From a virus, in IMG/VR virus record IMGVR_UViG_3300025407_000790, positions 1 through 34,419 of that record: 34,419 nucleotides of DNA. One strand, written 5' to 3'. The notes under the pieces are model-generated. The model saw only the letters and a list, made by a program, of their open reading frames with translations, was not told the origin of the DNA and ran no database searches. Made by a program: the position numbers and the translations under genes. Shown here one piece after another: positions 1 to 34,419 of this stretch; positions within the stretch are counted from its first letter, which is position 1; every line of letters starts with the position of its first letter.

Positions 1-102
1 TTTGCTCATACTACATTTAGTTTGACGTTTAAATTAGAAAGAGAACTGCTTGATGAACTTAAACAGCTTCTTACCGCAGATTACAAATTAACTATTCTTT
101 GA
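1..102 (+). CDS. C-terminal end of an unknown protein (partial)
   Basis: An open frame runs from the first base of the window to a TGA at 100-102 and gives the last 33 residues of a protein that starts upstream. The tail is rich in Leu, Lys and Glu and looks like an amphipathic helix (ELLDELKQLL). No family can be recognised from so short a piece. It converges on the minus-strand radical SAM gene and overlaps its 3' end by 15 bases, a tail-to-tail overlap seen three more times in this window. A chance open frame cannot be excluded. Confidence 0.5.
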   Translation, partial: FAHTTFSLTFKLERELLDELKQLLTADYKLTIL

Positions 103-1101
103 ACAAGTATTAACACAAGTAAGACACTTTTTATCAGACCAAAGGTCTGGTAAGTTGTTCCATAAGTTATCTGTTAAGACTTCTGTAATAGGAGCATCGT
201 ATAAATTTGGAACTGTCAGTTTGTTAAGATGTTGTTTAGTTGTGTATATAGATATATTTCTAAGAGCATTGATGACTGTGATTTCAGTTAAAGGTTCTTC
301 TACATAATCAGATCCTAAATAACTGCATGGAAACAAGTTACCTCTACAGTCTACAAATACTTCATTTAAGTTAACACATTTAGGATCAATAACAGATTTA
401 GCTACTACATCATCTCGTACTGCACTATCTAATAATTTTTCTAAAGGTTCTGTTACTTTTGTATTTTTAGAAGGTTGTAAGTTATAGACAAACTTGTTAT
501 GATTATCAAAGACTGGAAAATTAACAACACTATAAAACCTAGTTGTGTGTCTAAACTGTATTTGCGATACTCCTATTCCTAATAAAAATTTTTCAAGTTC
601 TTCTACATCATCCTCGTTGTGTGCAAACACAAGACTGTTTATATTTGCTTTACCGCCAGCCGCAACAAACGCTTTGATATTTTCTATAACTTTATCAAAA
701 TCTGTATTACGTCTATACAGCTCGTGCTTGCCTTTAAATCCGTCTACTGCAAAAGTAACTTCGTTTATATATTGTGCTAACTCTGCCCACCATTCAGGTT
801 TACGTAAACTACCGTTGGTATGCATAGCCGAATAGATATCAGGATTTGACTCTTTGATATATTTGTAAATCTCAAGGCAATCTGTAGCAAATGCCGGATC
901 ACCGTAATTACCTGAACTATAAAAGTTAGTAAGTGTTTGTAAAAACTCCGGTGGAAACCATTGCTTAAAATCTTCAATACCAATTTCAGTATTTTTAATA
1001 AATGGACGAGTAGAGTACCCGTTATGATTGCGGGCACACATAGGACAAGCGGCTTGGCACTTGTCTGTCAGTTCTATATGTAGTCTTTTAACTTTATACA
1101 A
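88..1101 (-). CDS. Radical SAM protein with SPASM-like C-terminal cysteines
   Basis: The N-terminal radical SAM motif CxxxCxxC is visible as C15, C19 and C22 (KCQAACPMC) and would bind the 4Fe-4S cluster that cleaves SAM. The C-terminal third has more cysteines (CVNLNEVFVDCRGNLFPC, then CLTCVNTC near the end), as in SPASM/twitch domains that hold auxiliary clusters. The start chosen is TTG at 1101: it has AGGAG six bases upstream, overlaps the stop of the preceding gene, and gives MYKVKRLHIELTDKC, which lines up with MYKLTDIRDIHLEVTTKC of the paralogue at 11614-12630. An ATG at 1134 is the alternative but would overlap the upstream gene by 41 bases. The two proteins are alike along most of their length (AMHTNGS, WWAELA, HTTRF). 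Substrate unknown. It is the last gene of a minus-strand late block. Confidence 0.85.
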   Translation of the reverse strand: MYKVKRLHIELTDKCQAACPMCARNHNGYSTRPFIKNTEIGIEDFKQWFPPEFLQTLTNFYSSGNYGDPAFATDCLEIYKYIKESNPDIYSAMHTNGSLRKPEWWAELAQYINEVTFAVDGFKGKHELYRRNTDFDKVIENIKAFVAAGGKANINSLVFAHNEDDVEELEKFLLGIGVSQIQFRHTTRFYSVVNFPVFDNHNKFVYNLQPSKNTKVTEPLEKLLDSAVRDDVVAKSVIDPKCVNLNEVFVDCRGNLFPCSYLGSDYVEEPLTEITVINALRNISIYTTKQHLNKLTVPNLYDAPITEVLTDNLWNNLPDLWSDKKCLTCVNTCSKNS

Positions 1102-2326
1102 TCCAGTCTCCTGCTTGATGCCAGCTTGGCACATTCAACTCCGATAAAGGAATTAGTTGCATACCTTGTTTAAAATTAGGAGCAAACGCAAATCCAGTTG
1201 CGGCTCTATCACAAAAGCAAACGTATGCGTTTGGTATATGGTTATTAATCTTTTCAAGGATTTGATTTTCTTTGTATAGTCTATACGTAAGAGGAGCAAA
1301 CGCCATAGTGCCTTCATAGCAAAATATATTTGATAAATTTATCATTGTAGTTTGATTAGGATCTAAAAAACTTATATCAACAGTTTGTCCAAGTAAATCT
1401 AGTAATATAAATTCGTATGTAATATTAGGACGTTGTATTGAATGTTCTTTCCAATAGTCTAATGCACGTTGATTATAATCGTACAAAAATACTTTAACAG
1501 GATCTGTCATATGTAAATGATCAATCCACCATGTACCGCTAGCGGGTGTAAACAACTGAGTTATTGTTCCTTTTAATTCCAGAGATTCTTCTGGAATAAA
1601 TTCATTGCTACTGGTATGCACAAAGGTACTAGAACAATAGTGTTGTCTATAGTATAACCATTCAGATTCTTTTAAAAAATCTTTGTAGCTTTCTGGATAA
1701 TAATGTTTTTTATTTTTTCGAATTTCATTATTAAACACAAGGATAGGAATGTTGTTTTCAAGTGCAACTGAAATTATATGCCATCCATGTGCTTTATGAT
1801 TATATTGCGATTCGGTATTTCCTGCGTTTATCCAAGTTGGTGTGTAATCATCGTGTATGTTTTGAAGGCTACGTACAGGTTTCACTTGTATATGTTTACT
1901 ACCAAGTTCTTGTTGTCCAACAGCTGGACATCCTAATCTTTTGTAGACATCTAAATTAATAATGTAGCATTGATGATGCAGTTCATAATATGCATCTCCT
2001 CTATCCAATACATGCCCGGCAACTATAAATTCTGTTTTAACTAGTTCCTTAACATTATCAAAAAAACTTTCGCCGTTAATAAACTCTGTACCTGGCGAAT
2101 ACACAACGGCATATTTGTATCTAGATTGTACAGCATAATTTATTATTTCATCTTCATAATGGGATACTAGTACATCGAACCCTTTAGTTGTTATATTGCT
2201 TATAGTGTAATCTGCAATATTTTTAATAACTTCTCTAATTGATAATGGATGATAGGTGTGGATGTTATCTACACAACAAAACACTATTTCATTATTATGT
2301 TTAGATTTAAATTTAGTTACGCTCAT
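1094..2326 (-). CDS. Two-part protein of unknown function, possibly glycosyltransferase-like plus methyltransferase-like
   Basis: This 410-residue protein is not recognised with certainty. The first half (about 1-180) has the feel of a Rossmann-type glycosyltransferase: a beta-strand near FCCVDN, then KYAVVYSPGTEF and VKTEFIVAGHVLD. The second half (about 265-400) has strands reminiscent of a degraded class I methyltransferase (VKVFLYDYNQRALDYW with an acidic residue after the second strand, then FILLDLL and TMINLSNIF). Both assignments are inference. It lies between the Asp/Asn-hydroxylase-like gene and the SPASM radical SAM gene, overlapping each by 8-14 bases, so translation of the four genes is probably coupled. 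Confidence 0.6.
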   Translation of the reverse strand: MSVTKFKSKHNNEIVFCCVDNIHTYHPLSIREVIKNIADYTISNITTKGFDVLVSHYEDEIINYAVQSRYKYAVVYSPGTEFINGESFFDNVKELVKTEFIVAGHVLDRGDAYYELHHQCYIINLDVYKRLGCPAVGQQELGSKHIQVKPVRSLQNIHDDYTPTWINAGNTESQYNHKAHGWHIISVALENNIPILVFNNEIRKNKKHYYPESYKDFLKESEWLYYRQHYCSSTFVHTSSNEFIPEESLELKGTITQLFTPASGTWWIDHLHMTDPVKVFLYDYNQRALDYWKEHSIQRPNITYEFILLDLLGQTVDISFLDPNQTTMINLSNIFCYEGTMAFAPLTYRLYKENQILEKINNHIPNAYVCFCDRAATGFAFAPNFKQGMQLIPLSELNVPSWHQAGDWIV

Positions 2327-3023
2327 AACTTCTTACTAGTAATTCGCAAAACTCCTGTCTACGACTTCCTGTAATTCCATGTATAATTAAATGTGTTCTT
2401 GGAGTAGAACTATTGTTGATAACAGAATGATAGTTGCTAATATTAACTAAAATAATTTTTCCTTCTTTCCAAGGAACTGTACCTTTATCTTTTAACGTCA
2501 TATAACATTCTGCTGGATGTATAATAGCAATGTTTATAGGTAACAATATTTCCAACGGATCAAATGAAGAAGGCATACTGGTCAAATCAAAATCACAATG
2601 CGGAGCAATATTCCCTCCTGCACTAACTTCCATGAAGCGTACACGAGCTAATTTTTCAAAAGGAAATTTTTCACAAAACTCTTTTATACTAGGAGTTAAC
2701 GGACTAATACTAGTCCACTGGTATTCTTCCTTATCAACATAGTGATCCCATGTTTTTGTTTTATCAACGTCTATTCCATGTATACAACAACTACGCCATC
2801 CATTATGTGATTCTAAATCTGTATCTCTGTGCGGAACTAGGTACTGAGAACAAGACTGTGCTTCTTTTTGCCACTCGGTAATATCAAATGTTAAATCTAA
2901 TTCTATCCATGCAGAATTTAATAAGATCCATTGTGCTTGTTGATCAATAGTCAAACCATTAGGAATAGGTTGTTTGATCCAAGTTGCATCTTTATTATAT
3001 TTGTAAAAATTTTGTGCGTTCAT
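2313..3023 (-). CDS. Aspartyl/asparaginyl beta-hydroxylase-like Fe(II)/2-oxoglutarate oxygenase
   Basis: The complete facial triad and 2-oxoglutarate arginine of this family are visible: H142 and D144 (IAPHCDFD), H199 (ISNYHSVINNSS) and R209 (PRTHLIIHG). The core strands between them (INIAIIHP, ECYMTL, GKIILVN) fit a double-stranded beta-helix. Family members hydroxylate Asp/Asn side chains or related amino-acid groups using O2 and 2-oxoglutarate; the substrate here is not evident. The ATG overlaps the stop of the upstream twitch radical SAM gene (CTATGA), and its own stop overlaps the next gene by 14 bases. It is the second gene of the late block read from 4252 down to 88. Confidence 0.85.
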   Translation of the reverse strand: MNAQNFYKYNKDATWIKQPIPNGLTIDQQAQWILLNSAWIELDLTFDITEWQKEAQSCSQYLVPHRDTDLESHNGWRSCCIHGIDVDKTKTWDHYVDKEEYQWTSISPLTPSIKEFCEKFPFEKLARVRFMEVSAGGNIAPHCDFDLTSMPSSFDPLEILLPINIAIIHPAECYMTLKDKGTVPWKEGKIILVNISNYHSVINNSSTPRTHLIIHGITGSRRQEFCELLVRSYERN

Positions 3024-4252
3024 AGGAAATCGAATAGTTTTTTATATTCTGTTTTTCTAGTAGTATCATATAGCTCTAACACTCGTGTACGTTCAGCAAC
3101 CACCGCATCGAAATCTTCTGCTTGGGCAAATAAAAACTTATCTATATTTTGCAAGTAGTTGACTACATTACTATTTTCTTTAAATATTTTGTAATCAAGT
3201 TGTAACATTGTTTTTACACGGCTGACAATTTGTTCTTTTAACTCTACTGGCAAATATGCTATAGAAAAATAAACTGGGTCTGCAACAAAATTAAAACTGA
3301 TAGGCAATTTATCTTTCAAATGAGCATAGCGTTCAAATTCTGCCATAATTGTTTCTATATCAAAAATATTAAAAATACTAAATGTTACTGAAATTTCAGT
3401 TTTAATAATATTGTTCTTTAATAAAGTTTCAAAGTTGTGTTTAAACTCGTAGAACTTTGCAGGGAATCTGATATAGTGAAATTTATCCGAATCCACGTGA
3501 TCAAAACTGCAAGTAAGATATACTGATTTAAATTGTTCTAATCTATCTATGAGTCCTTGCTCTACGCTAGATAAGTTTGTAATGATTTCAAGTTCAACTG
3601 ATTTAGAATATCCTCGTTCGACTAGCTTATCTATAATCTCAAATGTAACAGGATTAATCAAAGGCTCTCCGCCCACTAATCTAATTTTATCTAAGTTTTT
3701 GAGAATAGGTTCTAAATTTTTAAAGATTATATCGCAATTATCTTTATCAAATCTGTACTGTTGTTTTTCGTTTTTAAATTCTACTTCAATCCATTCTAGC
3801 ATACTGGGTAGTTGTATATCGTTGGCCTGCCATAGTTTTATTTCTGTTTCGTGCATTGAACTAGATAACTGACAACACATGATGCATTTTAAATTACACA
3901 GATTACCTAACTTAAAATCAAACAACTTGGGAGGCAATGAATAGCTTCCATCATCTGACATATGAGCAACCATGCCGTCTATGTTTACATTCCTATTTTC
4001 ATTCTTACGCATCGAATATCCATTGTCTTTTTCCATGCGCCAGCAAGAATCACAATTAGGATTTTTAACACCGTTGACTAAGTCTAATCTTAATTGTTTA
4101 TAGTAGTCGCTATTCCAAACAACATCTGCCGAGTCCGTTTGAATATTTGGGCCAAAACCAAAACTATCACAGCACACTCGGTAATCTCCACTGTTTGTAT
4201 TGCTCATCATAGTAAACGGCAGTACACAAATTGTATCTTTAGAATATATCAT
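3020..4252 (-). CDS. Twitch-domain radical SAM protein
   Basis: Cysteines in the first 75 residues (C9, C27/C28, then CDSCW at about 67-70) form an N-terminal twitch-like half, followed by the radical SAM motif C119, C123 and C126 (CNLKCIMC). Further on, VGGEPLINP is the usual glycine-rich SAM-binding segment. This order (cysteine-rich N-part, then radical SAM core) matches N-terminal twitch radical SAM proteins; the protein at 28322-29698 has the same plan. The start chosen is ATG 4252; a TTG three bases earlier is also in frame. A perfect TATAAATA late element ends only four bases before the ATG, so the mRNA is probably leaderless. First gene of a four-gene minus-strand block. Substrate unknown. 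Confidence 0.85.
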   Translation of the reverse strand: MIYSKDTICVLPFTMMSNTNSGDYRVCCDSFGFGPNIQTDSADVVWNSDYYKQLRLDLVNGVKNPNCDSCWRMEKDNGYSMRKNENRNVNIDGMVAHMSDDGSYSLPPKLFDFKLGNLCNLKCIMCCQLSSSMHETEIKLWQANDIQLPSMLEWIEVEFKNEKQQYRFDKDNCDIIFKNLEPILKNLDKIRLVGGEPLINPVTFEIIDKLVERGYSKSVELEIITNLSSVEQGLIDRLEQFKSVYLTCSFDHVDSDKFHYIRFPAKFYEFKHNFETLLKNNIIKTEISVTFSIFNIFDIETIMAEFERYAHLKDKLPISFNFVADPVYFSIAYLPVELKEQIVSRVKTMLQLDYKIFKENSNVVNYLQNIDKFLFAQAEDFDAVVAERTRVLELYDTTRKTEYKKLFDFL

Positions 4253-4256
4253 CAAC

Positions 4257-4264
4257 TATTTATA
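4257..4264 (-). promoter_or_regulatory. T4-type late promoter, perfect TATAAATA
   Basis: The minus strand reads TATAAATA exactly, the consensus that the T4-type late sigma factor recognises at -10. The downstream ATG (4252) begins five bases past its last A, so the predicted start of transcription coincides with the start codon. It is back to back with a second late element at 4282-4289 serving the opposite strand. Confidence 0.8.
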
Positions 4265-4281
4265 GTGGGTGTTAACTGCCC

Positions 4282-4289
4282 GATAAATA
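4282..4289 (+). promoter_or_regulatory. T4-type late promoter, GATAAATA
   Basis: GATAAATA differs from the T4 late consensus in one base and ends six bases before ATG 4296. With the usual T4 spacing the transcript would start at or within a base or two of the ATG. It is paired divergently with 4257-4264, only 17 bases away. Confidence 0.7.
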
Positions 4290-4295
4290 TTGCCT

Positions 4296-4940
4296 ATGTG
4301 GACACATTACTATAAACTAGACGAATTTGGAAAACCCTGCCATGCTCAAATGAGTTACGAACCTTTGATTAATAAAGAACGTAACGTATTCTGCATGAAT
4401 TTTGATCCTAATAATTCTTATCAAGACTACATAAACAAAGTCGGGTTTATTCCAGAAATAGTTCATGAGCTATTTGATCGTGAAGTTAAGTATCTTACCA
4501 AGTTTCAAAAATACAGTTGGGCTCCTGAAGTATTAGATATAGAAGGTAACAAAATATACATTCGCTGGTATGACAACACATGTAATGATATAATTAATAC
4601 TGGCAATACATTACCGCCTAATTGGAAAGATCAGCTAACACATATCATACATGATCAGTTAGATGAACATGTTTATAAAATAACACAATACCCACATTGC
4701 TTTTATGTAGACAACACCAGCACATTACACACATTTGATTTGCATGCCTGTTTTGATTTTGACGACTATATGATGCCCTGGAGCAAACTTAAAGGCGTAA
4801 TACACGGAAGTAGCGAAGGAAGAATTGCAGAAGTACAGTCTGAGGATATGGTTAATATGCGAGATATGTTTTTAAATAGTTTACGTACACATATCAAATG
4901 GCCTGATAATTACCTAAATGAAATTTATAAATTATTATGA
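4296..4940 (+). CDS. Phage protein, possible small kinase-like fold (paralogue of 7878-8573)
   Basis: Not firmly recognised. The protein (214 residues from ATG 4296; an in-frame TTG lies at 4290) is clearly related to the product of 7878-8573: both have FCM followed by an Asn-rich stretch, a conserved strand (APEVLDIEGNKIYIRW here, VPAIKEVNVPERKIYLEI there), LPxWxDQ, and a YK..xHPxxYxxD-type segment. The latter (VYKITQYPHCFYVDN followed by FDLHACFDFDD) resembles the catalytic loop and metal-binding Asp of small RIO/aminoglycoside-kinase-like folds, but this is a guess. It starts right after a late promoter and shares ATGA with the oxygenase-like gene downstream. Confidence 0.75.
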   Translation: MWTHYYKLDEFGKPCHAQMSYEPLINKERNVFCMNFDPNNSYQDYINKVGFIPEIVHELFDREVKYLTKFQKYSWAPEVLDIEGNKIYIRWYDNTCNDIINTGNTLPPNWKDQLTHIIHDQLDEHVYKITQYPHCFYVDNTSTLHTFDLHACFDFDDYMMPWSKLKGVIHGSSEGRIAEVQSEDMVNMRDMFLNSLRTHIKWPDNYLNEIYKLL

Positions 4941-5452
4941 TTAAATGGAAACCAATCGTCGATACGCTATTACTGCTTGACGGTGAGCATGTGTCCTTAA
5001 AACATACCAACAACATACCTGTTGGCAATCCGCATTTTGTCGAAATTATGAAACAATTAGAATCTGCCAAATATGATTTTAGTTCTGTAGATTGGATCGA
5101 TTATTATCCTAGTGTACATTTCGATAACACCTGTGTCGATGAATTTAGTAAATTAGTAGACCATAAAATATGTAGAGCTTGGATTAGTCGTGTCGACCCA
5201 GGAAAAAATGCACCTTGGCATTGGGATGTAGACGACCAAGAAACAGAGTTTTTAAAATTAGGTAAGTTAAAGAGATGGACTTGTTTTATAACTGAACCCA
5301 AAGTTGGGCATAGTTTAATTATTGGCAATAAAGGATTTTACAATGAACCTGCTGGCACTATATATGAATGGCCTAATTACAGAGAATGGCATTGTGCCGC
5401 TAACTGTGGTATGGAGCCACAATTCTTATTTCATTTTTTAGGATTTAAATAA
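4937..5452 (+). CDS. Cupin/Fe(II) oxygenase-like protein
   Basis: A 171-residue protein with a likely Fe(II) site: H95 and D97 (APWHWDVDD) as the HxD pair and H152 (NYREWHCAAN) as the distal His. Between them lie short beta-strands (RWTCFITEP, GHSLIIGN, AGTIYEWP), as in a jelly-roll fold. An arginine for 2-oxoglutarate is not obvious, so it may be an Asp/Asn-hydroxylase relative with a changed co-substrate site. It follows the possible kinase-like gene with an ATGA overlap. Its 3' end overlaps the opposing TauD-like gene by 22 bases with no terminator between them. Confidence 0.75.
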   Translation: MIKWKPIVDTLLLLDGEHVSLKHTNNIPVGNPHFVEIMKQLESAKYDFSSVDWIDYYPSVHFDNTCVDEFSKLVDHKICRAWISRVDPGKNAPWHWDVDDQETEFLKLGKLKRWTCFITEPKVGHSLIIGNKGFYNEPAGTIYEWPNYREWHCAANCGMEPQFLFHFLGFK

Positions 5453-6294
5453 TCCTGTGGTATATAGTTAAAAGAAGATCTATGTAACAGACGTTTGTCT
5501 ATACTTTGAAATTCTAAACGTCTGTGAATTCCAAACACCATATCTGCAAGAACAATATCGCCATCTTGCCAATCATGCGAGTAAATATATTTGTCTTGTG
5601 TAATATGTTTTGCAAGTTTGTCAATGATAGGTTGGCTTTGTTCTTCAGTCATGCCTTTAAAATAAAACATTTGCAAATACGGAAAGAATATTCCTTTCCT
5701 ACCTTGACGGTTTTCTCTTATAATACTAGGAGTGTATTCTTCGTTTATAAACTTACCAGGCATGTGTTCTAACGCAGGAGATAATCTTTCAGCGTCGTGA
5801 CCAAACACTCCTTGTAAATCTTTAATTTCATCAAATAATTCTGGAGTCAAATCATCGTATGCTAGGAAGTTATTTGTCCATTGTGTTATAGAACCCGTAG
5901 TACCTTCTATCCCTCTCAAGTACACAATTAACTTACTTGCAGGACTTGCCGGGCCATTACAATGCCATTTTAATTCCGCCGGGTGCCCAAAGATTCCAGT
6001 CTTGCCATCTTTAACTATACGTCCGGTCACAGGAATTAATTTGCATTCACTATCAGGAATCACACACTTACCAATGGTTTCTGATTCGGGTGGTTTATCG
6101 TATGTTTCCACTTCGTGAAACAAGTTAATAAACTTTAGTTCATCTTTCATTGTAATGTTAGTTCTAGGGATCACTACCAGGGTGTTAGAATCAAGTAGTC
6201 GACAAATTTCATTTGCATCTTCTTGAGTTGGATTTATAAGATCAATTTCGTCAACTATTACAGTCCACCCATTTTCGTGTATATGATATTTCAT
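5431..6294 (-). CDS. TauD/TfdA-like oxygenase with an HxN instead of HxD metal motif
   Basis: Overall length (287 residues), an N-terminal lid segment, the WHCNG motif and a distal IHRRL...RLLHRSSFNY segment identify the TauD/TfdA family of Fe(II)/2-oxoglutarate oxygenases. The family normally has HxD or HxE; here the pair is H111 and N113, with H257 as distal His and R268 or R272 as the 2-oxoglutarate anchor. The relative at 8635-9711 has the same His-x-Asn change. Asn is a weak iron ligand, so the enzyme may have altered chemistry, another function, or no activity. Last gene of a four-gene minus-strand late block; its ATG overlaps the preceding stop (TAATG). Confidence 0.8.
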   Translation of the reverse strand: MKYHIHENGWTVIVDEIDLINPTQEDANEICRLLDSNTLVVIPRTNITMKDELKFINLFHEVETYDKPPESETIGKCVIPDSECKLIPVTGRIVKDGKTGIFGHPAELKWHCNGPASPASKLIVYLRGIEGTTGSITQWTNNFLAYDDLTPELFDEIKDLQGVFGHDAERLSPALEHMPGKFINEEYTPSIIRENRQGRKGIFFPYLQMFYFKGMTEEQSQPIIDKLAKHITQDKYIYSHDWQDGDIVLADMVFGIHRRLEFQSIDKRLLHRSSFNYIPQDYLNPKK

Positions 6295-7097
6295 TAATAA
6301 TTTTCCAAGTTGTCAATGCCTAACTTTTTACGAAACTCTTCCGTAAACTTACCGTCAATTCGTAAACCATAGCTTTGTCGCATAATACGATCACCGCCGT
6401 GCCAATCTTGATCATTCCACCATGCGGCACGACAATTGATATAATGTTTGTTTTTAGTTTCTGGATCCCATAGATAAAAAGGTCTTTCTAAATTAGGACG
6501 AATATGAATAAACTCGTTGCGATGTGGACTATAACCTTTTGGTCCTTGTTCTCCGCTCAAATCTCTATGTTCCCAACTGATACCGTCGGCATCGCATACA
6601 AAAAATATTACACGGCCGATATGTTCAAAGATACCGTTGGTAATAGTTTGCTCTACCCATTTAACTACATTAGGGAAATACTTTGCTTCTTCTGTTAGTT
6701 TACGCGGTGCAGTCCTGTCATCCCAGGAACCTTCTTCCCACAAAAAATAGTAAGTGTAAGGATCGTATGCACCCATGGCAATTTTAAGATAACGAGTAAA
6801 GATGTTTCTTTGCTTGTATTTCTTAAAGTCTTTATAATATTCCATTCCTTTTAGTTTGATAGGATTATCATCTGGTAACGATAAAAATTCTTCCATAGCT
6901 TTGTAAATTGGTTTCCAATGCATGATATAACTCATGTCTGCAATATCAAAGCCTGGTTTCATCCAAGTGCCTTCTTTAGCAAACTCCATTGCGTCGGCAA
7001 AGCCTTCGTGTATTTCTTGTTGTAGTGCGTCAAACCCTTGCATGTCTAAATGTGGCGACATATCAAAATAAGGAATATTATTAATGCCTTTAATCAT
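6294..7097 (-). CDS. Fe(II)/2-oxoglutarate oxygenase-like protein, copy A of a tandem pair
   Basis: The 267-residue protein shows a full metal triad: H177 and D179 (WEHRDL), H233 (QDWHGGD) and R246 (YGLRIDGKF) for 2-oxoglutarate. Strands around FIHIRPNLERPFYLWD fit a double-stranded beta-helix. It is a tandem paralogue of the gene just upstream (7094-7891): both begin M-(K/R)GIN..P..DMS, contain G.YDP, and share RPFY(L/V).D and (G/S)LR(I/V)DG. The two share an ATGA junction. Substrate unknown; the island context suggests tailoring of a late product. Confidence 0.8.
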   Translation of the reverse strand: MIKGINNIPYFDMSPHLDMQGFDALQQEIHEGFADAMEFAKEGTWMKPGFDIADMSYIMHWKPIYKAMEEFLSLPDDNPIKLKGMEYYKDFKKYKQRNIFTRYLKIAMGAYDPYTYYFLWEEGSWDDRTAPRKLTEEAKYFPNVVKWVEQTITNGIFEHIGRVIFFVCDADGISWEHRDLSGEQGPKGYSPHRNEFIHIRPNLERPFYLWDPETKNKHYINCRAAWWNDQDWHGGDRIMRQSYGLRIDGKFTEEFRKKLGIDNLENY

Positions 7098-7891
7098 AAA
7101 TTTAATTCCTTTTTCATAGCATCTGTAAAATATCCGTCAACACGTAGTGACCAAGCGGGTGCAATATGTCTAACTGCCGAATGCCATTCTTTTGCATTAA
7201 ACCAGCATGCCCATGAATTAGCAAAATACTTGTCTTTGTTATCAGCATCGAATACATAGAAAGGTCTACTAGTGTCAGAACGTAAATGTATAAAATGAGG
7301 TAATTGATCAATATCATCATGCACCTTATCTAACGGCAACCGCAAGTCACTGTCTGGTGCTAGGTCATAATGTTCTACAGTTCTTCCATCATGCTCAACG
7401 TAAAATATACATACCCGGAATATACTATCAAACATTGTTCCAATTAAAGAATTTGCCCATGCCATCACTGAAGGAAACTTTTCTGCAAGCTCGGGTAGTT
7501 TAGCATCGGGCATAGTTGTGCCGCCAAAGTTTTCATTTGTAGTTAAGTAAAAAACACGAAGTGGATCATACACTCCGTATTTTGATTTAAAAAATCTAAT
7601 TAGTTTATTTCTAGAAGTTACGTTATCTAGATTATTGTGCCACTGCTTTGCTTTAGAGTCATCTGTAATATCTGGATCTTTCAAGAAATCCTTTAATCCG
7701 TCCGGAATAGTTTTCCAGTCTTGCGGATTAGTTGAGTTAGGATGATTTTCAATATCAATCCATATACCTTCAAATGCATCTAACTTGGTTTCTGCAAGCC
7801 CAGCTATAATTTCAGGTTCAAGTTTTTGAAACGCTTCTCTATCTAAGAAACGACTCATGTCTACTATTGGCTGACCGTTAATCCCTCGCAT
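7094..7891 (-). CDS. Fe(II)/2-oxoglutarate oxygenase-like protein, copy B of a tandem pair
   Basis: The start is placed at ATG 7891 rather than an in-frame codon at 7948, because MRGINGQPIVDMSRFLD then lines up with MIKGINNIPYFDMSPHLD of copy A and the overlap with the upstream gene falls to 14 bases. The resulting 265 residues contain H174 and D176 (VEHYDL), H237 (KEWHSA) and R250 (WSLRVDGYF) as predicted Fe(II) and 2-oxoglutarate ligands. Order and spacing match copy A, although overall identity is modest, so the duplication is not recent. Confidence 0.8.
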   Translation of the reverse strand: MRGINGQPIVDMSRFLDREAFQKLEPEIIAGLAETKLDAFEGIWIDIENHPNSTNPQDWKTIPDGLKDFLKDPDITDDSKAKQWHNNLDNVTSRNKLIRFFKSKYGVYDPLRVFYLTTNENFGGTTMPDAKLPELAEKFPSVMAWANSLIGTMFDSIFRVCIFYVEHDGRTVEHYDLAPDSDLRLPLDKVHDDIDQLPHFIHLRSDTSRPFYVFDADNKDKYFANSWACWFNAKEWHSAVRHIAPAWSLRVDGYFTDAMKKELNL

Positions 7892-8573
7892 ATATTTGTT
7901 TTGCCTTTTTAATAAAATCTTCTGGATACATATTACTAAAACAATCAAATGTAAGTTGTTGTATTACGTTTAACGGATATTTTGTATTCCAATCTAAATT
8001 AATAGAATCTGTATATTTTTTTAACTGTTCTTGTCTTTGTAAACTAATGTGACTTTGTACACTTGCAATGGATAAATCGGGTTCATTGCTACTGTAAGTA
8101 AAAAAATAGTTGATGCTTTTTAGTTTGCCATCTACAATAAAATAACTGCTTGGGTGCATACTGTACTTGTACCAGCCTCTGTCTTTGTGTGCTTGGATAA
8201 TGGCTAGCATTTGATCCTGCCAGTCTGGTAGTATTTCATTAAACGAACAATTACGGTCTAAACTTTGTTGCCAAAAATCAACACCACCAATTTCTAAATA
8301 AATTTTACGTTCTGGAACATTTACTTCTTTAATTGCTGGAACCATGTCTGGATTATGCCAAGCCATGTTGCTAATGAAGTGCAATTCTCGATTCCATTTT
8401 TCATCCATTAGTTCTTGGTCAATTACTTGATTCTTACCCTGGTGATATTCGGAATCATTATGATACCACATACAAAATGTTTTACTATCACTACTAATTA
8501 AACTAGTATAGATTAAGTTATTTCTACAAGGTTCTTCACCTGGTACGCGATTGTAATAGTATTCAAACTGCAT
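7878..8573 (-). CDS. Phage protein, possible small kinase-like fold (paralogue of 4296-4940)
   Basis: A 231-residue relative of the 4296-4940 product: shared features are CRNN.Y.SLI, TFCMW, a strand ending RKIYLEI, LPDWQDQ and a YKYSMHPSSYFIVDG segment where a kinase-like catalytic loop might be. Function not recognised; the kinase idea is inference. It leads a late minus-strand block whose next three genes are all oxygenase-like. Unlike its paralogue it has a conventional leader: the late element AATAAATA lies 18 bases upstream and GGGAG sits before the ATG. Confidence 0.75.
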   Translation of the reverse strand: MQFEYYYNRVPGEEPCRNNLIYTSLISSDSKTFCMWYHNDSEYHQGKNQVIDQELMDEKWNRELHFISNMAWHNPDMVPAIKEVNVPERKIYLEIGGVDFWQQSLDRNCSFNEILPDWQDQMLAIIQAHKDRGWYKYSMHPSSYFIVDGKLKSINYFFTYSSNEPDLSIASVQSHISLQRQEQLKKYTDSINLDWNTKYPLNVIQQLTFDCFSNMYPEDFIKKAKQIYARD

Positions 8574-8591
8574 AAAATCTCCCTATAGCTC

Positions 8592-8599
8592 TATTTATT
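8592..8599 (-). promoter_or_regulatory. T4-type late promoter, AATAAATA
   Basis: One mismatch to TATAAATA on the minus strand. After it come about 18 bases with a GGGAG ribosome-binding site before ATG 8573. It stands back to back with the late element at 8620-8627 in a 61-base intergenic region, the same arrangement as at 4257-4289. Confidence 0.7.
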
Positions 8600-8619
8600 T
8601 TCTGCCCTTAACTCTACAA

Positions 8620-8627
8620 CATAAATA
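8620..8627 (+). promoter_or_regulatory. T4-type late promoter, CATAAATA
   Basis: One mismatch to TATAAATA. Only seven bases separate it from ATG 8635 and there is no Shine-Dalgarno sequence in that space, so a leaderless or nearly leaderless mRNA is expected. Confidence 0.7.
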
Positions 8628-8634
8628 TTGTACT

Positions 8635-9711
8635 ATGAAAATTACAAAAATACCCGGCTTAGGAAGATTCGGAATCTTTATCGATGATGTAGACTTTACT
8701 ACAATGTCAGATGACCAGTGGTTAGAAATCGGACAACTGCATTTACAAAACTTAGTTACAATCATACGAGACTGTAACATGCCTTGGGAAACTCAACCAG
8801 ACTGGTGTGAAAAGTTTGGTCCCAGACGCAGTGGAGTACGCTACCATATGGAAAAGAAGTATGGTCAACAATGGAATTGGTTATTCAAAGAAGCACAAGC
8901 AAATAATCCTATTATTAGTGAATTGGATCGAGAACGTATACAAGCTATTGCCAAAGTACAGTATCAAACTCCAGGCGGAAAAAGTTTCATGAAAGTGAGT
9001 GGAGCCAAGGATGAACACGGTAATGCACTTGGGATGTTTGCAGAAGGCGAATTACTATGGCATAGTAACGAATCGGGTACGCTGACATTTACTCCGGGCG
9101 TTGCATTGTTGGGTGTGCAGAACATGATAGGATCTGCTACAGGATTTATCACAACTACTGATTATTATGAAAATGTAAGCAATGCATTTCGTAGCGAATT
9201 AGATGAAATGATACTGTTACATAGATTTATCCCGGGTGCTATTAATCCAGGTCTACGTGCAGATCAAGATGAAATCATGCATGCCAATATGTGTCCAGAA
9301 GACGATACCGAAATACCAATGACCATTTTAAGTCCAAGTGGTATCAAAGGACTGCATTATAGTATTAATACTGCTTATAGTATTAAGGGCATGAGCAAAG
9401 AATCCAGCGATGAAATATTTGCTATGATTAACAAAGAATTATTTGTAGACAAATACATCTATGATCACTGGTATCAAAGTGATCACGACTTGTGTTTGTT
9501 TGACAACAGTATTACATTACACAGAAGATTAGGCGATATCAAAGAACGTGTGTGCCATCGTGTCCCACATGACTACACTAAATTACATAGCAACTTTTGG
9601 CAGCCTTATAGCCAACCAGATGTTGCTGATCAATTCGAAAAAGAAATTCTTTACTATGTTGATTTATGCAAGGTTAGAGGATACAGAATGCCTGACGGAA
9701 GTTTGTCTTGA
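8635..9711 (+). CDS. TauD/TfdA-like oxygenase with an HxN metal motif
   Basis: A 358-residue TauD/TfdA relative: N-terminal lid, LLWHSNESG with H143 and N145, and the distal LHRRL...RVCHRVPHDY segment with H296 and R305 or R309. As in the relative at 5431-6294, the Asp/Glu of HxD/E is Asn, while HRRL is intact. The C-terminus extends about 40 residues past the core. The protein is longer than its relative, with an insertion between residues 180 and 245. It is the first gene of a plus-strand late block and shares TTGA with the next gene. The predicted transcript has almost no 5' leader. Confidence 0.8.
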   Translation: MKITKIPGLGRFGIFIDDVDFTTMSDDQWLEIGQLHLQNLVTIIRDCNMPWETQPDWCEKFGPRRSGVRYHMEKKYGQQWNWLFKEAQANNPIISELDRERIQAIAKVQYQTPGGKSFMKVSGAKDEHGNALGMFAEGELLWHSNESGTLTFTPGVALLGVQNMIGSATGFITTTDYYENVSNAFRSELDEMILLHRFIPGAINPGLRADQDEIMHANMCPEDDTEIPMTILSPSGIKGLHYSINTAYSIKGMSKESSDEIFAMINKELFVDKYIYDHWYQSDHDLCLFDNSITLHRRLGDIKERVCHRVPHDYTKLHSNFWQPYSQPDVADQFEKEILYYVDLCKVRGYRMPDGSLS

Positions 9712-10319
9712 ATCCGTATGCCGTTGAAAATACATACCACGTAATTTATCACGAAACATGTGATGAGTTCGAACGTGTACGCAGTATCTGTTTAGAAGAG
9801 AATAATTGGTTACAGAAAAATTATACTCAAGAAAAATTAGTTATAGAAGATCATAGTGGTTATGTTGTAGTATATCAGAAAGAAACTAACAAACCTATTA
9901 TCATGGCAGGTGCATATAATGGCATGTTTCCTTCTAACGTAGCTCGATTAGCCAACAGATTATATTTGTTTCCAGAATTTCGTTGCGGTAGACACAACAT
10001 GATAGAATCTTACAAACTTCATCATGAACGTATAGTTAAGCCTTTAATGGCTATTAACGATTACAATCTGTATGTTATCACTATGCAAAATCGTACTCGT
10101 GGAAACAAGGGGTGGTGGAGTCGTTGGAAAAAAATGATGCAAGAATCCAGCAATAATATGTGGACTGAAGCAGATGGCTATTTGCAAACATGTCCATGGC
10201 TTGTTCAAAAGTGTTGTCAAAATTTTGTTTATACAGAATTAAAAAAAGGTACATTTAAAGAATGGAACCCAAAAATTATAACCGAGGCGGAATGGCAAGT
10301 ATTGCCTGAAGGTACATGA
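9708..10319 (+). CDS. GNAT-like phage protein of unknown function
   Basis: A 203-residue protein that starts with TTG 9708 inside the stop of the upstream gene (TTGA). VVVYQKETNKPIIMAGAYNG followed by ARLANRLYLFPEFR resembles strands of small acyltransferases (GNAT-like), with a basic patch (RTRGNKGWWSRWKK) after it. No acetyl-CoA motif is certain. It sits between a TauD-like oxygenase and a fatty-acid desaturase, which would suit an acyl-transfer step, but that is inference from context only. Confidence 0.65.
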   Translation: MNPYAVENTYHVIYHETCDEFERVRSICLEENNWLQKNYTQEKLVIEDHSGYVVVYQKETNKPIIMAGAYNGMFPSNVARLANRLYLFPEFRCGRHNMIESYKLHHERIVKPLMAINDYNLYVITMQNRTRGNKGWWSRWKKMMQESSNNMWTEADGYLQTCPWLVQKCCQNFVYTELKKGTFKEWNPKIITEAEWQVLPEGT

Positions 10320-11050
10320 CATTAAACAAAAAGTTACGAACCTTACAATTTTTAAATCTTTTCTTATCTATCGTAGGATTGTGTTATTATGGGTTTGATT
10401 ACTTGTTGTTGAGTTATCTAGTTTTTGTTTTGTTATGCCCTATTGGAATTAGTGCAGGGTTACATAGATACTTTACACACAAGTCTTATAAAACATCTAA
10501 GTTCTGGGAAAGAACTATGTTGCTGTTAAGTGTATATGCTACTGTAGGTAGCAGTATAGCTTGGGTCGGTGTTCACAGAGCACATCATACATTTACCGAC
10601 AAACCCTACGACCCGCATAGTCCAGCTGATGGAGTATTCAAAGCATGGACTGGTATAGGGCATACTGAAACTAAGATCCCAGTTAGTTTTGTAAAAGATC
10701 TATTAAGAGATCCGTTACATAGATTTATACACGATAATTATTTTAAAATTTTATTGATTCCAGTAATTGCATTATTTCTGTATAGTCCAATGCTCGGAGT
10801 TTTTTTATATGCTATACCTGCAACTCTGGCGCTACAAACAACTAGCATAGTTAATGTACTAGGACACACACAAGGATATCGCAGTTACAATACTGACGAT
10901 TGCAGTAGCAATAGTTGGATTGCTAACATTCTTAGTTTAGGAGAAGGATGGCATAATAACCATCATCATTATCCCAGCAATTTTAGTTTAACAGAACGTT
11001 GGTGGGAATGGGATTTAATTGGCGAATTTATAGAGGCAATTCGCCTATAA
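10316..11050 (+). CDS. Membrane fatty-acid (acyl-CoA delta-9-type) desaturase
   Basis: All three histidine boxes of membrane desaturases are present: HRYFTH (50-55), HRAHH (87-91) and HNNHHH (213-218, in GEGWHNNHHHYP). They bind the di-iron centre that introduces a cis double bond into an acyl chain. Hydrophobic stretches at about 10-45, 66-82 and 145-180 make the membrane core. At 244 residues it is a short but complete form without a cytochrome b5 part. It shares ATGA with the upstream GNAT-like gene. Its 3' end overlaps the opposing methyltransferase by 23 bases. Expected role: changing the unsaturation of host membrane lipids or a lipid product late in infection. Confidence 0.92.
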   Translation: MTLNKKLRTLQFLNLFLSIVGLCYYGFDYLLLSYLVFVLLCPIGISAGLHRYFTHKSYKTSKFWERTMLLLSVYATVGSSIAWVGVHRAHHTFTDKPYDPHSPADGVFKAWTGIGHTETKIPVSFVKDLLRDPLHRFIHDNYFKILLIPVIALFLYSPMLGVFLYAIPATLALQTTSIVNVLGHTQGYRSYNTDDCSSNSWIANILSLGEGWHNNHHHYPSNFSLTERWWEWDLIGEFIEAIRL

Positions 11051-11624
11051 TCATATAGCGGGTATACATCTGTGTTTCTAACTCACCGGACCATATGACA
11101 TCAAGTTTACTTTGTTCTTCAAAATGTTGTAAACTAGTAGAAGTTCTAATGTGTTCTGGTAACTCATAATTGTTGCCTTGCAACACAATCAAACTATCTT
11201 TTCTAAGACCCGACAACCATAGCTCGTAATCTTCTTGAGTGATATGTTCACAGCTAGTATTAATAACAACATCAGCCTCGCTAGGCACGTTTATCATATT
11301 AGCATGGATGAATTCAAACCTGCCCTGTATATGTTCAATCTTGTTCATCATCTCGGATATAGATTTACAGTTTATATCTAAATCTATATTGTTAATTTTT
11401 TCAACAGTCATTCCACTTTGAAATATCATACTGGCTAGAGTACCTACCCACCCTGCGTATATGTCAATATTAACAGGCTGATCAATTTCTAATTTCAAAT
11501 GTTCTATCAGCCATTCTTTACTTTTAATTTGTCCGCGCCAAAACGCTTCTAAAGTTTGACTTGGATTGTCGCTATCTCTTATAGCACACATCCAATAATG
11601 TAAATGTTCTGTATCAATTAGCAT
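11028..11624 (-). CDS. SAM-dependent methyltransferase-like protein
   Basis: The 198-residue protein has a class I methyltransferase pattern: a glycine-containing first strand (VNIDIYAGWVGTLAS), an acidic end of strand two (NNIDLDINCKS), FEFIHANMINV, and ADVVINTSCEHI as the strand-four region. Target unknown. It is the last gene of the minus-strand block 13577-11028 behind two radical SAM genes, with a start overlapping the SPASM gene's stop, so it may act on the same substrate. Its stop overlaps the opposing desaturase. Confidence 0.75.
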   Translation of the reverse strand: MLIDTEHLHYWMCAIRDSDNPSQTLEAFWRGQIKSKEWLIEHLKLEIDQPVNIDIYAGWVGTLASMIFQSGMTVEKINNIDLDINCKSISEMMNKIEHIQGRFEFIHANMINVPSEADVVINTSCEHITQEDYELWLSGLRKDSLIVLQGNNYELPEHIRTSTSLQHFEEQSKLDVIWSGELETQMYTRYMIIGELPL

Positions 11625-12630
11625 TAAACTGTGTTCCTAACTTGTCGAACTTGCCGCATTGTTTGGCACATTCATAAACTGGGTCGTTAGCCCAGGTGTT
11701 TTCAATACGATTAAAATAACCCGAATTGAAAATGTCCTCTAAAGATTGTTCATGTAGATTAGGAAACTCTCCAATCTTGTCCATATAATCGATACGAGTA
11801 TATTGTTTATGTAATTTTTCTTTAAAGTCCATCCAGCAACACGGACCGACATTACCAGACGCCGCAACATAAATTTGTTTGTATTTGACTGCCTTGCAAG
11901 TAATAACACAAGAACTTTTGTCTACCACTTGATCCATAGGCATATCTCTTGCATACTTTAAAACTTCTGGAAGTATTTCTTCAGTTTTGGTACTTGGCAA
12001 TAAATGATACAATGTCTTGCCTGAATCATCTAATACTGGAAATTTAATATCAGTAAATCGAGTTGTGTGTTTTACTTGGAATAAATTAAATCCTAACTGG
12101 GCAGACAGACGGCGGCATGCTTCTACTTGATGCTCATTGTGTTTGAACACCAGCATGTGCCAATCTGCATGGCCACCTGCTTGTATGAATGCAGTTGCAT
12201 TTTTTATAATTCTGTTCCAATCTGTGTCTATTCTATAAAGAGAATGAGTGTCTTCTAATCCGTCAATACCAAATACTACTCTAATATCTAATTTAGCTAA
12301 CTCTGCCCACCATTGAGTACTTCTAGCACTGCCGTTTGTATGCATACTCAAACGTATATTAGGATTAGTTGTTCTGAGGTACTGAAAGATTGCCAAACAA
12401 TCTTCTGCAATGATAGGATCACCCAAGTTGCCGCACATGAATAAACTATCTAGTTGACAGATAAAATCTTTACTGAACCATTTTTTAAATGTATCTAAAT
12501 CTATTTCCACTAATGTCATGAGCGGATTCAATGTGCCGCCGTTGATACGCCTTGGGCACATAGGGCAACGTGCTTGACATTTAGTAGTTACTTCTAAGTG
12601 TATATCTCGTATGTCTGTTAGTTTATACAT
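11614..12630 (-). CDS. Radical SAM protein with SPASM-like C-terminus (paralogue of 88-1101)
   Basis: C18, C22 and C25 (KCQARCPMC) form the radical SAM cluster site. The C-terminal region carries extra cysteines (SSCVITCKAVKYKQIYVAASGN would be the SPASM entry, then GPCCW and CAKQCG near the end). It is co-linear with the 88-1101 product over nearly the whole length. SPASM proteins often modify peptides or proteins; no precursor peptide is seen nearby. It overlaps its upstream partner radical SAM gene by 13 bases. Confidence 0.88.
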   Translation of the reverse strand: MYKLTDIRDIHLEVTTKCQARCPMCPRRINGGTLNPLMTLVEIDLDTFKKWFSKDFICQLDSLFMCGNLGDPIIAEDCLAIFQYLRTTNPNIRLSMHTNGSARSTQWWAELAKLDIRVVFGIDGLEDTHSLYRIDTDWNRIIKNATAFIQAGGHADWHMLVFKHNEHQVEACRRLSAQLGFNLFQVKHTTRFTDIKFPVLDDSGKTLYHLLPSTKTEEILPEVLKYARDMPMDQVVDKSSCVITCKAVKYKQIYVAASGNVGPCCWMDFKEKLHKQYTRIDYMDKIGEFPNLHEQSLEDIFNSGYFNRIENTWANDPVYECAKQCGKFDKLGTQFNAN

Positions 12631-13577
12631 TTTGGTATTTTGCTGTCTGCACTACTTACGCAACGAGGCGTTGAACATATACGAGGTGCGGAAAACAAAG
12701 TAAATTTTTCTATCGTACCTAATGGCTCATCCCGACAACTATAAGCTCTTTTAACTTCAGTACCTTTTATTATAACACTTTGATAGCCTGCATTGCAAGT
12801 CCAATTGGTAAAACTATTGAACCCTAATGCGTTGAATCGTTCTGCTTGATCTATAAAATAATTCTGATTACCGTCGGTTAACCTGATTTGATATCCTTCC
12901 TGCTGTTCAAAGTCATTTTGCATTATAGTAAGCATATCAGGAGTATAGCCTTCTACAATAGCAGTAGCAGTATCATTGCTTTGTGGTTTGAGAGTTACGT
13001 TGATTCCACGAGCACGAAGGCGTTCACAGCGAGCCAATGTTTCATAAAACACACTGGGAACCATTACTTGATTAACTGTTACATGTACCTGTTCATACAT
13101 TAACTGTAAACATTTGTCTCCAAACTCTTGCTCTCTAGCATGTTCTGCGTGAAAACTGGCAGTGATACTTCTTCGCTGTAGGCAGTCTGTAACATCGCTC
13201 CAATGCTTCCACCATTTTGATCCTGGACTTAAATTAGTTGTCATATGGATACTTTGGTACGGGCTTTCGGTTTCGTCCAAATGTTTGATCAAATTGAGCA
13301 AATCTCGATAAGCAGTCGGCTCACCTCCGCTGAAGCTCCAGTGGAATTCTTCAAATCCATTTATCCTAGCCTGGCGTTTGATTTCATCTATAACGGATTT
13401 ATACACTTCTAAGGTTTGGTGATCCGGTTGATCGCTTCTAGCGTAGGGCCAACAGTAGGAACATTTATAGTTACAAAATCTACCCAGGATCCAACTAATG
13501 TTAAATAATGGACGATCCAACATAGATTGTTGTCCAAAACGTTGTATTTTTGCGAAAGGTATAGTTGAGAATTGCAT
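12618..13577 (-). CDS. Radical SAM protein
   Basis: The cluster motif is CNYKCSYC (C35, C39, C42 from ATG 13577), followed by FSGGEPTAY, the SAM-binding GGEP segment. Late cysteines (NWTCNAGY, AYSCRDE, ICSTPRC and KCIN at the end) suggest one or two auxiliary clusters. Two in-frame ATGs exist. The second (13577) is preferred: TGTAAATA, a likely late -10 element, abuts the first ATG (13583) and ends six bases before the second, the same distance as at 4296. First gene of a three-gene block with a SPASM radical SAM protein and a methyltransferase. Confidence 0.85.
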   Translation of the reverse strand: MQFSTIPFAKIQRFGQQSMLDRPLFNISWILGRFCNYKCSYCWPYARSDQPDHQTLEVYKSVIDEIKRQARINGFEEFHWSFSGGEPTAYRDLLNLIKHLDETESPYQSIHMTTNLSPGSKWWKHWSDVTDCLQRRSITASFHAEHAREQEFGDKCLQLMYEQVHVTVNQVMVPSVFYETLARCERLRARGINVTLKPQSNDTATAIVEGYTPDMLTIMQNDFEQQEGYQIRLTDGNQNYFIDQAERFNALGFNSFTNWTCNAGYQSVIIKGTEVKRAYSCRDEPLGTIEKFTLFSAPRICSTPRCVSSADSKIPKCIN

Positions 13578-13605
13578 TGACATTATTTACACATGGTGCT
13601 ATAAT
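13577..13605 (+). promoter_or_regulatory. Perfect sigma70 promoter (TTGACA-17-TATAAT)
   Basis: TTGACA at 13577-13582 and TATAAT at 13600-13605 are both exact consensus with a 17-base spacer. Transcription would start about 13610-13612, at the first base of the tRNA-like element. It is the start of the rightward early-type region. Confidence 0.88.
13584..13591 (-). promoter_or_regulatory. Probable T4-type late promoter, TGTAAATA
   Basis: The minus strand reads TGTAAATA, one mismatch to the late consensus, six bases before ATG 13577. It lies inside the 17-base spacer of the plus-strand sigma70 promoter 13577-13605, so the two cannot easily be occupied at once. Confidence 0.6.
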
Positions 13606-13611
13606 TAACAG

Positions 13612-13728
13612 GCAGACGTGAGTGTAACTGGTAAACCTCCTCCTAGTAAGCTGACCCCCAGCTGAACGGAGGGCAAGGGTCTAGCTCTTAGAGCGACTTT
13701 GGAAGTTCGAATCTTCCCGTCTGTACCA
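13612..13728 (+). ncRNA. 117-nt tRNA-like RNA with intact acceptor stem, T-arm and CCA
   Basis: The 3' half is a perfect tRNA: T-arm GGAAG-TTCGAAT-CTTCC (13701-13717), acceptor strand CGTCTGT, discriminator A and encoded CCA to 13728. The acceptor pairs over seven bases with GCAGACG at 13612-13618 (first pair G-U). The middle is not a normal tRNA: after a D-loop-like stretch with GG (13629-13631) comes CCTCC/GGAGG (13636-13640/13668-13672) enclosing AGCTG/CAGCT, then a long hairpin GGGTC-TA-GCTC/GAGC-GACTT (13677-13699). No seven-base anticodon loop with T33 can be drawn, so no amino acid is assigned. It may be a stable phage RNA, a degenerate tRNA, or a tRNA with an insertion. Confidence 0.7.
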
Positions 13729-13755
13729 TTGTTAACTAATAGAAAGAAGTTTAAA

Positions 13756-14079
13756 ATGAAAAAGATTGTAATTGCAACATTGATGTTTATTAGCACTAGT
13801 GTATTTGCGTACAACGATGATCCTGCAGAATTGTTTTCTACAGCTTCCAATGTCACCACTGAATCCAAAATCAAATGGGTATCGGTAAATGATGTTACGG
13901 CTCAATGCAATAGAGAACGTAGTGCCAAAGGACAAGCAGGATTCAATGCTAAATTAAAAGCCTGTAGTTTTTGGGACGACAATCACACATCCTGTACTAT
14001 CATTACAGGTAAAAATGTTAACATGCATACCATTGGACATGAAATGCGTCATTGTTTTCAAGGCGATTGGCATCAGTGA
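13756..14079 (+). CDS. Small exported protein with HExxH motif
   Basis: The first 18 residues are a clear signal peptide (MKKIVIATLMFISTSVFA, cut before YNDD), so the protein acts in the periplasm. Near the C-terminus HEMRH (95-99) within GHEMRHCFQGDWH has the zinc-protease pattern HExxH, with H106 as a possible third ligand. Four cysteines (51, 70, 80, 100) could form disulfides. At 107 residues it is too small for a standard protease, so it may be a minimal peptidase or only a metal-binding protein. ATG 13756 has GAAAGAAG before it, and the gene is first behind the tRNA-like RNA. It shares GTGA with the next gene. Confidence 0.8.
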   Translation: MKKIVIATLMFISTSVFAYNDDPAELFSTASNVTTESKIKWVSVNDVTAQCNRERSAKGQAGFNAKLKACSFWDDNHTSCTIITGKNVNMHTIGHEMRHCFQGDWHQ

Positions 14080-14477
14080 GAAATTTAGAAGAAGAAATTT
14101 GGCGCGATGATGAGATCCTAAACAAGATCCGTACTCGCGACGACTATGCTCAAAATGTCTATGCGGCATTTTGTAATATGCGTTGGTGCCCTAGAGAACT
14201 AGTTCCAGCATTAAGACAAGATGACAAAAAAGACTTGTGGCATTGTAGTTGGAGAAGTGCTGGCGGCTTAGTTGCAGATTGGCAAGGTAAGGGCGGAGAC
14301 TATATGGACTGGTACTGTTCCGGTATTAGAGGCGGTTTGAGTATCGACGGTAAAGAAGATGCCGAGTATTTTGAACGTACTAAGTATGTGTCCGAAGGTG
14401 TTATCACTGAAGAAGTTGAAAAAGACTTTAACCGTTTGGGCTGGTTTCCGGTTCCTTGGGACGATGACGAAGATTGA
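14076..14477 (+). CDS. Conserved phage protein of unknown function
   Basis: The start chosen is GTG 14076, which overlaps the upstream stop (GTGA) and gives 133 residues beginning MRNLEEEIW. The middle is rich in Trp and Gly (LWHCSWRSAGGLVADW, GGDYMDWYCSGI) and the tail is acidic (DDDED). I do not recognise a family. Position in the early operon suggests a small host-interaction or metabolic protein. Confidence 0.75.
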   Translation: MRNLEEEIWRDDEILNKIRTRDDYAQNVYAAFCNMRWCPRELVPALRQDDKKDLWHCSWRSAGGLVADWQGKGGDYMDWYCSGIRGGLSIDGKEDAEYFERTKYVSEGVITEEVEKDFNRLGWFPVPWDDDED

Positions 14478-14491
14478 GAGTAAATAATACT

Positions 14492-14662
14492 ATGACACAT
14501 TGGACTGTAACTTTAGAAGAAACAGATGATGGAAGTGGGGATTTAATTTTGCCATTTCCTGAAGATTTTTTAAAGGCCGTTGGATGGCAAGAAGGAGATA
14601 CACTTGAGTGGAAAGATAATGGAGACGGATCCTGGATCCTTGAAAAAGTAAAAGATGAGTAA
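14492..14662 (+). CDS. AbrB/MazE-like small DNA-binding domain protein
   Basis: A 56-residue protein with the swapped-hairpin pattern of SpoVT/AbrB domains: WTVTLEE, then DLILPFPEDFLKAVGWQEGDTLEW, then a closing strand GSWILEKV. Such domains form dimers that bind DNA as transition-state regulators or antitoxins. No toxin gene is adjacent, so a regulator or an antitoxin against a host toxin is possible. ATG 14492 is used; an upstream in-frame TTG (14474) would overlap the previous gene. The 3' end overlaps infA by 8 bases. Confidence 0.75.
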   Translation: MTHWTVTLEETDDGSGDLILPFPEDFLKAVGWQEGDTLEWKDNGDGSWILEKVKDE

Positions 14663-14876
14663 AAAAGAAGATGTAATTGAATTAACTGGACTAGTCAAGG
14701 AAGTGTTGCCTGGTAACATGTTCAGAGTAGAAGTAAACAATATGCCCGAATTATTACTTTGCTATATGGGCGGCAAACTCAAACAACATAAAATTAGAAT
14801 CATAGAAGGCGACAATGTTAAATTGGAAGTTAGCCCATATGATTTAACCAAAGGTCGTGTAACTTACCGACTTTGA
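14655..14876 (+). CDS. infA: Translation initiation factor IF-1 homologue
   Basis: At 73 residues it has the length of bacterial IF-1 and its hallmark segments: LPGNMFRVEV (18-27; E. coli LPNTMFRVEL), GGKLKQHKIRIIEGD (39-53; SGKMRKNYIRILTGD) and SPYDLTKGRVTYR (60-72; TPYDLSKGRIVFR). IF-1 is an OB-fold protein that binds the ribosomal A site with IF-2 and IF-3 during initiation. A phage copy could favour phage mRNAs, possibly those without normal leaders. It overlaps the AbrB-like gene by 8 bases and is the last gene before the next sigma70 promoter, whose -35 box overlaps its stop codon. Confidence 0.93.
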   Translation: MSKKEDVIELTGLVKEVLPGNMFRVEVNNMPELLLCYMGGKLKQHKIRIIEGDNVKLEVSPYDLTKGRVTYRL

Positions 14877-14901
14877 CACGTGCTTTATTGTATGCTATAA
14901 T
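14873..14901 (+). promoter_or_regulatory. Perfect sigma70 promoter (TTGACA-17-TATAAT)
   Basis: TTGACA (14873-14878) overlaps the stop codon of the IF-1 gene and TATAAT lies at 14896-14901, spacer 17. Predicted start is near 14908, with a short leader before the gene at 14932. Confidence 0.88.
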
Positions 14902-14931
14902 ATTCACATATTAACTCGTACAGTGAGCGAC

Positions 14932-15612
14932 ATGGAACATAAAACTTTTCCTACACAGCAAGTATTAGAATTGGCCTGTGCCGCACAAAGAATTAACGGT
15001 GAGTACCTTAAAGTACCTGAGGCTGTTTATGCCAATGATGGAGTTTATATGTACACCAAACAGGCTAACAAAACTCTAATGCTTTATACACTGGATACCA
15101 GAATGGTTATCCCTGATACTAAAGTGCTCAAAATTGAATCTGAAGATATTACTCGAGCAGAAGAAATTCGTAGTTACTACAAAAGATTAATGTTTGCCGC
15201 AATCGACGGCGAGAACGAATTCCTTACAAAAATTAATTCCTTACTGAGCGGTGATACAGTTAAAGAAAATGAATTTGGTTGGATTGCTTGTCTGCCTAGT
15301 GTACAGGCCAAAGATAAGATGCACAATGAAGTTAAAAAGATTTCACGTCAAGTTGACGAAGGATTTTTAGGAAGTCCTGGAGATCGTTTGGCAGATTTAG
15401 ATTGTGAAATTCTTGAGGTAATTAAATCAAAGAACTTTGACGGATGGAACATCTGTGCTATAATAAACAATAAAATGGCAAGTTGGATGAGTCAAACAGA
15501 ACTGAAACGTGGACCATGCGTCATTGTCAAAGCAAAAGTAAAAGATAACAGCAAACACTGGAAACATGGAAACGATGAGACCAGACTTAACTATGTAAAG
15601 GCGGCACAATAA
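14932..15612 (+). CDS. Conserved phage protein of unknown function
   Basis: A 226-residue protein directly behind a perfect sigma70 promoter. ATG 14932 is used; an in-frame GTG at 14923 is an alternative, and its GTGAG may instead act as a weak ribosome-binding site. The sequence is soluble and mixed alpha/beta (VLELACAAQRINGEYLKVPEA, MFAAIDGENEFL, DGWNICAIINNKMASWM), with a basic C-terminus. No family recognised. Being first in the transcript it may be among the most strongly made early proteins. Confidence 0.75.
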   Translation: MEHKTFPTQQVLELACAAQRINGEYLKVPEAVYANDGVYMYTKQANKTLMLYTLDTRMVIPDTKVLKIESEDITRAEEIRSYYKRLMFAAIDGENEFLTKINSLLSGDTVKENEFGWIACLPSVQAKDKMHNEVKKISRQVDEGFLGSPGDRLADLDCEILEVIKSKNFDGWNICAIINNKMASWMSQTELKRGPCVIVKAKVKDNSKHWKHGNDETRLNYVKAAQ

Positions 15613-15785
15613 TGGCGGGTACAGCGAAATCGGTTTACTTAACAATTACCAAAAAAAGTAGTTATAAGACAGAATTTACCAAAGTATTCTTTGATGCTAA
15701 AGCATACAATGAATATGTAAAGACAGATGAGTTCAAAGCCAAATGGCCTAAAGAAGAGTTTACTATTACCAAAGAGGTATACTAA
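15612..15785 (+). CDS. Small phage protein of unknown function
   Basis: A 57-residue lysine-rich protein (MAGTAKSVYLTITKKSSY...) joined to both neighbours by TAATG overlaps. Alternating hydrophobic residues (VYLTITK, FTKVFFDAKAYNEYV, FTITKEVY) suggest a small beta-alpha-beta fold. Not recognised. Confidence 0.7.
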   Translation: MAGTAKSVYLTITKKSSYKTEFTKVFFDAKAYNEYVKTDEFKAKWPKEEFTITKEVY

Positions 15786-16039
15786 TGGGTAAGGCAAAAC
15801 ATAAACCCTATCAATGGATTGATGGTGAAACTGCTGATCGCATTACTAGTCTTAACTTAAAGGACTATCGTGCTTATCTTAAAAAAGAACTAAAACAGTG
15901 GAAGAAGAATCCTAAAACAGAATCTAACCCAGATGGCTATTGGTTGCATCCAGATGACATAGTAACTAATATGCGTACCATTGAAGCATTAGATTTAATT
16001 ATCAGTCACTTTCCAGAAACATCGGATGAAATAAAATGA
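15785..16039 (+). CDS. Small phage protein of unknown function
   Basis: An 84-residue basic N-terminus followed by a helix-rich part (LKDYRAYLKKELKQWKKNP) and HPDDIVTNMRTIEALDLIISHF. It is likely all-helical and soluble. TAATG joins it to the gene before and ATGA to the gene after. Not recognised. Confidence 0.7.
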   Translation: MGKAKHKPYQWIDGETADRITSLNLKDYRAYLKKELKQWKKNPKTESNPDGYWLHPDDIVTNMRTIEALDLIISHFPETSDEIK

Positions 16040-16263
16040 GCAGATACACTACAGTTTATAAAGAAGTCGAGATTGATGTTGACTTAGACGATTTCGATGA
16101 TGAGGATATTTTAGAAGAAATGGAAAAACGTGGACTTGCAGTCGGAGCCAGTGGCGATGGTCGCGAACTGCTCACTGCCATTTGGCTCAAACGTAGACAA
16201 GGACAAGACTACCAAACAGAGTTGGATCAACTAATTTACAACGGATTGGGGAAAATTATATGA
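16036..16263 (+). CDS. Small acidic phage protein of unknown function
   Basis: A 75-residue protein with an acidic first half (VEIDVDLDDFDDEDILEEME) and a helix-forming second half (RELLTAIWLKRRQGQDYQTELDQLIYN). The strong charge could make it a nucleic-acid mimic or a partner for a basic host protein, but nothing in the sequence proves it. Translationally coupled on both sides. Confidence 0.7.
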   Translation: MSRYTTVYKEVEIDVDLDDFDDEDILEEMEKRGLAVGASGDGRELLTAIWLKRRQGQDYQTELDQLIYNGLGKII

Positions 16264-16865
16264 AACGAGAACTAGACGAATACCTATGTAAGGTATATCC
16301 AAAGATGATGGTTAATCGTGACAAGTCAATGCAGGAGACTTGTATGTGCTGGGGCTTTGAATGTGGAGATGGTTGGTTCCAGATTCTCAATCAGCTTATG
16401 GGTAATATTCAGCATCACATTGATTGGAAGATTAGACAACGTGAAGTCGCTATCAAATTTAATAAGATGGCTGAACAACTCAAAGCCGGTGACTCTACAT
16501 TATTCGACGAGGATATGAAAGACATGCTAAATCGAGATTACGTAGAAAAACGTAAGCAAGAACTTATCAAAGATCCCCCGCGTGAAATTCCCGCAGAAGT
16601 TCCGCAAGTAACTCTGGATCAAGTTAAAGAAAAGTTTGGCACCCTACGCTTCTACTACACAGGCGGTGATGAATACATTCGCGGACTTGTTGACATGGCA
16701 GAATCAATGTCAGGCGTAACTTGCGAAGAATGTGGCAAGCCCGGAACACAGACCCCAGGTGGTTGGATCAAGACAGTGTGTGTAGAACATGGCGGTCAGG
16801 ATTTTGATACTCCGGAAGAAGAATTGGAAGAAAATAAATTACTCAAAGAAGGATTCGAGCAATGA
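16260..16865 (+). CDS. Conserved phage protein with a small zinc-finger-like segment
   Basis: The 201-residue product has paired cysteines at its N-terminus (ETCMCWGFECGDGW) and a CEECGKPG...TVCVEHG unit at about 158-180 that looks like a zinc knuckle (Cys-x2-Cys ... Cys-x3-His). Between them is a charged helical linker and KEKFGTLRFYYTGGDEYI, a stretch common in phage proteins of unknown role. A nucleic-acid or protein contact is plausible. It couples to the next gene through ATG 16862 four bases before its stop ends. Confidence 0.75.
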   Translation: MKRELDEYLCKVYPKMMVNRDKSMQETCMCWGFECGDGWFQILNQLMGNIQHHIDWKIRQREVAIKFNKMAEQLKAGDSTLFDEDMKDMLNRDYVEKRKQELIKDPPREIPAEVPQVTLDQVKEKFGTLRFYYTGGDEYIRGLVDMAESMSGVTCEECGKPGTQTPGGWIKTVCVEHGGQDFDTPEEELEENKLLKEGFEQ

Positions 16866-17461
16866 TTACTATGAAAGAATGGATGGAGTTGGTAGGCTAT
16901 AAAATCACTGAAGGTGGTGATTATGGTTGGGCTTGTTATGGTCCTAACTCATATCAACTATCTAGTTGGAATGGTATCCACGGCAAAGGTGGATACAGTT
17001 TTAACATTGTATTCAGTACTAAGACTCAAAAGGTCTATGAAGTTTCAGTATGCGACTATACCAATGATCGTGCTTATCGTATGATTGCCGAGGACAAGCA
17101 GAAAAAATATGCCAAAGAAGCTAAACGCAATTTTATTAATTTAAATGAAGCATGGGACAATATCGAGTATGTTGACTTAGAAGTGGATGACGATTTCATT
17201 CAAAAATGCCTAGCTATCAAAGCAGGAGAAGAATACAGCACAGATATAAGCATTCCCCTGGACTTGCCAGACGACTTGCTGATGTTTGCATTCAAGGCCG
17301 CACATACTGAGAATATGACGTTCAATGACTGGATGAATAAGATGCTTAAAGACTTTATTGACAAAGTTGAAAAAGGCGAGTATAATAAAGAGGATGTTAA
17401 AAAGTTTAAAAATGAACACCCTGAATATCATTTTGGGGAAGAAATAAACGAGGAAGAATAA
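16862..17461 (+). CDS. Phage protein with possible ribbon-helix-helix-like C-terminus
   Basis: The first 90 residues (GWACYGPNSYQLSSWNG, YSFNIVFSTKTQKVYEVSVCDY) look like a beta-sheet domain. The second half (STDISIPLDLPDDLLMFAF then MTFNDWMNKMLKDFI) has the strand-helix-helix rhythm of ribbon-helix-helix proteins, followed by a charged tail. Function not recognised; DNA binding is a guess. The next gene begins at the base after its stop. Confidence 0.7.
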   Translation: MITMKEWMELVGYKITEGGDYGWACYGPNSYQLSSWNGIHGKGGYSFNIVFSTKTQKVYEVSVCDYTNDRAYRMIAEDKQKKYAKEAKRNFINLNEAWDNIEYVDLEVDDDFIQKCLAIKAGEEYSTDISIPLDLPDDLLMFAFKAAHTENMTFNDWMNKMLKDFIDKVEKGEYNKEDVKKFKNEHPEYHFGEEINEEE

Positions 17462-17722
17462 ATGAGCGAAACTGTTTTATGTAAAGATTGTAAACATGCA
17501 AAATGGAATCCATTGAAATTACATACATGGTACTGCCATCGAGAATTAGTTCCAGAAAGTACTAAAGAAAATTTTGTTACAGGACATAAAGTTACTCCGG
17601 CATACTATCCTAGTTGCAGTATGGAAAGACTTAGTTCTAGTCCTTGTGGCAAGTCTGGAAAGTTTTGGTCTCCTAAAAATAAAAAGGATTTGTTTAAATT
17701 AATTAAACATGTAAGCGTATGA
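17462..17722 (+). CDS. Small cysteine-containing phage protein
   Basis: An 86-residue protein with CKDCKHAKW near the start, WYCHRE at about 25-27, and later C residues (PSCSM, SPCGK). Together these could bind one zinc ion. The C-terminus is lysine-rich. It abuts its neighbours and overlaps the phosphoesterase start by 4 bases (ATGA). Not recognised beyond the cysteine pattern. Confidence 0.7.
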   Translation: MSETVLCKDCKHAKWNPLKLHTWYCHRELVPESTKENFVTGHKVTPAYYPSCSMERLSSSPCGKSGKFWSPKNKKDLFKLIKHVSV

Positions 17723-18579
17723 GAATCAAACTAGTCAGTGATCTCCATTTAGAGTTCAGTGACATCAACATTCAAAATGATCAGGACTATGATGTACTGA
17801 TCCTTGGTGGCGATATTATGATCGCACAGGATCTCCACGACCATCCTGAGCTTAGTAATACTGCCGATCAACGGGCTATTGCCAATGGCACCGGCTTGGG
17901 TCGTAGACAAGAACGTGCTCAACGGTTCCGTGACTTTCTAAAGCGTTGCAGTTTTCAGTTTCCACATGTAATCTATATTATGGGTAACCATGAATTCTAC
18001 AATGGAAAGTTCTATGCAGGTATTGACTACATGCGTGAAGAGTGCGCCAAGTTTCCCAACATCTATATGCTGGAACAGGACACTAAAATTATCGATGATG
18101 TAGTGTTTGTTGGTGGTACGCTGTGGACCAACATGAACCGGCGTGATCCATTAACCATGCATGCTATTGAAGGTATGATGAACGATTTTCGTATCATTCG
18201 TAACGACTACAGAAGCTATGCTCCTATGAGTGCGTTGGATGTCGCTCACAGACACGATAAGACTCTTGCCTACATCAAGCTGATTGTCGAAGAACATAAG
18301 GACAAAAAGTGTGTTGTGGTCGGGCATCATAGTCCAAGTTTCCAAAGTGTACACGAACAGTATGCTCATGAGACACTCATGAACGGTGGCTATCATAGTG
18401 ATCTAAGTGAGTTCATTTTGGATCACCCACAGGTCGTGTTGTGGACACATGGACATACACATTGTCCTTTCGATTATAAGATTGGAGAGACTAGAATTGT
18501 TTGTAATCCACGTGGTTACGAAAACGATGGTTACAGCGAAGACACAGGTTGGAACCCTAATATTTTATTGGAGATTTAA
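17719..18579 (+). CDS. Calcineurin-like metallophosphoesterase
   Basis: All five metallophosphatase motifs are in order: D8 and H10 (SDLHLE), D32 (GGDI), N90 and H91 (MGNHEF), H203 (VVGHHSPS) and H246/H248 (HGHTH). These hold a two-metal centre that cleaves phosphomono- or diesters. The 286 residues are a complete single-domain enzyme without signal peptide, so it acts in the cytoplasm. The substrate (nucleotide, nucleic acid end or phosphoprotein) cannot be told from sequence. It lies in the early rightward operon; the next ATG follows its stop directly. Confidence 0.9.
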   Translation: MRIKLVSDLHLEFSDINIQNDQDYDVLILGGDIMIAQDLHDHPELSNTADQRAIANGTGLGRRQERAQRFRDFLKRCSFQFPHVIYIMGNHEFYNGKFYAGIDYMREECAKFPNIYMLEQDTKIIDDVVFVGGTLWTNMNRRDPLTMHAIEGMMNDFRIIRNDYRSYAPMSALDVAHRHDKTLAYIKLIVEEHKDKKCVVVGHHSPSFQSVHEQYAHETLMNGGYHSDLSEFILDHPQVVLWTHGHTHCPFDYKIGETRIVCNPRGYENDGYSEDTGWNPNILLEI

Positions 18580-18580
18580 T

Positions 18581-18745
18581 ATGGCAGAAGAAATTGTAAC
18601 AACTACTGTAGCTGAAATGCTACGAGTAACTGGTAATAATACCAACGACTTTATGCAACAAGTTGCAGAGCATATTGAAAAATTAGAAGATGCAGTAAAA
18701 CAATTACAGGCTCGTGTGCAAGAGCTAGAGGAAGGTGTTAAATGA
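18581..18745 (+). CDS. Small coiled-coil phage protein
   Basis: A 54-residue protein whose second half (VAEHIEKLEDAVKQLQARVQ...) shows heptad spacing of hydrophobic residues, so it should form a coiled coil. GGAG lies eight bases before ATG 18581. The N-terminus (VTTTVAEMLRVTGNNTNDFM) is likely another short helix. It ends inside ATGA of the next gene. Probably an oligomeric adaptor; no family recognised. Confidence 0.75.
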   Translation: MAEEIVTTTVAEMLRVTGNNTNDFMQQVAEHIEKLEDAVKQLQARVQELEEGVK

Positions 18746-19164
18746 TTGATTGTCTAATAATGGGCGATAGTATTGCTGTAGGTACTGCCCAGGTACGCCC
18801 CGAGTGTGTATCATATGCTACAGGTGGACTTAATAGTTATCAATGGCTTAATAAGAATGTTGGCAAGAGTCCGTTTGAAGCCAAAACTGTAATTATTAGT
18901 CTTGGATCAAATGATCACAAATATATTAAGACTGAAGAGGAACTACGTACTATTCGTAGACTGACTAAAGCTGATAGAGTGTTTTGGATCATGCCTGCTG
19001 GTAATAATCCTAAAAGTGAAGTAAGTATCCAAGCAATTATGCAGACTGTTAGTATTGTTGCCAAGGAGTTTGGAGATACTGTAATTACCAATAATCAATT
19101 ACAGCCAGACCATATCCACCCTAATGCACTTGGTTATAAAAGAATTGCAGAGCAAACAAAATGA
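18742..19164 (+). CDS. SGNH/GDSL-family hydrolase
   Basis: The 140-residue protein keeps the SGNH blocks in a compact form: S10 in MGDSIAVG as nucleophile, a glycine block (ATGGLNS), N57 in SLGSND, and D123 with H126 in QPDHIHPNALG as the rest of the triad. Family members deacylate lipids, polysaccharides or peptidoglycan. No signal peptide is present, so the substrate is cytoplasmic or the enzyme is virion-associated. Shorter than typical (about 180-200), but all blocks are there. Overlaps both neighbours by 4 bases. Confidence 0.85.
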   Translation: MIDCLIMGDSIAVGTAQVRPECVSYATGGLNSYQWLNKNVGKSPFEAKTVIISLGSNDHKYIKTEEELRTIRRLTKADRVFWIMPAGNNPKSEVSIQAIMQTVSIVAKEFGDTVITNNQLQPDHIHPNALGYKRIAEQTK

Positions 19165-19580
19165 AAATTGGACTTAGTTATAGTCGATGCGTTAGAGACA
19201 TTGTCGATGGAGTAGTAGACATTGACGATGTTCTCATCATTATTAGCCGTACAGATTTTGATCCTAGAAATGATGTACAATGGGAGAGTATTTGGCAAGG
19301 ATATCACGAGCCCTATGGTTTGAGTAATCCTGAATGGGTAGCTTATCAAGCTGAGGACGAAGACCGATTTCGAAGTGTTAGCATCGAATTACTAGAAACT
19401 GGTAAACTACACCAGCCACGTCAATTTGGAGCACACCCTAGTCGCCGTCCAGAAATTTGGCTAGAAGCTGTATTACCCAATAGTGAATTGGAAAAGAATC
19501 CTACAGCCAAAAAGGCTTTTGAAAAGTTCAAAACTATAGCTGGACTTTCGAGCGTCGAATTAGATGACAAATACCGCTAA
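19161..19580 (+). CDS. Conserved phage protein of unknown function
   Basis: 139 residues beginning MKIGLSYSRCVRDIVDGVVD, with a likely strand at DDVLIIISRTDFDP and a later segment PRQFGAHPSRRPEIWLEAVLP. Its composition is soluble and cytoplasmic. I do not recognise a catalytic motif. It shares ATGA with the SGNH hydrolase, and the next sigma70 promoter's -35 box lies inside its last codons. Confidence 0.75.
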   Translation: MKIGLSYSRCVRDIVDGVVDIDDVLIIISRTDFDPRNDVQWESIWQGYHEPYGLSNPEWVAYQAEDEDRFRSVSIELLETGKLHQPRQFGAHPSRRPEIWLEAVLPNSELEKNPTAKKAFEKFKTIAGLSSVELDDKYR

Positions 19581-19592
19581 CTCGTTTATAAT
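19564..19592 (+). promoter_or_regulatory. Sigma70 promoter (ATGACA-17-TATAAT)
   Basis: ATGACA at 19564-19569 (one mismatch) and perfect TATAAT at 19587-19592 with a 17-base spacer. The leader (AGTAACTAAACGAAAG) resembles that of the gene at 13756 (GTTAACTAATAGAAAG) and leads to ATG 19623. Confidence 0.8.
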
Positions 19593-19622
19593 ACTCATAT
19601 AGTAACTAAACGAAAGTTCAAA

Positions 19623-19880
19623 ATGAAGTATGCATTATTGCTGTCAGCGTTATTGCTTACGGCTTGTGTAGACGAAGATAAGTCCCTAACTTACCAACAG
19701 TTGCGGGACTATCCTGTTGATTGCAGTTTGAAAGATCAACAGTTGCAACAACTTAAAACTATCCAAACAAAATTAAACTTTGATCAAGATCCTGACAAAC
19801 TCAGCGAACCCGATCGTGTCTATAATAGTCGCTTAAAAGCCACAATTTGGTGGTATGCTTACAGTTGCGAGCAATCATGA
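19623..19880 (+). CDS. Small lipoprotein
   Basis: An N-terminal hydrophobic run ending in the lipobox LLTAC (C15) marks a lipoprotein anchored in the inner or outer membrane. The following D at +3 rather than +2 does not give a clear inner-membrane retention signal. The mature 71 residues are helical and polar, with two more cysteines (DCSLKD, YSCEQS) that may pair. Function unknown. ATG 19623 is preceded by CGAAAG. First gene of the envelope-associated block. Confidence 0.82.
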   Translation: MKYALLLSALLLTACVDEDKSLTYQQLRDYPVDCSLKDQQLQQLKTIQTKLNFDQDPDKLSEPDRVYNSRLKATIWWYAYSCEQS

Positions 19881-20224
19881 AAAAAATACTATTCTTAATG
19901 CTTTTGGTGAGTCAGCTGGCAGTTGCCAACGAATGTAAAACTACCACAGTTACTATTGAGAAAGACGGCAAAGTCAGTAACGAAACTGCTACTATTTGTA
20001 AAGAAACTGGAGGAGTCGACCTACGAGTTAAAATCGGTGATACCATTTTGGAAAGCGAAGTCAACGAATCTGCTGTCAAAAAGTATTTTAAGTACAACGG
20101 ACATAAATGTCGATTGTTTGAAGAATCTGGAGTAGTTGATAAAAAAATTAAAGACTATTTTGGTGTTATTTGTCAGGTAGATCCAAAAGATGAAAACAAC
20201 TGGATCGTAGTTGACAAGTGGTAA
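19877..20224 (+). CDS. Small secreted (periplasmic) protein
   Basis: A signal peptide (MKKILFLMLLVSQLAVA, cleavage before NEC) exports this 115-residue protein. The mature part has four cysteines (NECKTT, TICKE, HKCRL, VICQV), suggesting two disulfides in a small beta-rich domain (TTTVTIEKDGKV, DLRVKIGDTIL). The start used is ATG 19877, overlapping the upstream stop (ATGA); earlier in-frame codons lie inside that lipoprotein gene. Function not recognised. Confidence 0.8.
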   Translation: MKKILFLMLLVSQLAVANECKTTTVTIEKDGKVSNETATICKETGGVDLRVKIGDTILESEVNESAVKKYFKYNGHKCRLFEESGVVDKKIKDYFGVICQVDPKDENNWIVVDKW

Positions 20225-20239
20225 TTGTTATAGTATAAT
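20211..20239 (+). promoter_or_regulatory. Perfect sigma70 promoter (TTGACA-17-TATAAT)
   Basis: TTGACA at 20211-20216 overlaps the last codons of the secreted-protein gene and TATAAT is at 20234-20239, spacer 17. Transcription would begin at about 20246, which is an ATG. Confidence 0.88.
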
Positions 20240-20245
20240 ATAGAC

Positions 20246-20278
20246 ATGTTCAACAAACATAGAAAGGCAATAGTATGA
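20246..20278 (+). CDS. Possible 10-residue leader peptide
   Basis: ATG 20246 lies six bases after the -10 box, at the predicted transcription start, and encodes MFNKHRKAIV with its TGA overlapping the next gene's ATG. The same arrangement and almost the same bases (ACATGTT-AACAAA) occur at 29757. It could be a leaderless leader peptide or just a shared 5' leader whose AUG is unused. Confidence 0.35.
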   Translation: MFNKHRKAIV

Positions 20279-20406
20279 AAGGCGTTATTTTAGGCATTGT
20301 TTTAACTTTGGCAGTTTTGTATCCTGCGGTTACTAAGAATTTGTTTGGTACTGCTGTAGATACTACTAATGCTATTGTTATAACTACATTGGAGAAAACA
20401 AAATGA
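20275..20406 (+). CDS. Small single-span membrane protein
   Basis: 43 residues starting MKGVILGIVLTLAVLYPAVT: one hydrophobic segment at about 3-20 and a short polar tail (NLFGTAVDTTNAIVITTLEKTK). AGAAAGG upstream of ATG 20275 is a good ribosome-binding site. The stop overlaps the next start (ATGA). Small one-span proteins in such phage blocks are often lysis- or exclusion-related, but nothing here proves it. Confidence 0.7.
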   Translation: MKGVILGIVLTLAVLYPAVTKNLFGTAVDTTNAIVITTLEKTK

Positions 20407-20525
20407 AAACATTGTTTGCATTGATTTTAGTTTCGGCCCTTGCCGCTTGCTCGACTGTAGCAGGCATTGGTAAGGATATTCAATCGTCCGCAGAATGGAC
20501 AAAAGAACAAATGGGTGGAAAATAA
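20403..20525 (+). CDS. Entericidin-like small lipoprotein
   Basis: A 40-residue protein with signal MKTLFALILVSALAAC and a lipobox Cys at 16, followed by STVAGIGKDIQSSAEWTK. This matches the entericidin A/B pattern (lipobox, then C-x-T-x-x-G-x-G-x-D-I). Entericidins are tiny cell-envelope lipoproteins; EcnB is linked to bacteriolysis and EcnA counters it. A phage copy could act in envelope stress or timing of lysis. Overlaps both neighbours (ATGA, TAATG). Confidence 0.8.
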   Translation: MKTLFALILVSALAACSTVAGIGKDIQSSAEWTKEQMGGK

Positions 20526-20659
20526 TGAATTCATTTTTTAATCACGGAATGATGTATTTTTGGACTGACGTGTCTATATTATTTGTGCTAGGTGGTATCT
20601 TATATGCAGTCTACGGATTTATTAAAGGCTTTATTGGCGGACTCCGCGGAAAGAATTAA
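20525..20659 (+). CDS. Small membrane protein
   Basis: 44 residues with one hydrophobic segment (VSILFVLGGILYAVYGFI, about 16-33) and a basic tail (GGLRGKN), so the C-terminus should face the cytoplasm. The start overlaps the entericidin-like stop (TAATG). Position between two lipoprotein genes suggests a shared envelope role. Confidence 0.7.
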   Translation: MNSFFNHGMMYFWTDVSILFVLGGILYAVYGFIKGFIGGLRGKN

Positions 20660-20660
20660 T

Positions 20661-21212
20661 ATGAAAAAATCTTTACTACTAGTACCAATTGTTGCTATGC
20701 TGGCGGCTTGTGGTACAACTGATCCTTATCAAAAGCGAGCTGACAATGAACGTGAACGTCAAGAACGTTATGTCGAACGAGCTTTGAGTAAAGCACCAGA
20801 CTGGATGACTAAACTACCTCTCAGTAATAGTGCAGTATTTGAATCTGGTACCGCTGTAAGCTCAGACTTCAGTATGAGTGATATCAAAGCCAAAGCAGAT
20901 GCATTTGCAAAGATTTGTATGACCGCTGGTGGTACTGCTAACCAGCGTACTAAGATTTATCGTACAGACAGCGAAGTGACTAGTACAGAGCTTAGTGAAT
21001 CAGCTATTCGCATGAGTTGTAAGGATGTAGACTTAACTGGTGTAGAAGTTCGTGAAGTCAAGCGTGTAGCAGAAGGTACACGGTTCCGTACTTATGTATT
21101 AGTGGCCTTGCCAACAGGTGATGCTAATATTTTGCGTAAGGCTAAAGAAGCCGCAAAACAACGCGAGTTCGCGGCAAGTCGCCAAGAACAAGCATTTAAA
21201 GAAATGAATTAA
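20661..21212 (+). CDS. LPP20-like lipoprotein
   Basis: The start is ATG 20661, giving a proper signal MKKSLLLVPIVAMLAAC with lipobox Cys 18; upstream in-frame codons would bury the signal. After a charged helical spacer (KRADNERERQERYVERALSKAP) comes DWMTKLPLSNSAVFESGTAVS and a repeat-free alpha/beta domain ending EGTRFRTYVLVALP. This layout fits LPP20-type lipoproteins, in which a small domain sits on a lipid anchor. The C-terminus is a basic helix. It lies directly before the SPFH gene, suggesting a joint role at the membrane. Confidence 0.78.
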   Translation: MKKSLLLVPIVAMLAACGTTDPYQKRADNERERQERYVERALSKAPDWMTKLPLSNSAVFESGTAVSSDFSMSDIKAKADAFAKICMTAGGTANQRTKIYRTDSEVTSTELSESAIRMSCKDVDLTGVEVREVKRVAEGTRFRTYVLVALPTGDANILRKAKEAAKQREFAASRQEQAFKEMN

Positions 21213-21220
21213 GGAAAAAT

Positions 21221-22153
21221 ATGTTCACAATCGTTGTTGGGGTATTATTTGGTATTGTAGTCTTAGTGGGCCTTGGCCTAGTTGATTATAACAACAAAAC
21301 CAATTATGAAAACGCAGTTGCTTATGCCAAGCGTATCAAGGAAGATACAGACAGTATCAAAGCACATCCAAGTATGCTCAAACGTCTTTGGGTGTTGTCT
21401 TTGTTACCTGTAATCTTGTTTACAGCATTTGAGTCATTTACAATCGTACCAGCAGGTTACATTGGTGTACAGGTTACGCTAGGAACTGTTAATCCAGAAA
21501 CACTGAGTGAAGGTTTGCATTTTGTAAACCCAATCAGTCAGGTTAAGGAAGTTGAAGTTCGTGTTGTAAAAGCGGACTTGAAAGGTGCTCAAGCAGGTAC
21601 TAAAGACTTGCAGGTTGTGCATACAGACATCGTAGTTAACTATCGTATTGATGGTGCCAAGGCCGCTACTATGTACAAAGAGTTTGGTTTGGATTTAGAA
21701 AACAAGATCCTGTTGCCAGCTATTAACGAATCATTCAAAGCTACCACTGCCCACTATAACAGTGAAGAATTGGTAACCAAGCGTGATGAGGTAAGTGCGG
21801 CTATCCATACTGAACTACAGAATAAAGTAGGCAAGTACGGTTTGGATATCAGTGAAATCAGTTTGGTTAACTTTGGATTCAGTCAAGAATATCAAGCGGC
21901 TGTTGAACAGAAAGTTATTGCTACACAGAACAAGCAAAAGGCTGAACAAGACTTAGCTCGTATCAAAGTAGAAGCTGAACAACGTATTGCACAAGCGGAT
22001 GGTGAAGCTAAGGCTATTGCTATCCAAGCACAGGCTATCCAATCTAACGGTGGCGTACAATATGTTCAGTTGCAGGCAATTGAAAAGTGGGACGGCAAGT
22101 TGCCTAGTACAATGGCAAGTGGCGCAGTTCCATTCTTGAACTTGGGCAAGTAA
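21221..22153 (+). CDS. SPFH/prohibitin-family membrane protein
   Basis: Two N-terminal hydrophobic segments (about 2-21 and 56-72) are followed by a full SPFH/PHB domain (about 72-245): FTIVPAGYIGVQVTLGTV, LHFVNPISQVKEVEVR, VVHTDIVVNYRID, and LDISEISLVNFGFSQEYQAAVEQK. A long Ala/Glu/Lys/Gln helix follows (KQKAEQDLARIKVEAEQRIA), typical of prohibitin and HflC oligomers. In bacteria, HflKC surround and restrain the membrane protease FtsH. A phage copy might shield phage membrane proteins or modulate host FtsH. AAGGA stands before ATG 21221. Confidence 0.92.
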   Translation: MFTIVVGVLFGIVVLVGLGLVDYNNKTNYENAVAYAKRIKEDTDSIKAHPSMLKRLWVLSLLPVILFTAFESFTIVPAGYIGVQVTLGTVNPETLSEGLHFVNPISQVKEVEVRVVKADLKGAQAGTKDLQVVHTDIVVNYRIDGAKAATMYKEFGLDLENKILLPAINESFKATTAHYNSEELVTKRDEVSAAIHTELQNKVGKYGLDISEISLVNFGFSQEYQAAVEQKVIATQNKQKAEQDLARIKVEAEQRIAQADGEAKAIAIQAQAIQSNGGVQYVQLQAIEKWDGKLPSTMASGAVPFLNLGK

Positions 22154-22154
22154 T

Positions 22155-22634
22155 ATGAAATTGTTTGACCGCACCGGAGGACATTGGCTCTTCTGGAGCG
22201 GTCTTCTTTATCTTAGTGTAACCGTATTGGTTGCTCTTAGTCCTTACAGAGACTATACTATGCTTGTAGAGTTGGTATGGCTTGTTATGGTAGCTTTACC
22301 GTTAGTATGTAATCCGCTGGCTCGCTGGCTTAACATGAGAGAGAATCATATGTTAGATAAATTATTTTTTAAGAAACCTAGTAACGTAGTTCCATTTCCT
22401 AAAGAGCCTGAACACGGTGGCGGAGATGGTGGCGGTTATACTCCCGAACCAAAGAAACCTGCCGTAACTTATTATAGTCTAGGAATGAACAGTGATAACA
22501 GGCTAGAGTTCAAAATGGGCTATAGTGCTATTACTATGAATCATGGCGGTATTACTAATTTGATTGAGCAGTTAAAGACTTTCCAAAAACAACTTGCTGA
22601 ATATGAAGGCATAGAGGAAGAAGAAAATGCATGA
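22155..22634 (+). CDS. Two-span membrane protein with soluble C-terminal domain
   Basis: Hydrophobic segments at about 13-28 (FWSGLLYLSVTVLVAL) and 37-53 form a hairpin. A flexible Gly/Pro linker (EHGGGDGGGYTPEPKKP) leads to a small domain (TYYSLGMNSDNRLEFKMGYSAITMN...) and an acidic tail. The linker and change of character suggest a fusion of a membrane anchor and a cytoplasmic domain. It follows the SPFH gene by one base, which fits a partner role. Family not recognised. Confidence 0.75.
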   Translation: MKLFDRTGGHWLFWSGLLYLSVTVLVALSPYRDYTMLVELVWLVMVALPLVCNPLARWLNMRENHMLDKLFFKKPSNVVPFPKEPEHGGGDGGGYTPEPKKPAVTYYSLGMNSDNRLEFKMGYSAITMNHGGITNLIEQLKTFQKQLAEYEGIEEEENA

Positions 22635-22782
22635 ATGGTTTATCCGCAACCAACCTAAGATTGCCATGTTCGTTGCCGGCTGGTGTTGTCTAGCGGCTAT
22701 CGATTGTTTTTCAAAGGGAGACGATTTGTGGGCATTGGTTAATGCTGTGTTAGTTTATGTAAACATAAGGTTGGCAAAATGA
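22627..22782 (+). CDS. Small membrane protein
   Basis: 51 residues beginning MHEWFIRNQPKIAMFVAGWC, with two short hydrophobic stretches (about 12-25 and 34-47) separated by SKGDD. It overlaps the gene before by 8 bases and the gene after by 4. Likely a tiny membrane hairpin; function unknown. Confidence 0.7.
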   Translation: MHEWFIRNQPKIAMFVAGWCCLAAIDCFSKGDDLWALVNAVLVYVNIRLAK

Positions 22783-23231
22783 TTAGAGAATTTATAAACA
22801 TTATAGAAACAATGGAAGGTATTACTGACGATTGGTTCAAGACAGGATCATTTGAAACATTCAAAAATCCTACGCCTATCCATTATAAAACTGCTATTGC
22901 TCCAGGTACTAGTGAAACCTTAGAAGGTCCGGTAGACTATCTAGCTGGTGATAAAATTATTACTGGGCCTAAAGGCGAGCAATATCCAGTGAGTCCTGCA
23001 AAATTTGCAGAATATTATGATGACAACAAAGACGGTACTGCTACTCCCAAGAAAATTCATAAACATGCTAAACTGGCAGATCACGACGGTTCGGTAGTGT
23101 TAAAATATAATGGGCAATCACTAGCGTATAAGGCAGGTGAAGACTATATTGTTCGTCATGATGCCGGTGACTACGGTGTAGTAAAGAAAGATATTTTTAA
23201 TCAAACATACGATACATCAAATGCTGTATAA
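22779..23231 (+). CDS. PGDYG-like phage protein
   Basis: 150 residues with two related segments: GDKIITGPKGEQYPVSPAKFAEYY (about 57-80) and GEDYIVRHDAGDYGVVKKDIFNQTY (about 121-145). Both follow the pattern of a PGDYG-type small beta unit (conserved D-Y-I-V then G-D-Y-G), here with AGDYG. The N-terminus (MIREFINIIETMEG) is a short helix of the kind often found on T4-like virion or packaging proteins. Function unknown. Confidence 0.7.
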   Translation: MIREFINIIETMEGITDDWFKTGSFETFKNPTPIHYKTAIAPGTSETLEGPVDYLAGDKIITGPKGEQYPVSPAKFAEYYDDNKDGTATPKKIHKHAKLADHDGSVVLKYNGQSLAYKAGEDYIVRHDAGDYGVVKKDIFNQTYDTSNAV

Positions 23232-23436
23232 TGAAATTGAACTAATGGAAATGGCTCAAGACTACGAAGCCATAGAGCATCAAGCTATACAAGATGCAGA
23301 AGAATTGCGCCAGCTACGCGATGGCGAACGTATTATAGTGCCTGTAGATATCGAACATGCACGTACCATGTTTAAATTGGCTAGTTTTTATCTCAGCCAA
23401 CATGACAAAGAATTTACACTAACAATGGAGATATAA
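23221..23436 (+). CDS. Small helical phage protein
   Basis: 71 residues, acidic and almost all helix-forming (NEIELMEMAQDYEAIEHQAIQD, then VDIEHARTMFKLASFYLSQHD). It overlaps the PGDYG-like gene by 11 bases and shares one base with the MazG-like start (TAATG). Not recognised. Confidence 0.7.
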   Translation: MLYNEIELMEMAQDYEAIEHQAIQDAEELRQLRDGERIIVPVDIEHARTMFKLASFYLSQHDKEFTLTMEI

Positions 23437-23807
23437 TGAACCCATTCCGCGATCAAGAAAAATTTATGAAGGCATGCGATCAAACAACAGACGATTGGAA
23501 TGTTTCCCAGTTCAATTTATATGTTAATTTGATTGAAGAAGAACTTGGCGAATTAAAAGTTGCCATTAACGATTGTGATAGCACAGAAGTTTTAGATGCA
23601 TTAACAGATATTTTAGTTGTTACTATCGGTGCCGCACACAGTATGGGTGCCGACATCGAAGGTGCTTGGCGAGAAGTTATGGGTACCAACTTTGCTAAAA
23701 TTGATAAAGAAACTGGACTTGTGCGTAAGCGTGAAGACGGTAAGGTATTAAAGCCAGTCGGGTGGGTTCCACCAAATTTAGAACCATTTACAAAGAAAAA
23801 TGTATAA
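23436..23807 (+). CDS. MazG-like NTP pyrophosphohydrolase
   Basis: The 123-residue protein has the all-alpha NTP pyrophosphatase signature: NLIEEELGEL (31-40) with metal-binding glutamates E34-E36 and E39, and the second metal helix EVLDALTDILVV with D54 and D58. The C-terminal NFAKIDKETG...EDGKVLKPVGWVPP is typical of phage MazG-like/phosphoribosyl-ATP-pyrophosphatase-like proteins. The expected reaction is NTP or dNTP to NMP plus PPi, perhaps cleaning the nucleotide pool or lowering an alarmone. Coupled to neighbours by TAATG and ATG overlaps. Confidence 0.88.
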   Translation: MNPFRDQEKFMKACDQTTDDWNVSQFNLYVNLIEEELGELKVAINDCDSTEVLDALTDILVVTIGAAHSMGADIEGAWREVMGTNFAKIDKETGLVRKREDGKVLKPVGWVPPNLEPFTKKNV

Positions 23808-23946
23808 GTTAAGATATTATTCAACAACAGGCGATATGCTCGTTAAATATTTTGCAACAATTAACGAAGCATTGCATTATTCGGTATATAGTATACCGTT
23901 TCAAAGTTTTTATGGAATTGATAAAATAGAGGAAAACAATGCCTAA
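23800..23946 (+). CDS. Small phage protein of unknown function
   Basis: 48 residues ([18 protein letters not shown]...), rich in Tyr and Phe. It starts inside the end of the MazG-like gene and ends 8 bases inside clpP, so it probably links their translation. Alternating pattern suggests a beta-strand pair followed by a helix. Not recognised. Confidence 0.65.
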
Positions 23947-24529
23947 TTTAGTACCGATGGTAATCGAGCAAGAAGCTCGAGGTGAACGCAGTTATGATAT
24001 TTACAGTCGCTTGCTCAAGGACCGTATCGTTATGTTGGATACAGATGTAAACGAACATTCAGCAAGTTTAATCGTAGCCCAGCTACTATTTTTAGAAAGT
24101 CAAGGTAATGAAGATATTAACTTCTTTATCAACAGTCCCGGCGGTGTGGTTACAGCGGGCATGGCTATTTACGATACTATGCAATTCATTAAGCCTGACG
24201 TTAGCACCATCGTCATGGGTCAAGCCTGTAGTATGGGAAGTTTGCTTGCTACTGCTGGTGCTCCTGGCAAGCGTAAAATGCTACCAAACGCTAGACACAT
24301 GATTCACCAACCTAGTGGTGGTGCTGGTGGACAAGCTACAGACATGGAAATCCAAGTAAAAGAAATCCTAAAAATGAAGCAAAATCTTACCCAACTATAT
24401 GTTAACCATAATAGTAAGGGCAAGACGTTTGATGAGTTTTATACAGCTATGGAACGGGATAACTTTATGAGTGCCCAAGAAGCACTAGATTTTGGATTGA
24501 TTGACGAAATCGTGACAAAACGCCCATAA
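23939..24529 (+). CDS. clpP: ClpP-type ATP-dependent protease proteolytic subunit
   Basis: Full-length ClpP (196 residues) with the catalytic triad visible: S98 in [11 protein letters not shown]123 in [11 protein letters not shown] and D174 in [12 protein letters not shown]. The oxyanion glycines (INSPGGVV, 65-71) and the handle helix ([16 protein letters not shown]) are also intact. ClpP forms a double seven-ring that degrades proteins fed by ClpX or ClpA; no phage ATPase gene is in the window, so it would use host unfoldases, or process a phage protein such as a prohead component. GAGGAAAAC precedes the ATG. Last gene of the long rightward region. Confidence 0.95.
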
Positions 24530-24560
24530 AGTGTGTATATAATTGGGTTTCATAGTATAG

Positions 24561-24568
24561 TATAAATA
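24561..24568 (+). promoter_or_regulatory. T4-type late promoter, perfect TATAAATA
   Basis: Exact TATAAATA, followed after 20 bases by ATG 24589 with TAGGAG as ribosome-binding site, so this late gene has a normal leader. CATAG (24551-24555) can pair with CTATG at 24570-24574 or with CTATG covering the start codon, a weak five-base stem. Confidence 0.82.
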
Positions 24569-24588
24569 GCTATGTCTAGGAGTGTGCT

Positions 24589-25314
24589 ATGGCCCAACTA
24601 CCGTTTGATTGGTCTAAACTTGATAGAAGTTCTTTATACTCTATGTTCTACTCACTTAACAGTGAAATAGTAGGCAAAGATTTATCTCCCAGCCAAATTC
24701 AAAAGCGTATTAATAGGCATGTTAAGCAGTACTTACCGATAAAACTTAAAAAGTGCATACATGCTCCGACCACAATGGGTTGTATTTTTTTGGGCGGAGT
24801 CTACTATAGTGGACTGGATAAAAAGGGTAAACCTGCAATAGAAGTTAATTTCAATTTTAATCCAGACCAGACCAAAATAAAACTTACCCAATATCGTTTC
24901 AAACGTATGGCTTTTCGTTTTGCCGATGTTGTTCTACACGAAGTTGTACACATGCGACAGTTTCGTGCTAGAAATTTTAAAACTATTCCTGGATACCAAA
25001 GTACAGCAGAATTAAACAAAACTCGTAAAGAACAGGAATACTATGGTGATACAGATGAAATGGGAGCTCATGCGTTCAATACTGCCTGTGAACTAATTGA
25101 TCGTTTTGGATACGATCCTAACAATATTGGCAAATATTTAGATTCCGATATTTGCCGTAGACATAAAAACTCAACTTGGAATAGTTATTTAAAAGCATTT
25201 AACTACAACCACAATCATCCAATTATACGCAGAATGAAAAACTTAATTCTACGTAATTTAGAAAATGCCTACGAAGGCAAACCATTTAGAACTAACCTCT
25301 GGTTGACTTATTGA
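24589..25314 (+). CDS. Zincin-like putative metalloprotease (HEVVH)
   Basis: The 241-residue protein has HEVVH (H117, E118, H121) in FADVVLHEVVHMRQFR, the zinc-binding HExxH of metallopeptidases, and DEMGAHA with E157 as the probable third ligand 36 residues further on. N-terminal helix-rich part (about 1-60) and a C-terminal extension surround it. No signal peptide. The perfect late promoter upstream implies synthesis with virion proteins, so a role in maturation or in the virion is possible. It has its own transcript; the next sigma70 promoter begins inside its last codons. Confidence 0.82.
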   Translation: MAQLPFDWSKLDRSSLYSMFYSLNSEIVGKDLSPSQIQKRINRHVKQYLPIKLKKCIHAPTTMGCIFLGGVYYSGLDKKGKPAIEVNFNFNPDQTKIKLTQYRFKRMAFRFADVVLHEVVHMRQFRARNFKTIPGYQSTAELNKTRKEQEYYGDTDEMGAHAFNTACELIDRFGYDPNNIGKYLDSDICRRHKNSTWNSYLKAFNYNHNHPIIRRMKNLILRNLENAYEGKPFRTNLWLTY

Positions 25315-25331
25315 TAATTACTCTGTATAAT
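25303..25331 (+). promoter_or_regulatory. Sigma70 promoter (TTGACT-17-TATAAT)
   Basis: TTGACT (one mismatch) at 25303-25308 and perfect TATAAT at 25326-25331, spacer 17. It starts in the last codons of the zincin-like gene and serves DNA ligase. Confidence 0.85.
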
Positions 25332-25363
25332 ACAAACTTATACAAATAATTATTGGAGTCTTT

Positions 25364-26683
25364 ATGAGTCGTTGTGCTAGTCATATTTGGGATTTGGAAA
25401 GTCATCCTAGTCGTCTAAACAAAGAAGCCATCATTGAAGCTATTGCCCTAGAAGGCAATAATGAATTTTTTGAAGGTTGCAGGCTTGCACTAGATCCAAT
25501 GATTACTTTTGGACTTAAACAAATACCGGAGAAACAAGATGAAGATGGGCCTGGGTTACCTTGGGATAGTTTTACTCTCGCTCTTACTGGTTTCACTACT
25601 CGCAATGTCACCGGTAATACAGCAAGGACTATGATCGAAACTATGATGAAATCAGCCACCAAGAAAGAATGGAATGGCTGGTATCGTCGTATCCTTATTA
25701 AAGACTTACGCTGTGGCGTAAGCGAAAAGACTATCAACAAAGTAGTGGAAAAGAATTATCCTAACTACGCCATTCCTGTATTTGCTTGTCAACTTGCTCA
25801 TGACAGTGCCAATCATGAAACCAAAGTTGCTGGTCTCAAAATGGTTGAAGTTAAATTAGACGGTGTTCGAGTTATTACAGTTGTGCGGGTAGATGGTCGG
25901 GTAGATATGTTTAGTCGCAATGGTAAAGAACTTGTAAATTTTCCACATATTGCAGAACAGATTAGTGCTGTAGTTAAAAAGAATCCTCCACCATTTGATT
26001 TGATTTTAGATGGTGAAATCATGTCTAGCAGTTTCCAAGACTTAATGAAACAAGTACATCGCAAGAGTGATGTACAGGCAAATGACGCCATATTATATTT
26101 GTTTGATTTTTGTCAACTGGCACACTTTGAAGCAGGTAGTAGTGATTATCCGCAGTATGTTCGTAGTAAAATGGTATCTACATGGGTAGACGAACATGAA
26201 GAAGAATTGCCCAATGTGAAATATGTAACATTCGAAGAAGTCAATTTGGACACGGATGATGGACAAAAACGATTTAAAGAAATTAATGCACAGGCTATTG
26301 CAGGTGGATATGAAGGTATTATGATTAAAGATCCGCATGCACCTTACGAATGCAAGCGAACAGTTAGTTGGTTAAAAATGAAACCATTCATTGAAGTCAG
26401 CCTGGCAGTAACCGCAGTAGAAGAAGGTACAGGTAAAAATGTAGGTAAATTAGGTGCATTTGTATGCGAAGGTGAGGATGATGGTAAACTTATTAAAGTC
26501 AACGTTGGCTCAGGATTCACTGATAATGACCGCGATTCTTTTTGGTCCGATCGTGGTAGCCTGCTTGGTAATATTGTTGAAGTTCGTGCTGATGCGGTTA
26601 CTCAAAATCAAGACGGATCATACAGTCTAAGATTTCCACGTTTTAAAGGATTTAGAGGATTTACAGCTGGTGAAAAAATTTAA
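25364..26683 (+). CDS. ATP-dependent DNA ligase
   Basis: Nucleotidyltransferase motifs are complete: motif I K164-L-D-G with R169 (EVKLDGVRV; K164 takes the AMP), motif III SRNGKEL (184-190), motif IIIa LDGEIM (215-220), motif IV EGIMIKD (317-323) and motif V WLKMK (336-340). An OB-fold follows (about 345-439, with KLGAFVCEGEDDGK). The first 140 residues are a helical DNA-binding part. The length (439) and arrangement fit T4-type phage ligases that seal nicks in replication and repair. TTGGAG is its ribosome-binding site. Confidence 0.95.
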   Translation: MSRCASHIWDLESHPSRLNKEAIIEAIALEGNNEFFEGCRLALDPMITFGLKQIPEKQDEDGPGLPWDSFTLALTGFTTRNVTGNTARTMIETMMKSATKKEWNGWYRRILIKDLRCGVSEKTINKVVEKNYPNYAIPVFACQLAHDSANHETKVAGLKMVEVKLDGVRVITVVRVDGRVDMFSRNGKELVNFPHIAEQISAVVKKNPPPFDLILDGEIMSSSFQDLMKQVHRKSDVQANDAILYLFDFCQLAHFEAGSSDYPQYVRSKMVSTWVDEHEEELPNVKYVTFEEVNLDTDDGQKRFKEINAQAIAGGYEGIMIKDPHAPYECKRTVSWLKMKPFIEVSLAVTAVEEGTGKNVGKLGAFVCEGEDDGKLIKVNVGSGFTDNDRDSFWSDRGSLLGNIVEVRADAVTQNQDGSYSLRFPRFKGFRGFTAGEKI

Positions 26684-26684
26684 C

Positions 26685-26930
26685 ATGAATCGTTTTACAA
26701 AAATTTCGTGTGCTCTATTAGCCGTAGTAGTGGCAATTATATGTTGGCCTGAACCAGGTGAGGATGTCATTACTCGAAAATTCTGTGCGTACGGCGAAAC
26801 TTATGTTGAATTTGAACACGGCGGTAAAATTTGGGGTACTACATTTTTAAATGAAAATGGTAAACCTCTTAGTTGTACAGAAGATGAAATTAAGGCGGAA
26901 CCAGTAAATTCATGGAAGAGCACTATTTAA
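26685..26930 (+). CDS. Small membrane-anchored or exported protein
   Basis: From ATG 26685, two bases after the ligase stop, 81 residues start MNRFTKISCALLAVVVAIIC, a signal anchor or signal peptide. The outside part has two more cysteines (KFCAYGE, LSCTED) and strands (TYVEFEHGGKIWGTTFL), suggesting a small disulfide-bonded domain. GTG 26670 inside the ligase gene is another possible start. The end overlaps the next gene by 19 bases. Not recognised. Confidence 0.7.
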   Translation: MNRFTKISCALLAVVVAIICWPEPGEDVITRKFCAYGETYVEFEHGGKIWGTTFLNENGKPLSCTEDEIKAEPVNSWKSTI

Positions 26931-27511
26931 ATTCCCAAAACAATTTTATCATGGGGTGGTATACTGACCTAACAGTATGCGATCGTCTTATAGAGTTACA
27001 TAAAACAAGTTCAAATTTAAGTCCAGGATTGTACGGTGCAAACAAAGAAGTTGACAAGTCTAAAAAAGATTCAATCGATTTAATGTTGCCGCCGGGGCAA
27101 GTTCCGTATTATTATTTGAAGCATTTATTCAAATGTTTGAACGCATACTATCAAAAATATCCTCATTCTAAAATCGATGCGGTTGACATGATAGAGTCAA
27201 CACAAGTACAATATTATGCTCCAGGCGGCGGTTTTAAAGCATGGCATTTAGAACGAGAAGGATTAGATTGGCCTATTGTAACAAGACATTTAGTCTTTAT
27301 GACTTATTTGAATACAGTAGATGATGGAGGCGGTACAGAATTTTTGTATCAAGGAATGAAAATTAAGGCTGAAAAAGGATTAACACTTATTTGGCCACCT
27401 GATTGGACTTTTACTCACAGAGGTGAAACTAGTCCTACACAAGAAAAATATATTATAACTGGATGGTTTAACATGAAAACTTATACTTTAGAAAGGAATA
27501 GAAATGCGTAA
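26912..27511 (+). CDS. Fe(II)/2-oxoglutarate oxygenase-like protein (HxE variant)
   Basis: A 199-residue protein of prolyl-4-hydroxylase-like plan: H112 and E114 (FKAWHLERE) as the HxD/E pair, GGGTEF in the turn after strand four, H169 (TFTHRGE) as distal His and K179 (EKYIITGWF) in place of the usual Lys/Arg contact to 2-oxoglutarate. Glu instead of Asp is known in some active oxygenases. Substrate not evident. It lies in the ligase transcript and thus should be made early, unlike the oxygenases in the left island. Overlaps its neighbours by 8-19 bases. Confidence 0.82.
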   Translation: MEEHYLNSQNNFIMGWYTDLTVCDRLIELHKTSSNLSPGLYGANKEVDKSKKDSIDLMLPPGQVPYYYLKHLFKCLNAYYQKYPHSKIDAVDMIESTQVQYYAPGGGFKAWHLEREGLDWPIVTRHLVFMTYLNTVDDGGGTEFLYQGMKIKAEKGLTLIWPPDWTFTHRGETSPTQEKYIITGWFNMKTYTLERNRNA

Positions 27512-28331
27512 TTATTGGTCATGTACAAAATTTGCAGACTGGGTTCGTGGCACTAAAAAACTAAGTGCCGCTACTAGTGAAGACTGGGACGAATGGCGTA
27601 CCACTGCTAAAATGCGACATAACTTTCGCTACTGGGTCGCAGAAGAATTGCTTGACAATATTCAAGGCTTTTTTCTTTACATACCGGACAGACTAAATGA
27701 CATCCGTTACTACATCAACAATCGTTGGGTTAGTAAGAGTCATGCTCTTACTGCCCACCCTCGTGATATCCGCCCTGGCCGTTGGAGTGACGTTGGTAAT
27801 CGTTTTCTTCCATGTTTGTTTAACGAACTTGTGGACTTTGTTGAAATCGAACAAGCGTGGCATTATGTAATGTGGAACAGCGAAGAACAGAAGAAATATA
27901 ATGTTCCCTGGTATCGCAGTGGTTGGTTACGCTGGCGTACTTGGCGTTGCCCAGAAGCAGGACTTGCTTACTTAGATTGGGCTAGTACTCTTACTAACGA
28001 AGAGTTTCTTGACGATGACCAGAAGCACGAAGCCGTTCCAACTTTCCAAGCCAATAATGCTAAGGAAATTAAAGAGCTGTATCTTTGGTGGACTACTGTG
28101 TATCGTAATCGACCAGAACCAATGGAGGCAAGCGGCTGGAGTGCTTATTGTGAAGCCGCACGTCTAGCCAATAGTGGCCGTCTAAGTTTTGGCAAAGAAA
28201 AAAGTCCTGAGCTTGCCGAGATGAGTCGTGTTGCTATGGACAAAATGCACAAGATGGAAGAGGCTTACGAGGCCGAAGATGAAGCTATGATGATTCGTCT
28301 TATCAAAGTGCGTCAAGGCCTATGGACTTAA
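27504..28331 (+). CDS. Tryptophan-rich phage protein of unknown function
   Basis: 275 residues with about twenty tryptophans in motifs such as WDEWRTTAKMRHNFRYW, AWHYVMWN, GWLRWRTWRCPE and LYLWWTTVY, likely packed helices. The C-terminus has a Met/Glu-rich helix (MDKMHKMEEAYEAEDEAMM). No catalytic pattern or family is recognised. It is coupled at both ends between an oxygenase and a radical SAM gene, so a shared pathway is possible. Confidence 0.7.
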   Translation: MRNYWSCTKFADWVRGTKKLSAATSEDWDEWRTTAKMRHNFRYWVAEELLDNIQGFFLYIPDRLNDIRYYINNRWVSKSHALTAHPRDIRPGRWSDVGNRFLPCLFNELVDFVEIEQAWHYVMWNSEEQKKYNVPWYRSGWLRWRTWRCPEAGLAYLDWASTLTNEEFLDDDQKHEAVPTFQANNAKEIKELYLWWTTVYRNRPEPMEASGWSAYCEAARLANSGRLSFGKEKSPELAEMSRVAMDKMHKMEEAYEAEDEAMMIRLIKVRQGLWT

Positions 28332-29698
28332 TTCGAAATATAAAAAAATCTGTGCAAGATAGAAAATTAAAACACGTTAAACACGACTTGGATAAGATTG
28401 GTCCAGGTATGTGTCTGGCCAAATGGAAACAAGTAACTGTACACCTGCCTACCGGTCATACCCATAGTTGCCATCATCCTAAAACTCACGTAATTCCTAT
28501 TGAGGAAATTAAACGTAATCCTAGTGCATTACACAATACAGAATATAAAAAAGAATTGCGTAAACAAATGATGACTGGTACTCGTCCTAGTGAATGTCAG
28601 TACTGCTGGAACGTAGAAGATAAGACCGATGCGTTCAGTGATAGAACATACAAAAGTGCAGACGAGTGGGCATTACCTTATTTTAAAGAAGTTATAGACG
28701 CAGGGTGGGAAAAAGATATTAATCCCAGTTATTTAGAAATTAGTTTTAGTTACGGATGTAATTTTAAATGTAGTTACTGTAGTCCAGAAATTAGCAGTAA
28801 ATGGATGGAAGAAATACAACAGTTTGGCGGATACCCTACACATTTAAATTATAATCATTTAAAGATGTTTGAAGATGATCATAAAATGCCAATACCTGAA
28901 AGAGAAGAAAATCCTTATGTAGATGCGTTTTGGCAATGGTGGCCCGAATTATATCCTAATTTGCATACCTTCCGCATTACAGGCGGCGAGCCTTTAATGA
29001 CTAAACATACTTTCAAAGTGTTAGACTATATCATTGATAATCCTAATCCTAATTTAGAATTGGGCATTAACAGTAACTTAGGTGTTCCAAAAAAACTTAT
29101 AGACGAATTTATTAAAAAGATAAAAGTCATACATGAGAAAAATGCTGTTAAATCTTTAACAATTTATACAAGTTGCGAAGCACAAGGAGTCCAAGCCGAA
29201 TATATAAGATTTGGTTTGAACTATACCGAATGGCTTGATAACTGTAATTTATTGTTAAGCGAAAGCCCTAATACTAGATTAATTGTAATGTCAACATACA
29301 ATGCATTATCAGTTAATTCTTATACAGGGTTTTTGACAGACTTTTTGGAATTAAAGAAGAAGTATGTGACTAGCAAAAGATGGGTAGGTATTGATATTCC
29401 TTATTTGCGTAATCCGGAATGGATGACTGTTGGTATGCTTACAGAAGATTTCCTACCAATCACATTGTCAAGTTTAGAATATATGAAAGTAAACAAAGGA
29501 TACTATACTGATTATGAAATTGATCGTATGCAACGAGTATATGAACTTTTCGAATCTTTACTTGCTAGTCCGATGAAAGGTTTAGAAATTTGGAGAAGAG
29601 ACTTTTACAAGTTTGTAAACGAGCACGACAGACGCAGAGGAACCAATTTCTTACAAGCATTTCCCGAAATGGAAAAGTTCTATCAGCTATGTAAGTAG
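28322..29698 (+). CDS. Twitch-domain radical SAM protein (relative of 3020-4252)
   Basis: 458 residues with an N-terminal cysteine set (C31, C50, CQYC at 92-95) as in N-terminal twitch domains, then the radical SAM motif C146, C150 and C153 (YGCNFKCSYC) and RITGGEPLMTK as the SAM-binding GGEP segment. The architecture equals that of the late protein at 3020-4252, but the sequences differ widely, so they likely act on different substrates. It is the last gene of the ligase transcript. No precursor peptide gene is evident next to it. Confidence 0.88.
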   Translation: MDLIRNIKKSVQDRKLKHVKHDLDKIGPGMCLAKWKQVTVHLPTGHTHSCHHPKTHVIPIEEIKRNPSALHNTEYKKELRKQMMTGTRPSECQYCWNVEDKTDAFSDRTYKSADEWALPYFKEVIDAGWEKDINPSYLEISFSYGCNFKCSYCSPEISSKWMEEIQQFGGYPTHLNYNHLKMFEDDHKMPIPEREENPYVDAFWQWWPELYPNLHTFRITGGEPLMTKHTFKVLDYIIDNPNPNLELGINSNLGVPKKLIDEFIKKIKVIHEKNAVKSLTIYTSCEAQGVQAEYIRFGLNYTEWLDNCNLLLSESPNTRLIVMSTYNALSVNSYTGFLTDFLELKKKYVTSKRWVGIDIPYLRNPEWMTVGMLTEDFLPITLSSLEYMKVNKGYYTDYEIDRMQRVYELFESLLASPMKGLEIWRRDFYKFVNEHDRRRGTNFLQAFPEMEKFYQLCK

Positions 29699-29721
29699 GT
29701 ACTAACTTACCAATTTTACAG

Positions 29722-29750
29722 TTGACAGCTAAGTAGTTCGAAGCTATAAT
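29722..29750 (+). promoter_or_regulatory. Perfect sigma70 promoter (TTGACA-17-TATAAT)
   Basis: TTGACA at 29722-29727 and TATAAT at 29745-29750, spacer 17, in the only gap (83 bases) around the radical SAM stop. An ATG lies six bases beyond the -10 box, as at 20246. Confidence 0.88.
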
Positions 29751-29756
29751 ATATAC

Positions 29757-29801
29757 ATGTTAAACAAAGCAGGAGCAGAAATTGGCAAAGACAGCAACTA
29801 A
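29757..29801 (+). CDS. Possible 14-residue leader peptide overlapping the next start
   Basis: ATG 29757 at the predicted transcription start encodes MLNKAGAEIGKDSN and stops 18 bases inside the next gene, whose TTG start (29782) lies within it. The AGGAG used by that gene is inside this frame. It may modulate translation of the next gene, or be only the 5' leader. Confidence 0.3.
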   Translation: MLNKAGAEIGKDSN

Positions 29802-30972
29802 AACTCGCGTTACCAAAAAGCAGGTAACTGCACATCGCACACGAGCTGTGAAAGATCACAGTCCAGTTTGGGACGATGTTGAGAAAATGACAGCTGAACA
29901 ATTTCAGCGTCACTGGCACAATGCTATGAGCTATTACCGTTTGGAATTTAGCGGTAAAGATTTGAAGCCTGCGGTTATCAAATGGATGACTGATACTGGT
30001 TGTACCAAAGCTGACATTACAGCTTTTAAGAAAACCAAAGATAATCGTTGCAACACTACAATGGGTGCCATTGCAAGTTGTTTGTTACGTGGTATGCCAT
30101 CTATTCGTGCAGACTTTAATCAAGGTCGAGACACAAGTGCATGGTTGCGTGAGCAGATTGTAGAAGTAATTGAAGCTGGCAAGAACGACAAAGACGAAGA
30201 CGAAGTGATTACAGACAAGCCTGTAGTAGTTCAGCCTTCAATTCAAGAGCGTGTCAAAGAAGCCGCTTATCGAATGACTGAAGAATTGGAAGACGCTATT
30301 GAAGGCTTCCAAACAGATCCAGAAAACTTTGATCCAAAAGCGTTCAAAGTGCTTAACTTGCTCAAGGGCAAACAAGTCAAAGCCGCACATGCTAGACTTA
30401 TTAAAACCCTCTACAGCAGGGATTTAGCTGAACTGGAGGAGTTGGCATCCGGCAAAGCAGACGAGCAGTTACGTGAGGGCTATGCCCATCGTAGTAAGAA
30501 GCAAATCAAGAATTTGATTGCTTTTTACCAAGAAATCATGAGTGCTTGCGATATGCTTGCTCAAGAAGCCAAAGTTAATCGTGCGCCACGTGCTCGTAAA
30601 ACACAGCCAAAAGAGAAGGTTGTTGCCAAAATGAAGTACATGAAGAGCAATGAACCTTTGAAATTAGTTAGTATCAACCCGACAGACATTATTGGTGCTA
30701 AGGAACTTTGGATCTTTAACACTAAGACTCGTAAATTGGGCAAGTATGTAGCCTCCGAATTCAACGATTTGGGTGTTAAAGGAACTACAATTACAGGATT
30801 TGATGAATTCAAAAGCATCCAAAAGACTGTACGTAAACCCGAAGACAAGCTGAAAGAGTTCAAAGCCGCAGGCAAAGTACAACTACGCAAGTTTTTGGAA
30901 GATATTAATGCTACAGACACTAAAATGAATGGACGCATTAATGAGGATACAGTACTGTTAAAAGTACAATAA
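29782..30972 (+). CDS. Conserved phage protein of unknown function, basic N-terminus
   Basis: 396 residues starting with TTG 29782, which has AGGAG upstream; no ATG is usable before residue 36. The N-terminus is basic (MAKTATKTRVTKKQVTAHRTR), the middle (about 90-180) helical with an acidic patch (KNDKDEDEVI), then a linker (RAPRARKTQPKEK) and a C-terminal domain (SINPTDIIGAKELWIFNTKTRKLGKYVA). The basic ends and linker suggest nucleic-acid binding. Own strong sigma70 promoter. Not recognised. Confidence 0.8.
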   Translation: MAKTATKTRVTKKQVTAHRTRAVKDHSPVWDDVEKMTAEQFQRHWHNAMSYYRLEFSGKDLKPAVIKWMTDTGCTKADITAFKKTKDNRCNTTMGAIASCLLRGMPSIRADFNQGRDTSAWLREQIVEVIEAGKNDKDEDEVITDKPVVVQPSIQERVKEAAYRMTEELEDAIEGFQTDPENFDPKAFKVLNLLKGKQVKAAHARLIKTLYSRDLAELEELASGKADEQLREGYAHRSKKQIKNLIAFYQEIMSACDMLAQEAKVNRAPRARKTQPKEKVVAKMKYMKSNEPLKLVSINPTDIIGAKELWIFNTKTRKLGKYVASEFNDLGVKGTTITGFDEFKSIQKTVRKPEDKLKEFKAAGKVQLRKFLEDINATDTKMNGRINEDTVLLKVQ

Positions 30973-30988
30973 TCCTTTTTCGAAACGT

Positions 30989-31018
30989 GGATAAATACTT
31001 AAAAGAGAGTGTTTATCC
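30989..31018 (+). promoter_or_regulatory. Late promoter GATAAATA inside one arm of an inverted repeat before the fibre gene
   Basis: GGATAAA (30989-30995) and TTTATCC (31012-31018) are inverted repeats flanking AGAGAG, the likely ribosome-binding site, and the right arm ends one base before ATG 31019. The late element GATAAATA (30990-30997) overlaps the left arm. RNA started here lacks the left arm and cannot fold; read-through RNA from 29750 can. Confidence 0.7.
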
Positions 31019-32437
31019 ATGGCCTACGAAATTAATGATCATTTAGAAGTTACCGGTAATGTACAAGTCGAACAAAATTTGACAGTTGCAGGTACTATTA
31101 CAACCAACACATTTAATGTTCAAAACCTAGTTACTCCTAACGGTTCTTTAGCTTCAGTGGGGCAATGGAATTATGGAACAGAAAACGAACTAAACGGCAA
31201 AGGGTTTAGTTGGGGTTATAGTGGCGGTCTTACTCAATTAATTTATCGTAGTGGCGGACGTTTATGGACTAATAGCAATATAGATTTGCAACAAGGATCT
31301 AGCTATAACATTGACAACATTCCTGTAATAACTGCCAGTGCATTAGGTAGTACTATTACCAGCAGTAACTTACAACAATTAGGTGTTTTAAAATCCTTAC
31401 AGGTATCAGGATACACAAGTTTAGGCGGATTTGCTTTTATCGATAATAGTTCAGATCGCATTGGTCTTGGAACAGCAGAACCAACAGACTCTATCAGTAT
31501 TTTAACAAATGGTGTTCAATTAGATATCGGTAGCAGAGAATTAGGCAAAGGTTCTATTGGTACTTTTACCAGTAGTGATTTCCAAATCCTTACAGATAAT
31601 TTACCGCGTATTACAGTTAAATCAACTGGTGTAGTTAATATCGGCGATCCAGTAAACGGTGGCGGAGTATTGAACGTATACGGTACAGTATATGCACAAA
31701 GTATTCAAACTGACACACGTATTACTCGTAGCAGTCCTTTACAGTTTAATGCTAGCACAGATAATGCAATTTATGGTCTAGGTTTAACATGGACTGGTAC
31801 TGGGCAAACACGTCAGCTAATCATGATGAGTAGTCCAGATCGTTTATGGACTAGTGAAAGTTTTGATATCGGACCAAGTCAAAGTTACTATATCAACGGT
31901 GTTGTTGCACTACAAGCAAATGGTTTAGGTTCTGGAATTGTTAATAGTAATTTACAAGGACTAGGCGTATTAAGAAGTCTTGAAGTTGCAGGAACAACTA
32001 CATTAAACACAACAACTTCCAAACAATTAACTCTAGTCGATTCGCTTGGCGGATCACAATCTTTACAATTAACTAGCAGTGGAATTTTAGGCACAAATAA
32101 TTTTTCATTCAAACTGGGCAGCCAAAAAATTATTAGTGTAGACACAGAACAACTTACTATTGGTGATCCTGTTCTTCAAAATAATGCTGTTCGTGTATTT
32201 GGTCCATTGAGTATCAATATCAATACTCCAGATCCTACACTACAGTTTAGTGTTAATGGAGATGTTAATATTGGAGGCAAACGTTTTACCAATGGTGGAA
32301 TGGCTCCTACTACAGGAATATATCATCTTGGAGATATCTGTTGGAACATTGCTCCAGTACCAGGTGGACATATTGGCTGGGTGTGTATTGCAAGTGGTAC
32401 ACCAGGACAGTGGGCATCATTTGGACAGATAGGTTAA
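31019..32437 (+). CDS. Tail-fibre-like structural protein
   Basis: 472 residues rich in Gly, Ser, Thr and Asn in short beta-repeats, the look of a trimeric fibre. Two related units are visible at about 57-131 (RLWTNSNIDLQQGSSYNI ... NLQQLGVLKSLQVSG) and 253-325 (RLWTSESFDIGPSQSYYI ... NLQGLGVLRSLEVAG). Other repeats read VNIGDPVNGGGVLNVYG and LTIGDPVLQNNAVRVFG. The C-terminal GDICWNIAPVPGGHIGWVC...GQWASFGQIG is a typical fibre tip or trimerisation cap. It has its own late promoter, in line with a virion protein. Confidence 0.85.
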   Translation: MAYEINDHLEVTGNVQVEQNLTVAGTITTNTFNVQNLVTPNGSLASVGQWNYGTENELNGKGFSWGYSGGLTQLIYRSGGRLWTNSNIDLQQGSSYNIDNIPVITASALGSTITSSNLQQLGVLKSLQVSGYTSLGGFAFIDNSSDRIGLGTAEPTDSISILTNGVQLDIGSRELGKGSIGTFTSSDFQILTDNLPRITVKSTGVVNIGDPVNGGGVLNVYGTVYAQSIQTDTRITRSSPLQFNASTDNAIYGLGLTWTGTGQTRQLIMMSSPDRLWTSESFDIGPSQSYYINGVVALQANGLGSGIVNSNLQGLGVLRSLEVAGTTTLNTTTSKQLTLVDSLGGSQSLQLTSSGILGTNNFSFKLGSQKIISVDTEQLTIGDPVLQNNAVRVFGPLSININTPDPTLQFSVNGDVNIGGKRFTNGGMAPTTGIYHLGDICWNIAPVPGGHIGWVCIASGTPGQWASFGQIG

Positions 32438-32446
32438 TCAATACTA

Positions 32447-32474
32447 TTGACCTTACACTATAAAAGTGTATAAT
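32447..32474 (+). promoter_or_regulatory. Sigma70 promoter (TTGACC-16-TATAAT) with inverted repeat in spacer
   Basis: TTGACC at 32447-32452 and TATAAT at 32469-32474, spacer 16. TACACT-ATAAA-AGTGTA (32454-32470) is a six-base inverted repeat covering the spacer and the first -10 bases; it could be an operator or a weak terminator for the fibre gene. Confidence 0.75.
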
Positions 32475-32547
32475 TATATTATGCGGACTTAGGCATTCAT
32501 CCCGCAATATAAACTCTGCATGTCATTGCTACTTTTAGGAGAAGACA

Positions 32548-33075
32548 ATGGCAAAATTTTACTCAACAAAAACATACGGTAACGACCGTGGCTTATCATG
32601 CTGTTTTAGACAATGGCGTGCCACACATAGTCACTGCTCATTATTGCATGGATACTCAATTGGTATCAAATTAATCTTTGAATGTGATACATTGGACGAA
32701 AAGAACTGGGGTATGGACTTTGGCGGACTCAAGGAATTTAAGGCGTGGGCAGACTATATGTTTGATCATACCACTGTAATTGCCGAAGATGATCCATTGC
32801 TAGATAGATTCAAACTAATGGCAGGTTGGAGTTCCAATCCAGAACATGATAACAATCCAGAACGTGTACAAGTAGAGCCCTATCGTAGATCGGGTGTATG
32901 CGATTTACGCATTGTACCCGGTGTGGGTTGCGAACTATTTGCTAAAATGTGCTATGACAAAATGGCAGATTTATTGGTAAATGGCAACCATCGTTATCCA
33001 TTAAACCCTAGTGTTCGAATTAAGAGTGTAGAAGTGTTTGAACATGCTGGTAATTCGGCTACATACGAAGGCTAA
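32548..33075 (+). CDS. queD: QueD-like 6-carboxy/6-pyruvoyl-tetrahydropterin synthase homologue
   Basis: 175 residues with the QueD/PTPS plan: zinc-site region ATHSHCSLLHGYS (25-37), MDFGGLKEFK (56-65; MDF..LK in the family) and FDHTTVIAEDDPLL (72-85), then VEVFEH with E162 or E165. QueD turns 7,8-dihydroneopterin triphosphate into 6-carboxytetrahydropterin on the way to queuosine and related 7-deazaguanine bases. The usual HGH zinc motif reads HGY here, with H27 and H34 as the clear ligands. No queC, queE or folE is in the window. TAGGAG precedes ATG 32548; a small bulged hairpin lies in the leader. Confidence 0.85.
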   Translation: MAKFYSTKTYGNDRGLSCCFRQWRATHSHCSLLHGYSIGIKLIFECDTLDEKNWGMDFGGLKEFKAWADYMFDHTTVIAEDDPLLDRFKLMAGWSSNPEHDNNPERVQVEPYRRSGVCDLRIVPGVGCELFAKMCYDKMADLLVNGNHRYPLNPSVRIKSVEVFEHAGNSATYEG

Positions 33076-33084
33076 TCAAAGAGT

Positions 33085-33113
33085 TTGACTCTATAAGGAC
33101 ATAGTGTTATAAT
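33085..33113 (+). promoter_or_regulatory. Sigma70 promoter (TTGACT-17-TATAAT) inside a palindrome
   Basis: TTGACT at 33085-33090 and TATAAT at 33108-33113, spacer 17. The -10 box is the loop of a perfect 11-base inverted repeat (33097-33124). The promoter serves uvdE. Confidence 0.82.
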
Positions 33114-33130
33114 ACACTATGTCCATTTTT
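33097..33130 (+). terminator. Terminator-like 11-bp palindrome followed by ATTTTT
   Basis: GGACATAGTGT and ACACTATGTCC are perfect inverted repeats around TATAAT, followed directly by ATTTTTATT. In RNA from queD this would be a stem-loop with a U-run, as in an intrinsic terminator. As DNA it is a palindrome centred on the uvdE -10 box. Confidence 0.6.
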
Positions 33131-33144
33131 ATTGATTACACATT

Positions 33145-34170
33145 ATGAAACGTATCGGCTTTGCCTGCAAATGGATCGACCATCCAGAACAAACTGAAGG
33201 TATCAAAGCTAACGATGATGCCAAACAGTACAATACTGGCGGTACTACAGTTACTTGGTTAAATAAACAGACAACAGAAGTAGCAGAACAAAAGCTATGG
33301 GACCTAATGGTTCAGAATATCGAATCTACCCGAAAACTTGTAACTAGAGTAGGAACTTTGAATGAACATTTACGTATGGTCCGTATTAGTAGTGATATTT
33401 TACCTGTATATACTCAAGCTGACTGGAGTTATTTTTGGCGTCGTGCTGACGTCGTGGACTACTGCGAGCGGCACTTTAGAGAAGTTGGTGATGTTGCTCG
33501 TGAGCACAATGTTAGGTTGTCTTTTCATCCTGGCCAGTTTACTGTCTTGGCAAGTGATAATCCAGGCATTGTTGGCCGCTCTATAGAGGAGTTTGAATAT
33601 CATGCGGATATGGCACGATACATGGGCTACGGTAAAACCTTCCAGGATCTTAAAATCAATGTACACATCTCGGGTAAACAAGGTCCCGAAGGTATTAGAC
33701 GTGCCTACAAGCTACTCTCACCCGAAGCCCGCAATACCATTACTATTGAAAATGAAGAAAACTCATGGGGGTTAAATGATTGTCTTACTATTAGCGATAT
33801 CGTTCCTATTGTGCTCGATATTCACCATCACTGGATTCGCGAAGGGGAGTATATCTCTTCGACAGACGATCGCGTTAAGCGTGTTGTGGATAGTTGGCGT
33901 GGTGTGCGGCCTACTTGTCATTATTCAGTCAGTCGAGAAGATTATCTTGTGGACCATGACCAATCTACCGCACCTGTTCATGCCCAACTCCTTCTAGACG
34001 GATACAAAAAACAAAAGCTCAGAGCTCATTCAGACTTCTACTGGAACACAGCAACGAATGAATGGGCTTTGAGCTTTTTGAATTCGCACGATATTATGTG
34101 CGAGTCTAAAGGCAAGAATTTAGCTAGTCGTGCTCTATACGAGCAAGCTAAAAGTCTTACTCTGCTTTAG
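33145..34170 (+). CDS. uvdE: UV-damage endonuclease, UvdE/UVDE family
   Basis: 341 residues of TIM-barrel type with the family's metal-binding segments in order: RISSDILPVY (96-105), RLSFHPGQFTVLAS (123-136), INVHISGKQG (170-179), ITIENEENSWG (199-209), VLDIHHHW (222-229), CHYSVSRE (252-259) and LRAHSDFYWN (286-295). UVDE cuts DNA 5' of cyclobutane dimers and 6-4 photoproducts, starting repair without photolyase or UvrABC. It has its own sigma70 promoter. The 3' end overlaps the opposing Lys-rich gene by 14 bases. Confidence 0.93.
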   Translation: MKRIGFACKWIDHPEQTEGIKANDDAKQYNTGGTTVTWLNKQTTEVAEQKLWDLMVQNIESTRKLVTRVGTLNEHLRMVRISSDILPVYTQADWSYFWRRADVVDYCERHFREVGDVAREHNVRLSFHPGQFTVLASDNPGIVGRSIEEFEYHADMARYMGYGKTFQDLKINVHISGKQGPEGIRRAYKLLSPEARNTITIENEENSWGLNDCLTISDIVPIVLDIHHHWIREGEYISSTDDRVKRVVDSWRGVRPTCHYSVSREDYLVDHDQSTAPVHAQLLLDGYKKQKLRAHSDFYWNTATNEWALSFLNSHDIMCESKGKNLASRALYEQAKSLTLL

Positions 34171-34419
34171 GCTTACGAGGAGCACGTGGCTTCTTAACTT
34201 TAGTTTCTGGCAAGTAATCGGAACGCTCTTCGATTAATTGTTTGGTTGTTTTAGTTTTTTTAGCCGCAGGCTTTTTCTTAGCGGGTGTTGGTGCTGGAAT
34301 AGACTCTAGCATTGCACGAGTAATATCGTCAGCTACCGGTTTAGTTGGTGTTTCTAATTTATAAGGTACTTCAGTTTCTACTTTTTTTGGTTTTAAAGCA
34401 AAAATCTTTTTGATAAATT
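34157..34419 (-). CDS. C-terminal part of a Lys/Pro/Ala-rich protein (partial)
   Basis: On the minus strand an open frame enters from the window edge and stops at 34157, giving at least 86 residues. Composition is extreme: PAPTPAKKKPAAKKTKTT and VKKPRAPRKPKAE resemble histone H1-like or linker tails that bind nucleic acid. The body of the protein lies outside the window. Overlap with the uvdE end matches the other tail-to-tail pairs here. A chance open frame is unlikely but possible. Confidence 0.65.
   Translation of the reverse strand, partial: FIKKIFALKPKKVETEVPYKLETPTKPVADDITRAMLESIPAPTPAKKKPAAKKTKTTKQLIEERSDYLPETKVKKPRAPRKPKAE

Follow-up and report, generated by a model that had tools for sequence, protein, structure and literature searches.

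Reports of phages that carry about a dozen radical SAM genes, with no known purpose for them, go back to 2010. The Campylobacter phages CP220 and CPt10 carry 11-12 radical SAM genes, five of which lie in a swappable module of ~10 kb together with an amidinotransferase (PMC2853527). The T4-like genome TARA_ERS488813_N000010 combines 12 radical SAM genes with an A-type Fe-S carrier (PMC5332604), and in pelagimyophages the host-recognition islands hold glycosyltransferases and radical SAM cassettes next to tail fibres (PMC7029224). Here, we analyse a window of 34,419 nucleotides, the whole stretch presented from IMG/VR record IMGVR_UViG_3300025407_000790, at one end of which lies an island of radical SAM, oxygenase-like and other tailoring-type genes. 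An earlier, sequence-only reading took the density of such genes as what stands out, but this density is already published for T4-type phages (PMC2853527; PMC5332604), and the mixture in Pelagibacter phage Mosig is comparable. What is new is a conserved core and its bacterial counterpart.

The 16 island genes are present in the window, and their division into five blocks, as given by that reading, is confirmed: 88-4255 (-), 4290-5452 (+), 5431-8573 (-), 8635-11050 (+) and 11028-13583 (-) (Table 1; genes are called by their first coordinate). The end it had given, 13577, is the second Met of an ORF that itself ends at 13583. The coding share of the island is 99.3%, and the only intergenic gaps are of 34 and 61 bp, with none above 61 bp. 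These genes are one end of a larger island, whose continuation outside the window was absent from the earlier reading: in a 120 kb contig, 99.98% identical to the window, the island reaches 8 kb further with four extra radical SAM genes and terminates at an Mtd_N (receptor-binding) gene. A nucleotide search with the window matched no named phage. Contig G001 has no tRNA that could point to a host.

Table 1. Features of the island and a related gene outside it, with the evidence for each assignment.
Feature	Coordinates	Strand	Evidence
Radical SAM/SPASM-type enzyme, family 4.1, second copy	88..1134	-	PF04055 7.5e-14; CX3CX2C
Two-part protein, family 7.1	1094..2326	-	Weak matches: GT-A-like alpha/beta N-terminus, methyltransferase-like Rossmann C-terminus
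Asp/Asn beta-hydroxylase-type 2OG oxygenase, family 8.2	2313..3023	-	PF05118 5.7e-13; HxD and distal His aligned
Radical SAM with N-terminal twitch domain, family 0.7	3020..4255	-	NF033640 1.2e-84, 284.8 bits
Divergent late-promoter-like region	4256..4289	.	TATAAATA on -, GATAAATA on +; + motif reaches start codon
Kinase-fold paralogue of 7878, family 3.2	4290..4940	+	Alignment only; catalytic motifs degenerate
Small cupin-like Fe(II) oxygenase, family 2.2	4937..5452	+	HWD...H; family keeps HxD...H
TauD-fold protein, family 9.2	5431..6294	-	PF02668 2.7e-23; WHCN = HxN, not HxD
Fe(II)/2OG oxygenase-like, family 5.1	6294..7097	-	HRD...H...R
Paralogue of 6294, family 5.1	7094..7891	-	HYD...H kept; ORF extendable to 7948
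Kinase-fold protein, family 3.1	7878..8573	-	AF2 pLDDT 90; HRD and DFG aspartates lost
Divergent late-promoter-like region	8574..8634	.	AATAAATA on -, CATAAATA on +
TauD-fold protein, family 9.1	8635..9711	+	PF02668 1.3e-14; phrog_24590 4e-102; HxN
GNAT-like protein, family 40	9708..10319	+	Assigned by eye only
Fatty-acid-desaturase-type enzyme	10316..11050	+	PF00487 3e-15; three His boxes
Methyltransferase-like, family 10.1, core	11028..11624	-	Family match to Mosig 'putative methyltransferase', 1e-17
Radical SAM/SPASM enzyme, family 4.1, core	11614..12630	-	PF04055 and SPASM; also in Bdellovibrionota
Radical SAM enzyme, family 1.2, core	12618..13583	-	PF04055 2.2e-11; C-terminal Cys cluster (alignment)
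Fifth radical SAM, NF033640 twitch type, outside island	28322..29698	+	NF033640 1e-99, 334.4 bits

All four genes that had been read as radical SAM enzymes (88, 3020, 11614 and 12618) score above the Pfam PF04055 cut-off and keep the CX3CX2C motif. The fifth, 28322, was absent from the earlier reading; it and 3020, which starts at TTG 4255 or ATG 4252, both exceed the curated NF033640 cut-off of 170 bits. Family 4.1 was found in all related contigs compared, and its nearest relative in the PDB is cytosylglucuronate decarboxylase (2.5e-7), a sugar-nucleoside enzyme and radical SAM decarboxylase that belongs to a nucleoside natural product. Family 1.2 is the most conserved core gene, with at least 591 viral relatives and 17 genome loci, and named phages hold no close relative of it. 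Since RiPP pathways typically use SPASM and twitch radical SAM enzymes and weak NCBIfam matches to peptide maturases occur, the island might mature a ribosomal peptide; however, all matches to known RiPP radical SAM maturase models are far under cut-off, and an island so fully coding leaves no room for a precursor-peptide gene, which makes this the least probable of the readings that we considered.

Six proteins had been taken as oxygenase-like. This label suits 2313 (Asp_Arg_Hydrox) and 4937, 6294 and 7094 (HxD...H), whereas 5431 and 8635 carry HxN for HxD, and these two of the six are therefore not proven oxygenases. Despite the PF02668 match, the TauD/TfdA iron triad HxD/E...H is missing from both, as it is from the P-HM2 homologue of 8635, which is likewise HxN (WHSN); the cyanophage relatives of 8635 (P-HM1, P-HM2 and MED4-213) are 44-47% identical. 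In family 5.1, H177, D179, H233 and R246 are invariant among 13 aligned sequences, and 6294 and 7094 are predicted to be Fe(II)/2OG enzymes from this HxD...H motif and downstream Arg. Pfam gave no match for 4937, 6294 or 7094, a PDB search with the family 5.1 profile gave nothing meaningful, and protein searches with 6294 and 2313 matched no named phage.

The paralogy of 4290 and 7878 and the two-part nature of 1094 are further features absent from the earlier reading. The model of 7878 matches kinases in Foldseek at E 3e-6 with a TM of only 0.4-0.5, and 4290 is assigned to this fold solely through its alignment with 7878. The catalytic HRD and DFG aspartates are missing from both aligned proteins, and 7878 is likely a pseudokinase, as judged from its model and motifs. 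Degenerate yet conserved proteins such as these and the HxN TauD-like ones hint at unusual chemistry or scaffolding. For 1094 there was no Pfam match; its AF2 model (pLDDT 81) gave a best Foldseek E of 1.5e-3 in a list with many methyltransferases, and with LH3 at low probability, so weak throughout that a firm fold was not reached. Neither 7878 nor 1094 matched a named phage in protein searches. The desaturase at 10316 is confirmed by Pfam and by the boxes HRYFTH, HRAHH and HNNHH, and related proteins occur in Mosig and in a phage of Acinetobacter. The methyltransferase label at 11028 found no Pfam match, although its family matches the annotated Mosig protein. That of the GNAT-like 9708, with neither a Pfam nor a PHROG match, is still a guess; its family adjoins the desaturase in G004 as well.

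TAAATA occurs within 60 nt upstream of each of the five window blocks. Over ten contigs, it precedes 52 of 98 block-first genes against 10.3 expected in shuffles, but only 51 of 543 internal genes, where 49 are expected. Because the motif is enriched at block-first and not at internal genes, late control of the island is likely. The late promoters of the earlier reading are supported as TAAATA late-promoter-like motifs. The exact T4 octamer TATAAATA shows no enrichment in the window (2 copies against 5 expected) and was dropped as late-promoter proof in favour of the TAAATA test.

The nine other distinct related contigs hold 8-15 radical SAM genes each. Across these and the island's own contig, ten in all, ~16 core families occur in largely conserved order and orientation; the core includes radical SAM families 1.2, 4.1, 0.10, 1.1, 1.3 and 0.8, the methyltransferase-like 10.1, oxygenases 2.2, 5.1, 8 and 11.1, pseudokinases 3.1/3.2 and the two-part protein 7.1. 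Loci fetched through family 1.2 contain 10.1 in 37/37 and 4.1 in 34/37 cases, and those fetched through 7.1 contain 11.1 in 29/33 and 5.1 in 23/33. The sequence-only reading had proposed such a comparison of neighbourhoods, and since the core families largely keep their order in all nine, genes carried singly and scattered in relatives are excluded. Its single late pathway holds as a co-inherited unit with late-type promoters; substrate and product remain proposals. Around the core, the desaturase, TauD-like, GNAT-like, PP-loop ATPase and PLP enzyme genes are variable, and relatives add carbamoyltransferase, amidinotransferase, halogenase and cobalamin-type radical SAM genes. This highly variable periphery, where genes for desaturase, TauD, halogenase and GNAT are present in some contigs and absent from others, would suit a hot spot at which unconnected auxiliary metabolic genes gather and form no single pathway. 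We think this improbable, as ~16 families stay together in ten contigs with their order mostly kept, and three of them also in bacteria.

Relatives of gp17, gp18, gp20, gp21, gp23 or gp25 in G003, G010 and G011, from a comparison with T4 and Mosig proteins, place these phages in the T4 supergroup by gene content; the window's own contig has such relatives among replication genes only, and a Pfam search for gp23 matched only G011. An A-type Fe-S carrier occurs in 8 of 11 phage contigs. In the tree of family 1.2 the phage sequences form one clade (97/100), and co-occurrence among the phages is, by these sequences, partly shared descent.

The Mtd_N gene lies at the island's outer edge in 8/10 contigs. 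A diversity-generating retroelement beside it was ruled out, as 11 contigs contain no reverse transcriptase. This adjacency, like the late-type promoters and the protein and peptide modifiers within the Asp_Arg_Hydrox and SPASM families, keeps alive a virion substrate; the likeliest target of such hydroxylation, epimerisation or crosslinking would be the receptor-binding Mtd_N protein or another fibre. We regard this as unlikely, though less so than the hot spot: fibre-gene adjacency may merely reflect a hypervariable position, G007 and G008 have the island and no detected Mtd_N gene, and a substrate found only in virions is less likely because Bdellovibrionota also carry the core in their chromosomes, where no tail genes of phages were seen around it.

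There, the radical SAM trio 1.2, 0.10 and 4.1 occurs together with F21, a GT-A-like protein. The shared core was present in 13 of 192 Bdellovibrionota genomes sampled; in some the trio is near GT2, PMT_2 (PMT-like) or UDP-sugar dehydrogenase genes, and larger islands add 10.1, 17, 22, 25 or a desaturase. The link rests on this shared core, and Bdellovibrionota are therefore not claimed as hosts. Besides F21, glycosyltransferase candidates occur in relatives and at G001:113-115 kb. F21 keeps a DxD-like motif; hhalign aligned it with GT2 at the DxD segment without significance (E 0.07), as was also the case for family 7.1 against F21, while Pfam gave no match and a PDB profile search nothing meaningful.

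We tentatively favour, at somewhat less than an even chance, that the island is the end of a single late-expressed T4-supergroup cluster of 20-40 kb whose enzymes build a glycoconjugate, or decorate one, during infection inside the cell. We incline to this because the bacterial cassette joins 1.2, 0.10 and 4.1 to F21, with larger islands near the GT2, PMT_2 and UDP-sugar dehydrogenase genes; because the nearest solved relative of 4.1 acts on a sugar nucleoside; because the core shows kept order, co-occurrence and a single phage clade in the 1.2 tree; because of the TAAATA enrichment, the A-type carrier, Mtd_N at the edge and the missing space for a precursor peptide; and because published pelagimyophage islands pair glycosyltransferases with radical SAM cassettes (PMC7029224). 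Glycosyltransferases would supply a sugar chain or sugar-lipid, radical SAM enzymes may act on unactivated C-H positions by oxidation, epimerisation or deoxygenation, and oxygenases may hydroxylate the product, which an aminotransferase, acetyltransferase and methyltransferase could cap; the pseudokinases might serve as scaffolds or as carriers. In the end, the pathway would most likely alter the surface glycan of either the infected cell or the phage fibre, serving host recognition or the exclusion of competitors. Against this glycoconjugate stand the island in the window, which has no clear glycosyltransferase or nucleotide-sugar enzyme; F21, which is only GT-A-like; the minimal bacterial cassette in L178, with no obvious glycan operon alongside; radical SAM sequence similarity, from which a substrate is not deducible; and the shared descent behind part of the phage co-occurrence.

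A small diffusible product, aminoglycoside- or amino-acid-like, rather than a polymer would accord with the nucleoside decarboxylase nearest to 4.1 and with the radical SAM, PLP enzyme, GNAT, methyltransferase, amidinotransferase, carbamoyltransferase and halogenase families mixed in relatives, but no recognisable scaffold-forming enzyme was seen and a secreted product is of little obvious use to a lytic phage; this is rather unlikely, somewhat more so than a virion substrate. Radical SAM and 2OG enzymes participate in known DNA hypermodifications, and a 7-deazaguanine pathway is suggested by QueE, encoded at G001:103378, together with a QueD-like gene of the window. Modification of the phage DNA is nevertheless very improbable, as the Que genes are outside the island and the core forms a 3-4 gene cassette on bacterial chromosomes. 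More broadly than the glycoconjugate cluster, and with less assurance, we suggest as a possibility that 1.2, 4.1 and 0.10 centre a system modifying surface glycans or another polymer, new to the literature, common to Bdellovibrionota and a large uncultured clade of T4-supergroup phages, which would have enlarged it by 2OG oxygenases and pseudokinases, with halogenases added in relatives. With the conserved core now separable from variable extras, and a 3-4 gene version on bacterial chromosomes, the question of purpose becomes testable.

Compared with known systems, the Bdellovibrionota islands share 1.2, 0.10 and 4.1 with the phage island but are chromosomal and have many more twitch radical SAM copies, with 5.1 and 3.x not seen; no published description of them was found in the open literature searched. 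CP220 matches family 4.1 with three genes (best 2e-28) and F53 (8e-54), whereas its stretch gave no match to 0.10, 5.1, 3.x, 7.1 or the oxygenase families and only a marginal one to 1.2. TARA_ERS488813_N000010, likened by its published description, resembles the island in its many radical SAM genes and A-type carrier. In T4-like marine phages the host recognition cluster (HRC) lies between VrlC and gp14 and includes tail-fibre genes; relatives of these boundary genes were not found in our contigs by comparison with T4 and Mosig proteins. The HRC of pelagi- and cyanomyophages, as in Mosig (EXVC030M, MT647606), is likewise variable and adjoins tail-fibre genes; it carries Asp_Arg_Hydrox, GNAT, methyltransferase, TauD, aminotransferase, FA desaturase, radical SAM and carbamoyltransferase genes. 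The Mosig stretch examined has no 1.2, 0.10, 5.1, 3.x or 7.1 and three genes annotated as MoaA-like, against 8-15 radical SAM genes in these contigs; its HMM matches are to families 4.1, 1.1, 9.2, 17, 27, 8.2, 10.1 and 82.

All 16 genes reported for the block of tailoring-enzyme genes at 88–13583 of the window (the island, whose genes are named here by start coordinate) were borne out as genuine open frames. Coding sequence makes up 99.3% of the island; the only gaps, one of 34 bp and one of 61 bp, each separate divergent blocks. Families are clusters built in this analysis, and gene starts were set by rule. Pfam agrees with the sequence-only reading on four radical SAM proteins and the desaturase, and also supports one Asp_Arg_Hydrox protein (2313) and two TauD-fold proteins (5431 and 8635). 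The proposal of six oxygenase-like proteins holds for 2313 and for three recognized by family alignment alone: 4937, with a visible HxD...H, and 6294 and 7094, in which HxD...H...R is invariant. However, 5431 and 8635 carry HxN where the iron-binding HxD is expected, as does their cyanophage P-HM2 relative, and therefore neither is a proven oxygenase; 'taurine catabolism dioxygenase' labels are doubtful for this phage family. The putative methyltransferase 11028 belongs to a family matching an annotated phage methyltransferase, and the paralogues 4290 and 7878 have a kinase-like fold that has lost its catalytic aspartates.

The blocks had been described as begun by T4-type late promoters. TAAATA does lie within 60 nt upstream of all five, but the exact octamer is not enriched within the window. 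Across ten contigs, TAAATA precedes 52 of 98 block-first genes versus 10.3 expected from shuffled upstream sequence, and 51 of 543 internal genes versus 49 expected, which supports putative T4-type late control.

The window corresponds at 99.98% identity to positions 8274–42692 of a longer contig, G001 (IMGVR_UViG_3300025467_000526, 120,433 bp), in which the island runs on leftward to position 215. Radical SAM families 1.1, 1.3, 0.8 and 0.10 account for four further genes in this extra part, which also holds a PLP-aminotransferase-like gene with an SLSKG motif (family 17) and a second Asp_Arg_Hydrox gene (family 11.1), and terminates at an Mtd_N-domain gene (2e-8). The Mtd_N gene marks the island's outer edge in eight of ten contigs; it was not found in G007 and G008, where the flank differs.

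Twelve contigs, all metagenomic and probably incomplete, were searched, including G001, the overlapping G002, and G003, apparently a longer version of G004; each has 8 to 15 radical SAM genes. Across the ten distinct contigs (G001 and G004–G012), about 16 core families largely keep order and orientation (1.2, 10.1, 4.1, 0.10, 1.1; 1.3, 0.8, 25/17; 11.1, 3.2, 2.2; 5.1, 3.1, 24, 7.1, 8), the same families being rearranged in G001. Desaturase, GNAT-like, TauD-like, halogenase, cobalamin-type radical SAM and other genes vary. The same gene company recurs in loci fetched through one family alone. Searching viral contigs with family 1.2 alone gave at least 591 matches; named phages gave no close one. 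Of 11 related phage contigs, 8 encode an A-type Fe–S carrier (PF01521), which fits a heavy Fe–S enzyme load.

In a tree of family 1.2, a single clade (97/100) unites the ten phage proteins, compatible with one transfer; co-occurrence among phages is therefore not independent evidence, unlike the bacterial cassette. A genome scan with family 1.2 gave 17 loci (mostly 45–50% identity, ~314 residues), 14 titled Bdellovibrionota and another, MAG locus L186 (G018), placed in that phylum by a later search. The core gene is patchy, with matches in 13 of 192 genomes sampled from the phylum. Bacterial 1.2 is grouped with 0.10, 4.1 and a GT-A-like protein with a DxD-like motif (F21). Numerous additional twitch radical SAM genes occur in larger chromosomal islands, one of them next to genes for ribosomal proteins; these islands have GT2, PMT-like or UDP-sugar dehydrogenase genes in their vicinity. 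Bdellovibrionota genomes thus have large radical SAM islands of their own, L194–L195 (G017:C1:745-775 kb) and L196–L197 (G019:C275), with a dozen or more genes in ~30 kb. Because bacterial chromosomes carry the core, DNA modification is disfavoured.

Of the readings considered, late tailoring of a glycoconjugate has the most support, on the basis of co-inheritance, motifs, the iron–sulphur carrier and the glycan genes close to some bacterial islands. The nearest solved relative of 4.1 is a sugar-nucleoside decarboxylase (core domain only). A RiPP pathway is disfavoured, since a precursor gene is absent. For the glycoconjugate pathway we infer the substrate and the order of steps; its end use may be a surface change or fibre decoration.

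Outside the island, the window's fifth radical SAM gene comes after a 2OG-Fe(II) oxygenase gene (26912) and a conserved gene of unknown function (27504). QueD-like and QueE-like genes suggest a pathway to 7-deazaguanine that may serve to modify DNA. One G001 frame encodes 4,167 residues, probably a very large structural protein.

Coordinates of features in the window, G001 and related loci
Feature	Position	Basis or remark
TauD-fold family	window 5431-6294, 8635-9711	HxN
GNAT-like	window 9708	by eye only
SPFH/prohibitin-like	window 21221-22153	read from sequence only
MazG-like	window 23436-23807	read from sequence only
ClpP-like	window 23939-24529	read from sequence only
Radical SAM, twitch type	window 28322-29698	NF033640 1e-99
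QueD-like	window 32548-33075	read from sequence
UV-endonuclease-like	window 33145-34170	read from sequence only
A-type Fe–S carrier	G001:45711-46013	PF01521
Single long open frame	G001:46034-58537	
QueE-like	G001:103378-104229	phrog_2076 3e-53
Tryptophan-halogenase family	L143:121-1617, L143:1565-3016 (G006), L151:6532-8100, L153:2320-3543	in relatives' islands; one tested, PF04820 5e-97

Phages rich in radical SAM genes have been described before. These genes number 11 in Campylobacter phage CP220 and 12 in CPt10, with five grouped in a swappable cluster (PMC2853527); a TARA T4-like genome has 12 and an A-type carrier (PMC5332604). In pelagimyophages, glycosyltransferases and radical SAM cassettes belong to a host recognition cluster, hypervariable and next to the tail fibres (PMC7029224). 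Families 4.1 and F53 have matches in the CP220 cluster, and eight of the families have matches in that of phage Mosig. Novel elements are the conserved core and its breadth, family 5.1 and the pseudokinase families, and the cassette in Bdellovibrionota; a search of an open-access library yielded no paper on them.
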